From Gemmobacter caeruleus (GTDB taxonomy: Bacteria > Pseudomonadota > Alphaproteobacteria > Rhodobacterales > Rhodobacteraceae), in contig NZ_VKKX01000022.1 of assembly GCF_008271655.1 (NCBI RefSeq), forward strand, positions 434,001 through 498,000: DNA of 64,000 nt, given 5' to 3'. A program made the position numbers and the translations under genes. A model generated the notes under the pieces. The model was not told the DNA's origin. It searched no databases and worked only from the letters and a program-made list of their open reading frames with translations. The first letter of the stretch is position 1. Each line of letters begins with the position of its first letter. Of this stretch, positions 1-64,000 are shown piece after piece.

Positions 1-915
1 TCCAGCCTGCCCTTCCCCGGCCTCTCGCCCGAGATTTTCGCGATCGACCTGTTCGGCCTGCATCTGGCGCTGCGCTGGTATGCCCTGGCCTATATCGCGG
101 GGCTGCTGATCGGCTGGTGGCTGGTGGCACGCGCGATCCGCACCCCGCGCCTGTGGTCCGCCGCGCCGCCACTGAGCCCAGAGCAACTGGACCGGCTGCT
201 GACCTGGATCATCCTTGGCGTGGTGATCGGCGGGCGGCTGGGTTTCGTGCTGTTCTATCAGCCGGGCTATTACCTGTCGCACCCGTTCGACATCCTTAAA
301 GTCTATGAGGGGGGCATGTCGTTTCACGGCGGCTTCCTCGGGGTTGTCGTGGCGGGGCTGATCTTTTGCCGGCGCGAGGGGATCGCGCTTTTGCCGATGG
401 CCGATCTGCTGGCGCTGGCCGCGCCGCCGGGCCTGCTGCTGGGGCGGCTGGCGAATTTCATCAATGCCGAACTGTGGGGCCGCGCCACGGAGATGCCCTG
501 GGGCGTGATCTTCCCGACCATGTGCCACGACCCGGCCGCGCAGGGCTGCCCGGTGCCGGGGCAGTGGTTCCTGACCGGGGCCGAAGTGCCGCGCCACCCC
601 AGCCAGCTCTATGAGGCGGGGCTGGAGGGGCTGCTGCTCGGGCTTGTGCTGCTCTGGCTCGTCTTCGGGGCGAGGAATGCGCTGCGCCGGCCCGGCCTGA
701 TCGCCGGCATCTTCTTTGCGGGTTACGGTCTGGCGCGGTTCACGGTCGAATTCTTCCGCCAACCGGATGCGCAATTCGTGACACAAGACAACCCGCTGGG
801 CCTTTATCTGCAACTGGGCGGTTACGGCCTGACCGCCGGGCAATTGCTGTCGCTGCCGATGATCGCGGCGGGGCTGTGGTTCGTGATCCGGGCGGCGCGT
901 CGTGACCCCGCTTGA
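1..915 (+). CDS. lgt: Prolipoprotein diacylglyceryl transferase (5' end cut by window)
   Basis: Lgt transfers the diacylglyceryl group of phosphatidylglycerol to the lipobox cysteine of prolipoproteins in the inner membrane, the first step of lipoprotein maturation. The reading frame is open from base 1, where it already encodes typical Lgt N-terminal sequence (FPGLSPEIF, then [16 protein letters not shown]), so only a few N-terminal residues are missing. Family hallmarks follow in order: HGGF near visible codon 109, the signature [14 protein letters not shown] near codon 148, and [12 protein letters not shown] near codon 200. Several hydrophobic membrane segments are present. The stop overlaps the GTG start of the next gene by 14 bases, so the two are probably co-transcribed and translationally coupled. 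Confidence 0.96.
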
Positions 916-1957
916 GGCGCTGCTGATCCGGCGCATCCGCGCTACCGGGCCGATCCGGCTGGCCGATTACATGGCCGAATGCCTGCTGCACCCGCAGCAT
1001 GGCTATTACACCACGCGCCCGCCCTTTGGCGCCGAGGGCGATTTCACCACCGCCCCCGAAATCAGCCAGATGTTCGGCGAATTGCTGGGGCTGGCGCTGG
1101 CGCAAGCCTGGCTCGATCGCGGGGCGCCCGCGCCCTTTACCCTGGCCGAACTGGGGCCGGGCCGGGGCACCCTGATGGCCGACATCCTGCGCGCCACCGC
1201 CCGCGTGCCCGGCTTTCACGCCGCCGCACAGGTGGTGCTGGTCGAGGCGTCTCCCGCGCTGCGGGACCGGCAACGCGCCACGCTGGGCACCCATCCTGTG
1301 GCCTGGGCCGACACGGCAGGCGCCCTACCCGAGGCGCCGCTGTTCCTGATCGCCAACGAATTCTTCGACGCCCTGCCGATCCGGCAATTCACCCGCGATG
1401 CGGCCGGCTGGCGCGAAACCATGGTCACCGCGCCCGACCGGCTGGCCTTTGCGCGCGCCGCGCCGGCGCCGATTGCGGCGCTCGATCACCGGCTGGCCGA
1501 TACCAGCCCCGGCGAGGTGGTGGAGATCTGCCCCGCCGCCGCCCCGATCATGGCCGAGATCGCCTCCCGGATCGCCCACCATGGCGGCGTCGCGCTGATC
1601 GTCGATTATGGTGGCTGGCGGTCGCGCGGCGACACGTTCCAGGCCCTGCGCCACCACGCCTTTGCCGATCCGCTGGCCGCGCCGGGTGAGGCCGACTTGA
1701 CCGCCCATGTCGATTTCGAGGCCCTGGCCCAGGCCGCTGCCCCCTGCGCCGGCGCCTGCGTCACCCAGGGCGCGCTGTTGGCCGCGCTTGGCATCGCCGC
1801 ACGCAGCACCGCGCTGGCCGCCCGGCTGACCGGACCGGCGCTTGAATCCCATCTCGCCGCCACGCGCCGCTTGACCGACCCCTCTGAAATGGGGACGCTG
1901 TTCAAAGCGCTCGCGCTGCATGCCCCCGGAACCCCGCCCCCGCCCGGATTTGCCTGA
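902..1957 (+). CDS. MidA/NDUFAF7-type class I SAM-dependent methyltransferase (DUF185)
   Basis: A 351-residue protein of the family whose mitochondrial member NDUFAF7 methylates an arginine of the complex I subunit NDUFS2; the bacterial role is inferred to be similar but is not proven. The N-terminal helix block with [14 protein letters not shown] is followed by [18 protein letters not shown], the SAM-binding loop [16 protein letters not shown] near residues 85-100, and the family motif [14 protein letters not shown] near residues 150-163. The start is GTG, chosen because the residues that follow match the family N terminus and because it sits inside the lgt stop region. Only 3 bases separate its stop from pgeF, which supports an lgt-midA-pgeF operon. 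Confidence 0.92.
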
Positions 1958-1960
1958 CCC

Positions 1961-2731
1961 ATGCCCCATGTCGCCCAGATCGAGATCATCACCTCTGACG
2001 CGCTCTCCGGCGTGCAGCACGGCTTTTTCACCCGCAAGGGCGGTGCCTCGTCCGGCATCTTTGCCGGGCTGAACTGTGGCACCGGATCGACCGACATCGC
2101 CGAGGTGGTGCAGATCAACCGCGCCCGTGTGGCCGAGGCCATGGGCACCCCGCCCGCCCGGCTGATCACCGTGCATCAGGTGCATTCGCCCGATGTCGCG
2201 GTGATCGAGGGGCCGCATGACGGCCCGGTGCCGCAGGCCGATGCCATGGTCACCGCGACGCCCGGCCTGGTGCTGGGCATCCTCACCGCCGATTGCCAGC
2301 CCGTGCTGTTCGCCGATCGCGACGCGGGCGTGGTGGGCGCCGCCCATGCCGGCTGGCGCGGCACACGGGACGGCGTGCTGGAGGCGACGCTCGACGCGAT
2401 GGAACGGCTGGGTGCCCGGCGCGACCGGATCACGGCGGTCATCGGGCCGACCATTTCGCAGGCGGCCTATGAGGTCGGGCCGGAATTCGTCTATGGTTTT
2501 CTGGATGATGACCGCGAAACCGCCCGGTTTTTCGCCCAGGGCGAAGGCGACCGCGCGCTGTTCGACCTGCCCGGCTATGCGCTGTGGCGGCTTCGGGCGG
2601 CCGGGATCGGATCGGCGGAATGGACGCGGCATTGCACCTATCGCGACCCCGCGCGCTTTTATTCCTATCGCCGCACGACTCATGCCCGCGAGGCGGATTA
2701 CGGGCGGCTGATTTCCTGCATCCGGCTGTAA
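1961..2731 (+). CDS. pgeF: PgeF/YfiH-type peptidoglycan editing factor (LACC1/polyphenol oxidase family)
   Basis: The 256-residue product belongs to the YfiH/LACC1 family. Members have purine nucleoside phosphorylase activity, and the E. coli member removes mis-incorporated residues from peptidoglycan precursors. The zinc-site motifs are visible: HQVHSPD near residue 72, TADCQPVLF near 110, and AAHAGWRG near 126. A C-terminal YSYRRTTHAREADYG motif is also typical. Length is normal for the family. It is the last gene of the lgt operon; the following 230 bases before the next small gene contain no gene that I can support. Confidence 0.93.
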   Translation: MPHVAQIEIITSDALSGVQHGFFTRKGGASSGIFAGLNCGTGSTDIAEVVQINRARVAEAMGTPPARLITVHQVHSPDVAVIEGPHDGPVPQADAMVTATPGLVLGILTADCQPVLFADRDAGVVGAAHAGWRGTRDGVLEATLDAMERLGARRDRITAVIGPTISQAAYEVGPEFVYGFLDDDRETARFFAQGEGDRALFDLPGYALWRLRAAGIGSAEWTRHCTYRDPARFYSYRRTTHAREADYGRLISCIRL

Positions 2732-2961
2732 CCGGGCGCCGCGAATTGTGGCGAAAACAGGGCGCGGCGCGCGAAGGGCGCAACAATCGGCGCAGAAGAT
2801 CGGCATTGTCGCCAATGCCGCCTCGGCTTGCGCCGCAGCCGGCCCCGCCGGCCCCGGGTCGGAAAATGCCACATTCCCCGCCCAGCCTTGCCGCAATGGC
2901 CTGTCATCCTTCTCTCAAGCCCGAACGGGTCACCACACCGAGCAGAGAAAAGGGAAAGCCC

Positions 2962-3120
2962 ATGAAGAAAGAACGCCGCTGGCTGAAATCCGTGATCGCC
3001 GCGTCGGAAACCGCGCAACCCGCGATGCCCTGGGCGCGTGGCCAACGCCGCCGCCCCGCCGCGCTGAAACCGGCCGAGGCGAAGACCCCTGCCGCAAGCG
3101 CCGCCCGCGCCGCGCGCTGA
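2962..3120 (+). CDS. Conserved-looking small basic protein, function unknown
   Basis: A 52-residue protein starting MKKERRWLKSVIAASE and carrying PWARGQRRRPAALK in its middle, with a pI that must be very basic. A purine-rich ribosome binding stretch (AGAGAAAAGGGA) lies just upstream, and a strong intrinsic terminator lies 20 bases after the stop, so this is a complete transcription unit. There is no signal peptide or membrane segment. I believe proteins with this start are common in the Rhodobacteraceae, but I cannot confirm this here. No function can be named. The alanine-rich, basic tail could contact nucleic acid, but that is speculation. Confidence 0.7.
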   Translation: MKKERRWLKSVIAASETAQPAMPWARGQRRRPAALKPAEAKTPAASAARAAR

Positions 3121-3140
3121 TCTCTCCGCTCCATGACCAA

Positions 3141-3175
3141 GGGCCGCCCTGCGCCGGGGCGGCCCTTTTCTTTTG
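3141..3175 (+). terminator. Intrinsic terminator after the small basic protein
   Basis: A 9-bp perfect GC stem (GGGCCGCCC / GGGCGGCCC) with a 7-nt loop is followed by TTTTCTTTT. Confidence 0.85.
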
Positions 3176-3282
3176 CGCCCAGCTTGATTCGGCCGCGCAG
3201 CGCCGGGATTGCCCAACCGTCGGAAACAGTCCCGCCCCGCCCGCGGCACTGTCGAACCGACGGAACATAAAGAGGAATTTCT

Positions 3283-3311
3283 TTGACACAGCGCCGCGCT
3301 TTTGCCATCTT
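3283..3311 (+). promoter_or_regulatory. Sigma-70-type promoter with perfect -35 box, no CDS downstream
   Basis: TTGACA lies 17 bases before CATCTT (3 of 6 matches to TATAAT). A perfect -35 is unusual in this genome, yet no coding sequence on the plus strand follows; the next gene points the other way. This suggests a non-coding transcript starting near 3318. Confidence 0.45.
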
Positions 3312-3317
3312 TGCCTT

Positions 3318-3550
3318 ACAGTCGACCCAACTGCGGGTGGGCTGTATCGGGCGATGGCGCGGTAAGACCATCGGCACCCCTCGCCCGAGGCCGGAGTGTT
3401 CCGCCGGTCAGGTTCGTGTGTGATGCTCCAGTACGGGCGGCCCTGCCGGGACCCTCTGCCAGGCTAAAGGGGCCGCCTGTTCTGAATCCCCCCAGACCCC
3501 ATAATCCCCTCAGCCCCAATACAAAAGCCGCCCCTCGGGCGGCTTTGATC
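3318..3550 (+). ncRNA. Candidate structured RNA, identity unresolved
   Basis: This 462-base stretch between the small basic protein and the Lrp gene holds no credible CDS. It can fold into a string of hairpins: ACCC-AACTGC-GGGT near 3326, CGATGG/CCATCG around 3352-3373, CCTC/GAGG near 3379-3390, CCGG/CCGG near 3391-3407, and GGCGGCCCT/GGGGCCGCC enclosing about 3438-3476. It ends at the AAAGCCGCCC/GGGCGGCTTT terminator. A perfect TTGACA box lies at a suitable distance upstream. I considered 6S RNA, but I could not match the conserved 6S elements, and its usual neighbour (5-formyl-THF cyclo-ligase) is absent. The strand and ends are inferred from the promoter and terminator only. Confidence 0.35.
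3523..3550. terminator. Bidirectional terminator between the candidate RNA and the Lrp gene
   Basis: The stem AAAGCCGCCC / GGGCGGCTTT has a 3-nt loop. It is best suited to the minus-strand Lrp transcript, where it is followed by TTTTGTATT; on the plus strand it ends in TTTGATCGTTT. Confidence 0.7.
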
Positions 3551-3582
3551 GTTTCGCGCGGGGCCGTGGGGCTATGCGGCGG

Positions 3583-4083
3583 TCAGGCCGAACGGGTCAG
3601 CCGTTCCTCCAGCACGTCGAAGGGCAGCCCCGGCTCATCCTTGGCGCAGCGGATCACCAGGCTGGTCTTCACGCTGGCCACATTCTCGGCCTTCAGCAAT
3701 TCGCCGGTCAGAAAGCCCTGAAAGCTCGACAAATCGGGCGCCACACATTTCAGGATGAAGTCGATCTCACCATTGAGCATGTGGCATTCGCGCACCAAGG
3801 GCCAGTTGCGGCAGCGCGTCTCAAAGGCCGACAGATCGCTTTCCGCCTGGCTGTGCAGCCGCACCATGGCAAAGACTGCCACTTCAAATCCCAGCTCGCG
3901 CGCGTCGATATCGGCGTGATAGCCGCGGATATAGCCCGCCTCCTCCAGCGTGCGCACCCGGCGCAGACAGGGCGGCGCCGAAATGCCGACGCGCTTTGCC
4001 AATTCCACATTGGTCATCCGCCCATCGGCCTGCAACTCGGCCAGGATGTGACGGTCGATCGGGTCCAGCCGCGAACCGGCCAT
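3583..4083 (-). CDS. Lrp/AsnC family transcriptional regulator
   Basis: A 166-residue feast/famine regulator. The N-terminal winged helix reads LDPIDRHILAELQADGRMT followed by the recognition helix region RVGISAPPCLRRVRTLEEAG; the C-terminal RAM (ligand and oligomerisation) domain includes EVAVFAMVRL and ECHMLNGEIDFILKCV. The start at MAGSRLDP is preferred over the upstream in-frame ATG because AAGGAAG lies seven bases ahead of it and because the family starts close to this point. It is transcribed divergently from trxB, and such regulators often control a neighbour or themselves. The ligand is likely an amino acid but is not predictable from sequence. Confidence 0.92.
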   Translation of the reverse strand: MAGSRLDPIDRHILAELQADGRMTNVELAKRVGISAPPCLRRVRTLEEAGYIRGYHADIDARELGFEVAVFAMVRLHSQAESDLSAFETRCRNWPLVRECHMLNGEIDFILKCVAPDLSSFQGFLTGELLKAENVASVKTSLVIRCAKDEPGLPFDVLEERLTRSA

Positions 4084-4145
4084 GAGATACTTCCTTGTTG
4101 TGCGCACCGCAGTCAGGTCGGGCGGTGTCTTTGCGCGGACATTAG

Positions 4146-5231
<1,086 letters not shown>

Positions 5232-5253
5232 TCCGGTCAGGCGCAAACATGAA

Positions 5254-5283
5254 AAAGGGGCGGCCCGTTTTGCCGCCCCTTTC
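5254..5283 (+). terminator. Intrinsic terminator of trxB
   Basis: Perfect 11-bp stem AAAGGGGCGGC / GCCGCCCCTTT with a 7-nt loop and a short T tract. Confidence 0.85.
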
Positions 5284-5296
5284 TGCGTTCCGGGCT

Positions 5297-5320
5297 TTGC
5301 TTCTTGCCCAAATACTCAAA
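5297..5320 (-). repeat. 24-bp dispersed intergenic repeat, copy 1
   Basis: This 24-mer (containing CTTGCCCAAATACTC) is the exact reverse complement of bases 8237-8260. It lies between the convergent ends of trxB and the DUF1150 gene. A related degenerate element lies near 25120. It looks like a short family-specific intergenic element associated with gene 3' ends. Confidence 0.75.
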
Positions 5321-5381
5321 TTCCTCCCGCGCAGCCGCGCGAAGGCCGGGGTAAAGGCACCGGGGTCAGTGCGCGCCCCGA

Positions 5382-5609
5382 TCAATGCGCGTTGACCGGC
5401 GCCAGATCGTTCTGCCGCGCCAGCGCAAAGGCCATGTCGCGGTCACGCACCAGCGCCAGACGGGCGCCATCGGGGCGATGCAGGGCATAAAGCCGGTCCA
5501 GCCCGGCCGCCTGGGCGCGGATCTCCTCGGGCAGTTCAGTCACCGCCACCGGCCGCACATAGACGATGCGATCCTCGGCTTCGGCCAGAAAATTCACTTT
5601 CGTATCCAT
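5382..5609 (-). CDS. DUF1150 family protein
   Basis: A 75-residue small protein beginning MDTKVNFLAEAEDRIVYVRP and containing LYALHRPDGARLALVRDRD, the expected DUF1150 pattern. Its biochemical role is unknown. It lies 12 bases downstream of the hsp20 gene on the same strand, and I recall DUF1150-Hsp20 pairing as common in alphaproteobacteria, so co-expression under heat stress is likely. There is no signal peptide or transmembrane segment. Confidence 0.85.
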   Translation of the reverse strand: MDTKVNFLAEAEDRIVYVRPVAVTELPEEIRAQAAGLDRLYALHRPDGARLALVRDRDMAFALARQNDLAPVNAH

Positions 5610-5621
5610 GATCCGCTCCCT

Positions 5622-6077
5622 TCACTTGGCTTCGATCCGCTTCACCGGCGGCACCGGCGCGTCGCTGCGCCCCGACCGGATCGGGATGGTCTGCACCACC
5701 GCCTCGGGCACCACGCGGCGCAGGTCGATATGCAGCAGCCCGTGTTCCATATGGGCGCCCGCCACCTCCACCCCGTCGGCCAGCACGAAACTGCGCTGAA
5801 AGGCGCGGCTTGCGATGCCGCGATGCAGCCAGACCCGTTCGGCGCTGTCATCGGCCTGACGGCCCCGGATCACCAGCTGGCGATCCTCTACCGTGATGGC
5901 CAGTTCTTCCTCGCGGAAGCCCGCGACGGCCAGGGTGATGCGATAGGCGTTCTCGCTCACCGCCTCGATGTTGAAGGGGGGATAGCCGTCGCCCGACTTG
6001 GCGGTGCGTTCGACCAGACGTTCCAGCTGCTCGAAGCCGAGCAGATAGGGATGCGCCCCGAAACTGATCTTCGTCAT
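5622..6077 (-). CDS. Hsp20/alpha-crystallin family small heat shock protein
   Basis: A 151-residue IbpA-class holdase that binds unfolding proteins until DnaK or ClpB can refold them. The N-terminal arm includes FEQLERLVERTAK, the alpha-crystallin domain begins at YPPFNIEAVSENAYRITLAV and contains the GFREEELAITVEDRQLVIRG strands, and the C-terminal tail carries the IPI oligomerisation motif (QTIPIRSG). The start at MTKISFG is preferred because AAGGAC precedes it and because IbpA proteins start there. It heads a two-gene operon with DUF1150 and has a plausible heat-shock sigma-factor promoter upstream. Confidence 0.94.
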   Translation of the reverse strand: MTKISFGAHPYLLGFEQLERLVERTAKSGDGYPPFNIEAVSENAYRITLAVAGFREEELAITVEDRQLVIRGRQADDSAERVWLHRGIASRAFQRSFVLADGVEVAGAHMEHGLLHIDLRRVVPEAVVQTIPIRSGRSDAPVPPVKRIEAK

Positions 6078-6137
6078 GGATGTGTCCTTGGAAAAGCGAC
6101 AACTTGCGCGCGGCCCCGTCGGGCGCCGGCTTGCGTT

Positions 6138-6168
6138 CAATATGGGAAGGTCGCGCCCGCCGCGCAAG
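6138..6168 (-). promoter_or_regulatory. Putative RpoH (heat-shock sigma) promoter of hsp20
   Basis: On the minus strand, CTTG is followed after 18 bases by CCCATATTG, close to the alphaproteobacterial RpoH pattern CTTG-N17-CCCAT. It ends about 60 bases before the hsp20 start. Confidence 0.55.
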
Positions 6169-6300
6169 CCCCGCGGGCTACGACGGATCGCGCGGAATTG
6201 CGGCAGATTTCTTCCCAATGCACGGAAAAATCGGTATATTTATACCAGTTGCGCGACTCGAACCCAGCCGCGCGTCAGGAACATGCCCCGGGATCATGCC

Positions 6301-6519
6301 ATGAATGCGTCGATGGAACTCAACCTCGAAGAGATGCTGCGCATCCGGCTTGAGGTTCTGCGCCGCGAACATCGCGACCTTGACGAGGCGATTTCCGCGC
6401 TGGAGGAGACGGGCCGCCCCGATCAGCTGACCCTGCGCCGGCTGAAGAAGCAGAAGCTCGCGCTCAAGGACCAGATCGTGAAGATCGAGGATCAGCTGAT
6501 CCCCGACATCATCGCCTGA
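6301..6519 (+). CDS. DUF465/YdcH family protein
   Basis: A 72-residue, mostly helical, charged protein. The core from [16 protein letters not shown] through [15 protein letters not shown] to [20 protein letters not shown] is characteristic of YdcH/DUF465, which forms a short two-helix coiled coil. The function is unknown. Two nearby in-frame ATGs exist (18 bases upstream and 12 bases downstream), and none has a clearly spaced ribosome binding site, so the start is uncertain by a few residues. It is followed after 64 bases by purE. Confidence 0.82.
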
Positions 6520-6583
6520 CCCCTTCCCTGCTTGCCCCCCGCCCCGCCCCGCGCTAAAGCGCCAGCAAACAAAGGGGGACGCC

Positions 6584-7069
6584 ATGGCCGTTGACGTCGG
6601 AATCATCATGGGCAGCCAGTCCGACTGGCCAACGATGCGCGAGGCGGCGACGATCCTCGACGAGCTGGGCATCCCCTATGAGGCCCGCATCGTCAGCGCG
6701 CATCGCACGCCCGACCGGCTTTGGACCTATGGCAAGGAGGCCGCGGGGCGCGGGCTGAAGGTCATCATCGCCGGGGCCGGCGGCGCGGCCCATCTGCCGG
6801 GCATGATGGCGTCGAAGACCCGCGTGCCGGTGATCGGCGTGCCGGTGCAGACCAAGGCCCTGTCGGGCGTGGACAGCCTCTATTCCATCGTGCAGATGCC
6901 CAAGGGCTATCCGGTGGCCACGATGGCGATCGGGGCGGCGGGGGCGGCGAATGCCGGGCTGATGGCGGCGGGAATCCTCGCGATTTCCGACCCGGCGCTG
7001 GCGGCACGGCTGGATGCCTGGCGCGCGGCGCTGTCGGCCTCGATCCCGGAGGAGCCGAAGGATGAATGA
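6584..7069 (+). CDS. purE: N5-carboxyaminoimidazole ribonucleotide mutase
   Basis: The 161-residue class I PurE converts N5-CAIR to CAIR in purine biosynthesis. The conserved substrate-binding segments are GSQSDWPTM at residues 10-18, SAHRTPDRL in the middle and [11 protein letters not shown] after it. GGGG-rich ribosome binding sequence precedes the ATG. The stop overlaps the purK start by 8 bases, as expected for partners that act in sequence. Confidence 0.96.
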
Positions 7070-8129
7070 GATGCTTGCCCCCGGATCGGTGATCGGCATT
7101 CTGGGCGGTGGCCAGCTGGGGCGCATGCTCTCGGTCGCGGCGGCGCGGCTGGGCTATCGGACCCATGTCTATGAACCGGCCGAAAACCCGCCCGCCGCGC
7201 ATGTGGCCGACCGGGTGACGACCGCCGGTTATGGCGATGCGGCGGCGCTGATCGCCTTTGCCGATTCGGTCGATGTGATCACCTATGAATTCGAGAATAT
7301 CCCGACCGAGGCGCTTGACCTGCTGGAGGCGCGGCGCCCGATCCGCCCCAATCGCCGGGCGCTGGCGGTGTCGCAGGACCGCATTCTGGAAAAGGATTTC
7401 CTCAGCGGGCTGGGCCTGACCACCGCGCCCTATGCGGCGGTGAACGGGATCGAGGATCTGACCGTGGCGCTGGCGCGGATCGGCGCGCCCGCCATCCTCA
7501 AGACCACGCGGCTGGGCTATGACGGCAAGGGCCAGGCCCGGATCCGCACGCCGGACGATGCCGAGGCCGCGCTGGCCGCCATGCAGGGCGCCCCGGCGGT
7601 GCTGGAGGGCTTTGTAGAGTTCAGCCACGAGGTATCGGTGATCGCCGCGCGCGGGCTGGACGGGTCGGTCGCCTGCTATGATCCCGGCGAGAATGTGCAT
7701 CGCGACGGCATCCTGCATACCACCACCCTGCCCGCGCGGCTGAGCAAGGGCCAGCGTGGCGATGCGGTTCTGCTGGCGGCGCGCATCCTCAATGCGCTGG
7801 ATTATGTCGGCGTGATGGGGGTGGAACTGTTCGTGACCCCCGCCGGGCTGATCGTGAACGAGATCGCGCCGCGGGTGCATAATTCGGGCCACTGGACGCA
7901 GAATGGCTGTGCGGTGGACCAGTTCGAACAGCATATCCGCGCCGTGGCCGGCTGGCCTCTGGGCGATGGCAGCCGCCATTCCGATGTGGTGATGGAGAAC
8001 CTGATCGGTGACGATGTGTTGCGCGTGCCCGAGATCGCCCGCGAACGCAATGCAGCGCTGCATCTCTATGGCAAGGCCGAAGCCCGGCCGGGCCGCAAGA
8101 TGGGCCATGTGAACCGCGTGGTGACCTGA
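7062..8129 (+). CDS. purK: N5-carboxyaminoimidazole ribonucleotide synthase
   Basis: The 355-residue ATP-grasp enzyme makes N5-CAIR from AIR, bicarbonate and ATP, feeding PurE. The N-terminal [12 protein letters not shown], the ATP-grasp lysine segment [14 protein letters not shown], the [13 protein letters not shown] strand and the C-terminal [14 protein letters not shown] are all visible. The ATG inside the end of purE was chosen because of the GGAGGAGCCGAAGG ribosome binding region and because the family begins with this glycine-rich loop. Length is normal. Confidence 0.96.
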
Positions 8130-8236
8130 AGACAGGGGCCGCCCTCGGGGGCATCGAGCCCCCTCGGCCGGCATTGCCATGGGAGGCGGGGCCGGTCCGC
8201 CTTTGCCCGGCGCCATGCGGGCGATGGCGTGGGTTT

Positions 8237-8260
8237 TTTGAGTATTTGGGCAAGAAGCAA
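8237..8260 (+). repeat. 24-bp dispersed intergenic repeat, copy 2
   Basis: Exact inverted copy of bases 5297-5320 (contains GAGTATTTGGGCAAG). It again lies between convergent genes, here purK and the iron-permease family gene. Confidence 0.75.
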
Positions 8261-8274
8261 GAGCCGGTCGCGGG

Positions 8275-8679
8275 TCAACTTTCGGGCGTGTCGGTGTCGG
8301 CGCCGCCCTCGGCGAGCTTGCGCCGCGCCTCCATCGCGAGGCGTTCATAGCGGCTGCGGAAGGCCTCTTGCTGGCGTTCCTCCAGTTCTTCAAGGTCAAG
8401 CAGCGCGTTATGCGCGCCCTGGGTGGCGCGGATCAGTTCGTCGAGTTTCAGTTGCAGCGCCGCGGTGTCGCGGTTCTGGGTGTTCTGGATCAGGAAGACC
8501 ATGAGGAAGGTGACGATGGTGGTGCCGGTGTTGATCACCAGTTGCCATGTATCGGAAAAGCCGAAGATCGGGCCGGTGACGATCCAGAGCAGGATGATGC
8601 CGAGGGCCAGCAGGAAGGTCATGGGCTTGCCCGTCCAGCGGGAGACGCGCTTGGCGATGGAGCTGTAGCCGGCGGGCAT
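8275..8679 (-). CDS. Low affinity iron permease family membrane protein
   Basis: A 134-residue protein with two predicted membrane helices (FLLALGIILLWIVTGPIF and LVINTGTTIVTFLMVFLI) followed by QNTQNRDTAALQLKLDELI and a charged coiled-coil tail. This architecture matches the bacterial low affinity iron permease family; the actual substrate in bacteria is not well established. The start at MPAGYSSIAKRVS is preferred over the ATG ten codons upstream because AGGGGA lies directly ahead. It stands alone between two convergent or unrelated units. Confidence 0.82.
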   Translation of the reverse strand: MPAGYSSIAKRVSRWTGKPMTFLLALGIILLWIVTGPIFGFSDTWQLVINTGTTIVTFLMVFLIQNTQNRDTAALQLKLDELIRATQGAHNALLDLEELEERQQEAFRSRYERLAMEARRKLAEGGADTDTPES

Positions 8680-8736
8680 CGGGTTCCCCTGTGATGGTCG
8701 TCGCATCATGCAGAAAGCGGCGGGCGCGGCAAGGGT

Positions 8737-9561
8737 TCAGCGCGGGCTGCGGCTGGCGAGGGCGACCCCGGCAAGGACCAGTGTCGCGGCGGCGAGGGCG
8801 GCCGGGGCGGGCCGTTCGGCCAGAAGCAGCGCGCCGGCGATCAGCGCGATCACCGGCACCGCAAGTTGCGCCACCGCGGCACGGGCGGCGCCCAGTTGCG
8901 GCAGCAGCGCATACCAGAGCGCATAGCCCAGGCCCGAGGTCACCGCCCCCGAGGTCAGCGCCAGCAGCCAGCCCGTCGGACTGGGCGAGGGCGCCCCGGT
9001 CCAGAGGAGCGGCAGCGCAACCAGCGGCAGGGTCCAGAGAAAATTGCTGGCCGTGGCGGCCAGCGGGTCAGCCGCGCTTTTGCCGGCCAGCGAATAGAGG
9101 CCCCAGCCCAGGGCCGCCACCAGCATGAGCGCGGCCGGCAGCGCCCCCGGCACCGCGCCCGCCGCCGGCAGCATCAGCCAGACAAGGCCGGCAAAGGCCA
9201 GCGCCGCCCCGGCGATGCGGCGCGGGGGCAGGTCTTCGCCCATGAGGGCGGCGCCGGCGAACATGGTGATCTGCACGCCGCCAAACAGGATCAGCGCCCC
9301 CGCCCCTGCCGCAAGATCAAGATAGGCCAGCGAAAAGCCCAGCATATAGGCCGCAAGCGCCAGCACCGCGCCCGGGCGCGGCGGCGGCAGGGGCCGCCCT
9401 TGCAGGCGCAGCAGCAGAACCAGCATCGCCGCGCCCGAGGCCACGCGCAGGGCGGCAAAGACCAGCGGCGTGGCCGCGCCCTCGGTCAGCGCGGCGCGGG
9501 TCAGGATCGAATTGGCCGCGAAGGCGCAGAGGGTCAGCAGGGTGAGGGCCAGGAGACGCAT
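8737..9561 (-). CDS. DMT superfamily (EamA) transporter
   Basis: A 274-residue, alanine- and leucine-rich protein with about ten hydrophobic segments arranged as two EamA repeats. The drug/metabolite pattern is seen in the RAALTEGAATPLVFAALRV region of repeat one and the PVIALIAGALLLAERP region at the end of repeat two. Substrate is not predictable; relatives export amino acids, nucleobases or other small metabolites. The ATG begins at the first hydrophobic helix, as usual for the family. It is on the same strand as the iron-permease family gene, 57 bases upstream of it. Confidence 0.9.
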   Translation of the reverse strand: MRLLALTLLTLCAFAANSILTRAALTEGAATPLVFAALRVASGAAMLVLLLRLQGRPLPPPRPGAVLALAAYMLGFSLAYLDLAAGAGALILFGGVQITMFAGAALMGEDLPPRRIAGAALAFAGLVWLMLPAAGAVPGALPAALMLVAALGWGLYSLAGKSAADPLAATASNFLWTLPLVALPLLWTGAPSPSPTGWLLALTSGAVTSGLGYALWYALLPQLGAARAAVAQLAVPVIALIAGALLLAERPAPAALAAATLVLAGVALASRSPR

Positions 9562-9627
9562 CCCGCGACGCTAGGGGAGCGGCACGCCGCCCTCAAGCCC
9601 TGCCTTGGTCGCAGCGGCGTGCGCATG

Positions 9628-9657
9628 AAAAAAGGGCGCCCGAAGGCGCCCTTTTCC
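9628..9657 (-). terminator. Intrinsic terminator of groESL
   Basis: Perfect stem AAAGGGCGCC / GGCGCCCTTT with a 4-nt loop and a T6 tract on the minus strand, 18 bases after the groEL stop. Confidence 0.88.
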
Positions 9658-9675
9658 CTGACTGAAGCGGTTGGA

Positions 9676-11406
<1,731 letters not shown>

Positions 11407-11419
11407 TCAGAAAGCCGTC

Positions 11420-11707
11420 TCAGGCGATGACGCCGAGAATGTCGCTTTCCTTCATGATCAGCAGTTCCTGACCGTCGAGCGTGACTTCGGTGCCCGACCA
11501 TTTGCCGAACAGCACGCGGTCACCGGCCTTGACGGTCGGCGCGATCAGCTCGCCCGAATCCTTGCGCGCGCCCTCGCCCACCGAGACCACTTCGCCCTCG
11601 GCCGGCTTTTCCTTGGCGGTGTCGGGGATGATCAGGCCGCCCTTGGTCTTTTCGTCGCTCTGGACGCGCTTGACCAGCACACGATCATGCAGCGGTTTGA
11701 AAGCCAT
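11420..11707 (-). CDS. groES: Co-chaperonin GroES (10 kDa)
   Basis: The 95-residue lid of the GroEL chamber. It begins [15 protein letters not shown], has the mobile-loop segment [18 protein letters not shown], and ends [21 protein letters not shown] provides the ribosome binding site. A CIRCE operator lies in the leader, so the operon is under HrcA repression. Confidence 0.98.
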
Positions 11708-11744
11708 CTGGTAACACTCCCTCGGTTTCCAGTTTGAATGGGGA

Positions 11745-11771
11745 TTAGCACTCACCCAGGATGAGTGCCAA
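11745..11771 (-). promoter_or_regulatory. CIRCE operator (HrcA binding site) of groESL
   Basis: TTAGCACTC-N9-GAGTGCCAA on the plus strand matches the CIRCE consensus TTAGCACTC-N9-GAGTGCTAA with one mismatch. It lies 38 bases upstream of the groES ATG. Confidence 0.95.
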
Positions 11772-11782
11772 CGCGCCGCAGA

Positions 11783-11809
11783 GTTATGGAGGGGGCGGCA
11801 CCCTGTCAA
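11783..11809 (-). promoter_or_regulatory. Probable vegetative promoter of groESL
   Basis: TTGACA on the minus strand is followed after 15 bases by CATAAC. This places the start site at or just before the CIRCE element, the standard geometry for HrcA repression. Confidence 0.55.
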
Positions 11810-11888
11810 CCGGCGGGCCCAAAATTTTCGCGAAAATTTTGGTGGCGCCCGGCTTTCGCGGCCTGCGCCCTTGTGACAGGCTGGCGCC

Positions 11889-12902
11889 ATGTCGATCCTG
11901 TCGCTTCTCCGCCCCGTCCTGACCGCCACACTTGCGCTTGTGCTGATGACCGGCACCGCCTCCGCGCGCTGCGCCGGCACGAATCTGCTCGATCATCTCG
12001 ACCCTGCCGATTCCCTGGCGCTGGAGGCGGCGACCGCGGCACAGCCCTTTGCGCGCGGCAATCTGTGGCAGGCGACCCGGGGCGGCGCCAGTGTCACGCT
12101 TCTGGGCACCTATCACATGGCCGATCCGCGTCATGAGGCGGTGATCGACCGGATGCGCCCGCTGATCGCGGGGGCCACGGCGCTCTTGGTCGAGGCCGGG
12201 CCGGAGGAGGAGCGCGCGCTCAAGCGCGACATCGCCGAGACGCCCGCGCTTTTGTTCCTGACCGAGGGCGACAGCCTGATGCAGCAGATGCCCGCTGCCG
12301 AATGGCAGCGCGTCGCGGCGGCGCTGGCCGCGCGCAAGATCCCGCCCTTCATGGGGGCCAAGATGCGGCCCTGGTATCTGGCGACCATGTTGGCCATCGC
12401 GCCTTGCGACATGGCCGAGGTCTCGGCCGGGCGCGGCCTGGATCATCGGGTGATGGATCTGGCGACAGAGGCCGGCCGCCCGATCCGCGCGCTGGAGCCG
12501 CATACGACCCTGTTTCGCATCTTTGACCGGCTGACCCCGGAACAGCAGCTGGAAATGCTGCGTTCGTCGCTGGTGATGGAGGATCGGGTGGCGGATTTCG
12601 CGATCACCCTTTCTGCCGCCTATTTCGCCGAGGACAGCCGCCGGATGTGGGAATATCTGCGCCTGATCTCGGGGCGGATGCCCGATTATACGCCGGCCCG
12701 CGCCGATGCCGAATTCGCGCTGATGGAAGAGGCGCTGATGACCGAGCGCAACCGCGCCTGGATTCCGGTGATCGAAGACGCGGCCGCCGGCGGGCCAGTG
12801 GTCGCGGCCTTTGGCGCGCTGCATCTGGCGGGCCAGGGCGGGGTGCTGAACCTGCTGGCCGAACGCGGCTGGCAGGTCACCCGCCTGCCGCTGGCGCCCT
12901 GA
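11889..12902 (+). CDS. TraB/GumN family secreted protein
   Basis: A 337-residue protein with an N-terminal signal peptide (hydrophobic stretch [16 protein letters not shown], cleavage near residue 26). The family motifs are [10 protein letters not shown] near residue 73 and a C-terminal [15 protein letters not shown]; the two paired histidine motifs are the proposed metal or catalytic sites of the TraB/GumN superfamily, related to Tiki proteases. Two cysteines in the mature part (RCAG and APCDMAE) could form a disulfide. The bacterial function is unproven. It stands between groESL and the convergent reductase gene, whose stop lies 4 bases away. Confidence 0.87.
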
Positions 12903-12906
12903 CGGG

Positions 12907-14919
12907 TCACAGCGCGGCGGCCAGCCGCGTGCCCTGGTCGATCGCGCGTTTCGCGTCCAGCTCTGCCGCGACATCGGCGCCACCGATGATATGGACGGGC
13001 AGACCCATCGCGCGCAGGCCGGGCTCCAGCCCGCGTTCCGGTTCCTGGCCGGCGCAGATCACCACCGTATCGACAGGCAGCACCTGCGGCGCGCCGTTCA
13101 CCGTGACGGCCAGCCCCTCGGGCGTGACCGCGTCATAGCTGACGCCGCCCAGCATCCTGACGCCCTTCATCTGAAGCGTGGCGCGGTGGATCCAGCCGGT
13201 CGTCTTGCCCAGCTTGCGGCCCGGCTTTTCCGGCTTGCGCTGCAAGAGCCAGACCTGCCGCGCCGGCGGTTCGGGCTGCGGCCCCTCCGGCGCCAGCCCG
13301 CCTGCCACCTGGGCCGGATCGCCGACGCCCCATTCGCGGCGCCACAGGGCGGGGTCCAGCGTGGGGCTGGTGCCGTGATGGGTCAGGAATTCGGCCACGT
13401 CAAAGCCGATACCCCCTGCCCCCACCACCGCCACGCGCGGCCCGACCGGGGCGCCGCGCAGCACCTCGCGATAGGACAGCACATTGGCCGCCCCCTCACC
13501 CGTGATCCCGGCGGGACGGGGGGTGATGCCGGTGGCGAGGATCACCGCATCAAAGCCCGCCAGCATCTCGGGCGAGGCTTCGGTATTCAGCCGCAGATCG
13601 ACGGTCGAGGCCGCGATGCTGGCCTCGAACCACTCGATCAGGCCGCGAAACTCCTCCTTGCCCGGAATGCTGGCGGCCAGATGCAACTGCCCGCCCACGC
13701 GGTCCGCACGGTCGAACAGCGTCACCGCATGGCCGCGCCCGGCGGCGGTCAGCGCTGCCGACAGGCCCGCCGGACCGGCCCCCACCACGGCGATGCGGCG
13801 GGGCGTGTCGGTAGGGGCGATCACCAGTTCCGTTTCATGGCAGGCGCGCGGGTTCACGAGGCAAGAGGTCAGCTTGCCGCTGAACGTATGGTCCAGACAG
13901 GCCTGATTGCAGGCGATGCAGGGCGCGATTTCCGCGGCCCGCCCCGCCGCCGCCTTGGCCACGAAATCGGGATCAGCCAGGAAGGGCCGCGCCATCGACA
14001 CCATATCGGCCTGCCCGCCGGCAATCAGCCCCTCGGCCACCGCCGGCGTGTTGATGCGGTTCGAGGTGATCACCGGGATGCCGACCTCGGGGCGCAGTCG
14101 CGCGGTCAGATGGGCAAAGGCCGCGCGGGGCACCGAGGTGGCGATGGTGGGCACCCGCGCCTCGTGCCAGCCGATGCCGGTATTCAGCACCGAGGCCCCG
14201 GCGCCCTCGATCGCGCGGGCCAGCGTCACCACCTCGTCCCAGGTGGAGCCGTCGGGGATCAGGTCGATCAGCGAGATGCGATAGATCAGGATCGCCTCGC
14301 CAATGGCCGCGCGCACGCGGCGCACCACCTCCACCGGCAGGCGCATGCGGTTTTCGTAACTCCCGCCCCAGCGGTCGCTGCGGCGGTTCACATGGCGGAC
14401 AAGGAACTGGTTGAGGAAATAGCCCTCGGACCCCATGACCTCCACCCCGTCATAGCCGGCCTCGATGGCACGGGCGGCGGCGGTCACGATGTCGGCGATC
14501 TGCTTCTCGATCCCTTCCTCGTCCAGTTCGCGGGGCGGAAAGGGCGAGATCGGCGATTTGACCGCCGAGGCCGAGACGCAATCGGGGCCATAGGCATAGC
14601 GCCCGGCATGCAGGATCTGCATGGCGATCCGGCCCCCGGCATCATGCACCCGGTCGGTGACGATGCGGTGATTTGCGATGTCTTGCGCGGTGAACAGGCC
14701 GGCGGCACCGGGAAACACCCCGCCCTCGCGGTTGGGCGCCATGCCGCCGGTGACCATCAGCCCGACCCCGCCACGCGCCCGTGCCGCGTAGAATTCGGCG
14801 ACGCGGTTCCAGTCGCCGGTTTCCTCCAGCCCGGTATGCATCGACCCCATCAGCACGCGGTTCCGCAGCGTGACCGCGCCCAGCGTGATCGGCTGCAAGA
14901 GATGCGGATAGGTAGTCAT
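12907..14919 (-). CDS. fadH: NADPH-dependent 2,4-dienoyl-CoA reductase type iron-sulfur flavoprotein
   Basis: The 670-residue multidomain enzyme has an N-terminal old yellow enzyme TIM barrel (FMN; start HLLQPITLGAVTLRNRVLMG), then a 4Fe-4S motif beginning CIACNQAC near residue 334 with a further cysteine in LTSCLVNP, and a C-terminal FAD/NADPH module (VVGAGPAGLSAALTAAGRG and VVGAGGIGFDVAEFL). It matches bacterial FadH, which removes 4,5-unsaturation during beta-oxidation. Close homologues reduce other enones or amines, so the exact substrate is inferred. GGGGGAGG precedes the chosen ATG. It appears to be monocistronic. Confidence 0.9.
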   Translation of the reverse strand: MTTYPHLLQPITLGAVTLRNRVLMGSMHTGLEETGDWNRVAEFYAARARGGVGLMVTGGMAPNREGGVFPGAAGLFTAQDIANHRIVTDRVHDAGGRIAMQILHAGRYAYGPDCVSASAVKSPISPFPPRELDEEGIEKQIADIVTAAARAIEAGYDGVEVMGSEGYFLNQFLVRHVNRRSDRWGGSYENRMRLPVEVVRRVRAAIGEAILIYRISLIDLIPDGSTWDEVVTLARAIEGAGASVLNTGIGWHEARVPTIATSVPRAAFAHLTARLRPEVGIPVITSNRINTPAVAEGLIAGGQADMVSMARPFLADPDFVAKAAAGRAAEIAPCIACNQACLDHTFSGKLTSCLVNPRACHETELVIAPTDTPRRIAVVGAGPAGLSAALTAAGRGHAVTLFDRADRVGGQLHLAASIPGKEEFRGLIEWFEASIAASTVDLRLNTEASPEMLAGFDAVILATGITPRPAGITGEGAANVLSYREVLRGAPVGPRVAVVGAGGIGFDVAEFLTHHGTSPTLDPALWRREWGVGDPAQVAGGLAPEGPQPEPPARQVWLLQRKPEKPGRKLGKTTGWIHRATLQMKGVRMLGGVSYDAVTPEGLAVTVNGAPQVLPVDTVVICAGQEPERGLEPGLRAMGLPVHIIGGADVAAELDAKRAIDQGTRLAAAL

Positions 14920-14993
14920 GGCGCGGGCCTCCCCCCTTTTGGCTGGGGGCCAAACTGGCAAAGCCGCGCCGCGCTGTCACCGCCTACGCTGCG

Positions 14994-15425
14994 TCACGAA
15001 ACCGCGCGGCGATCCCAGCCCAGCACATGATCCAGCGAGAACCGGCCCGGGCCGCGCGCGATCAGCGCAAGGAAACAGGCGGCCCAGAGGCCATGCGTCA
15101 CCCAGGCCTCGGGATAGACGAAGATCTCGATCACCGCCGTCATGCCCAACAGCGCCAGCGCCGAAAACCGCGTCGCCAGCCCCAGCACCAGCAGCACCGG
15201 CAGCGCATGTTCCGCGATGGTGGCCATTACGGCGGCCCAGTCGGAGGGGATCAGCGGCAGCGCGTATTCCTCCTTGAACAGGAACCACGTGCTGTCCTTG
15301 ATCATGAAGCCATCGACCTTCGTGCGGCCCGACATGAAGAACACCGCCGCCGGAAAAAGACGCAGCGCGAGGGCGGGCAGATCCCAAGGCAGGCGGTCGA
15401 ACAGGGCGTTGAGACGGGCGATCAT
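14994..15425 (-). CDS. DoxX family membrane protein of the bufferin operon
   Basis: A 143-residue DoxX protein with four hydrophobic helices (for example [15 protein letters not shown] and [14 protein letters not shown]). It is the last gene of a four-gene operon, overlapping the preceding DUF2063 gene by 4 bases (ATGA). The same DUF2282-DUF692-DUF2063-DoxX order is known from the gig/bufferin operons of Caulobacter and Legionella. There the DoxX member is thought to act at the membrane in the same metal-stress response; its biochemical activity is unknown. Confidence 0.88.
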
Positions 15426-16189
15426 GCGGTTTCTCCGAAGGCAAGGCCGGTCAGGGCGCCTGCCCGGGCCAGCGACAGCAGAATGGCGCCGGGGTCATGG
15501 CCCGGCTCGGCGGTGGCGGCGGCCTCGGCCGCGCGGATCAGCACGAGACCCGATTGCAGCGCGGCGACAAAGGTCGCATCGCCCGGGCCAAGCGCCCGCA
15601 CCGGCACATCGTCGCGCCGGTCGCGCAGGATCAGCGCGGTTTCGGGGCGGTTCACCTCCAGCGGCGCGGGGGTGGCGCCGGGCTGGTTCATCGCCCAGGC
15701 CGATACGGCAGCAAAGCGCGAGGGCACGATCCGCAGCGAAGGGTGCAGCGCCAGCCGCGCCCGTCCGGCATCGGCGGCGGCCTGCGACAGCGCCTCGGGC
15801 GGCAGGGGTTCGGCATCGGCGGCGTGATAAGCCTCGCCGCGGGCGAATTCGATCCGCGCCACATCGGCGACCCAGGGCAGCCCCGCCAGCGGCGGAAAGC
15901 CGGTCAGGAAATCGGCAAAGCCGCCGCCCCAGGCAAAGAGCATGGGGTTTTGCGGCCCCTGTTCGGCCAGGAAAAGCGGCGCGAGGGCTGCAAAGAATTC
16001 GGCGCCCAGGATCCGCTCCACCGCCGGAAAGCGGGCGGCCAGCGCCCGGCTCAGCGAATGGGCGACATTGTTGCGATAGACCGCGAAACGCTGCGCGGCC
16101 TCGTCCGGCGCGCGGGCGGTCACGCCCGGCGGCAGGGTGCCGGTGAACAGCCCGTCCTGAAAGAATTGCAGGAAATCAGCGTGCCGCAT
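15422..16189 (-). CDS. bufC: BufC: DUF2063 partner of the MNIO enzyme
   Basis: A 255-residue protein with the DUF2063 (HvfC/BufC N-terminal) domain: [13 protein letters not shown] at the start, then [18 protein letters not shown] and [16 protein letters not shown]. In known bufferin systems this protein binds the precursor peptide and the DUF692 iron enzyme and is needed for cysteine modification. The C-terminal half (from about residue 110) is the usual variable domain. It overlaps the DUF692 gene by 14 bases and the DoxX gene by 4, so all three are translationally coupled. Confidence 0.9.
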
Positions 16190-17012
16190 GGGCCACCCGC
16201 CGGGTCAGCACGGCGCGGGCGCGGTCGGCCTCGGCCATCAGCACCGGGAAATCCGGCACGTCATTATCCCATTCGATCAGCGTCGGCAGCGGCCCCGCCG
16301 CCGCGATCACCTCGGCATAAAGCGCCCAGACCGGATCGGCGACCGGTGTGCCATGCGCGTCGATCAGCAAGGGGCCAGAGGGCAGCTCCTCCTCGGCATG
16401 ACCGCCCAGATGGATCTCGCCCACCCGATCCAGTGGGAAATCCCGCAGATAGGCGCGCGGGTCCATGCGGTGATTGGTGCAGCTGACAAAGACATTGTTC
16501 ACATCGAGCAACAGCCCGCATCCGGTGCGGCGGCTGATCTCGGTCATGAAATCAATCTCGGGGATCGTGGATTGTTCGAACAGCACATAGGTCGAGGGGT
16601 TTTCCAGCAGCATCCGCCGGCCAAGTGCTGCCTGCACCTCGTCGATGTGATCGCAGACCAGCGCCAGAGTCTCCTCGGTATAGGGCAGCGGCAAGAGGTC
16701 ATTGAGGTAGATGCCATGGCTCGACCAGGCCAGATGTTCGGAAAAGCTTTCGGGCTGGTACAGATCGACTAGCCGCTTCAGCCGGGCCAGATGATCGCGG
16801 TCGATGCGGCTGCCGCCGATCGACAGGCCCACCCCATGCAGCGAAATCGCATAATCGGCGCGCAGGGCCTCCAGCGTGCGATGCGCGGGGCCGCCCTCGC
16901 CCATGTAATTCTCGGCATGGACCTCGAAAAACCCGAGATCGGGCCGGGTCTCGCGAATGGCGGCGAAATGTTCGGGCTTGAAGCCGATACCGGGGGTGGC
17001 GGGCAGGGTCAT
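16176..17012 (-). CDS. bufB: BufB: DUF692 multinuclear non-haem iron oxidative enzyme (MNIO)
   Basis: A 278-residue TIM-barrel enzyme of the DUF692/MNIO family, which uses a multi-iron centre and oxygen to modify cysteines in ribosomal peptides; in bufferins, cysteines become thiooxazole-type heterocycles. Metal-ligand motifs are intact: EVHAENY at residues 30-36, [11 protein letters not shown] at 57-67, then [42 protein letters not shown] and [12 protein letters not shown]. The ATG at [12 protein letters not shown] is preferred over the upstream in-frame ATG because the family starts GIG(F/L)K near residue 8. It follows the precursor gene by 83 bases on the same strand. Confidence 0.94.
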
Positions 17013-17095
17013 GGTCGGGTTCCTCCGTTTGGGCGGGGCGCACCGCCTGGGGAGAGGCGCGCCCCGATTGGGCCGGGTTTCCCCGGCCCGGCCGA

Positions 17096-17371
17096 TCACA
17101 TCGCGATCGGCTCAAGCGAGCCCTTGCCGTTCGGCGTTTCCATGGTCACGCAGGTGCCGGCGGGAACGTATTTCCACGCATTGCCCTGGAAATCCTTGGT
17201 CGCGGTGCCGGCGCAGGTGGTGCCGGGGCCGGCGGCGCAGTCGTTCTGGCCGGCCATCGCCACGCCATAGCACTTTTCCATCTCGCCCTCGGCCGAGGCC
17301 ATCGAGGCGGCCAGCGTCAGCGCGGTGGCGAGCGAGGCGGTCAGGGTCAGGGTTTTGGTCATTGCGGTCAT
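17096..17371 (-). CDS. bufA: BufA: DUF2282 bufferin-type precursor peptide (metal-binding RiPP)
   Basis: A 91-residue exported peptide. Residues 1-27 form a Sec signal peptide ending SMASA. The mature part carries four cysteines at C34, C45, C53 and C74 in the DUF2282 layout [28 protein letters not shown] and [10 protein letters not shown]. In Caulobacter, peptides of this type are modified by a DUF692/DUF2063 pair and bind copper in the periplasm; here that function is inferred from family and operon. GGAGG lies five to six bases before the first ATG (MTAMTK), which decides the start. An ECF promoter sits about 55 bases upstream. Confidence 0.92.
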
Positions 17372-17426
17372 GGTGTCCTCCGAATTGGAACGCAAGGTGT
17401 GCGACTGCCGCACCCTTGCAAAACCA

Positions 17427-17452
17427 TTCGCGGCCCGACGGGGCGGCGTTAC
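17427..17452 (-). promoter_or_regulatory. ECF (SigF-type) promoter of the bufferin operon
   Basis: On the minus strand GTAACG-N16-CGAA, identical in boxes and spacing to the promoter in front of the sigma factor gene itself. The predicted start site is near 17420, giving a leader of about 50 bases to bufA. Confidence 0.82.
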
Positions 17453-17510
17453 AGCCTCACGCTTTCGTGTTCGAAAAACAGATCATGGGCGATTTTTTTG
17501 CGGATCGCGT

Positions 17511-17536
17511 GTAACGATCTGCCCGATCGCAACGAA
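17511..17536 (+). promoter_or_regulatory. Autoregulatory ECF promoter of the sigF-nrsF pair
   Basis: GTAACG-N16-CGAA on the plus strand, the same pattern as the bufferin promoter on the other strand. The predicted start is near 17542, leaving a very short leader (under 10 bases) before the sigma factor ATG at 17550. Confidence 0.8.
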
Positions 17537-17549
17537 GATATCTACAGAC

Positions 17550-18098
17550 ATGAGTGTGACGGACGAAACGCTGGCGGGCCTGCTACGGGCGGCGAATGCG
17601 GGGGACGGGCGGGCCTATGCCCGGTTCCTGACCGCCGTCACCCCGGCATTGCGCAGCGTGGTCCGGGCCCGCGGGCGCGGCCTGGGTGCCGAGGCGCAAG
17701 AGGATGTGGTGCAGGAAGTGCTGCTTGCCATCCACCTCAAGCGCCATACCTGGCAATCCGACAGCCCGGTGAAGCCCTGGCTCTATGCCGTGGCACGTTA
17801 CAAGGTCGTCGATGCCTTCCGCCGGCTGGGTTCGGGTCGGGTGCATCTGCCGATCGAGGATTTCGCCGAAGCGCTGGAAGGCGCCCCGGCGCCAGAGCCG
17901 CTGGCCGCGCACGATGCCGCGCGGCTTTTGGGCCAGATCGACGCGCGTTCGGCCGAGATCGTGCGCGCCGTGCATCTGGAGGGCGAGGAAACCGCGCAGG
18001 TCGGTGCCCGGCTTGCGATGACCGAAGGGGCGGTGCGGGTGGCCCTGCACCGCGCGATGAAAAGGCTCGCGGCCTTGGGCCGGGGGAATGAAGGATGA
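17550..18098 (+). CDS. sigF: ECF sigma factor, SigF-like, metal/oxidative stress type
   Basis: A 182-residue group 4 sigma factor. Region 2 includes EDVVQEVLLAIHLKRHTW and KPWLYAVARYKVVDAFRR; region 4 includes RLAMTEGAVRVALHRAMKRL. It starts MSVTDETLAGLLRAANAGDG. The gene overlaps a DUF1109/NrsF membrane anti-sigma gene by 4 bases and is divergent from the bufferin operon, the same context as Caulobacter SigF. Identical promoters on both sides indicate that it activates itself and bufA. It has no clear ribosome binding site, which fits its very short predicted leader. Confidence 0.9.
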   Translation: MSVTDETLAGLLRAANAGDGRAYARFLTAVTPALRSVVRARGRGLGAEAQEDVVQEVLLAIHLKRHTWQSDSPVKPWLYAVARYKVVDAFRRLGSGRVHLPIEDFAEALEGAPAPEPLAAHDAARLLGQIDARSAEIVRAVHLEGEETAQVGARLAMTEGAVRVALHRAMKRLAALGRGNEG

Positions 18099-18733
18099 AA
18101 ACCGAGGATCTGATCACCCGACTGGCCGCCGAGGCCCCTGCCACCGCCCCGATCTCGGGCGGCCGTGTCGTCATGGCGGGGCTGCTGGCGGGGCTTCCCG
18201 CGCTGGCCTTGCTGCTGGGGCTTCTGGGGGTGCGGCCGGATTTCATGGCGGCGATGGCGGTGCCGGTCACCACCTTGAAGATGGTTCTGCCGGCGGCGAT
18301 CGCGCTACTGGCCGGTGGCGCCGCGCTGCGGCTGATGCGCCCCGAGGGGCGGGTGGGCCTGGCGGGGCCGGCGCTGGCCGGGCTGGCGCTGGTTGCGCTG
18401 GCACTGGTCGTCTGGCGGCTGGTGGCGCTGTCGGCGCCGCAGATCCCGGTGGCGCTGATGGGGCGCACCGCGCCGCAATGCCTGTTTCTGCTGCTCGGGC
18501 TGGCGACGGGGCCGTTTCTGGCGGTGTTCTGGGGCCTGCGCGCCGGGGCCAGCACACGCCCCGCGCTGACCGGCGGGCTGGCCGGGCTGGCGGCGGGCGG
18601 GGCCGCGGCCACCCTTTATGCGCTGCATTGCCCCGAGGACGATCCGCTGTTCTTCGTGTTCTGGTATGGCGGCGCCATCCTGCTGTCGGGTCTGGCCGGC
18701 ATGGTGGCCGGGGCGCGCGGGCTGCGCTGGTAA
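18095..18733 (+). CDS. nrsF: NrsF-type (DUF1109) membrane anti-sigma factor
   Basis: A 212-residue protein with a cytosolic N terminus (MKTEDLITRLAAEAP) and six hydrophobic helices. It has exactly two cysteines, C129 (APQCLFLLLG) and C179 (ALHCPEDDPLFF), 50 residues apart. As I recall, Caulobacter NrsF has two essential cysteines with the same spacing that sense metal or redox stress and release SigF. The start codon overlaps the sigma factor stop (ATGA), so the two are made in a fixed ratio. Confidence 0.9.
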   Translation: MKTEDLITRLAAEAPATAPISGGRVVMAGLLAGLPALALLLGLLGVRPDFMAAMAVPVTTLKMVLPAAIALLAGGAALRLMRPEGRVGLAGPALAGLALVALALVVWRLVALSAPQIPVALMGRTAPQCLFLLLGLATGPFLAVFWGLRAGASTRPALTGGLAGLAAGGAAATLYALHCPEDDPLFFVFWYGGAILLSGLAGMVAGARGLRW

Positions 18734-18736
18734 CCC

Positions 18737-19801
18737 CTAGCCCGCCCCGGCGATGGACAGCGCCTTCAGCACGGCCCAGACCGGCAGGCCGGGGCGCAGC
18801 GCCATGGCGGCGCAGGATCGCGCGGTGATCCGCGCCAGCAGCGGCGCGCCGGCGCAATCCAACCGCACCGTCACCCCCGGCCCCTGCCCGTCGGGCACCA
18901 GCGCCGTCACCGTCACCGGCAGGATGTTCAGCGCCGACAGCCCCTCGGGCCGGGTCAGCGCCAGCGTGATATCCGCCGCCCGCACCCGCAGCCGCATCGC
19001 CACGCCCGGCACCAGCGCCTGCGGCAGCCAGAGCGGCCCGGCGGCGGTGTCGATCCGGGTCAGCCCGTCGGGGTCACGCCCGGCGACCCGGCCCGCCAGC
19101 AACGCCCCCGCCTCGCGCCCACCCAGCGTTTCGGCCAGCGCCGGATCGGCCAGCAGATCGGCCACCGGCCCCGCCGCGCGCAGCCGCCCGCCCTCGATCA
19201 TCACCAGCGTCGTGGCCAGCCGCACCACCTCGTCCAGCGCATGACTGACCAGCAGCATGGGCAGGCCGGTCTCGTAGCGCAGCCGCTCCAGACAGGTCAT
19301 GATCTCGGCCCGGCGCGGGGCATCCAGCGCGGTCATCGGCTCGTCCAGCAGCAACAGGCGCGGCGCGGCCAGAATGGCGCGGCCAAGCGCCACGCGCTGC
19401 GCCTCACCGCCCGACAGCGTGGCGGTGCGGCGGCCCAGGATCGGGCCGATGCCGAGAATTTCGATCAGCCGCGCCTCCGGCAGGCTGGGCCGGTCGGCCG
19501 CGAAACGCTGACCATAGCGCAGATTGGCCGCCACGCTCAGATGCGGAAACAGCCGTGGTTCCTGAAACACGCAGGCGATGCGGCGGCGATGCGGGGGCAG
19601 GTTCAACCCGGTCGCGCTGTCGAACAGCGGCCGGTCGCTGTGGATCCGCCCGGCATCGGGCGTGGCCAGCCCCGCCACCGCGCGCAGGATGCTGGTCTTG
19701 CCCGCGCCCGAAGGGCCGAACAGCGCGGTCACCCCGCCCGGGGCGGCAAAGGCCAGATCGAGGTCGGGCCGGGACGAGCGGATCGCCACCTCCAGCATCA
19801 T
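18737..19801 (-). CDS. modC: Molybdate ABC transporter ATP-binding protein
   Basis: The 354-residue ATPase of the molybdate importer. Walker A GPSGAGKTS near residue 30, Q-loop FQEPRLFPHLSV, signature LSGGEAQRVALGRA, Walker B LLLLDEPMTALD and the switch histidine in SHALDE are complete. The C-terminal third is a TOBE/molybdate-binding domain (SALNILPVTVTALVPDG). The start is the ATG pair overlapping the modB stop; the larger open frame upstream simply reads through modB out of frame. Confidence 0.95.
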   Translation of the reverse strand: MMLEVAIRSSRPDLDLAFAAPGGVTALFGPSGAGKTSILRAVAGLATPDAGRIHSDRPLFDSATGLNLPPHRRRIACVFQEPRLFPHLSVAANLRYGQRFAADRPSLPEARLIEILGIGPILGRRTATLSGGEAQRVALGRAILAAPRLLLLDEPMTALDAPRRAEIMTCLERLRYETGLPMLLVSHALDEVVRLATTLVMIEGGRLRAAGPVADLLADPALAETLGGREAGALLAGRVAGRDPDGLTRIDTAAGPLWLPQALVPGVAMRLRVRAADITLALTRPEGLSALNILPVTVTALVPDGQGPGVTVRLDCAGAPLLARITARSCAAMALRPGLPVWAVLKALSIAGAG

Positions 19802-20496
19802 CGCCTCCCCACCCGCCGCGCGATGCGCCGCGCCAGCAGCTCTGACAGGCCAAGCGCCGTCATCGCGATGGCGATCGACACCAGCACCAGGCGCAGCGCC
19901 GCCCCCTCGCCCTCGGGCACCTGAAGAAAGGTATAGATCGCCAGCGGCAGGGTCTGGGTCTGGCCCGGAATATTGGCGACAAAGGTGATCGTCGCGCCAA
20001 ATTCGCCAAAGGCCTTGGCGAAGGCCAGCACGGCGCCCGCCAGCAGCCCGGGCAGGATCAGGGGCAGCGTCACCGTGGCAAAGACCGCAAGGCGGCTGGC
20101 GCCCAGGGTGGCGGCGGCCTCCTCCAGCCGGGGGTCCACGGCCTCCAGGCTCAGCCGGATCGCGCGCACCATCAGCGGAAAGGCCATGACGGCGGCGGCC
20201 AGCACCGCCCCGGTCCAGCGAAAGGCCAGCGTCACGCCCAGCACCTCGTGCAGCCAGCCGCCGATCACGCCGCGCCGCCCGAAGGCCAGCAACAGCAGAT
20301 AGCCCGTCACCACCGCCGGCAGGATCAGCGGCAGATGCACCAGCCCGTTCAACAGCCCATGCCCCGGAAAGCGCCGCCGCGCCAGCAGCCAGGCGACGGC
20401 AAGGCCGAAGGGCAGGCTCAGCCCCGTCGCCCAAAGCGAGACCCGCAGCGAAAGCGCCAGCGCCGTCAGCGCCTCGGGGGGAAGCCAGCCTGCCAT
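19798..20496 (-). CDS. modB: Molybdate ABC transporter permease
   Basis: A 232-residue inner-membrane permease with five hydrophobic helices and the EAA loop VDPRLEEAAATLGASR near residue 130. It begins MAGWLPPEALTALALSL. Its ATG immediately follows the modA stop codon, and its stop overlaps modC, so modABC is a tightly coupled operon. Confidence 0.95.
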   Translation of the reverse strand: MAGWLPPEALTALALSLRVSLWATGLSLPFGLAVAWLLARRRFPGHGLLNGLVHLPLILPAVVTGYLLLLAFGRRGVIGGWLHEVLGVTLAFRWTGAVLAAAVMAFPLMVRAIRLSLEAVDPRLEEAAATLGASRLAVFATVTLPLILPGLLAGAVLAFAKAFGEFGATITFVANIPGQTQTLPLAIYTFLQVPEGEGAALRLVLVSIAIAMTALGLSELLARRIARRVGRR

Positions 20497-21246
20497 TCAG
20501 GGCGCCGAAAAGCCCTGCGCGGCAAAGATCGCCTGCGCGGACGGGGCGGCCAGCGCCGCCAGAAAGGCGCGATCCGCCGCATCGGCCGCGCCCGTCAGCA
20601 GCGCGGCGGGATAGGTGATCGGCGGATGGCTGTCGGCCGGAAAGGTGGCCAGCACCTTGACCCCGGCTTCGGCAATCGCGTCACTGGCATAGACGATGCC
20701 CAGCGGCGCCTCGCCCCGCGCGACCAGCCGCAGCGCGCCGCGCACATCCTCTGACTGCACGACCTGCGGCGCGACGGCGGACCAGAGGCCCAGGCTTTCC
20801 AGCGCCGCCTTGCCATATTGCCCGGCCGGCACGGCATCCACCGTCGCCATCGACAGCCTGCCCCCCGCCAGCAGCCCCGCCAGATCGGCACCCGGCGCCA
20901 GATCGACCGGCGCGGCCCCGGGCGCGCCGACCAGAACCAGACGATTGCCCAAGAGATCGCGCCGCATGCCCGCCGCCACATCGCCGCCCGCCTGAACCCT
21001 GTCCATCCAGGCGGTCGAGGCCGAGACAAAGATATCGGCCGGCGCCCCTTGCAGGATCTGTGTGGCCAGCTTGTTCGACCCGCCATAGGAGATCGTCACC
21101 CTGTCGCCGGTCGCCGCCTGCCAATCCTGCGCGATCTGGTCGAGCGCGGTTTTCAACGAGGCCGCGGCAAAGACCACCACCTCATCGGCCCGCGCGCCCG
21201 CAGGCGCCGCCACGAGCGCGGCGATCACGATCAGTTCGCGCCACAT
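20497..21246 (-). CDS. modA: Molybdate ABC transporter substrate-binding protein
   Basis: A 249-residue periplasmic protein with a signal peptide cut near residue 20 (LVAAPAGARA-DE). The oxyanion-site motifs are FAAASLKTALDQIA at the mature N terminus and SYGGSNKLATQI with FVSAST downstream; VPAGQYGKAALE is also characteristic of ModA. It captures molybdate or tungstate for ModBC. A palindromic ModE-like site lies directly upstream. Confidence 0.95.
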   Translation of the reverse strand: MWRELIVIAALVAAPAGARADEVVVFAAASLKTALDQIAQDWQAATGDRVTISYGGSNKLATQILQGAPADIFVSASTAWMDRVQAGGDVAAGMRRDLLGNRLVLVGAPGAAPVDLAPGADLAGLLAGGRLSMATVDAVPAGQYGKAALESLGLWSAVAPQVVQSEDVRGALRLVARGEAPLGIVYASDAIAEAGVKVLATFPADSHPPITYPAALLTGAADAADRAFLAALAAPSAQAIFAAQGFSAP

Positions 21247-21260
21247 GTCATCCTCCGGGC

Positions 21261-21283
21261 GTTATGTTCAGGCAAACATATCA
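21261..21283 (-). promoter_or_regulatory. Putative ModE operator (Mo-box) upstream of modA
   Basis: An inverted repeat TATGTT-N6-AACATA, inside CGTTATGTT...AACATATCA, resembles known ModE sites (CGnTATnT type half sites). It ends 15 bases before the modA ATG and follows the modE gene, a position suited to repression when molybdate is plentiful. Confidence 0.6.
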
Positions 21284-21308
21284 CCGCGCGCGCCGCCCGT
21301 GGCAAGCG

Positions 21309-21671
21309 TTATTTCCCACCGGACATATTGCCTGACATCAGCGCCGCCAGCACTGCCAGCGGCGCGGCGCCGGCCTCGGCCAGCCGCGCCTCCAGCAGAC
21401 GGAACTGGCGCGCGGCCTCGGCCCCGGTCTCGGTCAGGCGCGCGCCGCCACCGCCCGGCCCGCCGCGCAGGCTTTCGACCAGCGGTGTGGCGAACATGGC
21501 GTTCATCTCCTCCACCAGACCCCAGGCGCGCTTGTAGCTCATGCCCATGGCGCGGCCCGCCGCCGAAATCGACCCCTCTTGCCCGATCCTTTCCAGCAAT
21601 TCGACCTTGCCGGGGCCGAATTTCCGGTCCCCTGCCCAAAGCCGCAGAAAGATGCGCAGATCATCCGCCAT
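21309..21671 (-). CDS. modE: ModE-type winged-helix regulator lacking molbindin domains
   Basis: A 120-residue DNA-binding protein with the LysR-like ModE N-terminal fold: FGPGKVELLERIGQEGSIS, AAGRAMGMSYKRAWGLVEEMN and the wing region RLTETGAEAARQFR. Full-length ModE carries two C-terminal TOBE domains that bind molybdate; here they are absent, as in the widespread short form, so molybdate sensing must come from another protein or is lost. It is 62 bases upstream of modA on the same strand, with the Mo-box between them. Confidence 0.87.
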   Translation of the reverse strand: MADDLRIFLRLWAGDRKFGPGKVELLERIGQEGSISAAGRAMGMSYKRAWGLVEEMNAMFATPLVESLRGGPGGGGARLTETGAEAARQFRLLEARLAEAGAAPLAVLAALMSGNMSGGK

Positions 21672-21771
21672 GATGCCCCCGGTTTTGCCTGCCATCCTGC
21701 CCTGCGCCGCAGGAAAGGCCAAGACGGGCGATTGTGCTTGCGCGCGGCGCGCGATGCCCTATCTTCGCGCG

Positions 21772-21853
21772 CACCTCGGGGTGCCCTTTGGGCTGAGACG
21801 CGCGACGCGGACCCGTTGAACCTGATCCGGTTAAAACCGGCGGAGGGAAGGTG
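21772..21853 (+). promoter_or_regulatory. TPP riboswitch (THI element) of the thiBPQ operon
   Basis: The conserved core is present: GGGTGCCCTTTGGGCTGAGA in the first half, then ACCCGTTGAACCTGATCCGG and GGCGGAGGGAAGGTG in the second. The closing P1 helix pairs CACCT at 21772-21776 with AGGTG at 21849-21853. It lies 51 bases before thiB and overlaps the likely expression platform, so thiamine uptake should fall when TPP is abundant. Confidence 0.97.
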
Positions 21854-21904
21854 TCAGGGCTGCGCCCGCTCCATCTCCGCCCGAATGTGAAATGGAGCCT
21901 GACG

Positions 21905-22885
21905 ATGAAAACGCTTTGTTTTGCTGCGGGTTGTCTGGCCATCGCCACCCCGGCGCTGGCGGAAACCCCGGTATTGGACGTGCTGACCTATGACAGCTTC
22001 GTCTCGGAATGGGGGCCCGGCCCCGCGATCGAAAAGGCGTTCGAGGCCGAATGCGGCTGCGATCTGCGCTTTACCCCCGCCGGCGACGGCGCGGCGCTGC
22101 TGGCGCGGCTGCAACTGGAAGGCGCCAGGACCGAGGCCGATGTGGTGCTGGGTCTGGATACCAACCTGACCGCCGCCGCGCGCAAGACCGGCCTGTTCGC
22201 GCCGCATGGCCAGACGCCCGACCTGTCGCTGCCGGTGCCCTTCACGGATGCGGATTTCCTGCCCTATGACTGGGGCTGGTTCGCCTTTGTCCATGGCAAG
22301 AGCCTGACCGCGCCCGGCGATTTCAAGGCGCTGGCGGCGTCGGATCTGAAGATCGTCATTCAGGACCCGCGCTCCTCCACCCCCGGGCTGGGGCTGCTGA
22401 TGTGGGTCAAGGCCGCCTATGGCGATCAGGCGGCGCAGATCTGGGCCGATCTGGCCGACAATATCGTGACCGTGACGCCGGGCTGGTCCGAGGCCTATGG
22501 CATGTTTCTGGAGGGCGAGGCCGACATGGTGCTGAGCTACACCACCTCGCCCGCCTATCACCTGATCGCCGAACAGGATGACAGCAAGGCGGCCGCGGTC
22601 TTTGCCGAGGGCAATTACCTTCAGGTCGAGGTGATGGGTAAGCTGGCCGCCAGCGACCAGCCGGAACTGGCGGACCGTTTCCTCGCCTTCATGCTGTCGG
22701 ATGCGGCGCAATCGGTGCTGCCGGTGACCAACTGGATGTATCCCGCCCATGTCCCGGCCGAGGGGCTGCCCAAGGGGTTCGAGACGCTGGCGCAGCCGGC
22801 GAAATCGCTGCTCCTCTCTGCGGATGAGGCCGAGGCGCTGCGCGGCCCGGCGCTGGACGAATGGCGCGCCGCGCTGGCACGCTGA
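21905..22885 (+). CDS. thiB: Thiamine ABC transporter substrate-binding protein
   Basis: A 326-residue periplasmic protein. The signal peptide is residues 1-19 (CFAAGCLAIATPALA). Mature sequence starts ETPVLDVLTYDSFVSEWGPG and carries VVLGLDTNL, YDWGWFAFV and SYTTSPAYHL, all typical of ThiB/TbpA, which binds thiamine and its phosphates. The ATG after the riboswitch (MKTLCF) is chosen over the upstream frame start because only it yields a signal peptide. It overlaps thiP by 25 bases. Confidence 0.94.
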   Translation: MKTLCFAAGCLAIATPALAETPVLDVLTYDSFVSEWGPGPAIEKAFEAECGCDLRFTPAGDGAALLARLQLEGARTEADVVLGLDTNLTAAARKTGLFAPHGQTPDLSLPVPFTDADFLPYDWGWFAFVHGKSLTAPGDFKALAASDLKIVIQDPRSSTPGLGLLMWVKAAYGDQAAQIWADLADNIVTVTPGWSEAYGMFLEGEADMVLSYTTSPAYHLIAEQDDSKAAAVFAEGNYLQVEVMGKLAASDQPELADRFLAFMLSDAAQSVLPVTNWMYPAHVPAEGLPKGFETLAQPAKSLLLSADEAEALRGPALDEWRAALAR

Positions 22886-24387
22886 CCGCGCTGGCGCTGG
22901 CGTTTGTCACGCTGGCGCCGGTGGCGGTGGTCATGGTGCAGGCCGGCGGGCGCGGCTTGACCGCGCCCGACTGGGCGGCGCTGCGCTTTACCCTGCTGCA
23001 AGCGGTGCTGTCGGCGCTGGCCTCGGTCGGCTGTGCGGTGCCGCTGGCACGGGCACTGGCGCGGCGGCGCTTTGCCGGACGCGGGGCGCTGATCACCGCG
23101 CTTGGCGCGCCGTTCCTGCTGCCGGTGATCGTGGCGGTGCTGGGGTTGCTCGCGGTGTTTGGCCGCGCGGGGGTGGTGAATGCCACGCTGCGAGGGCTGG
23201 GTCTGCCCGAGGTGTCGATCTTCGGGCTGGGCGGCGTGGTGCTGGCGCATGTCTTTCTGAACATGCCGCTGGCGACGCGGATGCTCTTGCAGGGCTGGCA
23301 GGCGATCCCGGCGGAGCGGTTACGCCTGGCCGAAAGCCTGGGCTTCACCCCGCGCGAGGTCTGGCGCCATCTGGAACGCCCGATGCTGCGCGCGGTGCTG
23401 CCCGGGGCGCTGCTGGCGGTGTTCGCGATCTGCCTGACCAGCTTCGCGGTGGTGCTGATCCTGGGGGGCGGGCCGGCGGCGACTACGGTCGAACTGGCGA
23501 TCTGGCAAGCGATCCGCTTTGAATTCGACCTGCCGCGCGCGGCCACGCTGGCGGTGATGCAGGTGCTGGCCTGTGGCGGGGCGGTCGGGCTGGCGGGGCT
23601 TGTCGCGCGCGCGCCCGGCTTTGGCGCCGGGCTGGACCGGCTGCACCCCCTGCCCGCCCCGCCGGGCTGGCGCCGGGGGCTGGACGCGGCGGTGCTGGCG
23701 CTGGCCACGCTGTTTCTGGCGGCGCCGCTGCTGGCGGTGCTGCAACGCGGCCTGCCCGGGTTGCTGAGCCTGCCGGCAAGCATCTGGCCTGCCGCTGCGG
23801 CCTCGGCGCTGGTGGCCTGCCTCGCGGCACCGCTGGCCGTGGGCGGGGCTTTGGCGCTGGCCCTTGGCCGGGCGCAGGGCGTCCGCTGGCTGGAACCCGT
23901 GGCGATGCTGCCGATGGCCGGATCGCAACTGGTGCTGGGGACGGGGCTGTTCCTGATCGCCTTTCCCTTTGTCACGCCTGCGCGGCTGTCGCTGCCGGTC
24001 ACCGTGCTGGTGACGGCGGTGATGTCGCTGCCCTTTGCCTATCGCATTCTGGCCCCCGCCGCGCAGGCGCTGGTGGCCGATTACGGGCGGCTGGCCGCCG
24101 CGCTGGACCTGCGCGGCGGGGCGGCGCTGCGGCTTCTGGTGCTGCCACGGCTGCGCAGGCCGCTGGGCTTTGCGCTTGGGCTTTGCGCGGCGCTGGCGGC
24201 GGGCGATCTGGGCGTGGTGGCGCTGTTTGCCACCGAGACGGGGGTCACGCTGCCGCTAGCCATTTCGCGGCTGATGGGGGCCTATCGGATGGATCAGGCG
24301 GCGGGGGCCGCGCTGGTGCTGGTGGCGCTGGCCTTCGGGTTGTTCTGGATCGGCGACAGGTGGGGACGTGGCGGGACTGAGGCTTGA
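22861..24387 (+). CDS. thiP: Thiamine ABC transporter permease (two fused permease modules)
   Basis: A 508-residue inner-membrane permease with about twelve hydrophobic helices. Each half has an EAA-type loop: LRLAESLGFTPREVWRHLE near residue 155 and GRLAAALDLRGGAALRLLVL near residue 410. This duplicated form is standard for ThiP. The start overlaps the end of thiB and its own end overlaps thiQ, so the three are translationally coupled. Confidence 0.94.
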   Translation: MARRAGTLTALALAFVTLAPVAVVMVQAGGRGLTAPDWAALRFTLLQAVLSALASVGCAVPLARALARRRFAGRGALITALGAPFLLPVIVAVLGLLAVFGRAGVVNATLRGLGLPEVSIFGLGGVVLAHVFLNMPLATRMLLQGWQAIPAERLRLAESLGFTPREVWRHLERPMLRAVLPGALLAVFAICLTSFAVVLILGGGPAATTVELAIWQAIRFEFDLPRAATLAVMQVLACGGAVGLAGLVARAPGFGAGLDRLHPLPAPPGWRRGLDAAVLALATLFLAAPLLAVLQRGLPGLLSLPASIWPAAAASALVACLAAPLAVGGALALALGRAQGVRWLEPVAMLPMAGSQLVLGTGLFLIAFPFVTPARLSLPVTVLVTAVMSLPFAYRILAPAAQALVADYGRLAAALDLRGGAALRLLVLPRLRRPLGFALGLCAALAAGDLGVVALFATETGVTLPLAISRLMGAYRMDQAAGAALVLVALAFGLFWIGDRWGRGGTEA

Positions 24388-25066
24388 TCATCTGGCGATC
24401 GTGCAGGACGATTTCGCCCTGCGCGCGGATTGGAGCGCCGAGCCGGGCGGGCGCGTCGCGGTCATCGGGCCTTCGGGTGCCGGGAAATCGACGCTGCTGC
24501 ACACCATCGCGGGCTTTCTGCCGCCCAGCGAAGGGGCGGTGCTGTGGCAAGGCGCGCGCATCGACGCGCTGCCACCCGGCCAGCGGCCGCTGTCGATCCT
24601 GTTTCAGGATCAGAACCTGTTTCCGCATCTGACCATCGCGCAGAATCTGGGCCTCGGGCTGGATCCGGCCTTGCGGCGGGTGGACTGGCGGGCGGTCGAG
24701 GCGGTGCTGGAGCGGGTGGGTCTGTCGGGTCTGGGCGCGCGGCGCCCGGCGCAGCTGTCTGGCGGGCAGCAAAGCCGGGCCGCGCTGGCCCGCGCGCTGT
24801 TGCGGCAGCGGCCCCTCCTGTTGCTGGACGAACCCTTTGCCGCGCTTGGCCCGGCGCTGAAGGCCGAGATGCTGGATCTGGTCGATGCGCTGGCGGGGGA
24901 TGCGCTGGTTCTCATGGTGACGCATGACCCCGCCGATGCGCGGCGCTTTGCCCGCGACACGGTGCTGGTGGCCGAGGGGGTAGCGGCCCCGCCGGTGCCG
25001 ACGGCTGCGCTGTTCGCCGATCCGCCGCCGGCGCTCGCGGCCTATCTGGGGGGCGCTGCGTTCTGA
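24368..25066 (+). CDS. thiQ: Thiamine ABC transporter ATP-binding protein
   Basis: A 232-residue ATPase with Walker A GPSGAGKST near residue 34, Q-loop FQDQNLFPHLTI, signature LSGGQQSRAALARAL, Walker B LLLLDEPFAALG and the switch His in THDPADARRF. The D-loop aspartate is replaced by glycine (AALG rather than SALD), a small deviation. The start is GTG inside the last codons of thiP; the next in-frame ATG lies far inside the protein, after the Walker A motif. It ends the TPP-controlled operon. Confidence 0.93.
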   Translation: MAGLRLDHLAIVQDDFALRADWSAEPGGRVAVIGPSGAGKSTLLHTIAGFLPPSEGAVLWQGARIDALPPGQRPLSILFQDQNLFPHLTIAQNLGLGLDPALRRVDWRAVEAVLERVGLSGLGARRPAQLSGGQQSRAALARALLRQRPLLLLDEPFAALGPALKAEMLDLVDALAGDALVLMVTHDPADARRFARDTVLVAEGVAAPPVPTAALFADPPPALAAYLGGAAF

Positions 25067-25087
25067 GCCTGTGCCCCGTGGCAGGCG

Positions 25088-25146
25088 CCGGAGGGGTTTT
25101 GCACCCCTCCGGACCTCCCCGCAGGATATTTATGAACAGATGAAAG
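25088..25146. repeat. Intergenic hairpin plus degenerate ATATTT...AGATGAA element
   Basis: A perfect 9-bp hairpin (CCGGAGGGG / CCCCTCCGG, 7-nt loop) is followed by GGATATTTATGAACAGATGA. It lacks a T tract. It fills the convergent gap between thiQ and the CRTAC1 gene. The second half resembles the GAGTATTTGGGCAAGAAGC element at 8237. I recall elements of this look as abundant at gene ends in Rhodobacter-type genomes. Confidence 0.6.
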
Positions 25147-25148
25147 GG

Positions 25149-26675
25149 TCAGCGGCGGATCTGCGTGACGGTATCGACCGGCACCGGCTGCCAGGGGCCT
25201 TCGGTGCCGTCGGGCCAGATCACCCTTGCCTCGGCCTGGTTGGCGGCACCAAGGCCGAAATGCAGGGGCGCGAAGGTGCCGCCGGCATGGCCGCCCCCCA
25301 CCGTCACCTCTTGCCGCTGCACGCGGCCGGCGGCGCGCAGTTCGACCCAGCCATTGATCGCGTTGCGGTTCGGCGCGCCCTCTTGCAGCGGGTCGATCGC
25401 CACCCAATGCCCACCCGGTCCGGCATTGCGCCAGATCTCGGCCGGGCCGTTGCGATTGACCACCACGAGATCAAGCCGGCCATCGGCGTTCAGATCGACC
25501 ACCGCCGCGCCGCGCGCCTGTAGCCCCGAGGCCACGCCGGCGCGGTCGCCCGCTTCGGTGAAGGTGCCATCCGCGCCTTGCAGCAGCAGGTTGTTGGGAT
25601 CCTGTTCGGCGAAATCCGGCATTTCCCAGACATTGCCCTTGGCCACGAACAGATCGGTGAATCCGTCATTGTTCACATCGGCAAAGGCCGGATGCCAGGC
25701 GGTCGAGGGGCGGGGATCGCCCCCGGTATAGGGCCGATGCGCCGTCACGCCCCGCGCCCAGGCGGTATCGTCATATTGCGGCAGCGCCCCCGGCCCCGGC
25801 GCCTTGAGGTGCTGGAGCTTGTTATCGGCCATGGAGGTCAGGAAATATTCCGGGTAGCGGTCGCCATCGAGATCGGCCCCGGCAATGCCCATGCCCCAGA
25901 TGCGCAAGCGCTGCCAGCCCTCGGCCTCGGAATAGAGGCGCGGCGGGGTGGCGGGGGCGACATGCCAGAGCTGTTCCTGCCCGCCCTTGTAATATTCCCG
26001 GTCGTTCGACACCCGCAGCGCCGGCTGGCCCGAGCGGTTCCAGTCGGTGAACAGCATGGAAAGCGCGCAATAGCTGGGGGTCAGCGGGATTGGGGCGGCA
26101 AAGCGGCGCCCATCGGGGCGCAAGAGCCAGTTCTCGGTGCAGGAGCCCCAGGGAAAGGCCTCTTCCGCGCGGTTGATGTAATTGCCGAAGGCAAGCGTCG
26201 GCCAGGGGGCACCGGCCTCCCACGTGGCGGCGAAGGCGGTGGTCCAGGCGTCGCCGCCCTGGAGGCCCCAGGCCTCGTTCGCGCGTTCAAAGCGGCAATT
26301 GCCGAGGCCGCGCAGCACGACATTTTCGCCCACGCGCAGCAGGACCAGATCGGTCACAGCGTCGGCGTCGATATCGAGCGCATAGGCGCCCGCGACATCG
26401 GTCATTTCCACCCCGGCCGGGATGGGCGTAAAACGCAGCGCGCCTTCGGTGCTGTCATTGCGGAACAGCGCCGCCGGGGCGGTGCCGCCGGCCATCACCA
26501 GTTCGGGCTTGCCATCGCCCGAACAATCAAAGGCCGCGACGCCGCCGCCGACCATGAAGGTCCATTCGCCGCTGAAGCGATGCGCCACCGCGGCGGGTTC
26601 GGCCCGGAATTGCGGCACCGCCGGTTCCTGGGCCAGGACGGGCGTCGCCACCAGCAGGAGGGGCAGCCATTTCAT
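25149..26675 (-). CDS. Secreted CRTAC1-type FG-GAP/VCBS repeat protein with ASPIC/UnbV tail
   Basis: A 508-residue exported protein: signal peptide at residues 1-15 (LPLLLVATPVLA), then a beta-propeller of FG-GAP repeats with calcium-loop motifs DLDGDRYPEYF, DVNNDGFTDLF and DLNADGRLDLV, and a C-terminal ASPIC/UnbV domain (GGGHAGGTFAPLHFGLG). Function is unknown; relatives are proposed adhesion or enzyme-partner proteins. Its ATG overlaps the stop of the haloperoxidase-like gene by 4 bases (ATGA), so the two proteins probably work together outside the cytoplasm. It is the last gene of the extended xylose operon. Confidence 0.85.
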   Translation of the reverse strand: MKWLPLLLVATPVLAQEPAVPQFRAEPAAVAHRFSGEWTFMVGGGVAAFDCSGDGKPELVMAGGTAPAALFRNDSTEGALRFTPIPAGVEMTDVAGAYALDIDADAVTDLVLLRVGENVVLRGLGNCRFERANEAWGLQGGDAWTTAFAATWEAGAPWPTLAFGNYINRAEEAFPWGSCTENWLLRPDGRRFAAPIPLTPSYCALSMLFTDWNRSGQPALRVSNDREYYKGGQEQLWHVAPATPPRLYSEAEGWQRLRIWGMGIAGADLDGDRYPEYFLTSMADNKLQHLKAPGPGALPQYDDTAWARGVTAHRPYTGGDPRPSTAWHPAFADVNNDGFTDLFVAKGNVWEMPDFAEQDPNNLLLQGADGTFTEAGDRAGVASGLQARGAAVVDLNADGRLDLVVVNRNGPAEIWRNAGPGGHWVAIDPLQEGAPNRNAINGWVELRAAGRVQRQEVTVGGGHAGGTFAPLHFGLGAANQAEARVIWPDGTEGPWQPVPVDTVTQIRR

Positions 26676-27958
26676 AGCGTCTTCAACCGCAGCGCATGTT
26701 GGGCCACGCAGGCGCCCTGATCGAGGCCGCGTTCGATGGCGGCGCGGTAATGGATGCCGCCATAGAGCCGGGAAATCGCCGCCTCTTGCGCCGCCGCGCG
26801 GAACGAGGCGAAGTGGCGCACCGGCAGGCCGTCATCGGCATGGGTGGCATCGTCAAAGGTGAAACCGTCACCGAAGATCGCGGTCAGCACCTCGGCGGAG
26901 GCGCCCGACATGGTGGAATGGCCCGACGGATATTCCGGGAAGGGCGGCGTGATCAGCAGGGTCTGCCATTTCGGGTCGATCAGGCGGCGGATATAGGTCA
27001 CCGGGCGGATCAGGTTATATTCGTATTTCGACTGCCAGCAGGCGATGAAAGCATCGTTCTGCGCCATGCCCAGCCGCGCCAGCGCATCGGCCAGCCGTTC
27101 GGCCGGCAGGGCATCGCGCGCGGCGATCTCGATCAGGATGGAGATCCAGTGCCCCGGCGGCGTGGGCGAGAGCATCGGGTCGTCAGACCAGAAGCGGGCG
27201 ATGATCTTCTGTTCATCGGTCAGGGTCTTCGAGGTCTCGTAAACCTCCATCGCCTCGGCGTGAAAGGCCGATCCCGGGGTTTCGTCATAGGGGGGCGGCG
27301 GGGTCAGGGTGCAGGCCATGCCATCGGCCATCGCCATGGGGCGGACATGGCCCCATTCGGGCAGAAGCGGGGCCTGTTGCAGCCGGATATCCGAGGTGGG
27401 CACCCAGGCGCCGGGCAGGTTCGAGGGCTCATAGCCGTCAGGAAAGCCCAGGTTCTGCACATCGGCGCCGCCATCGCCCTCGGCCCAGGCCAGCACATGC
27501 GCCGCGATTTCGCCGCCCTTGGCCAGATCGGCGGCGCGCCCGCCCACCAGCGCATCGAGGCGTTTCTGCATCGCGTTCATGGCACGCTGCCCGGTCGGGC
27601 CGGTATTGCCGAACAGCGCCCGCACGCCCGCCGTCAGCGCGCCCTGCATCACCACCGCCGGATCGCGCGCCATGCGGTCGTTCGGGCGCGGCGGCAGGCC
27701 GTTCACCTGGCCTGCCAGCGAGGGATAGCCGCGCGCGGCGGCCTGCGCCTCCCAGGCGATCACGCCCAGATAGCCAAAGGCGCGCGCGGCCACCGGGGGC
27801 GAATAGGTGGCGGTATGGCGCACCAGTTCAAGGATAAGGCGATACCAGTCGAGGATCACCTTTTCCGTGCCGCCGGTCGCCGCCGCCCGCGCCGGCAGCG
27901 CGGGGGCCGACAGCGCGGCGGCGGCAAGGGTGAGGAAATGCCGGCGCCGCAGGTCCAT
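26672..27958 (-). CDS. Tat-exported vanadium-dependent haloperoxidase-like (PAP2 superfamily) protein
   Basis: A 428-residue protein with a twin-arginine-like signal ([20 protein letters not shown]). The vanadate/phosphate pocket is intact: KYEYNLIRP (K-x6-RP) near residues 308-316, YPSGHSTMSG near 341-350, and SRLYGGIHYR near 395-404, which supplies the arginine and the histidine that bonds vanadate. The usual aspartate after the last histidine is alanine. It could be a haloperoxidase or an acid phosphatase. The ATG shares a base with the xylA stop (TGATG), which couples it to the xylose operon, and it overlaps the CRTAC1 gene downstream. Confidence 0.83.
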   Translation of the reverse strand: MDLRRRHFLTLAAAALSAPALPARAAATGGTEKVILDWYRLILELVRHTATYSPPVAARAFGYLGVIAWEAQAAARGYPSLAGQVNGLPPRPNDRMARDPAVVMQGALTAGVRALFGNTGPTGQRAMNAMQKRLDALVGGRAADLAKGGEIAAHVLAWAEGDGGADVQNLGFPDGYEPSNLPGAWVPTSDIRLQQAPLLPEWGHVRPMAMADGMACTLTPPPPYDETPGSAFHAEAMEVYETSKTLTDEQKIIARFWSDDPMLSPTPPGHWISILIEIAARDALPAERLADALARLGMAQNDAFIACWQSKYEYNLIRPVTYIRRLIDPKWQTLLITPPFPEYPSGHSTMSGASAEVLTAIFGDGFTFDDATHADDGLPVRHFASFRAAAQEAAISRLYGGIHYRAAIERGLDQGACVAQHALRLKTL

Positions 27959-29259
27959 CAGACGAACCTGTTCCACAGGTTTTCCAGCCGTTCCTGCCGG
28001 CCGGATTTCGGCTGCGGCTCCAGCCCCTCGGCGGTCACGCGGGCCGCCGCCTGATCCAGCGTGCCGCGCAGCATGGCCTGCGCCTTGTCGCCGCTCCAGC
28101 CTGCGTAGCGGTCGGCGCGGGCACGTTCCAGCCCGCCGTCGGCCAGACAGGCCGCCGCCGACTTGAAGGCGCGCGCGCAGGTATCCATGCCGCCGACATG
28201 CGCGAGGATCAGGTCTTCGGGGTCCAGGCTCTGACGGCGGATCTTGGCGTCGAAATTGGTGCCGCCGGTGGCATAGCCGCCCGCGCGCAGGATTTCATAG
28301 AAGGCCAGCGCCTTTTCGGCGTGGTTGTTGGGGAACTGGTCAGTATCCCAGCCCGACTGGTAATCGTTGCGGTTCATGTCGATGGAACCAAAGATGCCAA
28401 GCGCGGCGGCCAGCGCGATTTCGTGTTCGAAACTGTGACCGGCCAGAATGGCGTGGCCCTGTTCGATATTCACCTGCACTTCCTTTTCCAGACCGAACTG
28501 GACGAGGAAGCCGTAGACCGTGGCCACATCGTAATCATACTGGTGCTTCGACGGCTCTTGCGGTTTCGGCTCGATCAGGATTGCGCCCTTGAAGCCGATC
28601 TTGTGCTTGTATTCGACCACCTGTTGCAGGAACCGCCCGGCATGTTCGCGTTCGGCCTTCAGGTCGGTGTTCAAGAGCGTCTCATAGCCCTCGCGCCCGC
28701 CCCACAGGACATAGTTCTGCCCGCCCAGCCGATGCGTCGCATCCATGTTCGCCTTCACATTGGCGGCGGCATAGGCATAGACATCCGGGTCGGGGTTGGT
28801 GGCGGCGCCCGACATCCAGCGCTTGTGGCTGAACATGTTGGCGGTGCCCCAGAGCAGCCGCGCCTTGTGGCCGGTCTGCTTTTCCCCGAGGTAATCGACG
28901 ATTTCCTCAAGGTTGCGCAGGCTTTCGGCAAAGGTGGCGCCTTCGGGCCGGGCATCGGCATCGTGGAAGCAATAGAAGGGCGCGCCCAGGATATCGAACA
29001 TCTCGAAGGCCACATCGGCCTTGAGCTTTGCCAGCGCCATGGTCTCGCCGAACCACGGCCGGTCAAGGGTCTGGCCGCCGAACGGGTCGCCCCCCGGCCA
29101 GGCAAAGCTGTGCCAATAGGCGACGGCAAAGCGCAGATGGTCTTCCATCCGCTTGCCCAGGATCACCTCGTCGGGGTTGTAATGCCGGAAGGCGAATTCG
29201 TTGTCGCTGTCGGGCCCCTCATAGCGGATCTGCGGGATGCCCTTGAAGAAATCGGTCAT
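27958..29259 (-). CDS. xylA: Xylose isomerase
   Basis: A 433-residue class II enzyme converting D-xylose to D-xylulose. Active-site and metal motifs are [48 protein letters not shown] and [19 protein letters not shown]. The chosen ATG ([16 protein letters not shown]) matches the family start; the upstream open frame has no support. It follows xylG on the same strand after a GC hairpin. No xylulokinase gene is in view downstream, which is unusual for this pathway. Confidence 0.96.
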
Positions 29260-29293
29260 GGCCAGTGCCTTGCTTGTGTCGGTCGGGAAAGCA

Positions 29294-29317
29294 AAGGGGC
29301 ACCCTGCGGCGCCCCTT
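29294..29317 (-). terminator. Attenuator-like hairpin between xylG and xylA
   Basis: AAGGGGC / GCCCCTT stem with a 10-nt loop, followed on the minus strand by TTGCTTTCC. It is weaker than the xylF hairpin and may stabilise or partly terminate the message. Confidence 0.4.
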
Positions 29318-29321
29318 AGGA

Positions 29322-30080
29322 TCAATAGGCTTGCGGCGGTTTCTTCCCGAGGATGATCATCCCCAGAATGTCGTCGTCGGTCACCTCGTTCACGTTCACC
29401 GTGCCGACGCGCTGGCCGTTCTTCATCACCACGGCGCGGTCGCACAGTTCCATCACGGCATGGATGTCATGCTCGATCAGGAAAATGCCGAGACCCTGCT
29501 TCTTCAGCTCCTGGATCAGTTCGGCCACCATCTGCGTCTCATGCGGGCCAAGCGCGGCGGTCGGTTCGTCCATGATCAGGATCTTGGCGTTGAAATAGAC
29601 CGCCCGCGCGATGGCCACCGATTGCCGTTGCCCGCCCGACAGGGCCGAGACCGGCACGTTGAACTTGCGGAAGTTGGGGTTGAGACGCCCCATGATCTTG
29701 CGCGTCTCGGCCTCCATCTCGGCATCGTTCAGAAAGCCGCCCGCCCCCACAAGCTCGCGCCCCAGAAACAGGTTGGAGGCCGCATCCAGATTGTCGGCCA
29801 ACGCCAGCGTCTGATAGATCGTCTCGATGTTGAAACTGCGGGCATCGCGCGGGTTCTCGATCACCGCCTTTTGCCCGTTGATGAAGATATCGCCACTGTC
29901 GGGCCGATAGGCGCCCGAAAGGCATTTGATCAGCGTCGATTTGCCGGCGCCGTTATGGCCCAGAAGGCCCACGACCTCGCCCGGATACAGATCGACCGTC
30001 ACATGATCGACCGCCTTGATCCCGCCGAACGAGATCGAGATGTCGCGCATTTCGACAAGGGGGGTTCCGTTCTTGTTCAT
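29322..30080 (-). CDS. xylG: Xylose ABC transporter ATP-binding protein (single-domain)
   Basis: A 252-residue ATPase with Walker [10 protein letters not shown] near residue 41, Q-loop [18 protein letters not shown], signature [17 protein letters not shown], Walker [13 protein letters not shown] and the switch region [15 protein letters not shown]. Unlike enteric XylG it has one ATPase domain rather than two, as in FrcA-type alphaproteobacterial importers, so it presumably dimerises. It is 12 bases downstream of the permease gene. Confidence 0.92.
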
Positions 30081-30092
30081 CGGTCCCGCTCC

Positions 30093-31412
30093 TTATTTCG
30101 CGCGCTTGCGGTAGAGGATATCGACATAGACGGCCAGCACCAGCACGATGCCGACGACGATGTTCTGGATGGCGGCGTCAAAGCCGATCAGCACCATCCC
30201 GGTCTTGAGGCTCTGCATCACGAAGGCGCCGAGGATCGCGCCGTAGATCGTGCCCACGCCGCCCGCCAGCGAGGTGCCGCCGATCACCGCGGCCGCGATG
30301 ACATAGAGTTCGTCAAGCTGCCCGAGCGAGATCGTGGCCGAGGTCTGCCGCGCCGAGGCGACGATGGCGGAAAGCCCGGTCAGGAAGCCCATGAGCGCAA
30401 AGATCTTGACCGTCATCAGCCGGGTATTGATGCCCGACAATTCGGCCGCATCAGGATTGCCGCCGATGGCATAGACATAGCGGCCAAAGCGGGTGCGCCC
30501 CATCATGACGGTCATGGCGATGGCCACGGCCACCATGATCAGCAGCGGGATGGCAAAGCCATGGCTGATGAACAGCCCGCCTTCGGGCACGGTGATGTTG
30601 TTGGCGGCGGCATATTGGCTGACGATACCCTTGGGCCAGGGATAGGCGTCCACCACCAGCGTCGCGGCCAGCACCAGACCGCAGCTCAGCCCGGCCAGCG
30701 TGTATTCCGCCCAGAGCGGGCGCAGCGGGAAACCATGCGCCTTGCGCGCCTTGCGCCCCGAAACCATCATCCACAGGATCGACGCACAGGCGATGACGCA
30801 GAGGATCCAGCTGCCGACCGCGCCCACGGCGCCGAACGGCCCGCCGCCCAGAAGGGCAAAGGTCGCATCGACCGGCGAGATCGTCTCGCCCCGCGCCAGC
30901 AGGAAGGCCGCGCCACGCCAGACCAGCAGCCCGCCCAGCGTCACGATAAAGGCGGGAATGCCGCGATAGGCCACCAGCCAGCCGTGAAAGGCGCCGATGG
31001 CGGTGCCGACCAGCAAGCCGACCAGACAGGCGATCACCCAGATCAGCGGATTGCCGAGGCCCAGGTAATCCGGCAGGATCCAGACCTGCACGATGCCCAT
31101 GACCATGGCGGTAAAGCCCAGCACCGAGCCCACCGACAGGTCGATATGGCGGGTGATGATGATCAGCACCATGCCGCAGGCCATGATGCCCACGCTGGCG
31201 GTCTGAACCGAAAGGTTCCACAGGTTGCGCGGCGTGAGAAAGGCGCCATTGCCGTTCACGATGGCCCCGTAAAGGTGAAAGCCGATCCAGATGGCGACAA
31301 GCGCGCCCACCATGCCCAAGAGGCGAGTGTCGATTTCGGTGGCTTTGAGAAAGCGGGCAACCGGCCCCAGGGTCGGGTCGGCGCTTGATTGCGTGGGGGA
31401 TGTCTGGGTCAT
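30093..31412 (-). CDS. xylH: Xylose ABC transporter permease
   Basis: A 439-residue sugar permease of the BPD_transp_2 family with ten or more hydrophobic helices. Typical segments are ITRHIDLSVGSVLGFTAMV and the late GRTRFGRYVYAIGGNPDAAELSGI, followed by IGGTSLAGGVGTIYGAILG. The start at MTQTSPTQSSADP was chosen for its length and the lack of support for the upstream frame. A strong terminator lies between it and xylF, so permease expression should be lower than that of the binding protein. Confidence 0.94.
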   Translation of the reverse strand: MTQTSPTQSSADPTLGPVARFLKATEIDTRLLGMVGALVAIWIGFHLYGAIVNGNGAFLTPRNLWNLSVQTASVGIMACGMVLIIITRHIDLSVGSVLGFTAMVMGIVQVWILPDYLGLGNPLIWVIACLVGLLVGTAIGAFHGWLVAYRGIPAFIVTLGGLLVWRGAAFLLARGETISPVDATFALLGGGPFGAVGAVGSWILCVIACASILWMMVSGRKARKAHGFPLRPLWAEYTLAGLSCGLVLAATLVVDAYPWPKGIVSQYAAANNITVPEGGLFISHGFAIPLLIMVAVAIAMTVMMGRTRFGRYVYAIGGNPDAAELSGINTRLMTVKIFALMGFLTGLSAIVASARQTSATISLGQLDELYVIAAAVIGGTSLAGGVGTIYGAILGAFVMQSLKTGMVLIGFDAAIQNIVVGIVLVLAVYVDILYRKRAK

Positions 31413-31491
31413 GTCCTCGTCCAGCACTGAAGGGTCAGGGTGCAGACGGGCAGGCAGCGGGGCCAAACCCTGCCTAGCCTTGGTCCGGGAT

Positions 31492-31526
31492 TGAAAAACC
31501 CCGGCACGCGCAAGGGCGTGCCGGGG
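31492..31526 (-). terminator. Strong terminator/attenuator between xylF and xylH
   Basis: A perfect 11-bp stem CCCCGGCACGC / GCGTGCCGGGG, 6-nt loop, followed on the minus strand by TTTTT. It lies 10 bases after the xylF stop. Confidence 0.88.
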
Positions 31527-31535
31527 CCTTCGGGA

Positions 31536-32561
31536 TTATTGGCAGGCGGCCACGCCGTCCATCGCGCCTTCGCAGGCCTGCTCTTTCGAGATGTGGCCGG
31601 CGTCGATCACGACATTCAGGTTGTCCTTGGTGATCGGCGTGGGCGCGAGGAACATGGCGTTCATTTCCACGCCCTTTTCACCGCCCGACCATTTCTCGGC
31701 GCCCTGCACGGCATCCATGGCGGTGCCACCGGCCAGTGCGACGGCGATTTCCGCCGCGGCCTTGCCAAGCTGGCGGCTGTCTTTCCAGACCGACACGGTC
31801 TGGGTGCCGCGCGCCACGCGGTTCAGCGCGGCCAGATCGCCGTCCTGCCCGCCGACCGGCACATTCATGCCCTGCGCCTGAAGCGCCGCGATGACGCCGC
31901 CGGCCATGCCGTCATTCTCGGCCAGAACCGCATCGACCGCATTGTTGTTGGCGGTCAGGATCTGTTCCATGTTGGCCTGGGCATTTTCGGGCTTCCAGCC
32001 TTCGCTGAACGCCTCGCCGACGATCTTGATCTTGCCGGCCTCGACATCGCCGCCGATGACATCCATCATGCCTTCCAGCAGGAAGGCCGCGTTCGGGTCA
32101 CCGGGGTCGCCCTTGATGATGGCATAATTGCCCTCGGGCTTGGCGCCCTTCACCGTCTCGGCGATGATGCGGCCCACGCCCTTGTTGTCGAAGGTCAGAT
32201 AGAAGGCGCGGTTGTCCTCGATCAGGCGGTCATAGCCGACGACCGGGATGCCTTCGGCGGCGGCCTTGTCCACGGCCGGGCCGATCGCGTCCTTGTCCAT
32301 CGCCAGGATGATCAGCGCATCGACGCCCTGGGCGATCAGCGCCTCCACGTCGGTCAGCTGCTTGGCGGCCGAGGCCTGCGCGTCGGCCGAGACATAGCTG
32401 GCCCCCGCCGCCTCGAGCGCGGCCTTGATCGCGGCCTCGTCGGTTTTCCAGCGCTCTTCCTGGAAGTTCGACCAGGACACCCCGACCGTCAGACCCTCGG
32501 CCAATGCCGCAGACGAAAAACCAGCCGCCGCGACAACGGCGGCGAGGATGAGTTTGTGCAT
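31536..32561 (-). CDS. xylF: D-xylose ABC transporter substrate-binding protein
   Basis: A 341-residue periplasmic sugar-binding protein with a signal peptide (residues 1-21, AAVVAAAGFSSAALA). The mature protein starts EGLTVGVSWSNFQEERWKTD and carries PVVGYDRLI, GDPGDPNAAFLLEGMMD and AVLAENDGMAGGVIAAL, which match XylF. GGGAGG precedes the ATG. It is the first gene of the operon and is followed by a terminator, the usual way to make an excess of binding protein. The promoter region is shared with divergent xylR. Confidence 0.95.
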   Translation of the reverse strand: MHKLILAAVVAAAGFSSAALAEGLTVGVSWSNFQEERWKTDEAAIKAALEAAGASYVSADAQASAAKQLTDVEALIAQGVDALIILAMDKDAIGPAVDKAAAEGIPVVGYDRLIEDNRAFYLTFDNKGVGRIIAETVKGAKPEGNYAIIKGDPGDPNAAFLLEGMMDVIGGDVEAGKIKIVGEAFSEGWKPENAQANMEQILTANNNAVDAVLAENDGMAGGVIAALQAQGMNVPVGGQDGDLAALNRVARGTQTVSVWKDSRQLGKAAAEIAVALAGGTAMDAVQGAEKWSGGEKGVEMNAMFLAPTPITKDNLNVVIDAGHISKEQACEGAMDGVAACQ

Positions 32562-32625
32562 TCTGTCCTCCCAATGATTCGACCGGCATGCCGGCCTGTC
32601 CGACCTCCCGAGTCGGCACGCAGAC

Positions 32626-32654
32626 AAATTGCCCGCAATAATTTCAGTTGTCAA
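32626..32654 (-). promoter_or_regulatory. Probable xylF promoter
   Basis: On the minus strand a perfect TTGACA is followed after 17 bases by CAATTT. It lies in the AT-rich xylF-xylR divergent region, 65 bases or more before xylF. Confidence 0.5.
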
Positions 32655-32672
32655 AATAAGAATCGTGCGCGA

Positions 32673-32714
32673 AGGTGCATTCAGGCTCAATAAAGCGAAA
32701 ATATAGGTGCACTC
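32673..32714. promoter_or_regulatory. Direct repeat AGGTGCAYTC in the xylF-xylR intergenic region
   Basis: AGGTGCATTC at 32673 and AGGTGCACTC at 32705 are 32 bases apart, about three helical turns. This is a candidate operator for the XylR ROK repressor, but no known consensus was matched. Confidence 0.35.
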
Positions 32715-32774
32715 GCAGCAATGCAGTTGCAGAAATCGCCGAAAGAGCCGGTTTTTTGTTAGGAGGCCAAATAA

Positions 32775-34061
32775 ATGCAGCCCGCACAGACCGGCCCCGG
32801 CGAAACCGATTCGCGCAAGGGCGTCGGCCCGCTGATTCCCCCCCCCCTCTCCGAGGCGCAGCGCCCGTTGCGCCAGCAGGTGTTCGAACGCATCCGCGCC
32901 GCCGGCCTGATCCCGCGCGTGCAACTGGCCAAGGAACTGGCCGTCTCGCCCGCCAGCGTGACCACGATCACCGGCGAATTGCTGGAGGCCGGGCTGATCG
33001 AGGAGGTCGCCGCCCCGCGCGATGGCGAAACCGCCGGGCGCGGGCGGCCGGCGGTGGCCCTTGGCGTGCGGGCCGGCGCGCATCGCATCGCGGGGATGAA
33101 GCTGTCGGACCGCGAACATACCGCCGTCATCGTGGATTTCGCCGGCAACCTGATCGCCGATGACGTGATCCCGCGCCGCCCCGGCCCAATGACCATCGAC
33201 GAGATGCTGGCGGCGGTGGAAGACCTGCTCGACCGGGTCTGCCGCAAGGGCGGCGTGGCGCGGGGCGATCTGTCGGCCATCGGCATGGGCGTGCCCGGCT
33301 TTGTCGATATGGCCGAGGGGCGGGTCATGTGGTCATCGGTCCTGCGTGACCGGCAGGTGCCGCTGGCCGAGATCGTGACCGCCCGGCTGGGCGTTCCGGT
33401 CAGCGTGGACAACGACGCCAATCTGGTGGCGCTTGCGGAACTGTGGTTCGGCGCCGGTCGCGGGCTGAGCGATTTTGCCGTGGTCACCATCGAACATGGC
33501 GTGGGCATGGGGGTGGTGATGAACCACCGCATCTATCGCGGCGCCCGTCGGCTGGGGATGGAGCTGGGCCATACCAAGGTGCAGCTGGACGGCGCCCTGT
33601 GCCGCTGCGGCCAGCGCGGCTGCCTAGAGGCCTATATCGCCGACTATGCGCTCGCGCGCGAGGCCTCGACCGCGCTGAACTGGGGCCATCGCGAGGGCCA
33701 GCCGATCAATGTGCTGCTGGAAAGCCTGTATGATCATGCCAAGGCTGGCGATGCCATCGCGCGATCCATCTTTCGCCGCGCCGGGCGTTATCTGGCGGTC
33801 GGCCTGGCGAATGTGGTCAACCTGTTCGACCCGGAGCTGATCATCCTGTCGGGTGAACGCATGCGCTATGACTATCTCTATGCCTCAGAGACACTGGCCG
33901 AGATGGACAGCCTGGTCATCAGCACCGGCCGCCCGCGCCTGCCGATCGAGATCCATGCCTGGGGCGACCTGCTCTGGGCGCATGGCGCGGCGGCGCTGGC
34001 GTTATCAGCAGTGACCGAGGGCATTCTGGCGCCGCAACTGCGCGAGATCGCGGCGCAATAG
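32775..34061 (+). CDS. xylR: ROK family transcriptional regulator, XylR-type
   Basis: A 428-residue repressor. The N-terminal winged helix reads QVFERIRAAGLIPRVQLAKE followed by LAVSPASVTTITGELLEAGL. The ROK sugar-binding domain follows, with GMGVPGFVDMAEG, SVDNDANLVALAELWFGAGR and the zinc-site CRCGQRGCLEAYIA. AGGAGG sits nine bases before the ATG. Divergent from the xylose operon, it most likely represses it in the absence of xylose; the assignment to xylose rests on context. Confidence 0.9.
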   Translation: MQPAQTGPGETDSRKGVGPLIPPPLSEAQRPLRQQVFERIRAAGLIPRVQLAKELAVSPASVTTITGELLEAGLIEEVAAPRDGETAGRGRPAVALGVRAGAHRIAGMKLSDREHTAVIVDFAGNLIADDVIPRRPGPMTIDEMLAAVEDLLDRVCRKGGVARGDLSAIGMGVPGFVDMAEGRVMWSSVLRDRQVPLAEIVTARLGVPVSVDNDANLVALAELWFGAGRGLSDFAVVTIEHGVGMGVVMNHRIYRGARRLGMELGHTKVQLDGALCRCGQRGCLEAYIADYALAREASTALNWGHREGQPINVLLESLYDHAKAGDAIARSIFRRAGRYLAVGLANVVNLFDPELIILSGERMRYDYLYASETLAEMDSLVISTGRPRLPIEIHAWGDLLWAHGAAALALSAVTEGILAPQLREIAAQ

Positions 34062-34062
34062 G

Positions 34063-34956
34063 TCAGCGCGTCTCGGCCAGTTGCACCAGCGTCGTCAGGG
34101 CGGCATTGAGCGGCGCCGAAAGGCCAAGCGCCGCCGCCTGCCGCGCAATCTCGCCGTTCAGAAAGGCGATCTCGCTGCGGCGGCCGCGCGCCAGATCCTG
34201 CGCGGTGGACGAGGTCTGCTCCGGCATGGTGCGGGCGATGCGCAAGACCTGATCCCAGATATCGGCGGGCAAGGCGATGCCGCGTGCCTCGGCCACGCTG
34301 CGGCATTCGGCCACCAGCCCCTGCATCAGCGCGGTGCCGCCCTCGGCCGCCAGGATGCGGCCATAGGGTTGCTGGGTCACCGCCGAAATGGCGTTGAGCG
34401 CGCAGTTGATCACCAGCTTGGCCCAAAGCGCGGCCTCGGCCCCGGCAGACACCTCGGTCGGGATCGCGGCGGCGCGCAGACGGGCGGCGGCGGCCTCGGC
34501 CCCCGCACCGGCGCCGATCACCAATTCGCCCCGGCCGCGATGCAGCACCCGCGCGGGGCCGGTCATCGTCACCGCGACATAGACCACGGCGGGCAGCACC
34601 GCGCGGCCGATCGCCGCCGCCAGCCGGTCGGCATTGCCCACGCCGTTCTGAAGGCTCAGCACCGTGGCGCCGGGCGCCAGATGCGGCGCGATGGCGGCGC
34701 CGGCGGTTTCGGTATCGGGCGATTTCACGCAAAACAGCACCAGATCGGCCCCTGCGACGGCGGCGGGATCGGCGCTGACCGCCGGCGCCGTGCGCAAGAG
34801 CGCGCCGCCCTTTTCCAGCACAAGCCCGCCCGCGCCTGCGCCCTCTACCAGGGCGGGGCGGCCGATCAGCACCACATCTTCGCCCGCAAGCGCCAGCATC
34901 GCGCCGTAATAGCACCCGACGGCCCCCGCCCCCATCACCGCGATCCGCCCTGCCAT
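34063..34956 (-). CDS. panE: 2-dehydropantoate 2-reductase family protein
   Basis: A 297-residue ApbA/PanE-type ketopantoate reductase (NADPH, pantothenate synthesis). The Rossmann loop AVMGAGAVGCYYGAMLALAG opens the protein; FCVKSPDTE, SLQNGVGN and the C-terminal catalytic lysine region ALWAKLVINCALNAISA follow. The ATG gives MAGRIAVMG, matching the family start. Paralogues of PanE act on other 2-keto acids, so the symbol is probable rather than certain. It converges on xylR, with 1 base between the stops. Confidence 0.85.
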   Translation of the reverse strand: MAGRIAVMGAGAVGCYYGAMLALAGEDVVLIGRPALVEGAGAGGLVLEKGGALLRTAPAVSADPAAVAGADLVLFCVKSPDTETAGAAIAPHLAPGATVLSLQNGVGNADRLAAAIGRAVLPAVVYVAVTMTGPARVLHRGRGELVIGAGAGAEAAAARLRAAAIPTEVSAGAEAALWAKLVINCALNAISAVTQQPYGRILAAEGGTALMQGLVAECRSVAEARGIALPADIWDQVLRIARTMPEQTSSTAQDLARGRRSEIAFLNGEIARQAAALGLSAPLNAALTTLVQLAETR

Positions 34957-34988
34957 GCCAGAAATCCCCTGCGCCCTGCATTCCCATG

Positions 34989-35013
34989 GGAACCCGCGCG
35001 CAAGCCGCGCGTT
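34989..35013 (+). promoter_or_regulatory. EcfG general-stress promoter
   Basis: Exact GGAAC-N16-CGTT, ending 43 bases before the start of the glycine-zipper lipoprotein gene. Confidence 0.8.
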
Positions 35014-35055
35014 GCCCCCTCGCAACCTTATCCCACAGCGCCAAGGAGAGCCGCA

Positions 35056-35337
35056 ATGCCCCTCGCCATCCGCACCACCCTGATCGCCCTGCCCTGCGTA
35101 TCCCTGCTGGCCGCCTGCCAGACCGCCGGCAATCCGCAGGTCGGCAACGCGACCGCCACCGGCGCGCTGGCCGGTGCCGCCCTGGGCGCCGCCGTGGCCG
35201 ATGATGGCGACCGGCTGGAAGGCGCCGCCATCGGCGCGGCCGTCGGCGCGCTTACCGGCAATGTCATCGGGCGCACCAGCAGCGGCCAGTGTATCTATCG
35301 CGCCGCCGACGGGAGCCAGTTCGTCGCCGCCTGCTGA
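35056..35337 (+). CDS. Small glycine-zipper outer-membrane lipoprotein
   Basis: A 93-residue lipoprotein. The signal peptide ends with the lipobox LLAAC (lipidated cysteine at residue 21). The mature part is a glycine zipper (GALAGAALGAAV, then EGAAIGAAVGALTGNVIG) followed by a short C-terminal domain with two cysteines (SSGQCIYRAADG and the terminal AAC). It resembles 17 kDa surface-antigen/OsmB-type stress lipoproteins. AAGGAGAG precedes the ATG. An EcfG promoter upstream places it in the general stress response. Confidence 0.85.
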   Translation: MPLAIRTTLIALPCVSLLAACQTAGNPQVGNATATGALAGAALGAAVADDGDRLEGAAIGAAVGALTGNVIGRTSSGQCIYRAADGSQFVAAC

Positions 35338-35340
35338 GGC

Positions 35341-35464
35341 GGAACCAAAGGCCGCGTCGCGGGTTGATCCCGTGACAGAGGCGCATCCTGTCCCGCGCCC
35401 CTGCCCTCGTTTCCCTGACTGTCCCCGACTTGCCCCGCCCGATCCCTCGTGGCGGGGCTTTTTT
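35341..35464 (+). ncRNA. Possible EcfG-driven small RNA (weak promoter match, strong terminator)
   Basis: GGAAC-N16-GGTT (one mismatch in the -10 box) lies just after the lipoprotein stop. A transcript from about 35371 would end 90-95 nt later at the strong terminator at 35432-35464 and would be C-rich. The same terminator can simply serve the lipoprotein gene, so this call is tentative. Confidence 0.25.
35432..35464 (+). terminator. Intrinsic terminator after the lipoprotein gene
   Basis: GCCCCGCC / GGCGGGGC stem with an 11-nt loop followed by TTTTTT. Confidence 0.88.
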
Positions 35465-35513
35465 CGCGCAGCGCCCTGCCCGGCAGGCATATATGCCCCC
35501 CGTGCGAGGACCG

Positions 35514-35541
35514 TTGCGGAAGATCCGGCACCGGCTATATT
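35514..35541 (+). promoter_or_regulatory. Sigma-70-type promoter of the DUF4118 histidine kinase
   Basis: TTGCGG-N16-TATATT, ending 36 bases before the kinase ATG and lying downstream of the preceding terminator. Confidence 0.5.
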
Positions 35542-35576
35542 CACCACCGGATCCCGCCTGCCGGAGTAGCCATCCG

Positions 35577-36587
35577 ATGCTCTATCGCATCAGCCGAGTC
35601 ACCCTGCGCCGCTACAGCCCGGCCAGTGCCGCCGCCATTACCCTCGCGGGCGTTGCCATCGCGCTGCTGTTGCGGTTTGTCGTCGATGACTGGTTGCCGC
35701 CGGGCTTTCCCTATCTGACCTTCTTTCCGGCCGTCATCCTGACCGGGTTCTTTCTGGGCAATCGCGCGGGTATCGCGTCGGCGCTGCTTTGCGGGCTTTG
35801 CGCCTGGTATTTCTTCATCGCGCCCGCGAATTCGTTTGCGCTGTCGGGCGGCGCGGTTGTGGCGCTAGGCTTCTATGTGCTGGTCGTCGGCACCGATCTG
35901 GCGCTGATCGAACTGATGCGCCGCGCCCTGCGGCAAATGAGCGGCGAACATGCCCGCGCCACGCAACTGGCCCGCACCAATGCGCTGATGTTCCATGAAT
36001 TGCAGCATCGGGTGTCGAACAACCTTCAGGTCATCGCCTCATTGCTCAAGATGCAGCGGCGCAATCTGGCCGATCCGGCGGCGCAGGCGGCGCTCGACAT
36101 GGCCTCGGCCCGGCTCGACATGGTCAGCCGCGTGCAACGCCGTCTGCATGACCCGAACCGGCAAGAGATCGACCTTTCCGCCCTGCTGGAGGAAATGGCC
36201 CCCGAGATCCTGGAGATGTCGGGCAGCGCGCAGGATGTGGCGCTGCGACTGGACACGCGGCCGGTGCGGGTCAGCTCCGATCAGTCGGTGCCGCTGGCGC
36301 TGATCTGCGCCGAGCTGATCGCGAACGCGCTGGAACATGGCCGCGATGGTGCGGGGCGCCTGGATCTGGAGCTGCGCTGCACCCCCGCGGGGGAGGGCCG
36401 CGCGCTGCTGGAGGTGGCGGATGGCGGGCCGGGCCTGCCCGAGGGGTTCGACCTGGATCAGGCGCGCAGCCTGGGCCTGCGCATCGCGCGGCAATTCGCG
36501 CAGCAACTGGGGGCCAGCCTGACCATGACCGACCGTCCCACCCCCGGCGGCACGCGCGCCAGCCTGAGCTTTCCCGTCGCCTCCTGA
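35577..36587 (+). CDS. Membrane sensor histidine kinase, DUF4118 sensor plus HisKA_2/HWE-type kinase
   Basis: A 336-residue protein. Residues about 15-120 form a DUF4118-like block of three or four membrane helices (SAAAITLAGVAIALLLRFVV, FFPAVILTGFFLGNRAG, VVALGFYVLVVGTDLAL). The kinase half has the phospho-accepting histidine in FHELQHRVSNNLQVIASLL, the N box LICAELIANALEHG and the G box GGPGLPEGFDLDQARSLGLR. Kinases of this class phosphorylate PhyR-type or single-domain regulators in alphaproteobacteria. Its position within the stress island suggests input to PhyR, which is inferred. Confidence 0.87.
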   Translation: MLYRISRVTLRRYSPASAAAITLAGVAIALLLRFVVDDWLPPGFPYLTFFPAVILTGFFLGNRAGIASALLCGLCAWYFFIAPANSFALSGGAVVALGFYVLVVGTDLALIELMRRALRQMSGEHARATQLARTNALMFHELQHRVSNNLQVIASLLKMQRRNLADPAAQAALDMASARLDMVSRVQRRLHDPNRQEIDLSALLEEMAPEILEMSGSAQDVALRLDTRPVRVSSDQSVPLALICAELIANALEHGRDGAGRLDLELRCTPAGEGRALLEVADGGPGLPEGFDLDQARSLGLRIARQFAQQLGASLTMTDRPTPGGTRASLSFPVAS

Positions 36588-36607
36588 CCCGGCGCCGCGC
36601 GGGGGGT

Positions 36608-36632
36608 GGAACCCGCGCGCGCCATGCGCGTT
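36608..36632 (+). promoter_or_regulatory. EcfG general-stress promoter
   Basis: Exact GGAAC-N16-CGTT, ending 44 bases before the ATG of the following unknown gene. Confidence 0.78.
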
Positions 36633-36675
36633 GCCCCCGACTGCATCCATCGCCAGACCGGAGGGAACGGGACAG

Positions 36676-37143
36676 ATGCCACAGCACCCGCTGACTGCCA
36701 CGCATTGCCGGATTCTGCTGCACGGGCTGGAGGATCCGGCGCTGCTGCGCGCGATCCTGTCAGGGACGGATACCGGCGCCGGGCTGGAATTCGTGCAAAG
36801 CCGCGCGACCGACCGCGCCGGGCTGGCGCGGCTTCAGGCGCAGTTGCGCCAGCGCGGGCGGCTGGGGCTGGCCGCGCATTTCATCCCCGCCACGACAGAT
36901 TGGGAAAGCGGCTTTCTTGCCGCGCTGCGGGTGGCGCGGGCGGTGCTGCCGGTGATGGCGCCGGGCGCCACGCTCCTGTTCGTGCAGCCCGATGACAGCG
37001 ACCCGATCACCGCCCGGTCGCTGCGGGTCTTTTCCCAGCATGCCGGGGTGGCGCGCGATCTGGGCCGCGTCTCGCTGACGGCCTGTGCCGCCAGCCGCGC
37101 CGCGCTGCGCATTGCCGAACTGACGGCGCGGCCCGCCACCTGA
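36676..37143 (+). CDS. Unknown cytosolic protein under general-stress control
   Basis: A 155-residue protein starting MPQHPLTATHCRILLHGLED. I do not recognise a family. The pattern of hydrophobic strands and helices (AALRVARAVLPVMAPGATLLFVQPDDSDP) recalls part of a Rossmann-like fold of the short-chain dehydrogenase type, but no cofactor motif is present. GGAGGGAA precedes the ATG; an EcfG promoter precedes it and a strong terminator follows, so it is a single-gene stress unit. There is no signal peptide or membrane helix. Confidence 0.7.
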   Translation: MPQHPLTATHCRILLHGLEDPALLRAILSGTDTGAGLEFVQSRATDRAGLARLQAQLRQRGRLGLAAHFIPATTDWESGFLAALRVARAVLPVMAPGATLLFVQPDDSDPITARSLRVFSQHAGVARDLGRVSLTACAASRAALRIAELTARPAT

Positions 37144-37184
37144 CCGCGCGCCACCTGACCGCGCCCCCCGCCCCCGGAATGGAC

Positions 37185-37212
37185 AAAGGGCCGCGACGGA
37201 TCGCGGCCCTTT
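37185..37212. terminator. Bidirectional intrinsic terminator
   Basis: Perfect 12-bp stem AAAGGGCCGCGA / TCGCGGCCCTTT with a 4-nt loop, between the unknown stress gene and the convergent DUF1328 gene. Confidence 0.85.
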
Positions 37213-37253
37213 CATCTGTTCTGCCGCCCCGTTGCCGGGGCGATCACCGCCGG

Positions 37254-37427
37254 TCAGACCGGCGGTTTGCCCTGCACCGCGCGCGCGATCATGGCGATCA
37301 GGAACAGCACGATGAAGATGAAGAACAGGATCTTCGCGATCCCCGCCGCAGTGCCGGCGATGCCGCCAAAGCCCAGAACGGCCGCCACAAGGGCGATGAC
37401 AAGAAAGGTAACAGCCCAGCCAAGCAT
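37254..37427 (-). CDS. DUF1328 family small membrane protein
   Basis: A 57-residue protein, [20 protein letters not shown] followed by [20 protein letters not shown] and a short basic tail. Two hydrophobic helices separated by GGIAGTAAG are diagnostic of DUF1328 (YtjA-like). AGGAG lies nine bases before the ATG. Function is unknown, but family members are often stress induced. A divergent EcfG promoter lies about 50-70 bases upstream. Confidence 0.88.
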
Positions 37428-37475
37428 GATGATGAACTCCTCTATCCGGCGTCTGCCGACGTTTCATGAAAAGAC

Positions 37476-37500
37476 AACGCCGCGGGGCGGTGCCGGTTCC
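37476..37500 (-). promoter_or_regulatory. EcfG general-stress promoter of the DUF1328 gene
   Basis: On the minus strand, exact GGAAC-N16-CGTT. It is divergent from a second EcfG-like promoter 25 bases away. Confidence 0.8.
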
Positions 37501-37524
37501 CTGAAATTGCATCGCAGGGCAGCG

Positions 37525-37550
37525 GGAACCGGGGGCGCCCGCCGGGCGTT
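37525..37550 (+). promoter_or_regulatory. EcfG-type promoter of the plus-strand unknown pair
   Basis: GGAAC-N17-CGTT (spacing one base longer than the others in this region). The next plus-strand gene starts at 37658, giving a leader of roughly 100 bases. Confidence 0.6.
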
Positions 37551-37657
37551 GTGCCACCGAACTTGCCGCCCGCCCCTGCCGTCCTTGACCGCATCGGGGC
37601 CTGCCGGCAACCCGCCCTGACCCGATCAGCGCGGCCCCCAGCCATAGGAGATCTCAG

Positions 37658-38002
37658 ATGAAATTCCTTCATCCCGACCTGCGCCATCAAATGCACAGCC
37701 TGACCGAGGGCCTGCCCCGTGCCGCCAGCCAGGGCTCTGCCCTTTTGGCCCAGGCGGGGACGGTGGCGCGGCAGCGCCCGGGGGCGGTCGCTGCGCTGGC
37801 GGGGCTGGCCATCGGCCTGCCGCTTTTGCTGCGCGGGCTGCACCGGCTGTCGCGTCAGGCCGAGGCGCATCGCCGGCGCAACGAGATCGTGTCGCAAGCC
37901 GAAATCATGCGCGAACGCTGGGAGGACGAGGGCGGCGCGATCCGTGCCGCACCGGGCAGCACCGACGGCCAGACCGGCGCGATGCGCAGGTCCGAGGGCT
38001 GA
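37658..38002 (+). CDS. Small single-pass membrane protein, unknown, probable stress gene
   Basis: A 114-residue protein with one central hydrophobic helix (AVAALAGLAIGLPLLLRGL) between an amphipathic N terminus (MKFLHPDLRHQMHSLTEGLP) and a charged C terminus (RRRNEIVSQAEIMRERWEDE). This is a DUF883/ElaB-like general layout, but I cannot assign the family. ATAGGAGATC gives a good ribosome binding site. An EcfG-type promoter lies about 110 bases upstream. Confidence 0.75.
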   Translation: MKFLHPDLRHQMHSLTEGLPRAASQGSALLAQAGTVARQRPGAVAALAGLAIGLPLLLRGLHRLSRQAEAHRRRNEIVSQAEIMRERWEDEGGAIRAAPGSTDGQTGAMRRSEG

Positions 38003-38057
38003 GCGCCGCCGCCCTTTCCCCTGTTCCTTTCCGTTACCTTGACCTGTTGTTACCGCC

Positions 38058-38423
38058 ATGCCTGTCCAACGCGCCCTGATCCAGCTCTTGCAAGAGATTG
38101 ATGCCTCGCTCGACCTGATGGAGGCCGTGGACGCACGCGCGATGGGGCCGCTCTGGCCCGGCTTGCTGGCGCGGCGCAGGCGGGCGGCGATCCTGCTGCG
38201 TCACCGGATCACCCGCGCCCGCCCGCGTCCGCCGGCGGCGCGCGGGCCGGGCGACGGGCCGATCACCGCGACGCGCCTTGTGGCGCAGGAAAGCCGGCTG
38301 CTCGCGCTGTTCGATGCCGCCGCCCGGCTGCCCGACCTTTCCGACGATCTGCGCCAGGTGCTGCGCGGTCTGCGCAACGAGGTGGAGCAGGCGCGGCAGG
38401 TGCTGGCGCATATGCCCTCCTGA
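38058..38423 (+). CDS. Unknown helical protein downstream of the membrane protein
   Basis: A 121-residue, arginine- and leucine-rich helical protein: ALIQLLQEIDASLDLMEAVD at the start, a basic segment (RRRRAAILLRHRITRARPR), and a C-terminal helix pair (DDLRQVLRGLRNEVEQARQV). No family is recognised. It follows the preceding gene by 55 bases with no terminator between, so it probably shares its transcript. Coding support is the codon pattern and the convergent terminator just beyond its stop. Confidence 0.65.
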   Translation: MPVQRALIQLLQEIDASLDLMEAVDARAMGPLWPGLLARRRRAAILLRHRITRARPRPPAARGPGDGPITATRLVAQESRLLALFDAAARLPDLSDDLRQVLRGLRNEVEQARQVLAHMPS

Positions 38424-38451
38424 AACGCCCGCCTCGCCCAACAACCCAACA

Positions 38452-38485
38452 TGAAAAACCCGCCCCCTTGGTCAGGGGGCGGGTT
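38452..38485 (-). terminator. Intrinsic terminator of the CsbD gene
   Basis: Perfect 12-bp stem AACCCGCCCCCT / AGGGGGCGGGTT followed on the minus strand by TTTTT overlap; it also faces the convergent plus-strand unit. Confidence 0.88.
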
Positions 38486-38506
38486 CATCATTTGCAGGGC
38501 CGGAGG

Positions 38507-38704
38507 TCAGAGGCTGTCGATCCAGCTGTCCACCTCACGCTCGGCCTCTTCCTTGGCGCGGCCATAGCGGCTTTGCACCAGACCGACCAGCTGTTCGCGG
38601 CGGCCCTCGATCTTGTCCAGCTCATCGCCGGTCAGATCGCCCCATTTTTCCTGGGCCTTGCCTTTGATCTGTTTCCAGACGCCCTGAATCTGATCGCTGT
38701 TCAT
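38507..38704 (-). CDS. CsbD family stress protein
   Basis: A 65-residue hydrophilic helical protein: MNSDQIQGVWKQIKGKAQEK, then WGDLTGDELDKIEGRREQLV and a charged tail. This is the CsbD/YjbJ pattern. These abundant proteins are typical general-stress products of unknown mechanism. GGAGAT gives the ribosome binding site. An EcfG-like promoter with one mismatch lies 36-60 bases upstream. Confidence 0.93.
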   Translation of the reverse strand: MNSDQIQGVWKQIKGKAQEKWGDLTGDELDKIEGRREQLVGLVQSRYGRAKEEAEREVDSWIDSL

Positions 38705-38739
38705 GCTGCATCTCCTTTCTGTTTCGGTGTCACTGAAAC

Positions 38740-38764
38740 AACGCGCGAAACTGCCAAAGGTTGC
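38740..38764 (-). promoter_or_regulatory. EcfG-like promoter of csbD (one mismatch)
   Basis: On the minus strand GCAAC-N16-CGTT; the -35 differs from GGAAC at one base. Confidence 0.6.
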
Positions 38765-38789
38765 ATGCGGGGGTCGGAAAAGCCGGGGG

Positions 38790-40574
38790 TCAGGTGGTGA
38801 TCCGCTCCTCGGCATCTGACAGCGCGGTCGGGGTGAAACGGAAGGCGAGCCGGTATTCGCCGCCTTCCTGGCTACGCTCGACCGAGGTCGCAAGCTGCGC
38901 GGCAAAGGCACGCACCAGCGCATCGCCCAGACCCGCGCCTTCGGCCTCGCTGTCCAGCGCGGGGTTCACCGGGGCGGGCTGATCCGCCATGCTGTTGCGG
39001 ATCACGATCTCGGCCCGGCCATCCTCGGTGCGGTGCAGGGACAGATGCAGGCGCGGCCGTTCGCCCGGGGGCGCCGAGGCATATTTCAGCGCGTTGGTCA
39101 GCGCCTCGGTCACCAGAAGCGACAGCGGCACCGCCTGATCGGGTGTCAGGTGAATATCCTCAAGATCGGTCTCCACCGCAAAGGGCGCCCCGGGGCGGCT
39201 GCCCATCTTGAGGATCTGATTGACGATATTGTGCAGCAATTCATCGACCCGCACATCGCTGCCGCCAGTGGTCTGATACAGTTCGCGGTGAATGGTGGCG
39301 AGGCTCATCACCCGGTCCTGAAGGCTTTTCAGCAGGCCCTTCGTTTCGGGGCTGCGGGCCTTGCGGATCTGCATGTTGATGATCGAGGCGATAAGCTGAA
39401 GGTTGTTCTTGACCCGGTGATGCACCTCGCGCAGCAGCACCTCTTTCTGGTGGATGGTATCCTCCAGCTCGGCCTCGTCATGGACCACGGCCTCCATCAG
39501 CTGTTCAAAGGCACCGCCCAGCGATTTCAGCTCGTGCGGCGCGCCCCGCAGCGGCACCTCGGGGGCGCGGCGATTGCCGCCGGCAAAGCTGGTGATCGCG
39601 CCGCGCAGCTGGCGGATATGGCGCAGCACCTGATGCTCGGCGGCCAGTTGCGCCACCAGCAGGCTGGCCAGCCACATCAGCGCGGGAAAGGCGATGATGG
39701 GGAAGGTGCGTTCAAACAGCCGCGCATCGGTATCGGTCATGGGCCAGTCGCCCAGAACGTAAAGCCCGGTCGAAAGCATGGGCATGACGGCAAAGATGCG
39801 TTCCTCTCCGCGGACCGAAAGCGCGGTGAAACTGCCGGGGTTTTCGCCCAGCGTGGTCACCAGATCCGGCAGCGCAGGCAGGCGCAGTTCGGCATCCTCC
39901 AGCCCCTGACTGGCCGAAAGGATCTGCCCCTTGCGATCCAGCGTCATGAGCGAGACATCCGGCCCGCCCCCCGGGCCCAGCCCGGCGGCGGCACCGCGAT
40001 CAGCCAGCGCACGATGCGGCAGCGACAGCGACAACAGCCCGACGACCCGGCCAGTCTCATCGCGCACGGGTTCGGAAAAGATCAGGACGCTGGTGCGCGA
40101 CACGGGGCCATGCGGGTTGACCCGCACCGAGGAAATCCCGGCATCCATCACCGCCAGCAGATCGCGCCGGTCGGTCAGATCGAGCGGACCGCCCGGTGAA
40201 CACTCCATCCGCAGGGATCGCGGGATATAGCCGACAAAGCTGTAATCGCTGCTGCCGGGCACCGCCATGAAACGGCGCAGCAGCGCCGAACAGGCGGCGG
40301 GGTCATCCCGCAGTGGCGTCACCGCCGTTGCGAGCGCCGCCACAGCGCCCTCGGCGCGGGTGATCTGGTCGATCAGCGGCAGCGCTGCCTGCATCGTGGC
40401 CCCCAGCACAGCCGCCTCGGCCCGGGCCGAGGCCTCTTGCTGATATTGCCGGATCTGCACGAAGCTGAGCAGCGCCAGCGGCATCAGCACGATGCCGAAG
40501 GTGACCATCAGCCGGAATGCCAGCCGCGAAAAGGGCCAGACCCGCCTGCGCGTCGCCTTGGGGGATGCCGTCAT
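38790..40574 (-). CDS. Membrane sensor histidine kinase (periplasmic sensor, HAMP-like linker, HisKA_2)
   Basis: A 594-residue kinase. A first membrane helix near residues 17-40 (FRLMVTFGIVLMPLALLSFV) is followed by a large periplasmic sensor of about 250 residues with Cache-like sequence, a second helix near 295-315 (IIAFPALMWLASLLVAQLAA), a linker, and the kinase domain: LLREVHHRVKNNLQLIASII with the phospho-accepting histidine, N box LSLLVTEALTNALKY and G region GAGLGDALVRAFAAQL. It lies 52 bases after ecfG on the same strand. This is the expected partner kinase of PhyR in the general stress pathway; that role is inferred. Confidence 0.9.
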   Translation of the reverse strand: MTASPKATRRRVWPFSRLAFRLMVTFGIVLMPLALLSFVQIRQYQQEASARAEAAVLGATMQAALPLIDQITRAEGAVAALATAVTPLRDDPAACSALLRRFMAVPGSSDYSFVGYIPRSLRMECSPGGPLDLTDRRDLLAVMDAGISSVRVNPHGPVSRTSVLIFSEPVRDETGRVVGLLSLSLPHRALADRGAAAGLGPGGGPDVSLMTLDRKGQILSASQGLEDAELRLPALPDLVTTLGENPGSFTALSVRGEERIFAVMPMLSTGLYVLGDWPMTDTDARLFERTFPIIAFPALMWLASLLVAQLAAEHQVLRHIRQLRGAITSFAGGNRRAPEVPLRGAPHELKSLGGAFEQLMEAVVHDEAELEDTIHQKEVLLREVHHRVKNNLQLIASIINMQIRKARSPETKGLLKSLQDRVMSLATIHRELYQTTGGSDVRVDELLHNIVNQILKMGSRPGAPFAVETDLEDIHLTPDQAVPLSLLVTEALTNALKYASAPPGERPRLHLSLHRTEDGRAEIVIRNSMADQPAPVNPALDSEAEGAGLGDALVRAFAAQLATSVERSQEGGEYRLAFRFTPTALSDAEERITT

Positions 40575-40626
40575 GACCGCCTCGTCCTGCCCTTGCGCCG
40601 GCCCCGCGATCCGGGGCCGCCTTGCC

Positions 40627-41190
40627 TCATGCCGCCTGAACGCCCGAACGGGTCATCACCGCCATCGTCGCCGCCGTCTGCGCATCCAGAAGGCCCTCGC
40701 CCTCCTCCAGATGCAGAAGCTGCGCCAGACGCGCACGGGCGCGGTTGGTGCGGCTTTTCACCGTGCCGACGGCAACGCCCATCATCTCGGACACCTGTTC
40801 ACAGGAATAGCCGTTGGCGCCGACCAGCATCAGCACCTCGCGATGTTCGGGGGAAAGCTGATCGAAGGCGCGGATGAAATCGGTCATCGCCAGCCGCCCG
40901 TCGTGATGGGGCTTGTCGAACAGCGTCTGGGCATGCAGACCGTCGGGGTCTGCCACCTCGCGGCGCTTCTTGCGGCGGTCGGAATAAAAGGTGTTGCGCA
41001 GGATGGTGAACAGCCAGGCCCGCAGATCGGTGCCGGCTTGAAAGCGATCGAAGTTGGACCAGGCCTTGACGATGGTTTCCTGCACCAGATCATCGGCCTC
41101 GGTCGCGTTGCGCGTGAGCGAGATGCCAAAGGCACGCAGCGCCGGCAGATGCTCGGGCAGTTCGTCGCGCGGATCGCGGGGGGCGGTCAT
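40627..41190 (-). CDS. ecfG: EcfG-type general stress sigma factor
   Basis: A 187-residue ECF15-type sigma factor. Region 2 has EADDLVQETIVKAWSNFDRF and DLRAWLFTILRNTFYSDRRK; region 4 has QLSPEHREVLMLVGANGYSC and VSEMMGVAVGTVKSRTNRAR. It is held by NepR and released when phosphorylated PhyR captures NepR. The ATG overlaps the nepR stop by 4 bases. Several GGAAC-N16-CGTT promoters nearby are its expected targets. Confidence 0.96.
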   Translation of the reverse strand: MTAPRDPRDELPEHLPALRAFGISLTRNATEADDLVQETIVKAWSNFDRFQAGTDLRAWLFTILRNTFYSDRRKKRREVADPDGLHAQTLFDKPHHDGRLAMTDFIRAFDQLSPEHREVLMLVGANGYSCEQVSEMMGVAVGTVKSRTNRARARLAQLLHLEEGEGLLDAQTAATMAVMTRSGVQAA

Positions 41191-41354
41191 TTCTGCGCTT
41201 CCTTGTCCTGGTTCGCGCGTTCCTTCGCGCGAAGCTGCGCGAGCAGATCCGTAAAGCGGTCAGGCACGTCTTGATGCAGGGATTCCTCGAAGACGCGCTT
41301 GAGGTTCTCATCAATCTGTTGCTGGAGACTGGACTTCGCAGAGGTTCTGGTCAT
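41187..41354 (-). CDS. nepR: NepR anti-sigma factor
   Basis: A 55-residue protein with the NepR core helix motif IDENLKRVFEESLHQDVPDR and FTDLLAQLRAKE, preceded by a short basic N terminus. It binds EcfG in unstressed cells and phospho-PhyR under stress. The ATG (MTRTSAKSSL) is chosen for correct family length. It is first in the operon with ecfG and divergent from phyR. Confidence 0.94.
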   Translation of the reverse strand: MTRTSAKSSLQQQIDENLKRVFEESLHQDVPDRFTDLLAQLRAKERANQDKEAQK

Positions 41355-41392
41355 TTCATCATCGCTTTGTGTGTGGCGCCACAACTTTATCT

Positions 41393-41424
41393 GGAACCAA
41401 ACACCGGAACCTGCGTTTGGTTCC
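41393..41424. promoter_or_regulatory. Face-to-face EcfG promoters in a perfect palindrome between nepR and phyR
   Basis: GGAACCAAAC (41393-41402) and GTTTGGTTCC (41415-41424) are perfect inverted repeats separated by 12 bases. On the plus strand this gives GGAAC-N16-CGTT for phyR; on the minus strand, GGAAC-N16-TGTT for nepR-ecfG. The -35 of each promoter overlaps the -10 of the other, so only one polymerase can be bound at a time. Confidence 0.85.
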
Positions 41425-41461
41425 CGAGAAACTTGTGAAAATGTCGAACGGGGAGACATTC

Positions 41462-42262
41462 ATGCCTGCGGAGTTCACGTCTGCGATCGCGGCCAGCCTG
41501 CCGTTTCTGCGGCGCTATGCGCGCGCGCTGACCGGCAGCCAGTCGAGCGGCGACCGTTTTGCCGCCGCCACGCTGGAGGCCTTGCTGGAAGACATGGAGA
41601 TGGTGCGGGGCGCGGCATCGCCCAAGGTCGCGCTGTTCCGCGCCTTTCATCTGGTCTGGTCAAGTGCCGGTGCCCCGGTGGGCGAGGCCGAGGAAGGTCT
41701 GGCCGCCCGCGCCGAACGCCACATGGCGCGGCTTGTCACCCCCAATTCGCGCGAAGCGCTGCTGCTGTCGGTGATCGAGGAATTCCGCGATGCCGAGATC
41801 GCGGAGATCCTCGGCGTCGGCACAGATGAGGCCGCCGATCTGGTCGAGATCGCCATGCGCGAGATGGAACAGTCGGTCGCCGGTCGCGTCATGATCATCG
41901 AGGATGAGGCGATCATCGCGATGGATATCCAGGACATCGTGACCGAGATCGGCCATCAGGTGACCGGCATCGCCCGCACCCGCGACGAGGCGGTCGCGCT
42001 GGCGGCCCGCATTCGCCCCGACCTGATCCTGGCGGATATCCAGCTGGCCGACAATTCCTCGGGGATCGACGCCGTGAACGAGATCCTCGGCCAGTTCGAC
42101 GCGCTGCCGGTGATCTTCATTACCGCCTTCCCCGAACGGCTGCTGACGGGCGAACGGCCCGAACCGGCCTTCCTGATCACCAAGCCGTTTTCCGAGGAAC
42201 AGCTGCGCTCCGCGGTCAGTCAGGCGATGTTCTTTGCCTCGACCGAGACGCTGGCGGCCTGA
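41462..42262 (+). CDS. phyR: PhyR anti-anti-sigma response regulator
   Basis: A 266-residue regulator. Residues 1-130 mimic an EcfG sigma factor (FTSAIAASLPFLRRYARALT in the region-2 mimic, VIEEFRDAEIAEILGVGTDE in the region-4 mimic). Residues 140-260 form a receiver with the acidic pocket MIIEDEAIIAMD, the phospho-acceptor D192 in LILADIQLADNSSG and the conserved lysine in FLITKPFSEEQ. Phosphorylation exposes the sigma-like part, which then sequesters NepR. GGGGAG before the ATG at MPAEFTS favours this start over one seven codons upstream. Confidence 0.96.
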   Translation: MPAEFTSAIAASLPFLRRYARALTGSQSSGDRFAAATLEALLEDMEMVRGAASPKVALFRAFHLVWSSAGAPVGEAEEGLAARAERHMARLVTPNSREALLLSVIEEFRDAEIAEILGVGTDEAADLVEIAMREMEQSVAGRVMIIEDEAIIAMDIQDIVTEIGHQVTGIARTRDEAVALAARIRPDLILADIQLADNSSGIDAVNEILGQFDALPVIFITAFPERLLTGERPEPAFLITKPFSEEQLRSAVSQAMFFASTETLAA

Positions 42263-42284
42263 ACCGGCGCCAGACCAGACTGGA

Positions 42285-42315
42285 AAAGGCGGGGGCGCAC
42301 ACCCCCGCCTTTTTC
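42285..42315 (+). terminator. Intrinsic terminator of phyR
   Basis: Perfect stem AAAGGCGGGGG / CCCCCGCCTTT, 6-nt loop, then TTTTTC. Confidence 0.9.
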
Positions 42316-42336
42316 TTTGCCGGCAGCATATTTCCG

Positions 42337-42361
42337 GGAACCCCTGCCCGGCCCGCGCGTT
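42337..42361 (+). promoter_or_regulatory. EcfG general-stress promoter
   Basis: Exact GGAAC-N16-CGTT just after the phyR terminator, ending 52 bases before the ATG of the secreted unknown protein. Confidence 0.82.
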
Positions 42362-42412
42362 GACCCGATGAAGAAAAGGATTTCCTTTTCACAATCTTTT
42401 CAGGAGGTTACC

Positions 42413-42901
42413 ATGAAAACCCTGCGCCTTCTCGCCCTGTCTGCGGCGCTGGCCGCCCCGCTGGCCCCCATGGCCCATGCCGAGATGACCCCGGTCGAAA
42501 GCGTCAAGGTCGAGGCCGATCTGACCGCCGTGCAGAACGAACGCGCGGCGACCTATTGGGCCGGTATCGCCGAAGACCTGCAAGCCGCGATCCTGGCCCG
42601 CGTGCAGGACCGCATCGCCGACAAGGGGTCGCGCATCTCGGTCGATATCAACGAGGTCGCGCTGGCCAACAGCTTTGAAACCAAGACCGGCCTCGCGGAT
42701 TCGGTGCTGGTGGGCAATGTGAACATCTCCAGCGACGACAATACCAAGTTCGACAGCTACGAACTTGCCGTCTCGGTGGAGCTGGCGAACAAATACCTGC
42801 CGCCGGGCACCGTCGCGCTGACCAGCATGTCGGATTCGCCCGAGCATTATCAGGCCATGATCCATGCCTTCGCCGAAAACGTGGTGGAGCGCCTGAAATA
42901 A
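42413..42901 (+). CDS. Unknown exported protein under general-stress control
   Basis: A 162-residue protein with a clear signal peptide (residues 1-23, LALSAALAAPLAPMAHA). The mature part (VESVKVEADLTAVQNERAAT, then YWAGIAEDLQAAILARVQDR and RISVDINEVALANSF) looks like a small alpha-beta protein and has no cysteines. I cannot name a family. CAGGAGG lies six bases before the ATG. Its own EcfG promoter upstream and hairpin downstream make it a single-gene stress unit beside phyR. Confidence 0.78.
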   Translation: MKTLRLLALSAALAAPLAPMAHAEMTPVESVKVEADLTAVQNERAATYWAGIAEDLQAAILARVQDRIADKGSRISVDINEVALANSFETKTGLADSVLVGNVNISSDDNTKFDSYELAVSVELANKYLPPGTVALTSMSDSPEHYQAMIHAFAENVVERLK

Positions 42902-42928
42902 CCAGTCGCCTTCGGGTTCTGTTGGCGC

Positions 42929-42958
42929 GGCGTGTCCTTCGGGGCACGCCGTTGCTTT
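42929..42958 (+). terminator. Probable terminator after the exported stress protein
   Basis: GGCGTGTCC-TTCG-GGGCACGCC stem-loop (one wobble pair) followed by GTTGCTTTT. Confidence 0.6.
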
Positions 42959-43010
42959 TCCGCCGCCGCGCAACGCGCTACAAGGCCGCAACAGCGCGAC
43001 GGAGGCGGAT

Positions 43011-43349
43011 GTGAGCGAACTGGTGGTGAAGGCGGCCTATGCCAGCGTGACCGAGGTCGAGGGCGAGGGCTTTGTCGGCTTTGTCGATGCGCGCGAGGAA
43101 AATTATGCCCTGTTCCGGCAGCCGCTGGCCGGTGGCCCGGTCTGGTTCGAGGTGAATGACGAGGATTTCGGCGCCGAAGACGCCATCGCCGCGCTGGCGC
43201 TGGCAGAGGGCAGCCTGACCGTCACCCTGCGCCCCGAGCGTATCGGCCGCTTTGGCTATGCCAGCCGCGTGGCGATCCGCCTGAAATCCTGCGATGGGGC
43301 CGAACCCGCCCTGGCACGGCTGCGCGCCATGGGCTTGCTCGCGCCCTGA
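43011..43349 (+). CDS. Imm10-like small protein
   Basis: A 112-residue cytosolic protein starting at a GTG (MSELVVKAAYASVTEVEG) with GGAGGCG ahead. The central run EENYALFRQPLAGGPVWFEV, then NDEDFGAEDAI and LALAEGSLTVTLRPE, resembles the immunity protein 10 fold (strand-rich, with YLxxQR and EYNDQ-type motifs). No toxin gene is adjacent, so it may be an orphan immunity or a housekeeping relative. It converges on hemC, with 4 bases between the stops. The family call rests on pattern recall only. Confidence 0.6.
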   Translation: MSELVVKAAYASVTEVEGEGFVGFVDAREENYALFRQPLAGGPVWFEVNDEDFGAEDAIAALALAEGSLTVTLRPERIGRFGYASRVAIRLKSCDGAEPALARLRAMGLLAP

Positions 43350-43353
43350 TCCC

Positions 43354-44298
43354 TCAGCGCCAGTCGAAGAACCCCTTGGGCGCCTGCCCCAGCAGATCGC
43401 GCGCCAGCGCGGTGCCAAGCGCCGCGCCTTCGGCCACCGGGCCGCGCAACTCGCCCGCGATGACCTCTGACCCGTCGGGGCGCAGGATCTCGCCGCGCAG
43501 CCAGATCGTGTCGCCCTCCAGCAGGGCCAGCCCGGCAATCGGCGTTTCGCAAGACCCGTCCAGCGCCGCCAGATAGGCGCGCTCGGCCGCCAGACGCAGG
43601 CCGGTGTCGCGGTGATGGATCGCGGCCAGCATCGCCTCGGCCCGGGCGTCAGCCTGCCGCCGTTCGATCCCGATGGCGCCCTGCGCGACGGCGGGCAGCA
43701 TCTCCTCCGGCGCGATGGCCGACCGGGCGACCTGCGCCATGCCCAGCCGGTTCAGCCCTGCCATGGCAAGGAACGTGGCCACCGCCACGCCGTCCTCAAG
43801 TTTTTTCATGCGGGTCTGGACGTTGCCGCGAAACTCCACCACCTCCAGATCGGGGCGGCGGGCCTTGAGCTGCGCGCGGCGGCGCAGGCTGGACGAGCCG
43901 ACCTTGGCGCCCTGCGGCAGATCGGCCAGCCGCGCGACATGCGGCGACACGAAGGCATCGCGCACATCCTCGCGCGGGAGATAGCAATCCAGCAGCAGCC
44001 CGTCGGGCTGGGCCACCGGCATGTCCTTCATCGAATGAACCGCGATGTCGATGCCGCCCGTCAGCAGCGCCTCTTCGATCTCTTTGGTGAACAGGCCCTT
44101 GCCGCCGATTTCCTTCAGCGGGCGGTCCAGCACGCGGTCGCCAGTGGTCTTGATCACCACGATCTCGAAGGCCGTCTCGGGCAGGTCAAAGGCCGCCATC
44201 AGGCGGGCGCGCGTCTCATGGGCCTGGGCCAGCGCCAGCGGCGAACCGCGGGTGCCGATCTTGAGCGGTTCGGCGGGGGTGGGAAGCGTGCTTGTCAT
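43354..44298 (-). CDS. hemC: Hydroxymethylbilane synthase (porphobilinogen deaminase)
   Basis: A 314-residue enzyme that polymerises four porphobilinogen units in haem synthesis. N-terminal IGTRGSPLALAQAHETRARL, substrate-site GGKGLFTKEIEEALL and AVHSMKDMP, RSSLRRR-type motif (GSSSLRRRAQLKARRPDL) and the dipyrromethane cofactor cysteine in DGSCETPIAGLALL are present. The open frame extends far upstream but the family starts at MTSTLPTPAEPLKIG. It is divergent from hemE, which acts two steps later. Confidence 0.97.
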   Translation of the reverse strand: MTSTLPTPAEPLKIGTRGSPLALAQAHETRARLMAAFDLPETAFEIVVIKTTGDRVLDRPLKEIGGKGLFTKEIEEALLTGGIDIAVHSMKDMPVAQPDGLLLDCYLPREDVRDAFVSPHVARLADLPQGAKVGSSSLRRRAQLKARRPDLEVVEFRGNVQTRMKKLEDGVAVATFLAMAGLNRLGMAQVARSAIAPEEMLPAVAQGAIGIERRQADARAEAMLAAIHHRDTGLRLAAERAYLAALDGSCETPIAGLALLEGDTIWLRGEILRPDGSEVIAGELRGPVAEGAALGTALARDLLGQAPKGFFDWR

Positions 44299-44430
44299 GG
44301 CGAAAGCCTTAGCGCGCGGCCCGGTTTCTTGCAATGGCGACACCCTGCCGCGCCCCCCTTTCGGCCACGGCCCGCTTGACTTCCGGCCCCCAGCGCGCAA
44401 GTCAGGGGCAAGCCAGAAAAGGGTGCCCCG

Positions 44431-45462
44431 ATGACCGACAAGCTGATCCTGCGCGCGCTGAAAGGCGAAACCCTGCCCACGCCGCCGATCTGGATGATGC
44501 GGCAGGCGGGGCGCTATCTGCCGGAATACCGCGCGACGCGGGCGCAGGCGGGTGATTTTCTCAAGCTGTGCTACAACCCGGAACTGGCGGCCGAGGTGAC
44601 CTTGCAGCCGATCCGCCGCTACGGGTTTGACGCAGCGATCCTGTTTGCCGATATCCTGCTGATCTGTCAGGCGCTTGGCGCCGATCTGTGGTTCGAGACC
44701 GGCGAGGGGCCGCGCCTTTCGACCATCACCACCGGGGCGGAGCTTGCGGGCCTGAAACCCGCCCATGCCATCCATGACCGCCTGTCGCCGGTCTATGAAA
44801 CCGTGCGGCGGCTGGCGCGCGACCTGCCCAGCGAAACCACGCTGATCGGTTTCGCCGGTGCGCCCTGGACGGTGGCGACCTACATGATCGCCGGCCGCGG
44901 CACCAGGGATCAGGGGCCGGCCCATACGCTGAAGGCCGCCGACCGCGCGACATTTCAGTGGCTGATCGACCTGATCACCGAAGCGACGATCGACTATCTG
45001 TCGGAACAGGTGAAAGCCGGCGCCGAGGTGGTGAAGCTGTTCGACAGCTGGGCCGGCAGCCTCAAGGGCGATGATTTCACCGATTTCGCGGTGAAACCCG
45101 CCGCCCGCATCATCGCAGAACTGAAATCGCGCCACCCCGGCCTGCCGATCATCGCCTTCCCGCGCGAGGCGGGCGAGGGCTATATCGGTTTCGCCCGCGC
45201 GACCGGCGCCGATTGCGTGGCGCTTGACAATTCCGTCACGCCGGAATGGGCGGCGGCGCATGTGCAGGTGGATGGCTGCGTGCAGGGCAACCTCGCCCCC
45301 GGCCATATGGTGACGGGCGGCGAGGCGCTGGTGCGCGAAACCCGCCATGTGGTCGAGGCGTTCCGCAAGGGCCCGCATATCTTCAACCTCGGCCATGGCA
45401 TCACCCCCGATGCCGACCCCGAGAATGTGCGGCTGATGATCGACACCATTCGCGGGGCGTAA
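44431..45462 (+). CDS. hemE: Uroporphyrinogen decarboxylase
   Basis: A 343-residue enzyme decarboxylating uroporphyrinogen III to coproporphyrinogen III. The signature [17 protein letters not shown] is at residues 19-35; [36 protein letters not shown] and the C-terminal [16 protein letters not shown] are also conserved. It is 4 bases ahead of a DMT transporter gene on the same strand, so the two are likely co-transcribed. Confidence 0.97.
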
Positions 45463-45466
45463 GGCG

Positions 45467-46369
45467 ATGGCGCTGCCGCTCTGGGCCTGGGCCGGGCTGG
45501 CGGCGGCACTGGCACAGACCGGGCGCAATGCTGCGCAATCGGGGCTGACCGCGCGCCTGGGCACGCTGGGCGCGACCAATGTGCGCTTCCTGTTCGGGCT
45601 GCCCTTCGCGGCGCTGTTCCTCTGGCTCGGGCTGCTCTGGACCGGCGAGACGATGCCGGCGCTGACACCGCGCGCCATCGGGTTTACCGCCATGGGCGCG
45701 CTGGCGCAGATCGCTGCGACGGCACTGATGTTGCAGGTGATGCGCATCGAAGGTTTCGGCATCACGACCGCCTGGTTGAAGGTCGAACCCGTGCTGGTGG
45801 CACTGGTCGGCTGGGCGGTGCTGGGCGACCCGCTGACCCTGCCGATGCTGGGCGCGATCGGCGTCGCGGTGGTGGGGGTGCTGATCCTGACGCTGAAACC
45901 GGGGCTGGGCCGCGCCATGTTGACGGGGCTTGGCCCGGCGGCCATGGGGCTGCTGGCGGGGCTGGCCTTCGGCATGGCCGCCATCGGCTTTCGCGGCGGC
46001 ATCACCGCCCTGCCCGAGGGGGGCTTTCTGATCCGGTCGCTGACCGCGCTGGTGCTGTCGCTGGCGATTCAGACCGCGGTGCTGGGCCTGTGGCTGGCGT
46101 GGCGCGATCGCCCGGCGCTGACGGGATGCCTGCGCGAATGGCGGCCTTCGCTGGCGGCGGGGTTTCTGGGGGCGCTGGCCTCGGCCTTCTGGTTCATTGC
46201 CTTTTCGCTGACCTCGGCGGCAAATGTGCGCACGCTGGCGCTGGTCGAGGTGGTCTTTGCACTGGCCGTCGCGCGGCTTGCCTTCCGCCAGCATGTGACC
46301 CCGCGTCAGATGACGGGCATTGGCGTGCTGATGCTGGGCGTGGCGCTGCTGATGCGCCTGGCCCCCTGA
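45467..46369 (+). CDS. DMT superfamily (EamA) transporter downstream of hemE
   Basis: A 300-residue membrane protein with about ten hydrophobic helices in two EamA repeats (WAGLAAALAQTGRNAAQSGL at the start, GLLAGLAFGMAAIGFRGGI in the middle, QMTGIGVLMLGVALLMRLAP at the end). The substrate is unknown. It differs from the 8.7-kb DMT gene in sequence. Its 4-base distance from hemE suggests shared expression; a porphyrin-related substrate would be speculation. Confidence 0.88.
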   Translation: MALPLWAWAGLAAALAQTGRNAAQSGLTARLGTLGATNVRFLFGLPFAALFLWLGLLWTGETMPALTPRAIGFTAMGALAQIAATALMLQVMRIEGFGITTAWLKVEPVLVALVGWAVLGDPLTLPMLGAIGVAVVGVLILTLKPGLGRAMLTGLGPAAMGLLAGLAFGMAAIGFRGGITALPEGGFLIRSLTALVLSLAIQTAVLGLWLAWRDRPALTGCLREWRPSLAAGFLGALASAFWFIAFSLTSAANVRTLALVEVVFALAVARLAFRQHVTPRQMTGIGVLMLGVALLMRLAP

Positions 46370-46470
46370 AACACGATCACAATTCAGGTCAGTCTTGTTG
46401 ACTTGTTTCGCAACCCGGCGCAACCTCCGCTCCGATTTGCGTCAGTCGAGTCGCATCAGGGGAGGATGCA

Positions 46471-47676
46471 ATGCAGTGGACCGATGTGCTGGCCAGCCGC
46501 AGCACAAGAATGAAGGCGTCTGAAATCCGGGAGCTGCTCAAGCTGCTGGATCAGCCCGACATCATCTCTTTCGCGGGCGGCATTCCCGACCCCGCCCTGT
46601 TCCCGGCCGATGATTTCGCCCGTGCCTTTGCCGATGTGATGGCCGATGGCCAGGCCGCCGCCGCGCTGCAATATTCCGTCTCCGAAGGCTACAAGCCGCT
46701 GCGCGACTGGATCGCGGCCGAGATGGGCAAGATCGGCATCCCCTGCGATGCCGACAACATCCTGATCACCTCCGGGTCGCAACAGGCGCTGGATTATCTG
46801 GGCAAACTGATGATTTCGCCCGGCGATACGGTGATGCTGGGCTGGCCCACCTATCTGGGCGCGCTTGGCGCCTATAACGCCTATGAGCCGCGCTATCTGC
46901 GGCTGGATCCTTTCTCCAACGCCGATCCGGCGGCGGTGCAGGCCGAGGCAGAGGCCGCGGGCGGGCGGGTGAAATTCGCCTATCTTTCCGCCGATTTCTG
47001 CAACCCGACCGGCGAGACGATCAGCCGCGCCGGGCGCGAGGCGCTGCTCGATCAGGCCGCGGCGCTTGGCATCGCGATTGTCGAGGATGCTGCCTATCAG
47101 TCGCTGCGCTATGACGGCGAGGCGGTGCCGCCGATCCTTGCGCTCGACATCGCGCGCTCGGGCGGGATCGAACAGACCCGGACGATCTATTGCGGCTCGT
47201 TCTCCAAGACGCTGGCGCCGGGCCTGCGCGTAGGCTGGGTCTGCGCCGCGAAAGAGGTGATCGGCCGGCTGGTGCTGATGAAACAGGCGGCCGACCTGCA
47301 TTCCGCAACCATGAGCCAGATGGTCACGCATCGCGTGGCGGCGGCGCGGTTCGACGATCACGTCGCCAGGCTGCGCGCCACCTATGGCGCCCGGCGCGAC
47401 CGGATGCTGGCGGCGCTCGCGCGCGAAATGCCCGAGGGCGTGCGCTTTACCCGGCCCGAAGGCGGCATGTTCGTCTGGCTGACCCTGCCCGAAGGCATGG
47501 ACGGCGCCGCGCTGCTGGCGCGTGCCATTGCCGAACAGCGTGTGGCCTTCGTGCCGGGGGGCGCGTTCTTTGCCGATGGATCGAACCGCAACACGCTGCG
47601 GCTGTCCTTTTCCTGCGCGTCGGAGGCGCAGATAGATGAGGGCATCGCCCGGCTGGGGCGGCTGTTGCGCGACTAA
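46471..47676 (+). CDS. PLP-dependent class I/II aminotransferase (2-aminoadipate/MocR-less type)
   Basis: A 401-residue fold-type I aminotransferase. Key segments are ISFAGGIPDPALFPADDF at the N terminus, TSGSQQALDYLGKLMISPGD, the LSADFCNPTG loop, the PLP-binding lysine in CGSFSKTLAPGLRVGW and the C-terminal arginine in TLRLSFSCAS. It resembles LysN/2-aminoadipate and valine-pyruvate type enzymes, so the amino acid substrate is uncertain. GGGGAGG precedes the ATG. It stands alone, with a bidirectional terminator toward ccoS. Confidence 0.9.
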   Translation: MQWTDVLASRSTRMKASEIRELLKLLDQPDIISFAGGIPDPALFPADDFARAFADVMADGQAAAALQYSVSEGYKPLRDWIAAEMGKIGIPCDADNILITSGSQQALDYLGKLMISPGDTVMLGWPTYLGALGAYNAYEPRYLRLDPFSNADPAAVQAEAEAAGGRVKFAYLSADFCNPTGETISRAGREALLDQAAALGIAIVEDAAYQSLRYDGEAVPPILALDIARSGGIEQTRTIYCGSFSKTLAPGLRVGWVCAAKEVIGRLVLMKQAADLHSATMSQMVTHRVAAARFDDHVARLRATYGARRDRMLAALAREMPEGVRFTRPEGGMFVWLTLPEGMDGAALLARAIAEQRVAFVPGGAFFADGSNRNTLRLSFSCASEAQIDEGIARLGRLLRD

Positions 47677-47680
47677 GGAA

Positions 47681-47702
47681 AAGGGGGCCGCGTGGCCCCC
47701 TT
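47681..47702. terminator. Bidirectional terminator between the aminotransferase and ccoS
   Basis: Perfect 9-bp stem AAGGGGGCC / GGCCCCCTT with a 4-nt loop; it overlaps the ccoS stop codon on the other strand. Confidence 0.65.
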
Positions 47703-47859
47703 AGCGTTTCGGATGGTCGTCGTAATCGCGGGTCAGGATACGGTTCGCATCGCCCTGCGGATCGTCGAACTGGCCGCGCTTCAACGCCCAGAAAAATGCC
47801 ACAAGCCCGATGCCGCCCAGAAACAGCGAGACAGGAATGAGGATGGTCAGGATTTCCAT
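47701..47859 (-). CDS. ccoS: cbb3 oxidase assembly protein CcoS
   Basis: A 52-residue single-pass membrane protein: MEILTILIPVSLFLGGIGLV followed by AFFWALKRGQFDDPQGDANR, the standard CcoS pattern. It is needed for cofactor insertion (haem b and CuB) into CcoN. Its ATG shares a base with the ccoI stop, completing a ccoGHIS operon. Confidence 0.95.
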   Translation of the reverse strand: MEILTILIPVSLFLGGIGLVAFFWALKRGQFDDPQGDANRILTRDYDDHPKR

Positions 47860-50078
47860 TATTTCAGCCTCAGCGCGTTCAGCGTGACCGAGATCGACGA
47901 CAGCGACATGGCCAGCGCCGCCGCCAGCGGGGTGGCGGCCCCGACCAGCGCCAAAGGCACGGCAACCACGTTGTAAAGTGCCGAAATCGCAAAGTTTTCC
48001 TTGATGCGGCGGCTGGATTGCCGGGCAATGCGCAGGGCGTCGGCGATCGGCGCCATGTCCTGCCCCAGCAGCACGATATCCGAGGCCGTGCGCGCCGCGT
48101 CCAGCGCCGAGGCCGGCGAGATGGACACATGAGCCGCCGCCAGCGCGGCGGTGTCGTTCAGCCCGTCGCCCACCATCAGCACCCGATGGCCCTGCGCCGT
48201 CAGATCGGCCACCAGCGCGGCCTTTTCGGCCGGCAGCACCCCCGCGCGCCAATCGGTGATGCCCAGCTTTTCGGCCAGTGCCGCCACCGCGCCGGGCGTA
48301 TCGCCCGAAACCAGCCGGATCGCCTTGCCCTGCGCGCGCAGGGCGCCCACGGCCTCGGCCGCGCCGGGGCGCAGGCGGTCGGTAAAGGTAAAGGGCCGCG
48401 CCGCGACTTCGCCGGTGCAAAGCCAGGTGGCCGTCACGCCCGGGTCACGATCCGCGCCGCACCAACCGGCACGGCCCAGCCGCACGACCTGCCCGCGCCA
48501 CCGCCCTTCGACGCCGTAGCCCGGCACCTCTTGCAGGTCGCTGACCGGCGCGGGGTGCAACCCCGCCGCCCGGGCCGCCTGCGCCAGCGCGAGCGCCAGC
48601 GGATGCGACGACGCCTCGGCCAGGGCCAGCGCCACTTCGGCGGCCTGACGCGGGTGGTCGCCCAGATTGGTCAGTTCGGGCGTGCCGAGCGTCAGCGTGC
48701 CGGTCTTGTCGAAGACGACGGTATCCACCTCGGCCAGGCGCTCCAGCGCGGTGCCATGCTTGATGAGCAGCCCCTTGCGGAACAGCTTGCCGCTGGCCGC
48801 CGTCACCACCGCCGGCACCGCAAGGCCAAGCGCGCAGGGGCAGGTGATGATCAGCACCGCCGCCGAGATGTTGACCGCATAGCGCAGATCGCCCCCGGTC
48901 GCCCACATCCAGTAGCCAAAGGCGCTGAAGGACAGCAGATGCACCAGCGGCGAATAGGCGCGCGAGGCACGTTCGGCGAGGCTGGTGTAACGGGTCTTGG
49001 CGCTTTCGGCCACGGCGACCAGATCGGCCATGCGGTGCAGGCTGGAATCGCGCCCCGCCGCCGTGACCCGCAGGGTGAGCGGGCCGGTCAGGTTGACCTC
49101 GCCCGCGCTGACGCGGGTATCGGGGCCGGCCCAGACCGGCAGGCTTTCCCCGGTCAGCAACGCGCGATCCACCTCGGAGGTGCCCTCGACCACCACGCCA
49201 TCGACCGGCATCCGCCCGCCGGGGCGCACGCGCACCAGATCGCCCACGGCCAGATCGGTGATCGACACGGTTTCCTCGCCCGCCGCGGTGATGCGCAGGG
49301 CGCGCGGCACCTCGAGCGCGGCCAGTTCCTCGGCCGCAGAACGCGCCACGGCACGGGTGCGGTGATCGAGATAGCGCCCCAGCAGCAGGAAGAACGCCAG
49401 CATCACCGCCGCATCGAAATAGGCGTGATGGCCGGAATGCAGGGTTTCGAACACCGAAATCGACGAGGCCAGGATCAGCGCCAGGCTGATCGGCACATCC
49501 ATGCCCAACCGCCCGGCACGCAGGCTGGCCCAGGCGGATTTGAAGAAGGGCTGGCCCGCGAAAACCACGGTCGGCAGCGCAATCGCCCCGGAAATCCAGT
49601 GGAACAGGTCGCGCGTCGCATCCCCTGCCCCGGACCAGACCGCAACAGAGAGCAGCATGACGTTCATCATGGAAAAGAACGCGACACCCAGCCGCATCAG
49701 CAGATCGCGGCCCTGGCGGTCGGTCTCGGTCGCGGAAAGCAGGCCCGCGTCCAGTTCATAGGCCTCATAGCCGGTGGCATTCAGCGCGGCGACCAGCGGC
49801 GCGGCCTCGACCCCCGGTTCGGCATCGACCGAAACCCGCTTCAGCGTCAGGTTCACCCGGGCCGAGCGCACGCCCGGCTGCCGCTCCAACGCCTGTTCCA
49901 CGGTCGAGATGCAGGCCGCGCAATGCGCCGTCGGAATCGACAGGACCAGCCGCGCATCGGCGGCCGCGCCCGCCCGGGCAAGCTGTTCGGCCGAAGGCGC
50001 CGCCACGCAGGCCGGACAGGCCGAGGCCATCAGCCTGCCCTCCTCCTCCTGCACGGGAATGCGCTCTGCGAGGGTCAT
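47859..50078 (-). CDS. ccoI: Copper-exporting P1B ATPase for cbb3 assembly (CcoI/FixI)
   Basis: A 739-residue P-type ATPase. The N terminus carries a cysteine-rich segment (SACPACVAAP) and a heavy-metal-associated domain (PTAHCAACISTVEQAL). The membrane metal site is CPC in TCPCALGLAVPAV, the phosphorylated aspartate is in VFDKTGTLTLG, and the hinge is MVGDGLNDTAAL. Members of this class move copper to the periplasm for CcoN assembly rather than for detoxification. It lies between ccoH and ccoS. Confidence 0.96.
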   Translation of the reverse strand: MTLAERIPVQEEEGRLMASACPACVAAPSAEQLARAGAAADARLVLSIPTAHCAACISTVEQALERQPGVRSARVNLTLKRVSVDAEPGVEAAPLVAALNATGYEAYELDAGLLSATETDRQGRDLLMRLGVAFFSMMNVMLLSVAVWSGAGDATRDLFHWISGAIALPTVVFAGQPFFKSAWASLRAGRLGMDVPISLALILASSISVFETLHSGHHAYFDAAVMLAFFLLLGRYLDHRTRAVARSAAEELAALEVPRALRITAAGEETVSITDLAVGDLVRVRPGGRMPVDGVVVEGTSEVDRALLTGESLPVWAGPDTRVSAGEVNLTGPLTLRVTAAGRDSSLHRMADLVAVAESAKTRYTSLAERASRAYSPLVHLLSFSAFGYWMWATGGDLRYAVNISAAVLIITCPCALGLAVPAVVTAASGKLFRKGLLIKHGTALERLAEVDTVVFDKTGTLTLGTPELTNLGDHPRQAAEVALALAEASSHPLALALAQAARAAGLHPAPVSDLQEVPGYGVEGRWRGQVVRLGRAGWCGADRDPGVTATWLCTGEVAARPFTFTDRLRPGAAEAVGALRAQGKAIRLVSGDTPGAVAALAEKLGITDWRAGVLPAEKAALVADLTAQGHRVLMVGDGLNDTAALAAAHVSISPASALDAARTASDIVLLGQDMAPIADALRIARQSSRRIKENFAISALYNVVAVPLALVGAATPLAAALAMSLSSISVTLNALRLK

Positions 50079-50081
50079 GGT

Positions 50082-50537
50082 TCAGCCTTTCACGAACAGA
50101 TCCAGCCGCTGCTGGAACAACGTGCCATCCGGGGCCTCGGCCTTGACATGCAGCATCCATTTGCCCGGGTCCAGCATGACCGGGGCGACAAAGCGCCCGG
50201 CCTCGCGGCGGAATTCAGGCCGCAGATCGGACGCGGCCGACGTGGTGCGCCCGAGCAGCACATCCAGATTGCGCAAATCGGCCGGCAGGCCCTGCGCATC
50301 GGTGAAGGTCAGCGTCAGCCCGCTGCCGGGCTGGTACTCCTCTTGCAGGGTCCAGCCCAGGGCCGACTGGGCATCGCGCGCGGCCTCGAATTCCTGTGAG
50401 GCGACGTAAGAATTTTCGACCTCCAGCCCCGGGAAGGTGGAAATGGCCTTGTAGGCCATCAGCACATTCACCCCGATGATCACCGCAAAGGCCCCGGCGG
50501 TGAAGACAAACACCTGACGACCCGTGATCTGCCCCAT
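50082..50537 (-). CDS. ccoH: FixH/CcoH cbb3 assembly protein
   Basis: A 151-residue membrane-anchored protein. One N-terminal helix (VFVFTAGAFAVIIGVNVLMA) is followed by the motif NSYVASQEFEAARDAQSALG and a beta-rich periplasmic domain, typical of FixH/CcoH. The start is either this ATG (MGQITGRQ) or one three codons upstream; the AGGAAAAGGA ribosome binding site is spaced better for the former. It is 3 bases ahead of ccoI. Confidence 0.93.
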   Translation of the reverse strand: MGQITGRQVFVFTAGAFAVIIGVNVLMAYKAISTFPGLEVENSYVASQEFEAARDAQSALGWTLQEEYQPGSGLTLTFTDAQGLPADLRNLDVLLGRTTSAASDLRPEFRREAGRFVAPVMLDPGKWMLHVKAEAPDGTLFQQRLDLFVKG

Positions 50538-50598
50538 GTCCTGCATTCCTTTTCCTGTCGGTCGCGGCGGGGGGCCTGGCGCCCGCCGCCCTGGGCCG

Positions 50599-52041
50599 TC
50601 ACTCGGCCTTGCCGTTGAATACCGTGTCGTGATGCACCCGCGCCTCCTTGCCCGAGGCGGGCGGCACTGCATCCATCACCCACAGGCGCACCTCGGTCCG
50701 TTCCGCATGGGCGGCCCCGCTATCGGGCGCGGCCTCAAGATACAGCCGGGTCGAGAGCGTGTCATTGGCCGGCACCGTCAGCACGTTATTCTCTGCCCCT
50801 TCCAGCCGCAGCGTCAGCCTTTCGCCGGCGGTCACGGTCACCGCGTAATCATGCGCCTCGCCGAGCTTGTTGCGCAAGCGGATGTCATAGGCATTGCGGA
50901 TCGTGCCATCGCTGAGCGTCACGAAAAGCGGGTTGCGGATTGGCGTCACGTTGATGTCGATATCCGAGCGCAGGAACAGCGCCACGATCAGCCCGACGCC
51001 GACCCCGGACCACAGCACGGTATAAAGCACGGTGCGCGGGCGGAAGATGTGTTTCCAGATCGGCCGGGGCGCCTGGCCCGCGCGTTCGCGGGTTTCATCG
51101 GTCAGCGCGATATAGTCGATCAGGCCGCGGGGCTTGCCGACCTTGTCCATCATGTCGTTGCAGGCGTCGATGCACAGGCCGCAGGTGATGCAGGCCATCT
51201 GCTGCCCGTTGCGGATGTCGATCCCCATCGGGCAGACGTTCACGCAGGCCATGCAGTCGATGCAATCGCCCAGCTGTTCGGCGCCTTCCTGCTTGCGATG
51301 CTTGCCGCGCGGCTCGCCCCGCCAGTCGCGATAGGCGATGGTCAGCGTGTCCTCGTCCATCATCGCGGCCTGGATGCGCGGCCATGGGCAGGCATAGATG
51401 CAGACCTGTTCGCGGAAGAACCCGCCAAACAGGAAGGTCGTCGCGGTCAGGATCAGGATGGTGGTATAGGCGATCGGATGGGCATTGCCGGTGACCAGAT
51501 CCCGGAGCAGCGTCGGCGCATCGGTGAAATAGAACACCCAGGCCCCGCCCGTCGCGACGGCGATCAGGAACCACAGCGTCCATTTCAGCGCGCGCTTGCG
51601 GATCTTTTCCGCATCCCATTTCTGGCGATAGAGGCGCAGCCGCGCATTGCGGTCGCCCTCGACCCAGCGTTCGACCAGAATCATCAGGTCGGTCCAGACG
51701 GTCTGCGGGCAGGCATAGCCGCACCAGACTCGCCCGGCGGCCGAGGTGAACAGGAACAGCCCCAACCCCGCCATGATCAGCAGCCCCGCGACGAAATAGA
51801 ATTCGTGCGGCCAGATCTCGATCATGAAGAAGAAAAAGCGCCGGTTCGCCATGTCCAGCAGGATCGCCTGATCCGGCAAGGCCGGCCCGCGATCCCAGCG
51901 AATCCAGGGGGCAAGGTAATATGCCCCCAGCATCAGGGCCATGAGCCACCATTTCAGCGTGCGAAAATTGCCCTTCACGCGCTTGGGGAAAACCGGCTCG
52001 CGCGCGGCATAAAGGGACGGTTCGGTATCTTGGCTGGACAC
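50599..52041 (-). CDS. ccoG: CcoG (RdxB/FixG) iron-sulfur membrane protein, cupric reductase of cbb3 assembly
   Basis: A 480-residue protein with several membrane helices, the cysteine motifs WCGYACPQTVWTD and CIYACPWPRIQAA, and two 4Fe-4S ferredoxin motifs (CIDCMACVNVCPMGID and CITCGLCIDACN). A C-terminal beta domain follows. Known CcoG proteins reduce Cu(II) for delivery to CcoN. The start is a GTG beginning MSSQDTEPSLYA with CGGAG eight bases ahead; the upstream frame has no support. An FNR box lies 71 bases upstream of the start. Confidence 0.94.
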   Translation of the reverse strand: MSSQDTEPSLYAAREPVFPKRVKGNFRTLKWWLMALMLGAYYLAPWIRWDRGPALPDQAILLDMANRRFFFFMIEIWPHEFYFVAGLLIMAGLGLFLFTSAAGRVWCGYACPQTVWTDLMILVERWVEGDRNARLRLYRQKWDAEKIRKRALKWTLWFLIAVATGGAWVFYFTDAPTLLRDLVTGNAHPIAYTTILILTATTFLFGGFFREQVCIYACPWPRIQAAMMDEDTLTIAYRDWRGEPRGKHRKQEGAEQLGDCIDCMACVNVCPMGIDIRNGQQMACITCGLCIDACNDMMDKVGKPRGLIDYIALTDETRERAGQAPRPIWKHIFRPRTVLYTVLWSGVGVGLIVALFLRSDIDINVTPIRNPLFVTLSDGTIRNAYDIRLRNKLGEAHDYAVTVTAGERLTLRLEGAENNVLTVPANDTLSTRLYLEAAPDSGAAHAERTEVRLWVMDAVPPASGKEARVHHDTVFNGKAE

Positions 52042-52111
52042 GGATAGGCTCCGGTTGACTCTCGTGCTTGCTCGTCTGGCGCAGGTATGGGGCGACGAAC
52101 GGACCCGCGCT

Positions 52112-52125
52112 TTGACCTGTATCAA
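52112..52125. promoter_or_regulatory. FNR box upstream of ccoG
   Basis: TTGAC-CTGT-ATCAA. A class II start would fall near 52077 on the minus strand, with CATACC as a -10-like sequence at the right distance. Confidence 0.8.
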
Positions 52126-52249
52126 AAATTGCATCGGCGATATATCTTCGCCATGCGTCATTTCGCGCCGGCCATGCTGCACGCGCAGGACCACTTTTTG
52201 ACCCGGACCCGTGCCGCTGACATGCTGCCCCGAGGGCAGGAGGACGGGC

Positions 52250-52930
52250 ATGACCGGAAAACGCAACGCGGCACAGACCGAGGAATTCAGCGCGGCCGAA
52301 ATCGGGGCGCTTGCACATTTGTATCGGGGCGAGGTCTATCGCTCAACCGTGTGGCGCACGCGACTGGACACGACGACGAACTGGTCGGTGGTCACGCTGG
52401 GGGTGGCGCTGTCGATCACCTTCAGCTCGCCCGATGCCTCGCCCCTGCCGCTGGTGCTGGTGGGGGTGCTGATCCTGTTCTTTCTGGCGCTCGAGGCGCG
52501 GCGCTATCGGTTTTTCAACGTCTGGCGCGCCCGCGCCCGCTGGATCGAGACGCATTTCTATGTGCCGATGCTGATCGACGGCGACCTGCATACCGAAGAT
52601 GACTGGCAGACGATCCTGGCCCGCGACTATCGCGCACCCCAATACCATGTCAGCTATCTGACCGCGGTCGCGCGGCGGGTGCGGTCGAATTACCTGTGGA
52701 TCCTGCTCATTCAGGCGCTGGCCTATATCGGCAAGCTGCTGGTCCATCCGGCGCCGGTGCGCGACTGGACCGAATTTGTCGGCCGCGCCGATATCGGGCC
52801 GGTTTCCGGTCTGGTCGTGCTGGGGTTGGGGGCGGTCTATATCCTGACCTGGGCGGGGCTGGCGCTTTGGGTCACCCATGCAGATACGCGGCGCAGCAAG
52901 GTGCGCGGGCGCGGCATCTCGATGGGGTGA
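52250..52930 (+). CDS. DUF2270 family membrane protein
   Basis: A 226-residue protein with four hydrophobic helices (WSVVTLGVALSITF, LPLVLVGVLILFFLAL, YLWILLIQALAYIGKLL, GLVVLGLGAVYILTWAGLAL) and the conserved LEARRYRFFNVWRARARWIE and NYLWILLIQ segments of DUF2270. Function is unknown. GGAGGACG precedes the ATG. It is divergent from ccoG; the FNR box lies between them, about 125 bases before this gene, so a role under low oxygen is possible. Confidence 0.85.
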   Translation: MTGKRNAAQTEEFSAAEIGALAHLYRGEVYRSTVWRTRLDTTTNWSVVTLGVALSITFSSPDASPLPLVLVGVLILFFLALEARRYRFFNVWRARARWIETHFYVPMLIDGDLHTEDDWQTILARDYRAPQYHVSYLTAVARRVRSNYLWILLIQALAYIGKLLVHPAPVRDWTEFVGRADIGPVSGLVVLGLGAVYILTWAGLALWVTHADTRRSKVRGRGISMG

Positions 52931-52983
52931 AAAAGGCACCGCTACCCCCAGGAAACGCGCGAACAGGATGGGGCGGCGGTGCC
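52929..52983 (-). terminator. Strong minus-strand terminator beyond the LysR gene
   Basis: GGCACCGC / GCGGTGCC outer stem plus CCCC/GGGG inner stem, followed on the minus strand by TTTTT. It overlaps the DUF2270 stop region. Confidence 0.8.
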
Positions 52984-53005
52984 ATGTCCAGTTTCACGAC
53001 CCGGA
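52929..53005 (-). ncRNA. Candidate FnrL-activated small RNA
   Basis: An FNR box at 53040-53053 sits in a convergent intergenic gap with no gene to serve. If it works at -41.5 on the minus strand, transcription starts at 53005 and ends after about 75 nt at the strong terminator. A GATTCT sequence (53018-53013) sits near the -10 position. The transcript would overlap the last DUF2270 codon only. This is inference from spacing; no expression evidence is available. Confidence 0.4.
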
Positions 53006-53039
53006 CGCAGGCAGAATCGCAGAATTGGCGCGCGCCGCC

Positions 53040-53053
53040 TTGACCTGAATCAA
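53040..53053. promoter_or_regulatory. FNR box in a convergent intergenic region
   Basis: TTGAC-CTGA-ATCAA, overlapping the last codons of the LysR gene. Neither flanking gene starts here. Confidence 0.75.
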
Positions 53054-53943
53054 ATTGGCGGAATCATCGCCGGCTCTGCGGCAGCCTGCCGCAGCACCCA
53101 TTGGCAAAAGGCCCGCAGCGTCGGCCGCTGCGCGCCGGGGCGGGTGATCAGAAAATAGCCCTCGCGCTCGGTATCCTCGAACAGCAGGCGCAGCCGGCCC
53201 GAGGCCAGATCGGCCGCGACAAATGCCTGCGCGATCACCGCGACGCCATGGCCGTTGCGCGCGGCATCCAGCATCAGGTTCCCCGGCAGCGAAATGATCG
53301 CCGCCCCCGCGCGCCGGGTCAGGCCGTGCTTGACGAAAAAGGCGCTGGCCTCGTTGGTGCCCAGTTCCTGCAACCAGGACAGCCCCTCCAGATGCGACAG
53401 GCCGGCGGGGCCGTCCTCGGGCACAAGGCCCGGCGCCGCCACCACCACCACCGAGGAGCGCAGGATCAGCCGCGCCTCCAGCCCCGGCCAGTGGCCATTG
53501 CCATAGCGCAGCCCGACATCGGCCTCGCGGCCGATCTCGCGGTTTTCGGGCGCGGGGTCGATGGTCAGATCGACGCCGGGATGCCGGGCGCGAAAATCGG
53601 GCAGGCGCGGCATCAGCCAGCCGGCGGCAAAGCTGGGCGTGGTGGTGATGCGCAAAGGCGCATTGGCATCGGCCCCGGTCAGCGCGCCCAGCGTGGCGGC
53701 GATCTGGCCAAAGCCCGCCTCCAGCGCCTCGGCCAGGCGGCGCCCTTCGGGGGTCAGCGCCAGCCTGCGCCCGCCGCGTTCGACCAGCGCAAGGCCCAGA
53801 TGCGCCTCAAGCGCGCGAATCTGCTGGCTGATCGCGGCATGGGTCACCCCGATCCGCGCCCCCGCCTGCTCGAGCGAGGCCGCATCTGCAAAGGCCGCAA
53901 AGGCCCGCAATTGCGAAAGCGGGGGAAAGCCGCGCCAGTCCAT
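53050..53943 (-). CDS. LysR family transcriptional regulator, GcvA-like
   Basis: A 297-residue regulator. The N-terminal HTH is LSQLRAFAAFADAASLEQAG followed by RIGVTHAAISQQIRALEAHLG. The effector domain starts near residue 95 (APLRITTTPSFAAGWLMPRL), a start typical of the GcvA/AmpR branch. It is divergent from a 50-residue protein gene, with TTACA/TGTAA palindromes between them, suggesting that it controls that gene and itself. Confidence 0.93.
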   Translation of the reverse strand: MDWRGFPPLSQLRAFAAFADAASLEQAGARIGVTHAAISQQIRALEAHLGLALVERGGRRLALTPEGRRLAEALEAGFGQIAATLGALTGADANAPLRITTTPSFAAGWLMPRLPDFRARHPGVDLTIDPAPENREIGREADVGLRYGNGHWPGLEARLILRSSVVVVAAPGLVPEDGPAGLSHLEGLSWLQELGTNEASAFFVKHGLTRRAGAAIISLPGNLMLDAARNGHGVAVIAQAFVAADLASGRLRLLFEDTEREGYFLITRPGAQRPTLRAFCQWVLRQAAAEPAMIPPI

Positions 53944-53945
53944 CC

Positions 53946-53970
53946 TGTAACCCTGACTTACATCTTGTAA
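53946..53970. promoter_or_regulatory. Palindromic operator cluster between LysR and the small gene
   Basis: TGTAA-N7-TTACA overlaps TTACA-N3-TGTAA, giving three half sites in 25 bases just upstream of the LysR ATG. This is the T-N11-A-like architecture expected of a LysR binding site. Confidence 0.55.
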
Positions 53971-54042
53971 AAAAGCCTGAGTCGCATCCTGCCCTTTACT
54001 GCATTATTTTCAAGACATGACCCGAAGGATCAGGAGGATAAG

Positions 54043-54195
54043 ATGTTAGGGATTTTTGCACAAAGCCTGCTGCTGGCCGCCCGGATGGAGCCGCATCTGC
54101 GCGCCGAGACCGAGGCCCGTCTGCGCCGCGAAGACGAAGAATATCTGCGTCAGGGCCGGCGGTATCGCATGGCCCCGCCCCGCGCCGAAGGCTGA
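54043..54195 (+). CDS. 50-residue unknown protein divergent from LysR
   Basis: The product MLGIFAQSLLLAARMEPHLR continues into a highly charged helix (ETEARLRREDEEYLRQGRR) and a short basic tail. The first 14 residues are hydrophobic and could insert into or lie on the membrane. AGGAGG is ideally spaced before the ATG, and a strong terminator lies 30 bases after the stop. No family is recognised. The LysR-style palindromes and the neighbouring cco genes are the only functional clues. Confidence 0.72.
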   Translation: MLGIFAQSLLLAARMEPHLRAETEARLRREDEEYLRQGRRYRMAPPRAEG

Positions 54196-54224
54196 AGGGC
54201 AACGCATCATGGCAGACCCACAGT

Positions 54225-54254
54225 AAAGGCCCCCGGATCGCTCCGGGGGCCTTT
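54225..54254. terminator. Bidirectional terminator between the small gene and ccoP
   Basis: Perfect 13-bp stem AAAGGCCCCCGGA / TCCGGGGGCCTTT with a 4-nt loop. Confidence 0.88.
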
Positions 54255-54278
54255 GAATTTGTCCCGCTGAGGGGCGGC

Positions 54279-55160
54279 TTATTCGCCGCCGCCCAGACCA
54301 TGCACATAGACCGCCACCGCGCGGATCTCGTCTTCCGAGAGGCGGACGTTCCAGTTCGGCATCACGCCGAAACGGGCATTGGTCACGGAATCCGTCAGGG
54401 TGGCGCGGTCACCGCCATAGAGCCAGACCGCATCGGTCAGGTTCGGCGCGCCCTGTGCCCGGTCGCCGGTGCCGTCTTCGGCATGGCAGGCCGAACAATT
54501 GTCGGCAAAGATCTGCGCCCCGGCCGTGGCCTTGGCCGCGTCGTGATCCTGCTTGGACAGTTGCAGCACATATTCCACCACGTCACCGATCTGCGCCGGC
54601 TCCAGGATGCCATCCGCGCCGAATTTCGGCATTTCCGAATAGCGCGCATCGGCGTCATCGGTGTTGCGGATGCCGTGGGTGATGGTGGTGTGGATGGCCT
54701 CCATGTCGCCACCCCAGAGCCAGTCATCATCCAGCAGGTTGGGATAGCCGACATTGCCGGCCGCCCCCGCCCCGTGGCACTGCGCGCACCAGGTCTTGAA
54801 CACGGCGGCGCCGGCCGATTTGGCATAGCCGTCCAGTTCAGGGTCGGTGGCAATTGCGGTCAGATCGGCCGCGACCAGCTTGGCCTTGATCGGCGCATTG
54901 GCATCGTCAAAACGCTTGATCTCCTCGGCCACGGCAAGACGGGTATCCCCCGCCGCGCTGGTGCCCCAGAGCCCCTGCGTCGCCCCGCTGATCAGCGGCC
55001 AGGCGGGATAGGCGATGCAATAGCCGATGGACCAGATGATCGTCAGGTAAAAGGTCCACAGCCACCAGCGCGGCATCGGATTGTCGAATTCCTGAATGCC
55101 GTCCCAGTCATGGCCGGTGGTGGCCACCTCACCCGGTTTCTTCACTTGTTTGGCGCACAT
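54279..55160 (-). CDS. ccoP: cbb3 oxidase dihaem subunit CcoP
   Basis: A 293-residue membrane-anchored dihaem cytochrome c. One N-terminal helix ([20 protein letters not shown]) follows [13 protein letters not shown], the standard CcoP start. Haem motifs are [13 protein letters not shown] and [13 protein letters not shown], each with a later methionine ligand (YSEMPKFG and FGVMPNWN). It passes electrons from soluble cytochromes toward CcoO and CcoN. Confidence 0.97.
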
Positions 55161-55163
55161 GGT

Positions 55164-55358
55164 TCACGCCTCCTTGTAGTTGCGGGCCGCTTCCGCAGCG
55201 GGACGCTTTTCGTTGCGGAAGATCGAGTTGGCGGCTTCGTCCTGAAGCTTGCCGCTGCCCGGGCGGAAGGCATAGACCACCACCCCCACGAACAAAGCGG
55301 TCATCAGGATCAGCATCCAGCTATCGGCAAAGTGGCGAAGGAAGGAATAGGTATCCAT
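55164..55358 (-). CDS. ccoQ: cbb3 oxidase small subunit CcoQ
   Basis: A 64-residue single-helix protein (WMLILMTALFVGVVVYAFRP) with the usual CcoQ N terminus MDTYSFLRHFAD. It stabilises the complex. It sits between ccoO and ccoP with 3 bases to ccoP. Confidence 0.94.
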   Translation of the reverse strand: MDTYSFLRHFADSWMLILMTALFVGVVVYAFRPGSGKLQDEAANSIFRNEKRPAAEAARNYKEA

Positions 55359-55368
55359 GCCCCCCTCC

Positions 55369-56094
55369 TCAGCGGTTCGGGTCGGGCTGGAAGGTCGAGA
55401 AATCGACCATCGTGCCCAACACTTGCAGATAAGCCACCAGGGCGTCCATCTCGGTCAGCGCGGCCTGCCCGTCGAAATTGCGGACCTGCGCCTTGGGATA
55501 GCGGGCCAGCAACCCTTCGGTATCGGCATTCGGATCGGCCTGGGCCACGAAATCGGCCTTGCCGTTTTCCATCATCTCGTCCGAATAGGGCACGCCCACC
55601 ACGCGGTTGGCCCACATGCTGTCGCCGATCAGTTCCGGCTCCAGTTCATGAGTCATCAGATGCGCGTATTTCGGCATCACCGATTCCGGCACCACGGATT
55701 GCGGGTTGATCAGGTGATCGACATGCCATTCGTCCGAATAGCGGCCGCCGACGCGGGCCAGATCCGGCCCGGTGCGTTTCGACCCCCACTGGAACGGATG
55801 GTCATACATCGATTCCGCCGCCAGGCTGTAATGGCCATAGCGTTCGACCTCATCCCGCATCGGGCGGATCATCTGGCTGTGGCAGACATAGCAGCCTTCG
55901 CGAACATAGATCTCGCGCCCGGCCAGTTCGAGCGGGCTGTAGGGGCGCACCCCTTCAACCTTCTCGATGGTGTTTTCGAGGTAGAACAGCGGCACGATCT
56001 GCACCAGACCGCCGATCGTCACCACGAGGAAGGACAGAACGAGCAGCAGCGTCGCATGCGTCTCGATGGCCTTGTGTTTGTCAAGAAAAGCCAT
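55369..56094 (-). CDS. ccoO: cbb3 oxidase monohaem subunit CcoO
   Basis: A 241-residue membrane-anchored cytochrome c. The N-terminal helix ([20 protein letters not shown]) is followed by the haem motif [20 protein letters not shown] and a later axial methionine in VMPKYAHL. It begins [14 protein letters not shown] as is usual. It lies 12 bases downstream of ccoN. Confidence 0.97.
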
Positions 56095-56106
56095 GCTTGC
56101 CCCTCC

Positions 56107-57714
56107 TCATTCCGCCGGGACGAAGTCGTTCGCGTTGACCGGCGCCTTGGCCGGCTGCGCACGAACGGTCATCACGAGGTTGTAGCACATGATCAGCGCC
56201 CCGATCAGGAACATCAGACCACCCGTGCCGCGCACCACATACATCGGGTATTTCGCGGCCACCGTGTCGGCGAAAGCGTTTACGAGGAACCCGTTCGCAT
56301 CCACTTCGCGCCACATCAGGCCCTCCATGATGCCGGTCACCCACATCGAGGCGGCGTAAAGCACGATCCCGATGGTGGCGAGCCAGAAGTGCCAGCTGAC
56401 CAGACGCAGCGAATAAAGCCGCTCGCGGTTCCACAGGCGCGGCACCAGGAAATAGAGCGCGCCGAAGGTGATCATGCCGTTCCAGCCAAGCGCGCCGGAA
56501 TGGACGTGACCGATGGTCCAGTCGGTATAATGCGACAGCGAGTTCACCGCCTTGATCGACATCATCGGGCCTTCAAAGGTGGACATGCCGTAAAAGCCGA
56601 CCGACACCACCATCATGCGGATGATCGGATCGGTGCGCAGCTTGTCCCAGGCGCCCGACAGCGTCATCAGGCCGTTGATCATGCCACCCCAGGACGGCAT
56701 CCACAGCATGACCGAGAAAACCATGCCCAGCGTCGCAGCCCAATCGGGCAGCGCGGTATAATGCAGGTGGTGCGGACCGGCCCAGATATAGAGGAAGATC
56801 AGCGCCCAGAAGTGGATGATCGACAGCTTGTAGCTGTAGACCGGGCGTTCCGCCTGTTTCGGCACGAAGTAATACATCATGCCCAGGAAGCCCGCGGTCA
56901 GGAAGAAGCCCACGGCGTTGTGGCCATACCACCATTGCGTCATCGCGTCCTGCACGCCGCTGAACAGCGACACCGACTTGGACGAGAACATGCTGACCGG
57001 AATCGCCAGGTTGTTCACCACATGCAGCATGGCCACGGTGATGATCATCGACAGCAGGAACCAGTTCGCCACATAGATGTGGGGTTCCTTGCGCATGATC
57101 AGCGTGCCCATGAAGACCAGCAGGAACGACACCCAGACGACCACGATCCACCAGTCGATATACCAGACGGTCTCGGCATATTCCTTGCCTTGCGTGCCGC
57201 CCAGCACATAGGAGGTCGCGGCCAGCACGATCATCAGTTGCCAGCCCCAGAACACGAACCAGCCCAGATTGCCGCCCCACAGCCGCGTGGCGCAGGTGCG
57301 CTGCACGATGTAGAAGGCCGACATGATCAGGGCATTGCCGCCAAAGGCGAAAATCACCGCCGAGGTGTGCAGCGGACGCAGGCGCCCGAAGTTCAGGATG
57401 CCATCCACGCCCGGAATGTTGAGCGACGGAAAGGCAAGCTGGAAGGCGATGATGACACCGACCAGAAAGCCGACGACGCCCCAGAAGGCCGTCGCGATCA
57501 CGCCGGCGCGCACGACGCCGTCGTTATAGGTGTTGCGGTCAACCACCACCGCCGGTTCATACATGCGCCGCAACACCCAGATGAAGGTGATGGCAGCCGC
57601 AAGCATGACGACGATCGCGTTCACCGTATAGGCGAGGTCATGCCCGTATTGGGCGGCAATCGCGGCAAAGACCGCGATCGCGCCCAGCACGACCAATTTA
57701 ACGTAATCCCACAT
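56107..57714 (-). CDS. ccoN: cbb3 oxidase catalytic subunit CcoN
   Basis: A 535-residue haem-copper oxidase subunit (C family) with about twelve helices, low-spin haem b and the high-spin haem b3-CuB site. Diagnostic pieces include [20 protein letters not shown], the [15 protein letters not shown] CuB segment and the [15 protein letters not shown] region. The start [11 protein letters not shown] is chosen over an ATG ten codons upstream because it begins immediately before the first helix. It heads ccoNOQP, with an FNR box about 100 bases upstream. Confidence 0.97.
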
Positions 57715-57811
57715 TTTGCGTCCCTTCGTCTTGGCCCGATCCACCGGTCAACGCGAGTCGTCCGGGCACTTTTTGACCATTCCGCTTTCGCAGAACACGG
57801 CCTGTCAAACC

Positions 57812-57825
57812 TTGATCCATATCAA
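57812..57825. promoter_or_regulatory. FNR box upstream of ccoNOQP
   Basis: Perfect TTGAT-CCAT-ATCAA, 98 bases before the ccoN ATG. Confidence 0.88.
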
Positions 57826-57843
57826 CCCAAAGGCCACTCGCGC

Positions 57844-57857
57844 TTGATCGAGGTCAA
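57844..57857. promoter_or_regulatory. FNR box upstream of the universal stress protein gene
   Basis: TTGAT-CGAG-GTCAA. With a -10-like TAGATT at 57880-57885 the start falls near 57892, which puts the box at -41.5, the class II position. Confidence 0.82.
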
Positions 57858-57920
57858 TGCGGCACAATGGCATAGTGCATAGATTTACAACAGTTTCCAC
57901 TCACCTGAGGAGCGATTGAG

Positions 57921-58766
57921 ATGAGCTTCAGATCCATGATGACGATCGTGACCTCGCCCGAGGACGCAAATCCCGCCATTTCAGGCGCGGCGCAGTTGGC
58001 GCAACTGACCGATGCGCATCTTGATGCGCTGGCCCTGGGCGTGGACCGCACGCAGGCCGGCTATTCCTATCTGGGCGGCGGCGGGGTGTTCCTCCAGGTC
58101 GCATTGGAACGCGCCGAGACCGACGCCCGCGAGGCCGAGGCCGCCGCGCGCGCGGCCCTGGAAAACCAGCCCGTTTCGCTGCGCTGGTCGCTGGAAAGTG
58201 CCGTGGCGCAGGTCGGGGCGTTGAATGAACTGGTGGCGCTGCGGGCGCGTTTCGCCGATCTGGTGGTGTTGCCGCGCCCCTATGGCAAGGGCAAGGGCGT
58301 CGAGGCCGAAGCCGTGCTGGAGGCGTCGCTGTTCGAGGGGCAGGCCCCGGTGCTGGTCCTGCCCGAAAAGCCGCTGCCCGCCGCCCTGCCCCAGCGGGTC
58401 GTCATCGGCTGGAACCAGAGCCGCGAGGCGATGGTGGCGGTGCGCCGCGCGCTGCCCTTCCTCAAGGCGGCCAAGCTGGTGGATATCGCGGTGATCGACC
58501 CGCCGCAGCACGGGCCGGAACGGTCTGATCCGGGCGGGATGCTGTGTCAGCTGCTGGTCCGCCATGGCATCAAGGCCGAGGTCTCGGTGCTGGCGCGCAC
58601 CATGCCGCGCATCTCGGACGTGCTGAACCGGCATGTGCGCGACATGGATGGCGACCTTCTGGTGATGGGCGCCTATGGCCATTCCCGCTTTCGCGAGGCG
58701 ATTCTGGGCGGGGCGACGCGCAACATGCTGGAACAGGCCGAAGTGCCGGTTTTCATGGCGCATTGA
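57921..58766 (+). CDS. Universal stress protein (tandem UspA domains)
   Basis: A 281-residue protein made of two Usp domains. The second has VVIGWNQSREAMVAVRRALP and the ATP-loop motif GAYGHSRFREAILGGATRN; the first is degenerate. It is divergent from ccoN in an arrangement common in the Rhodobacter group. GAGGAG precedes the ATG, and an FNR box is at the class II position, so it is expected to be induced at low oxygen. A terminator directly follows. Confidence 0.92.
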   Translation: MSFRSMMTIVTSPEDANPAISGAAQLAQLTDAHLDALALGVDRTQAGYSYLGGGGVFLQVALERAETDAREAEAAARAALENQPVSLRWSLESAVAQVGALNELVALRARFADLVVLPRPYGKGKGVEAEAVLEASLFEGQAPVLVLPEKPLPAALPQRVVIGWNQSREAMVAVRRALPFLKAAKLVDIAVIDPPQHGPERSDPGGMLCQLLVRHGIKAEVSVLARTMPRISDVLNRHVRDMDGDLLVMGAYGHSRFREAILGGATRNMLEQAEVPVFMAH

Positions 58767-58786
58767 GGCCCGCGGCGGGCCTCTTT
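58765..58786 (+). terminator. Short intrinsic terminator of the universal stress gene
   Basis: GAGGCCC / GGGCCTC stem, 5-nt loop, then TTT; it overlaps the stop codon. Confidence 0.6.
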
Positions 58787-58802
58787 CACGCCGGGGGCGG
58801 CC

Positions 58803-59147
58803 TCAGCCCCATCTTTCCCGGCTGTCGGCGGGCGCCTCATCGCGCGCCGACAGTCCGTAATCGCGCAGCACTTGCGCGACGCGCAGCCGGTAATCGCGAC
58901 ACACCCCGCCCCGGCCAAGCGCCTGGGCACGGCGGTGTTCGGGCTGGTTGCGCCAGTGGTGCAGCGCCTCCTCGCTGTCAAAGAAGGACAGCGACAGCAT
59001 CTTGCCCGGCGTGGTCAGGCTGCTGAACCGTTCGACCGACAGGAAGCCCGGCACCCGCTCCAGTTCCGCGCGCAGGGCGGCGGCCTGATCCAGATAGTCA
59101 TCCGCACGCCCCGGGGCCGGCTCCACCTCGAAGATCACGGCGATCAT
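58803..59147 (-). CDS. Antibiotic biosynthesis monooxygenase (ABM) family protein
   Basis: A 114-residue ferredoxin-like dimeric alpha-beta barrel protein: [20 protein letters not shown], then [20 protein letters not shown] and [20 protein letters not shown]. Members include quinol monooxygenases and haem-degrading enzymes; the substrate is not predictable. It overlaps the NIPSNAP gene by 4 bases and is co-transcribed with it under the divergent ArsR-type regulator. Confidence 0.88.
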
Positions 59148-59473
59148 GGCGTCCCCTTCTGCCCATGCGGCGCCGAGGCCAGCCGCAGAAAGGTGCGATC
59201 CTCGCGCAGGATGAAGCGTTCCTTTTGCGCAAAGGCGTAATTTTTCTGCCCCAGCGGATCGGCGGCCAGCCGCGCGCGATAGGCCTCGTATTCCGCCAGC
59301 GAGGGGATGTTGTAGATGCCATATGCCAGCGTCGAAGACCCCTCATGCGGGGCGAAATAGCCGATCAGATCGGCGCCGCAGCGCGGAATGGCCTGGCCCC
59401 AGTTGCGGGCATAGGTTTCAAACTGCGCCCTTTGGGTCGGGTCGATCTGATAGCGGATGATACAGGTCAGCAT
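59144..59473 (-). CDS. NIPSNAP family protein
   Basis: A 109-residue dimeric alpha-beta barrel protein: [20 protein letters not shown], then [20 protein letters not shown] and a [12 protein letters not shown] segment. NIPSNAP domains are related to ABM domains, and the function is unknown. The start gives the correct family N terminus; a long upstream frame is an artefact. It is first in the two-gene operon and 72 bases from the divergent regulator. Confidence 0.87.
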
Positions 59474-59527
59474 GGGGCCTCCGGCAATTGCTCTGCCCCC
59501 ATATTGCCTATTGTCCGCAACTGATGT

Positions 59528-59543
59528 TTCGATCAGGATCGAA
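59528..59543. promoter_or_regulatory. Perfect palindrome in front of the ArsR-type regulator
   Basis: TTCGATC-AG-GATCGAA ends 2 bases before the regulator ATG. It is the likely autoregulatory operator covering both divergent units. Confidence 0.6.
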
Positions 59544-59545
59544 GC

Positions 59546-60226
59546 ATGAAGGATGGACCCGATATCGCCCTGACCGCCGCGCTGATCGGTGACCCGGCCC
59601 GCGCCAATATCCTGTCCGCGCTGATGTCGGGCAAGGCGCTGACCGCGCGCGAGCTGTCGGATGAGGCTGGGATCACCGCGCAGACCGCCTCCAGCCACCT
59701 GCGCAAGCTGCTGGAGGGTGGGCTGATTGCCGCGACGGCACAGGGGCGGCACCGCTATTTCACCCTGTCCGGCGCCGAGGCGGCCCGGCTGATCGAGGCG
59801 CTGATGGGCTTTGCCGCCGCGCGCGGGCAGTTGCGGCACCGCACCGGGCCGCGCGACCCGGCCTTGCGTGCCGCGCGGCTGTGCTACAACCATCTGGCGG
59901 GCGAGGCCGGGGTTCAGCTTTACGAAAGCCTGATCGCGCGCGGCCATCTGATGCTGGCGCCCGACGGCCCGGCACTGACCGGGGCGGGCACCGCCTTTCT
60001 GCACACGATGGGCATCGCCCCCGAGGGGCTGCGCCGCAAGCCGCTCTGCCGTGCCTGCCTTGACTGGAGCGAAAGGCGCAGCCATCTGGCCGGGCCGGTC
60101 GGCCAGGCCTTGCTGACACGGATGCAGGAAATGGGCTGGATCACCCGGATCGGCGACAGCCGCGCGCTGCGTTTCACCCCGACGGGCCGCGCGGCCTTTG
60201 ACCACGCCTTTCCGCCGCCGGGCTGA
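59546..60226 (+). CDS. ArsR-like winged-helix transcriptional regulator
   Basis: A 226-residue regulator. The HTH is [40 protein letters not shown] and [20 protein letters not shown]. The C-terminal half ([20 protein letters not shown], then [20 protein letters not shown]) is a conserved extension with a C-x2-C that could bind metal or sense thiols. It is divergent from the NIPSNAP-ABM pair, with a palindrome at the start codon. Its C terminus meets the fnrL stop head to head (adjacent bases). Confidence 0.9.
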
Positions 60227-60967
60227 TCAGCCCAGCACGCCGCCATCGCTGTCATCGCCCGCCTCGTCCATCAGGCGGTCGAAATCGGGGATCGTGACAT
60301 GGCGCTTGCCATCCAGATGGATCACCCCGTCCCGCTTCAGCGCCGAGATCTGGCGGCTGACGGTTTCCAGCGTCAGGCCCAGATAATCGGCCATCTCCTC
60401 GCGCGTCAGTGGCAGATCGAAGATCAGCGCGCCCTTGGGCGTCTTGAGCCGCAGGCTGGCATCGCGCCGCGCGATGATGCCCAGCAGCGAGGCGATCTTT
60501 TCGCGCGCGGTCTTGCGGCCCAGAAGCAGCATCCATTCGCGCGCGGCATCCAGCTCGTCCAGCGTCATTTCCAGCAGGCGCTGCGCCACGCGCGGCGTCG
60601 TCACCATCATGTCTTCAAAGGGTTTCTTGCGGAAACAGCACATGACCAGATCGGTGGTGGCCGTCACGTCATAGGCGGCGGTCGCCCGGCCCGGACGGCC
60701 CACGAAATCCGACGGCAGCAACATGCCGACCATCTGGCGCCGCCCATCCTCAAGCGTCTGGGTCAGCGTGGCGATGCCCGACACGACGGAGGCCACGAAA
60801 TCCATCCGGTCGCCCGACCAGATCACGGTCTGGCCGGCCTGATAGCTGCGATAGTATTTGATCTGCTCCAGCCGGGCCAGTTCGTCCGTTTCGCAACGGG
60901 CGCAGACGGCGCGGTGGCGGATCGGACAATCCCCGCACTCGTGATGCACAAGGTGCATGTCCTGCAT
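60227..60967 (-). CDS. fnrL: Oxygen-sensing Crp/Fnr regulator FnrL
   Basis: A 246-residue FNR protein. Cysteines at C11, C14, C22 and C25 (HECGDCPIRHRAVCARC) plus a CC in LVMCCFRKK provide the 4Fe-4S ligands. The DNA-binding helix is TREEMADYLGLTLETVSRQI with the E-SR pattern that reads TTGAT. The start is the ATG with GGAAG ahead; an ATG three codons later is an alternative. It is divergent from hemN with an FNR box between them, and it should control the cco, usp and hemN promoters in this window. Confidence 0.96.
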   Translation of the reverse strand: MQDMHLVHHECGDCPIRHRAVCARCETDELARLEQIKYYRSYQAGQTVIWSGDRMDFVASVVSGIATLTQTLEDGRRQMVGMLLPSDFVGRPGRATAAYDVTATTDLVMCCFRKKPFEDMMVTTPRVAQRLLEMTLDELDAAREWMLLLGRKTAREKIASLLGIIARRDASLRLKTPKGALIFDLPLTREEMADYLGLTLETVSRQISALKRDGVIHLDGKRHVTIPDFDRLMDEAGDDSDGGVLG

Positions 60968-60986
60968 CTGGCTTCCGTTTCCTGAC

Positions 60987-61000
60987 TTGATTTACATCAA
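60987..61000. promoter_or_regulatory. FNR box between fnrL and hemN
   Basis: Perfect TTGAT-TTAC-ATCAA. Its centre is exactly 41.5 bases upstream of the A of the hemN ATG. Confidence 0.88.
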
Positions 61001-61034
61001 TGCTGTTTCGCGGCGTTCCGGCGAATTTATCCCC

Positions 61035-62390
61035 ATGGAACAGGAATCGCAACTCGCCCGGCTCGGTTTGTTCGACGCCCGGGTGCCCCGCTATACGAGC
61101 TACCCCACGGCGCCGCATTTCGGCGATGCCGTGTCGTCAGCACTATTTACCACCTGGATCGAGGCGATCCCGCCGGGGGCGGAGATCTCGCTCTATCTCC
61201 ATGTGCCGTTTTGCCGCAGGTTGTGCTGGTTCTGCGCCTGCCGCACGCAGGGCACCGCGACCGACGATCCGGTCATCGCCTATGTGGAGACGCTGAAAGC
61301 CGAACTGGCGCTGCTCAGGCGGCATCTGGCGCCGGGGGTGCGGCTCAGCCGGCTGCATTGGGGCGGCGGCACGCCCACGCTGTTGCAGCCCGGGCTGATC
61401 CGCGATCTGGCCGGCACGATCTTTGACATCGTGCCGATGGGTGAAGGCGCCGAATTCTCGGTCGAGATCGACCCGGACGAGGTCGATGCCGCGCGGCTGG
61501 ATGCGCTGGCGGCGGCGGGGATGAACCGCGCCTCGATCGGGGTGCAGGACTTCGACCCCGAAATCCAGAAAACCATCGGCCGGATCCAGCCCTATGAACT
61601 GACCCGCGATGTCGCGCTGATGATCCGCGACCGCGGGGTCAAAAGCCTGAATGCCGACATCCTCTATGGCCTGCCCTTCCAGACCCAGAGCCGCATCGCG
61701 GATTCGGTGCAAAAGCTGCTCAGCCTGTCGCCCGACCGCGTGGCGCTTTACGGCTATGCCCATGTGCCATGGATGAGCCGGCGCCAGCAGCTGATCCCCT
61801 CGGACGCGATCCCCACCCCGCAGGAGCGCCTGCGCCTGTTCGAGACCGCCGCGCAGTTGTTCGGCTGGGACGGCTATGAGGCGATCGGCATCGACCATTT
61901 CGCACGTCCCGATGACGGGCTGGCGGTGGCCGCGCGCGATGGCCGGCTGCGGCGCAATTTCCAGGGCTATACCGACGATACCGCACAGGTTCTGGTCGGG
62001 CTCGGCGCCTCGTCGATCTCGCGCTTTCCGCAAGGCTATGCGCAGAATGCCTCCGGCACCTCGGATTACACCAAATCGGTGCGCGCGGGCCGGTTCACCA
62101 CGCATCGCGGCCATGTCTTCACCCCAGATGACCGCCTGCGCGGCCGCATCATCGAGGCGCTGATGTGCGATTTCCGGGTGGAACGGGCGGAACTTCTGGC
62201 GCAATACGGCGCGACCGAGGCGCAGGTTCAGGCGATGTTCGCCGCCGCGCAGGCCCAGTTCGGCGACATGGTCCGGCTGGATGCGCAGGGCCTGTCGATC
62301 CCGCCGGCGGGGCGGCCGCTGACGCGCATGATCGCACGCGCCTTCGACGCCTATGACCAGAGCAAGGCCAAGCATTCGGCCGCGATCTGA
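61035..62390 (+). CDS. hemN: Oxygen-independent coproporphyrinogen III oxidase (radical SAM)
   Basis: A 451-residue radical SAM enzyme for anaerobic haem synthesis. The cluster motif is C60-x3-C64-x2-C67 in HVPFCRRLCWFCACRTQ; LHWGGGTPTLL, ASIGVQDFDPEIQKTIGRIQ and YGLPFQTQ are also typical. The ATG at MEQESQLARLG matches the family start (ARVPRYTSYPTAPHF follows). No ribosome binding site is visible, and the FNR box position predicts a start of transcription at the ATG itself. Confidence 0.95.
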   Translation: MEQESQLARLGLFDARVPRYTSYPTAPHFGDAVSSALFTTWIEAIPPGAEISLYLHVPFCRRLCWFCACRTQGTATDDPVIAYVETLKAELALLRRHLAPGVRLSRLHWGGGTPTLLQPGLIRDLAGTIFDIVPMGEGAEFSVEIDPDEVDAARLDALAAAGMNRASIGVQDFDPEIQKTIGRIQPYELTRDVALMIRDRGVKSLNADILYGLPFQTQSRIADSVQKLLSLSPDRVALYGYAHVPWMSRRQQLIPSDAIPTPQERLRLFETAAQLFGWDGYEAIGIDHFARPDDGLAVAARDGRLRRNFQGYTDDTAQVLVGLGASSISRFPQGYAQNASGTSDYTKSVRAGRFTTHRGHVFTPDDRLRGRIIEALMCDFRVERAELLAQYGATEAQVQAMFAAAQAQFGDMVRLDAQGLSIPPAGRPLTRMIARAFDAYDQSKAKHSAAI

Positions 62391-62408
62391 CCCCCTGCGC
62401 GACCGCGT

Positions 62409-62735
62409 TCAGTGGTCGCGCAGAAAATCGTCCTCGACCTCGGCCACGTCAAAGCCCATGGCCTCCAGCCCGGCCTCCAGGTTTTCGGCCAGATGCGGCA
62501 TGCCCATCAGATATTGATCGGTCGGCGCCGCGCGTTCGTTGAAGGCGGTTTCCACCGCATCCGCGAAATCGCCCGCTTCATAGACGCCACGCCCCACCCA
62601 GGCCAGTGCAACCAGATGCGCCTGTTCATCCTCGTTCAGGCCCTGAATGAAGGCGTGCAGCTCGCGCTCGCCCATATTGCCCTCACGCGACTGGTAGATG
62701 ATGTGCACGACCTTGGCAGGACTGATTTCAAGCAT
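62409..62735 (-). CDS. DUF3775 family protein
   Basis: A 108-residue acidic protein: MLEISPAKVVHIIYQSREGN, then LHAFIQGLNEDEQAHLVALA and WVGRGVYEAGDFADAVETAF. This matches DUF3775, a small family of unknown function in alphaproteobacteria. CAGGAGG lies just before the ATG. It converges on hemN with 18 bases between stops. Confidence 0.87.
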   Translation of the reverse strand: MLEISPAKVVHIIYQSREGNMGERELHAFIQGLNEDEQAHLVALAWVGRGVYEAGDFADAVETAFNERAAPTDQYLMGMPHLAENLEAGLEAMGFDVAEVEDDFLRDH

Positions 62736-62834
62736 TTGGGGCCTCCTGCCGGCGATGGTGCGCTTTCGCCGCGCGCGAGACAAGGGCCAAGATGCCCCGG
62801 ATTCGGTCACGCCCCGCGCCGGATGGATCGGGGG

Positions 62835-62864
62835 TTGACCGGGCCGGAAGAGGCCGCCCATAAA
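62835..62864 (+). promoter_or_regulatory. Possible promoter of the glutamate synthase-like gene
   Basis: TTGACC-N18-CATAAA, in the 240-base gap between the divergent DUF3775 and glutamate synthase-like genes. No other feature was seen in that gap. Confidence 0.4.
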
Positions 62865-62975
62865 TTAAGCAGGGCGGCACACCATGCCGGGCCGCCGCGG
62901 TCTTTACCTGTTCACGAAAGGTTCAGCTTTTGCTGTCAGGCCTGACGGACAGACACATGCCGGAGGAAGGGCTGA

Positions 62976-64000
62976 ATGTCTCAATATCTTCGACTGGCGA
63001 CGTTTGCGGGCAGCGTGATCGGCCTGTTCCTGTCGCTCTTGCTGCTGATCTGGTTCCCGGCGGCCTGGTGGATCGCGCTGCTCTGCGCGGGGCTGGTGCT
63101 GCTGGGGCTGCGTGATGTGACCCAGACCCGCCACGCCGTGCTGCGCAACTATCCGATCATCGGCCATTTCCGCTACTGGTTCGAGGATATCCGCCCCGAG
63201 ATCCGGCAATATCTGATCGAGGGCGACGAGGATGAGGTGCCTTTTTCGCGCGAACAGCGCGAAATCGTCTATCAGCGCGCCAAGAACGTGGAGGACAAGC
63301 GCCCCTTCGGCACCCGCAAGCGGGTTTATGACAGCGGATATCAATGGCTTACGCATTCGATCCGCCCGCGAAAGATCGACAGCAACGATTTCCGCGTGAC
63401 CATCGGCGGCCCCGATTGCAAGCAGCCCTATGACGCCTCGATCTACAACATTTCCGCCATGAGCTTTGGCGCGCTCTCGGCCAATGCGATCCTGGCGCTG
63501 AACAGCGGCGCCAGGAAGGGCGGCTTTGCCCATGACACCGGCGAGGGCGGCATCAGCCGCTATCACCGCCAGGGCGGCGGCGATCTGATCTGGGAACTGG
63601 GTTCGGGCTATTTCGGCGCGCGTGCAAAAGATGGCAGTTTCGATGCCGGCCGCTTTGCCGAAACCGCCGCCGATCCGCAGGTCAAGATGGTCGAGCTGAA
63701 ACTGTCGCAGGGTGCCAAGCCCGGTCAGGGCGGCGTGCTGCCCGGCGCCAAGATCACGCCCGAGATCTCTGAGGCGCGGGGCGTGCCCATGGGGGTGGAT
63801 TGCGTCTCGCCCGCTTCGCATTCGGCCTTTTCCACGCCGATCGAGATGATGGAATTCATCGCCAGGATGCGCGAACTGTCGGGCGGCAAACCGGCGGGGT
63901 TCAAGCTCTGCATCGGGCATCGGCGCGAATTCATGTGTATCGTCAAGGCGATGCTGGAAACCGGCATCACGCCCGACTTCATCGTGATCGACGGCAAGGA
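62976..64000 (+). CDS. FMN-binding glutamate synthase family membrane protein (3' end cut by window)
   Basis: At least 341 residues; the frame is open to the last base. Two N-terminal hydrophobic helices (FAGSVIGLFLSLLLLIWF and WWIALLCAGLVLLGL) are followed by the glutamate synthase central FMN domain: SIYNISAMSFGALSANAILA, GFAHDTGEGGISRYHRQGG and VKMVELKLSQGAKPGQGGVL. This is the stand-alone, membrane-anchored GltB-like family, whose reaction is unknown; it lacks the glutaminase domain. CGGAGGAAGG precedes the ATG. Confidence 0.9.
   Translation, partial: MSQYLRLATFAGSVIGLFLSLLLLIWFPAAWWIALLCAGLVLLGLRDVTQTRHAVLRNYPIIGHFRYWFEDIRPEIRQYLIEGDEDEVPFSREQREIVYQRAKNVEDKRPFGTRKRVYDSGYQWLTHSIRPRKIDSNDFRVTIGGPDCKQPYDASIYNISAMSFGALSANAILALNSGARKGGFAHDTGEGGISRYHRQGGGDLIWELGSGYFGARAKDGSFDAGRFAETAADPQVKMVELKLSQGAKPGQGGVLPGAKITPEISEARGVPMGVDCVSPASHSAFSTPIEMMEFIARMRELSGGKPAGFKLCIGHRREFMCIVKAMLETGITPDFIVIDGK

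Follow-up and report, generated by a model that had tools for sequence, protein, structure and literature searches.

A complete bufferin-1 locus divergent from sigF-nrsF in Gemmobacter caeruleus, with msrPQ as a candidate member of its regulon

Bufferins are small, chemically modified peptides that hold copper and were named just recently. By sequence, positions 14994-18733 of the 64,000-nucleotide stretch of Gemmobacter caeruleus DNA analyzed here (the window; GCF_008271655.1, contig NZ_VKKX01000022.1) constitute a complete bufferin-1 (gig) locus, in which bufA, bufB, bufC and doxX are divergent from sigF and nrsF. We document its genes, motifs, promoter sites and their conservation. All six genes are present, as the initial annotation had claimed, and DUF2282, MNIO and NrsF proteins are each encoded once in the whole genome. 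The type of gene set is already known, and this locus is a well-formed but ordinary example of it. We consider it highly probable (roughly 85%) that the genes form a bufferin-1 (captophorin) biosynthesis operon under a cognate SigF/NrsF switch; the earlier proposal of such control is borne out by matches to family models, by gene order and promoter sites, and by parallels in Caulobacter and Sinorhizobium.

The bufABC-doxX operon

The first gene, bufA (17096..17371, minus strand), encodes a 91-residue bufferin-1 (DUF2282) precursor (PF10048, 88.3 bits against a cut-off of 22.4). The four cysteines reported initially (residues 34, 45, 53 and 74) were all retained in 99 of 99 related sequences, drawn, up to two per locus, from 80 related loci. 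The N-terminus is hydrophobic and ends in ASA, and was judged by eye to be a putative Sec signal peptide. A sequence search of the PDB with BufA returned no credible relative.

Downstream, bufB (16176..17012, minus strand) encodes a 278-residue MNIO (DUF692) bufferin maturase, matching PF05114 at 351 bits and exceeding the cut-off of the NCBIfam model MNIO_BufB (NF050167; 380 versus 310 bits); its relatives in the PDB include 3bww, 8hci_D (TglH) and MbnB chains. The product of bufC (15422..16189, minus strand) is a DUF2063-type MNIO partner of 255 residues (PF09836, 76 versus 27 bits). Although a sequence search of the PDB with BufC found nothing credible, its AlphaFold2 model (pLDDT 95.5) resembles in fold both 8hi7_A of the TglHI complex, a chain that we take to be TglI, the partner protein of TglH (E 5e-7, TM 0.61, 265 columns), and the DUF2063 protein NGO1945 (3dee; E 1e-5, TM 0.54, 229 columns). 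Both matches were scored over DUF2063 and a putative fused RRE-type domain together. The last gene of the operon is taken to be doxX (14994..15425, minus strand; PF07681, 62 bits). Equivalog cut-offs of NCBIfam were missed by BufC (HvfC, 45 versus 142 bits), DoxX (HvfX, 57 versus 80 bits) and NrsF (AntiSigF_NrsF, 85.9 versus 300 bits), and these three assignments therefore rest on Pfam, synteny and fold.

The four genes had been described as an overlapping operon, which holds for bufB/bufC (14 bp) and bufC/doxX (4 bp); bufA and bufB, however, are separated by 83 bp if bufB starts at its ATG, and would overlap only from an alternative GTG at 17099. Conserved synteny in relatives had been proposed as a check, and the same divergent layout was found in 49 of the 80 related loci. 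Because the cysteines of BufA and those of NrsF (below) are kept throughout their relatives, chance is excluded as an explanation of the locus. A flavin oxidoreductase gene downstream of doxX was considered as a further operon member and rejected, a relative occurring in one of the 80 loci and there upstream of bufA.

A comparable enzyme pair is known from the captophorins oxazolin (Haemophilus), fontiphorin and gonophorin, where an MNIO and a DUF2063/RRE partner install thiooxazoles on a precursor; those precursors carry EGKCG repeats, whereas the one in the window is a DUF2282 protein. It is improbable that the operon is intact but that its peptide serves another metal, such as gold, cadmium or chromate, or stays unmodified. 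The gig operons were indeed named for their induction by gold (PMC12452194, PMC8224329), and Caulobacter SigF is reported to answer to chromium and cadmium (PMC3511200), but bufferin-1 of Caulobacter is described as chelating Cu(I) and Cu(II) via thiooxazoles (PMC12452194), and BufB of the window scores above the cut-off of the bufferin maturase model.

SigF, NrsF and their predicted promoter sites

On the opposite strand, sigF (17550..18098, plus strand) encodes a 182-residue ECF sigma factor of the SigF/ECF16 type (Sigma70_r2 and r4_2; NCBIfam NF009165, 205 versus 198 bits), and nrsF (18095..18733, plus strand) its putative anti-sigma factor (PF06532, 150 versus 26.8 bits). Domain matches and a structure model (mean pLDDT 92.5) uphold the initial description of the latter as a six-helix protein with just two cysteines: six membrane-length helices are modeled at residues 22-44, 57-80, 90-111, 126-148, 156-176 and 184-209, and Cys129 and Cys179, the sole cysteines of the protein, are both kept in 57 of 57 relatives. 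The order of the helices would place both on the periplasmic side. A structure search found no solved relative of NrsF (best E 1.2).

Exact matches to a predicted sigma-F-type site, GTAAC-N17-CGAA, precede both transcription units, at 17427..17452 (minus strand) before bufABC-doxX and at 17511..17536 (plus strand) before sigF-nrsF; a scan of the whole window revealed no others. The genome contains seven such matches, two at the bufferin locus and one before msrP. A reversed-pattern control exceeded the pattern both here (17 versus 7 matches) and in a wider genome search (101 versus 15), so the raw genome count is no evidence and the position of the sites is what counts. Three of the 15 matches in the wider search are these regulon sites. 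The 12 others comprise nine inside a long frame whose bias resembles that of coding sequence, two that are promoter-positioned, both of the CGTA form, one preceding a frame of 146 codons at C23 and the other a frame of 423 codons at C1, and one that is neither, although this frame-based sorting is crude, as the three regulon sites were also flagged as in-frame.

Among the 49 related loci with the divergent layout, a narrower pattern, CGA(A/T), was matched on the bufA side in 16 and on the sigF side in 24; these numbers rose to 33 and 48 with CG(A/T)A, a widening made after the data had been seen, when loci without a match showed CGTA. With GTAAC-N16..18-CG(A/T)A, every one of the 49 carried at least one site within the 750 bp scanned before bufA, and the remaining 904,358 bp contained six. 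The wide pattern was also present in five of six colinear loci, three of four partial ones and eight of the 21 loci that lack sigF/nrsF.

A close parallel is the CC3252-CC3257 locus of Caulobacter crescentus, which likewise combines nrsF-sigF with bufABC-doxX, GTAAC-type sites on both units and an NrsF cysteine pair (C131/C181; PMC3511200). Its published promoter, GTAACC-N16-CGAA (PMC3511200), has C after GTAAC where the G. caeruleus genome has G. Unlike in Caulobacter, G. caeruleus has no second bufferin cluster (one DUF2282, one MNIO), and its NrsF lies under the NCBIfam equivalog cut-off (86 against 300 bits). In Sinorhizobium meliloti, RpoE7-EcfR7 (ECF16; SMb20527-SMb20530) is reported to drive two matching divergent units, with a membrane-annotated protein, DUF692, DUF2063 and a fourth gene as targets, as at the window locus, and the promoters printed there are GTAAC-N17-CGAA, as in the window (PMC6180224). 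The gig operon of Cupriavidus metallidurans and the GIG operon of Legionella pneumophila, from other lineages, are likened to the window locus by description only: both are reported to hold a gig-type gene set and to respond to metals.

msrPQ and the nature of the signal

A third exact GTAAC-N17-CGAA site lies elsewhere in the genome, 35 bp upstream of its only msrP gene, which is followed by msrQ; the initial annotation had overlooked it. Across relatives, with one mismatch allowed, 7 of 17 NrsF-positive and 0 of 70 NrsF-negative genomes carried an msrP-proximal site (p = 3.3e-6). The former count became 6 of 16 (p = 1.7e-5) when L136 and L138, a sister pair, were treated as one, and likewise when the genome of the window was omitted. 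Exact CGAA sites were present in 3 of 17 NrsF-positive genomes, against 0 of 30 NrsF-negative genomes (p = 0.042) or 0 of the larger set of 70 (p = 0.006). All of these p values ignore shared descent. When the family set was taken by itself and exact sites were counted at any upstream distance, 2 of 13 NrsF-positive and 1 of 27 NrsF-negative genomes had one, in the latter case 709 bp away. The 70 NrsF-negative genomes are the best-matching 67 of 85 MsrP-bearing genomes in the family draw plus three of the genus; msrP starts in relatives were estimated from the match (locus L135 has no site before its corrected start), and in one NrsF-positive genome (G083) the MsrP relative is just 52% identical and may be a paralogue. 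The site was absent from 10 of the 17 NrsF-positive genomes, and the RpoE7 targets listed for Sinorhizobium, unlike the predicted regulon here, do not include msrPQ (PMC6180224); msrPQ is thus not a fixed member.

The SigF regulon of Caulobacter, as reported, comprises the gig cluster, a second buf cluster and MsrPQ and is copper-induced, and a sigF mutant is copper-sensitive (PMC8224329); induction of msrP by chromate depends on SigF in part only (PMC3511200). The regulon predicted here likewise contains msrPQ. The presence of msrPQ also bears on whether reactive chlorine or some other oxidant, and not metal, is what the switch detects, with the bufferin as one of several periplasmic protection proteins. 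In Brucella melitensis, ECF16 B0022/B0023 with bcrXQP pairs an NrsF-family anti-sigma factor, whose cysteines carry the same numbers (C129 and C179), with MsrPQ homologues in the regulon, and hypochlorous acid is the reported signal, inducing bcrX (PMC8315932). The sigma-F-type site before msrPQ, the cysteine pair kept in all 57 NrsF relatives and the impairment of a Caulobacter sigF mutant under stationary-phase oxidative stress (cited in PMC8224329) are in keeping with such a signal. However, neither a bufferin nor DUF2282 or DUF692 is mentioned in the available text of the Brucella study (PMC8315932), the bufferin-bearing regulon of Caulobacter is described as induced by Cr, Cd and Cu but unresponsive to generators of ROS (PMC3511200, PMC8224329), and Sinorhizobium RpoE7 is reported as unresponsive to H2O2 (PMC6180224). 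We regard an oxidant signal as less likely than not. Reported phenotypes vary: in Sinorhizobium, reporters of the corresponding system were induced by none of Cd, chromate and H2O2 (PMC6180224), dichromate and Cd sensitivity was not raised in Caulobacter sigF and DUF692 mutants (PMC3511200), and gig of Cupriavidus is cited as being without effect on copper resistance (PMC8224329).

The initial annotation had further suggested a role of the locus in providing or safeguarding copper for a cbb3 oxidase whose assembly genes lie in the same chromosomal region. Both systems handle copper, and ccoNOP (54279-57744) and ccoG/ccoI-type genes (47859-52266) do lie within the window, but the distances are 37-41 kb between bufB and ccoNOP and 29-34 kb between nrsF and ccoI/ccoG, and the window's sigma-F sites are confined to the bufferin locus, with none near the cco genes. 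Moreover, none of seven other nrsF-positive genomes of the genus (one of which has 7 contigs, the rest being drafts) has ccoN on the contig that carries nrsF, three further genomes of the genus have ccoN and lack nrsF, and CcoN relatives are absent from the flanks (up to 6 kb) of the 80 related loci, two of which have CcoI-like frames there. Distance, promoter sites and gene neighborhood in the genus thus all speak against this link, which we consider very improbable. Molybdate-type transporter genes adjoin nrsF and were considered as a link to MsrP, a molybdoenzyme; this was rejected, since ModA/ModB relatives (E up to 1e-20, flanks of at most 6 kb) occur in 0 of the 80 related loci, and from these searches we take the adjacency to be probably coincidental.

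A proposed copper and thiol-stress regulon

Given the msrP site, its co-occurrence with NrsF and the known Caulobacter regulon, the module may be read as a periplasmic copper/thiol-stress regulon that would chelate copper and, here, also repair oxidised methionine. With peptide chemistry, metal binding, inducer and SigF release modeled on Caulobacter, SigF would at rest be held by NrsF at the inner membrane. Periplasmic copper or another thiol-reactive stress would act on Cys129/Cys179 of NrsF and free SigF, which would then fire the two divergent promoters at the locus and a third before msrPQ. In the cytosol, BufB and BufC would turn the central pair of cysteines in pre-BufA into thiooxazoles; after export by the Sec pathway, the outer cysteines would form a disulfide, and mature BufA would sequester periplasmic copper while MsrPQ repairs methionine sulfoxides. 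Experimental evidence that places SigF, bufferin and MsrPQ together is known to us from Caulobacter alone.

More tentatively, and at a little below even odds, the bufferin and SigF/NrsF may be one inherited periplasmic defence regulon in the host's bacterial family that, within some of the lineage, also includes msrPQ, whose sigma-F promoter would be confined to NrsF-bearing genomes. A second, separate bufferin lineage, often beside thrS, would lack sigma-F control, so that one kind of copper-binding peptide falls under two regulatory regimes; the shared signal would be periplasmic thiol/methionine oxidation and not metal as such. Bufferin genes also occur without the SigF/NrsF switch in many related bacteria, and the two situations make a helpful contrast for finding out to what the switch responds. 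Together with its relatives, this genome offers a comparative case in which copper chelation and methionine repair can share one switch.

Architecture of the bufferin-1 locus

The initial annotation described a six-gene bufferin (gig-type) module, and family profiles matched all six genes. On the reverse strand lie bufA (17096-17371; DUF2282, 88 bits), bufB (16176-17012; PF05114, 351 bits; NCBIfam bufferin maturase, 380 bits, cut-off 310), bufC (15422-16189; DUF2063, 76 bits) and doxX (14994-15425). Divergent from these, on the forward strand, are sigF (17550-18098), for an ECF sigma factor, and the anti-sigma gene nrsF (18095-18733; PF06532, 150 bits). BufC, DoxX and NrsF scored below the NCBIfam cut-offs for HvfC, HvfX and the NrsF equivalog, respectively. 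bufB and bufC overlap by 14 bp and bufC and doxX by 4 bp, and bufA and bufB are separated by 83 bp if bufB starts at its ATG. DUF2282, MNIO and NrsF are each encoded once in the whole genome.

The cysteine positions that had been given for BufA (C34, C45, C53 and C74) and NrsF (C129 and C179) were exact; all 99 related BufA sequences retain the four cysteines, and all 57 related NrsF sequences retain the two. At least 95% of 80 BufB relatives retain H59, E92, H93, E137, N138, D170, H201, D218, H220, E247 and D249, residues of a type that we take to be metal ligands and the catalytic acid. The BufC model (mean pLDDT 95.5) matched three PDB entries at E < 0.001, with moderate TM-scores (0.54-0.61): chain A of 8hi7 and of 8hci, both TglHI entries, and 3dee, the DUF2063 protein NGO1945. 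Since 8hci_D is the DUF692 chain, chain A was taken to be the partner TglI. The NrsF model (mean pLDDT 92.5) contains six membrane-length helices, and the PDB search returned no solved relative (best E 1.2). Given a cytoplasmic N-terminus, helix 4 would carry Cys129 at its periplasmic end, and Cys179 would fall in the loop leading into helix 6, also on the periplasmic side; this predicted placement matches the one reported for C131 and C181 of Caulobacter NrsF.

The bufferin-1 locus is complete and conserved and includes a SigF/NrsF switch. It is of the kind described by Antoine and colleagues, who place genes for a sigma factor and NrsF in Buf1 clusters but in no Buf2 cluster (PMC12452194).

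Promoter-type sites and related loci

The 178-bp bufA-sigF intergenic region contains two GTAAC-N17-CGAA sites, one directed toward bufA (17452-17427, reverse strand) and one toward sigF (17511-17536, forward strand), and the 64-kb window has no further match to GTAAC-N16..18-CG(A/T)A. Earlier reports give the Caulobacter SigF consensus as GTAACC-N16-CGAA (PMC3511200) and print two Sinorhizobium RpoE7 promoters of the same form as the window sites (PMC6180224).

A scan of 84,980 species yielded at least 592 pattern matches, 571 of those listed encoding a BufB relative, and the best 80 of these at least 571 loci were compared. The sigF-nrsF pair is divergent from bufA at 49 of the 80 loci, colinear at 6, partial at 4 and absent at 21, the last two classes possibly being inflated by short contigs. 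Among these best 80, the nearest relatives come from Gemmobacter lutimaris, whose best segment reaches 82%, and from Frigidibacter. Within 750 bp upstream of the first bufA, one or more GTAAC-N16..18-CG(A/T)A sites were present at all 49 divergent loci (toward bufA in 33, toward sigF in 48), 5 of 6 colinear loci, 3 of 4 partial loci and 8 of 21 lacking sigF. Over the rest of the 80 loci, 904,358 bp scanned on both strands, there are 6 sites. Two tandem bufA-like frames precede bufB at 19 of the 80 loci, these 19 being chiefly rhizobial (L037, L041, L043, L045, L046, L047, L048, L050, L052, L053, L054, L056, L057, L059, L060, L065, L067, L069 and L086); their products may share one maturase.

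Nothing was found in support of the suggestion that the bufferin safeguards copper for the cbb3 oxidase. The window's ccoNOP genes (54279-57744) are 37-41 kb from bufB, and its ccoG/ccoI-type genes, assigned from their domains (47859-52266), lie 29-34 kb from nrsF; the window scan placed no sigma-F site near either. Among the genus's 11 species in the collection, nrsF and ccoN fall on different contigs in all seven other nrsF-carrying genomes, including a 7-contig assembly, although draft contigs weaken this result. In that 7-contig species (G123), neither ccoN match shares a contig with nrsF (C6:20533-21111), which may point to a second replicon.

msrPQ as a putative part-time member of the SigF regulon

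The 3.99-Mb genome contains 7 matches to GTAAC-N17-CGAA, two of them at the bufferin locus, and the reversed-pattern control gave 17. Outside the window, an exact site (C12:135469-135494) ends 35 bp upstream of the start of msrP, the genome's only PF00174 gene (MsrP, 456 bits against a cut-off of 207); the next gene, overlapping it, encodes MsrQ (170 against 130 bits). This msrP locus, L090, covers G000:C12:135469-136456 and beyond. GTAAC-N17-CGTA sites also occupy promoter positions before a 146-codon frame at L153 (G000:C23:471-496) and a 423-codon frame at L149 (G000:C1:545374-545399).

In Caulobacter, the SigF regulon consists of MsrPQ and two clusters, gig and a further buf cluster; copper induces it in each of the two cell types and in each of the two media, and a sigF mutant is sensitive to copper (PMC8224329). 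For Sinorhizobium RpoE7, the targets listed are its own operon and the bufferin-type genes only, and H2O2, Cd and chromate are described as giving no response (PMC6180224).

In a draw of 120 genomes of the family, 98 had MsrP, 18 NrsF and 85 DUF2282; nrsF and a DUF2282 gene lay within ~3 kb in 13 of the 18, on different contigs in 2, and 3 lacked DUF2282. We compared 17 NrsF-containing genomes (all 13 drawn with NrsF and MsrP, plus 4 from the genus) with 70 MsrP-containing genomes lacking NrsF (67 of 85 in the draw, plus 3 of the genus), allowing up to one mismatch in the nine positions of a site within ~150 bp upstream of msrP. A site was present in 7 of 17 versus 0 of 70 (p = 3.3e-6, or 1.7e-5 when either a sister pair is treated as one genome or the genome of the window is excluded, kinship being ignored throughout). 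All four one-mismatch sites have the CGTA form also seen at rhizobial bufferin loci. The other 10 of the 17 have no msrP-proximal site, which counts against placing msrPQ in the regulon. The window analysis adds comparative support for msrPQ as a putative, part-time SigF target.

MsrP requires a molybdenum cofactor. Molybdate-type ABC transporter genes (18737-21246; binding protein at 20497-21246, the others assigned by eye) adjoin nrsF, and ModA/ModB relatives occur at 0 of the 80 related loci. Further along, 25149-26675 encodes a 508-aa protein with FG-GAP repeats and an UnbV/ASPIC domain.

Switched and unswitched bufferin lineages

NrsF was absent from 70 of the 85 drawn genomes with DUF2282. 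At 20 of the 70 corresponding loci (L196-L215), bufA, bufB and bufC were present in every case, no SigF or NrsF match appeared in the 6-7 kb scanned per locus, and a sigma-F site was found upstream of bufA in none and elsewhere in the locus in 3. A thrS-like (threonyl-tRNA synthetase) gene adjoins ~15 of the 20, one confirmed by Pfam and the others judged by eye.

In a tree built from 101 BufB sequences, these 20 unswitched loci and one other sequence form a supported group of 21 (100/100), and the window's BufB belongs to another supported group, with 32 members, of which 29 have sigF (99/96). Loci with sigF cluster on this tree, but imperfectly (at least 8 changes versus 32.6 for shuffled labels); the group nearest the unswitched lineage consists of two Ancylobacter loci with sigF. 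The analysis also adds this split of the family's bufferin loci into switched and unswitched lineages.

Among the open-licence PubMed Central papers listed by the searches, none was seen to state either part-time msrPQ or this split for the family. Bufferin-1 with SigF/NrsF is already known as a locus type; the additions are the putative part-time membership of msrPQ and the division between switched and unswitched loci.
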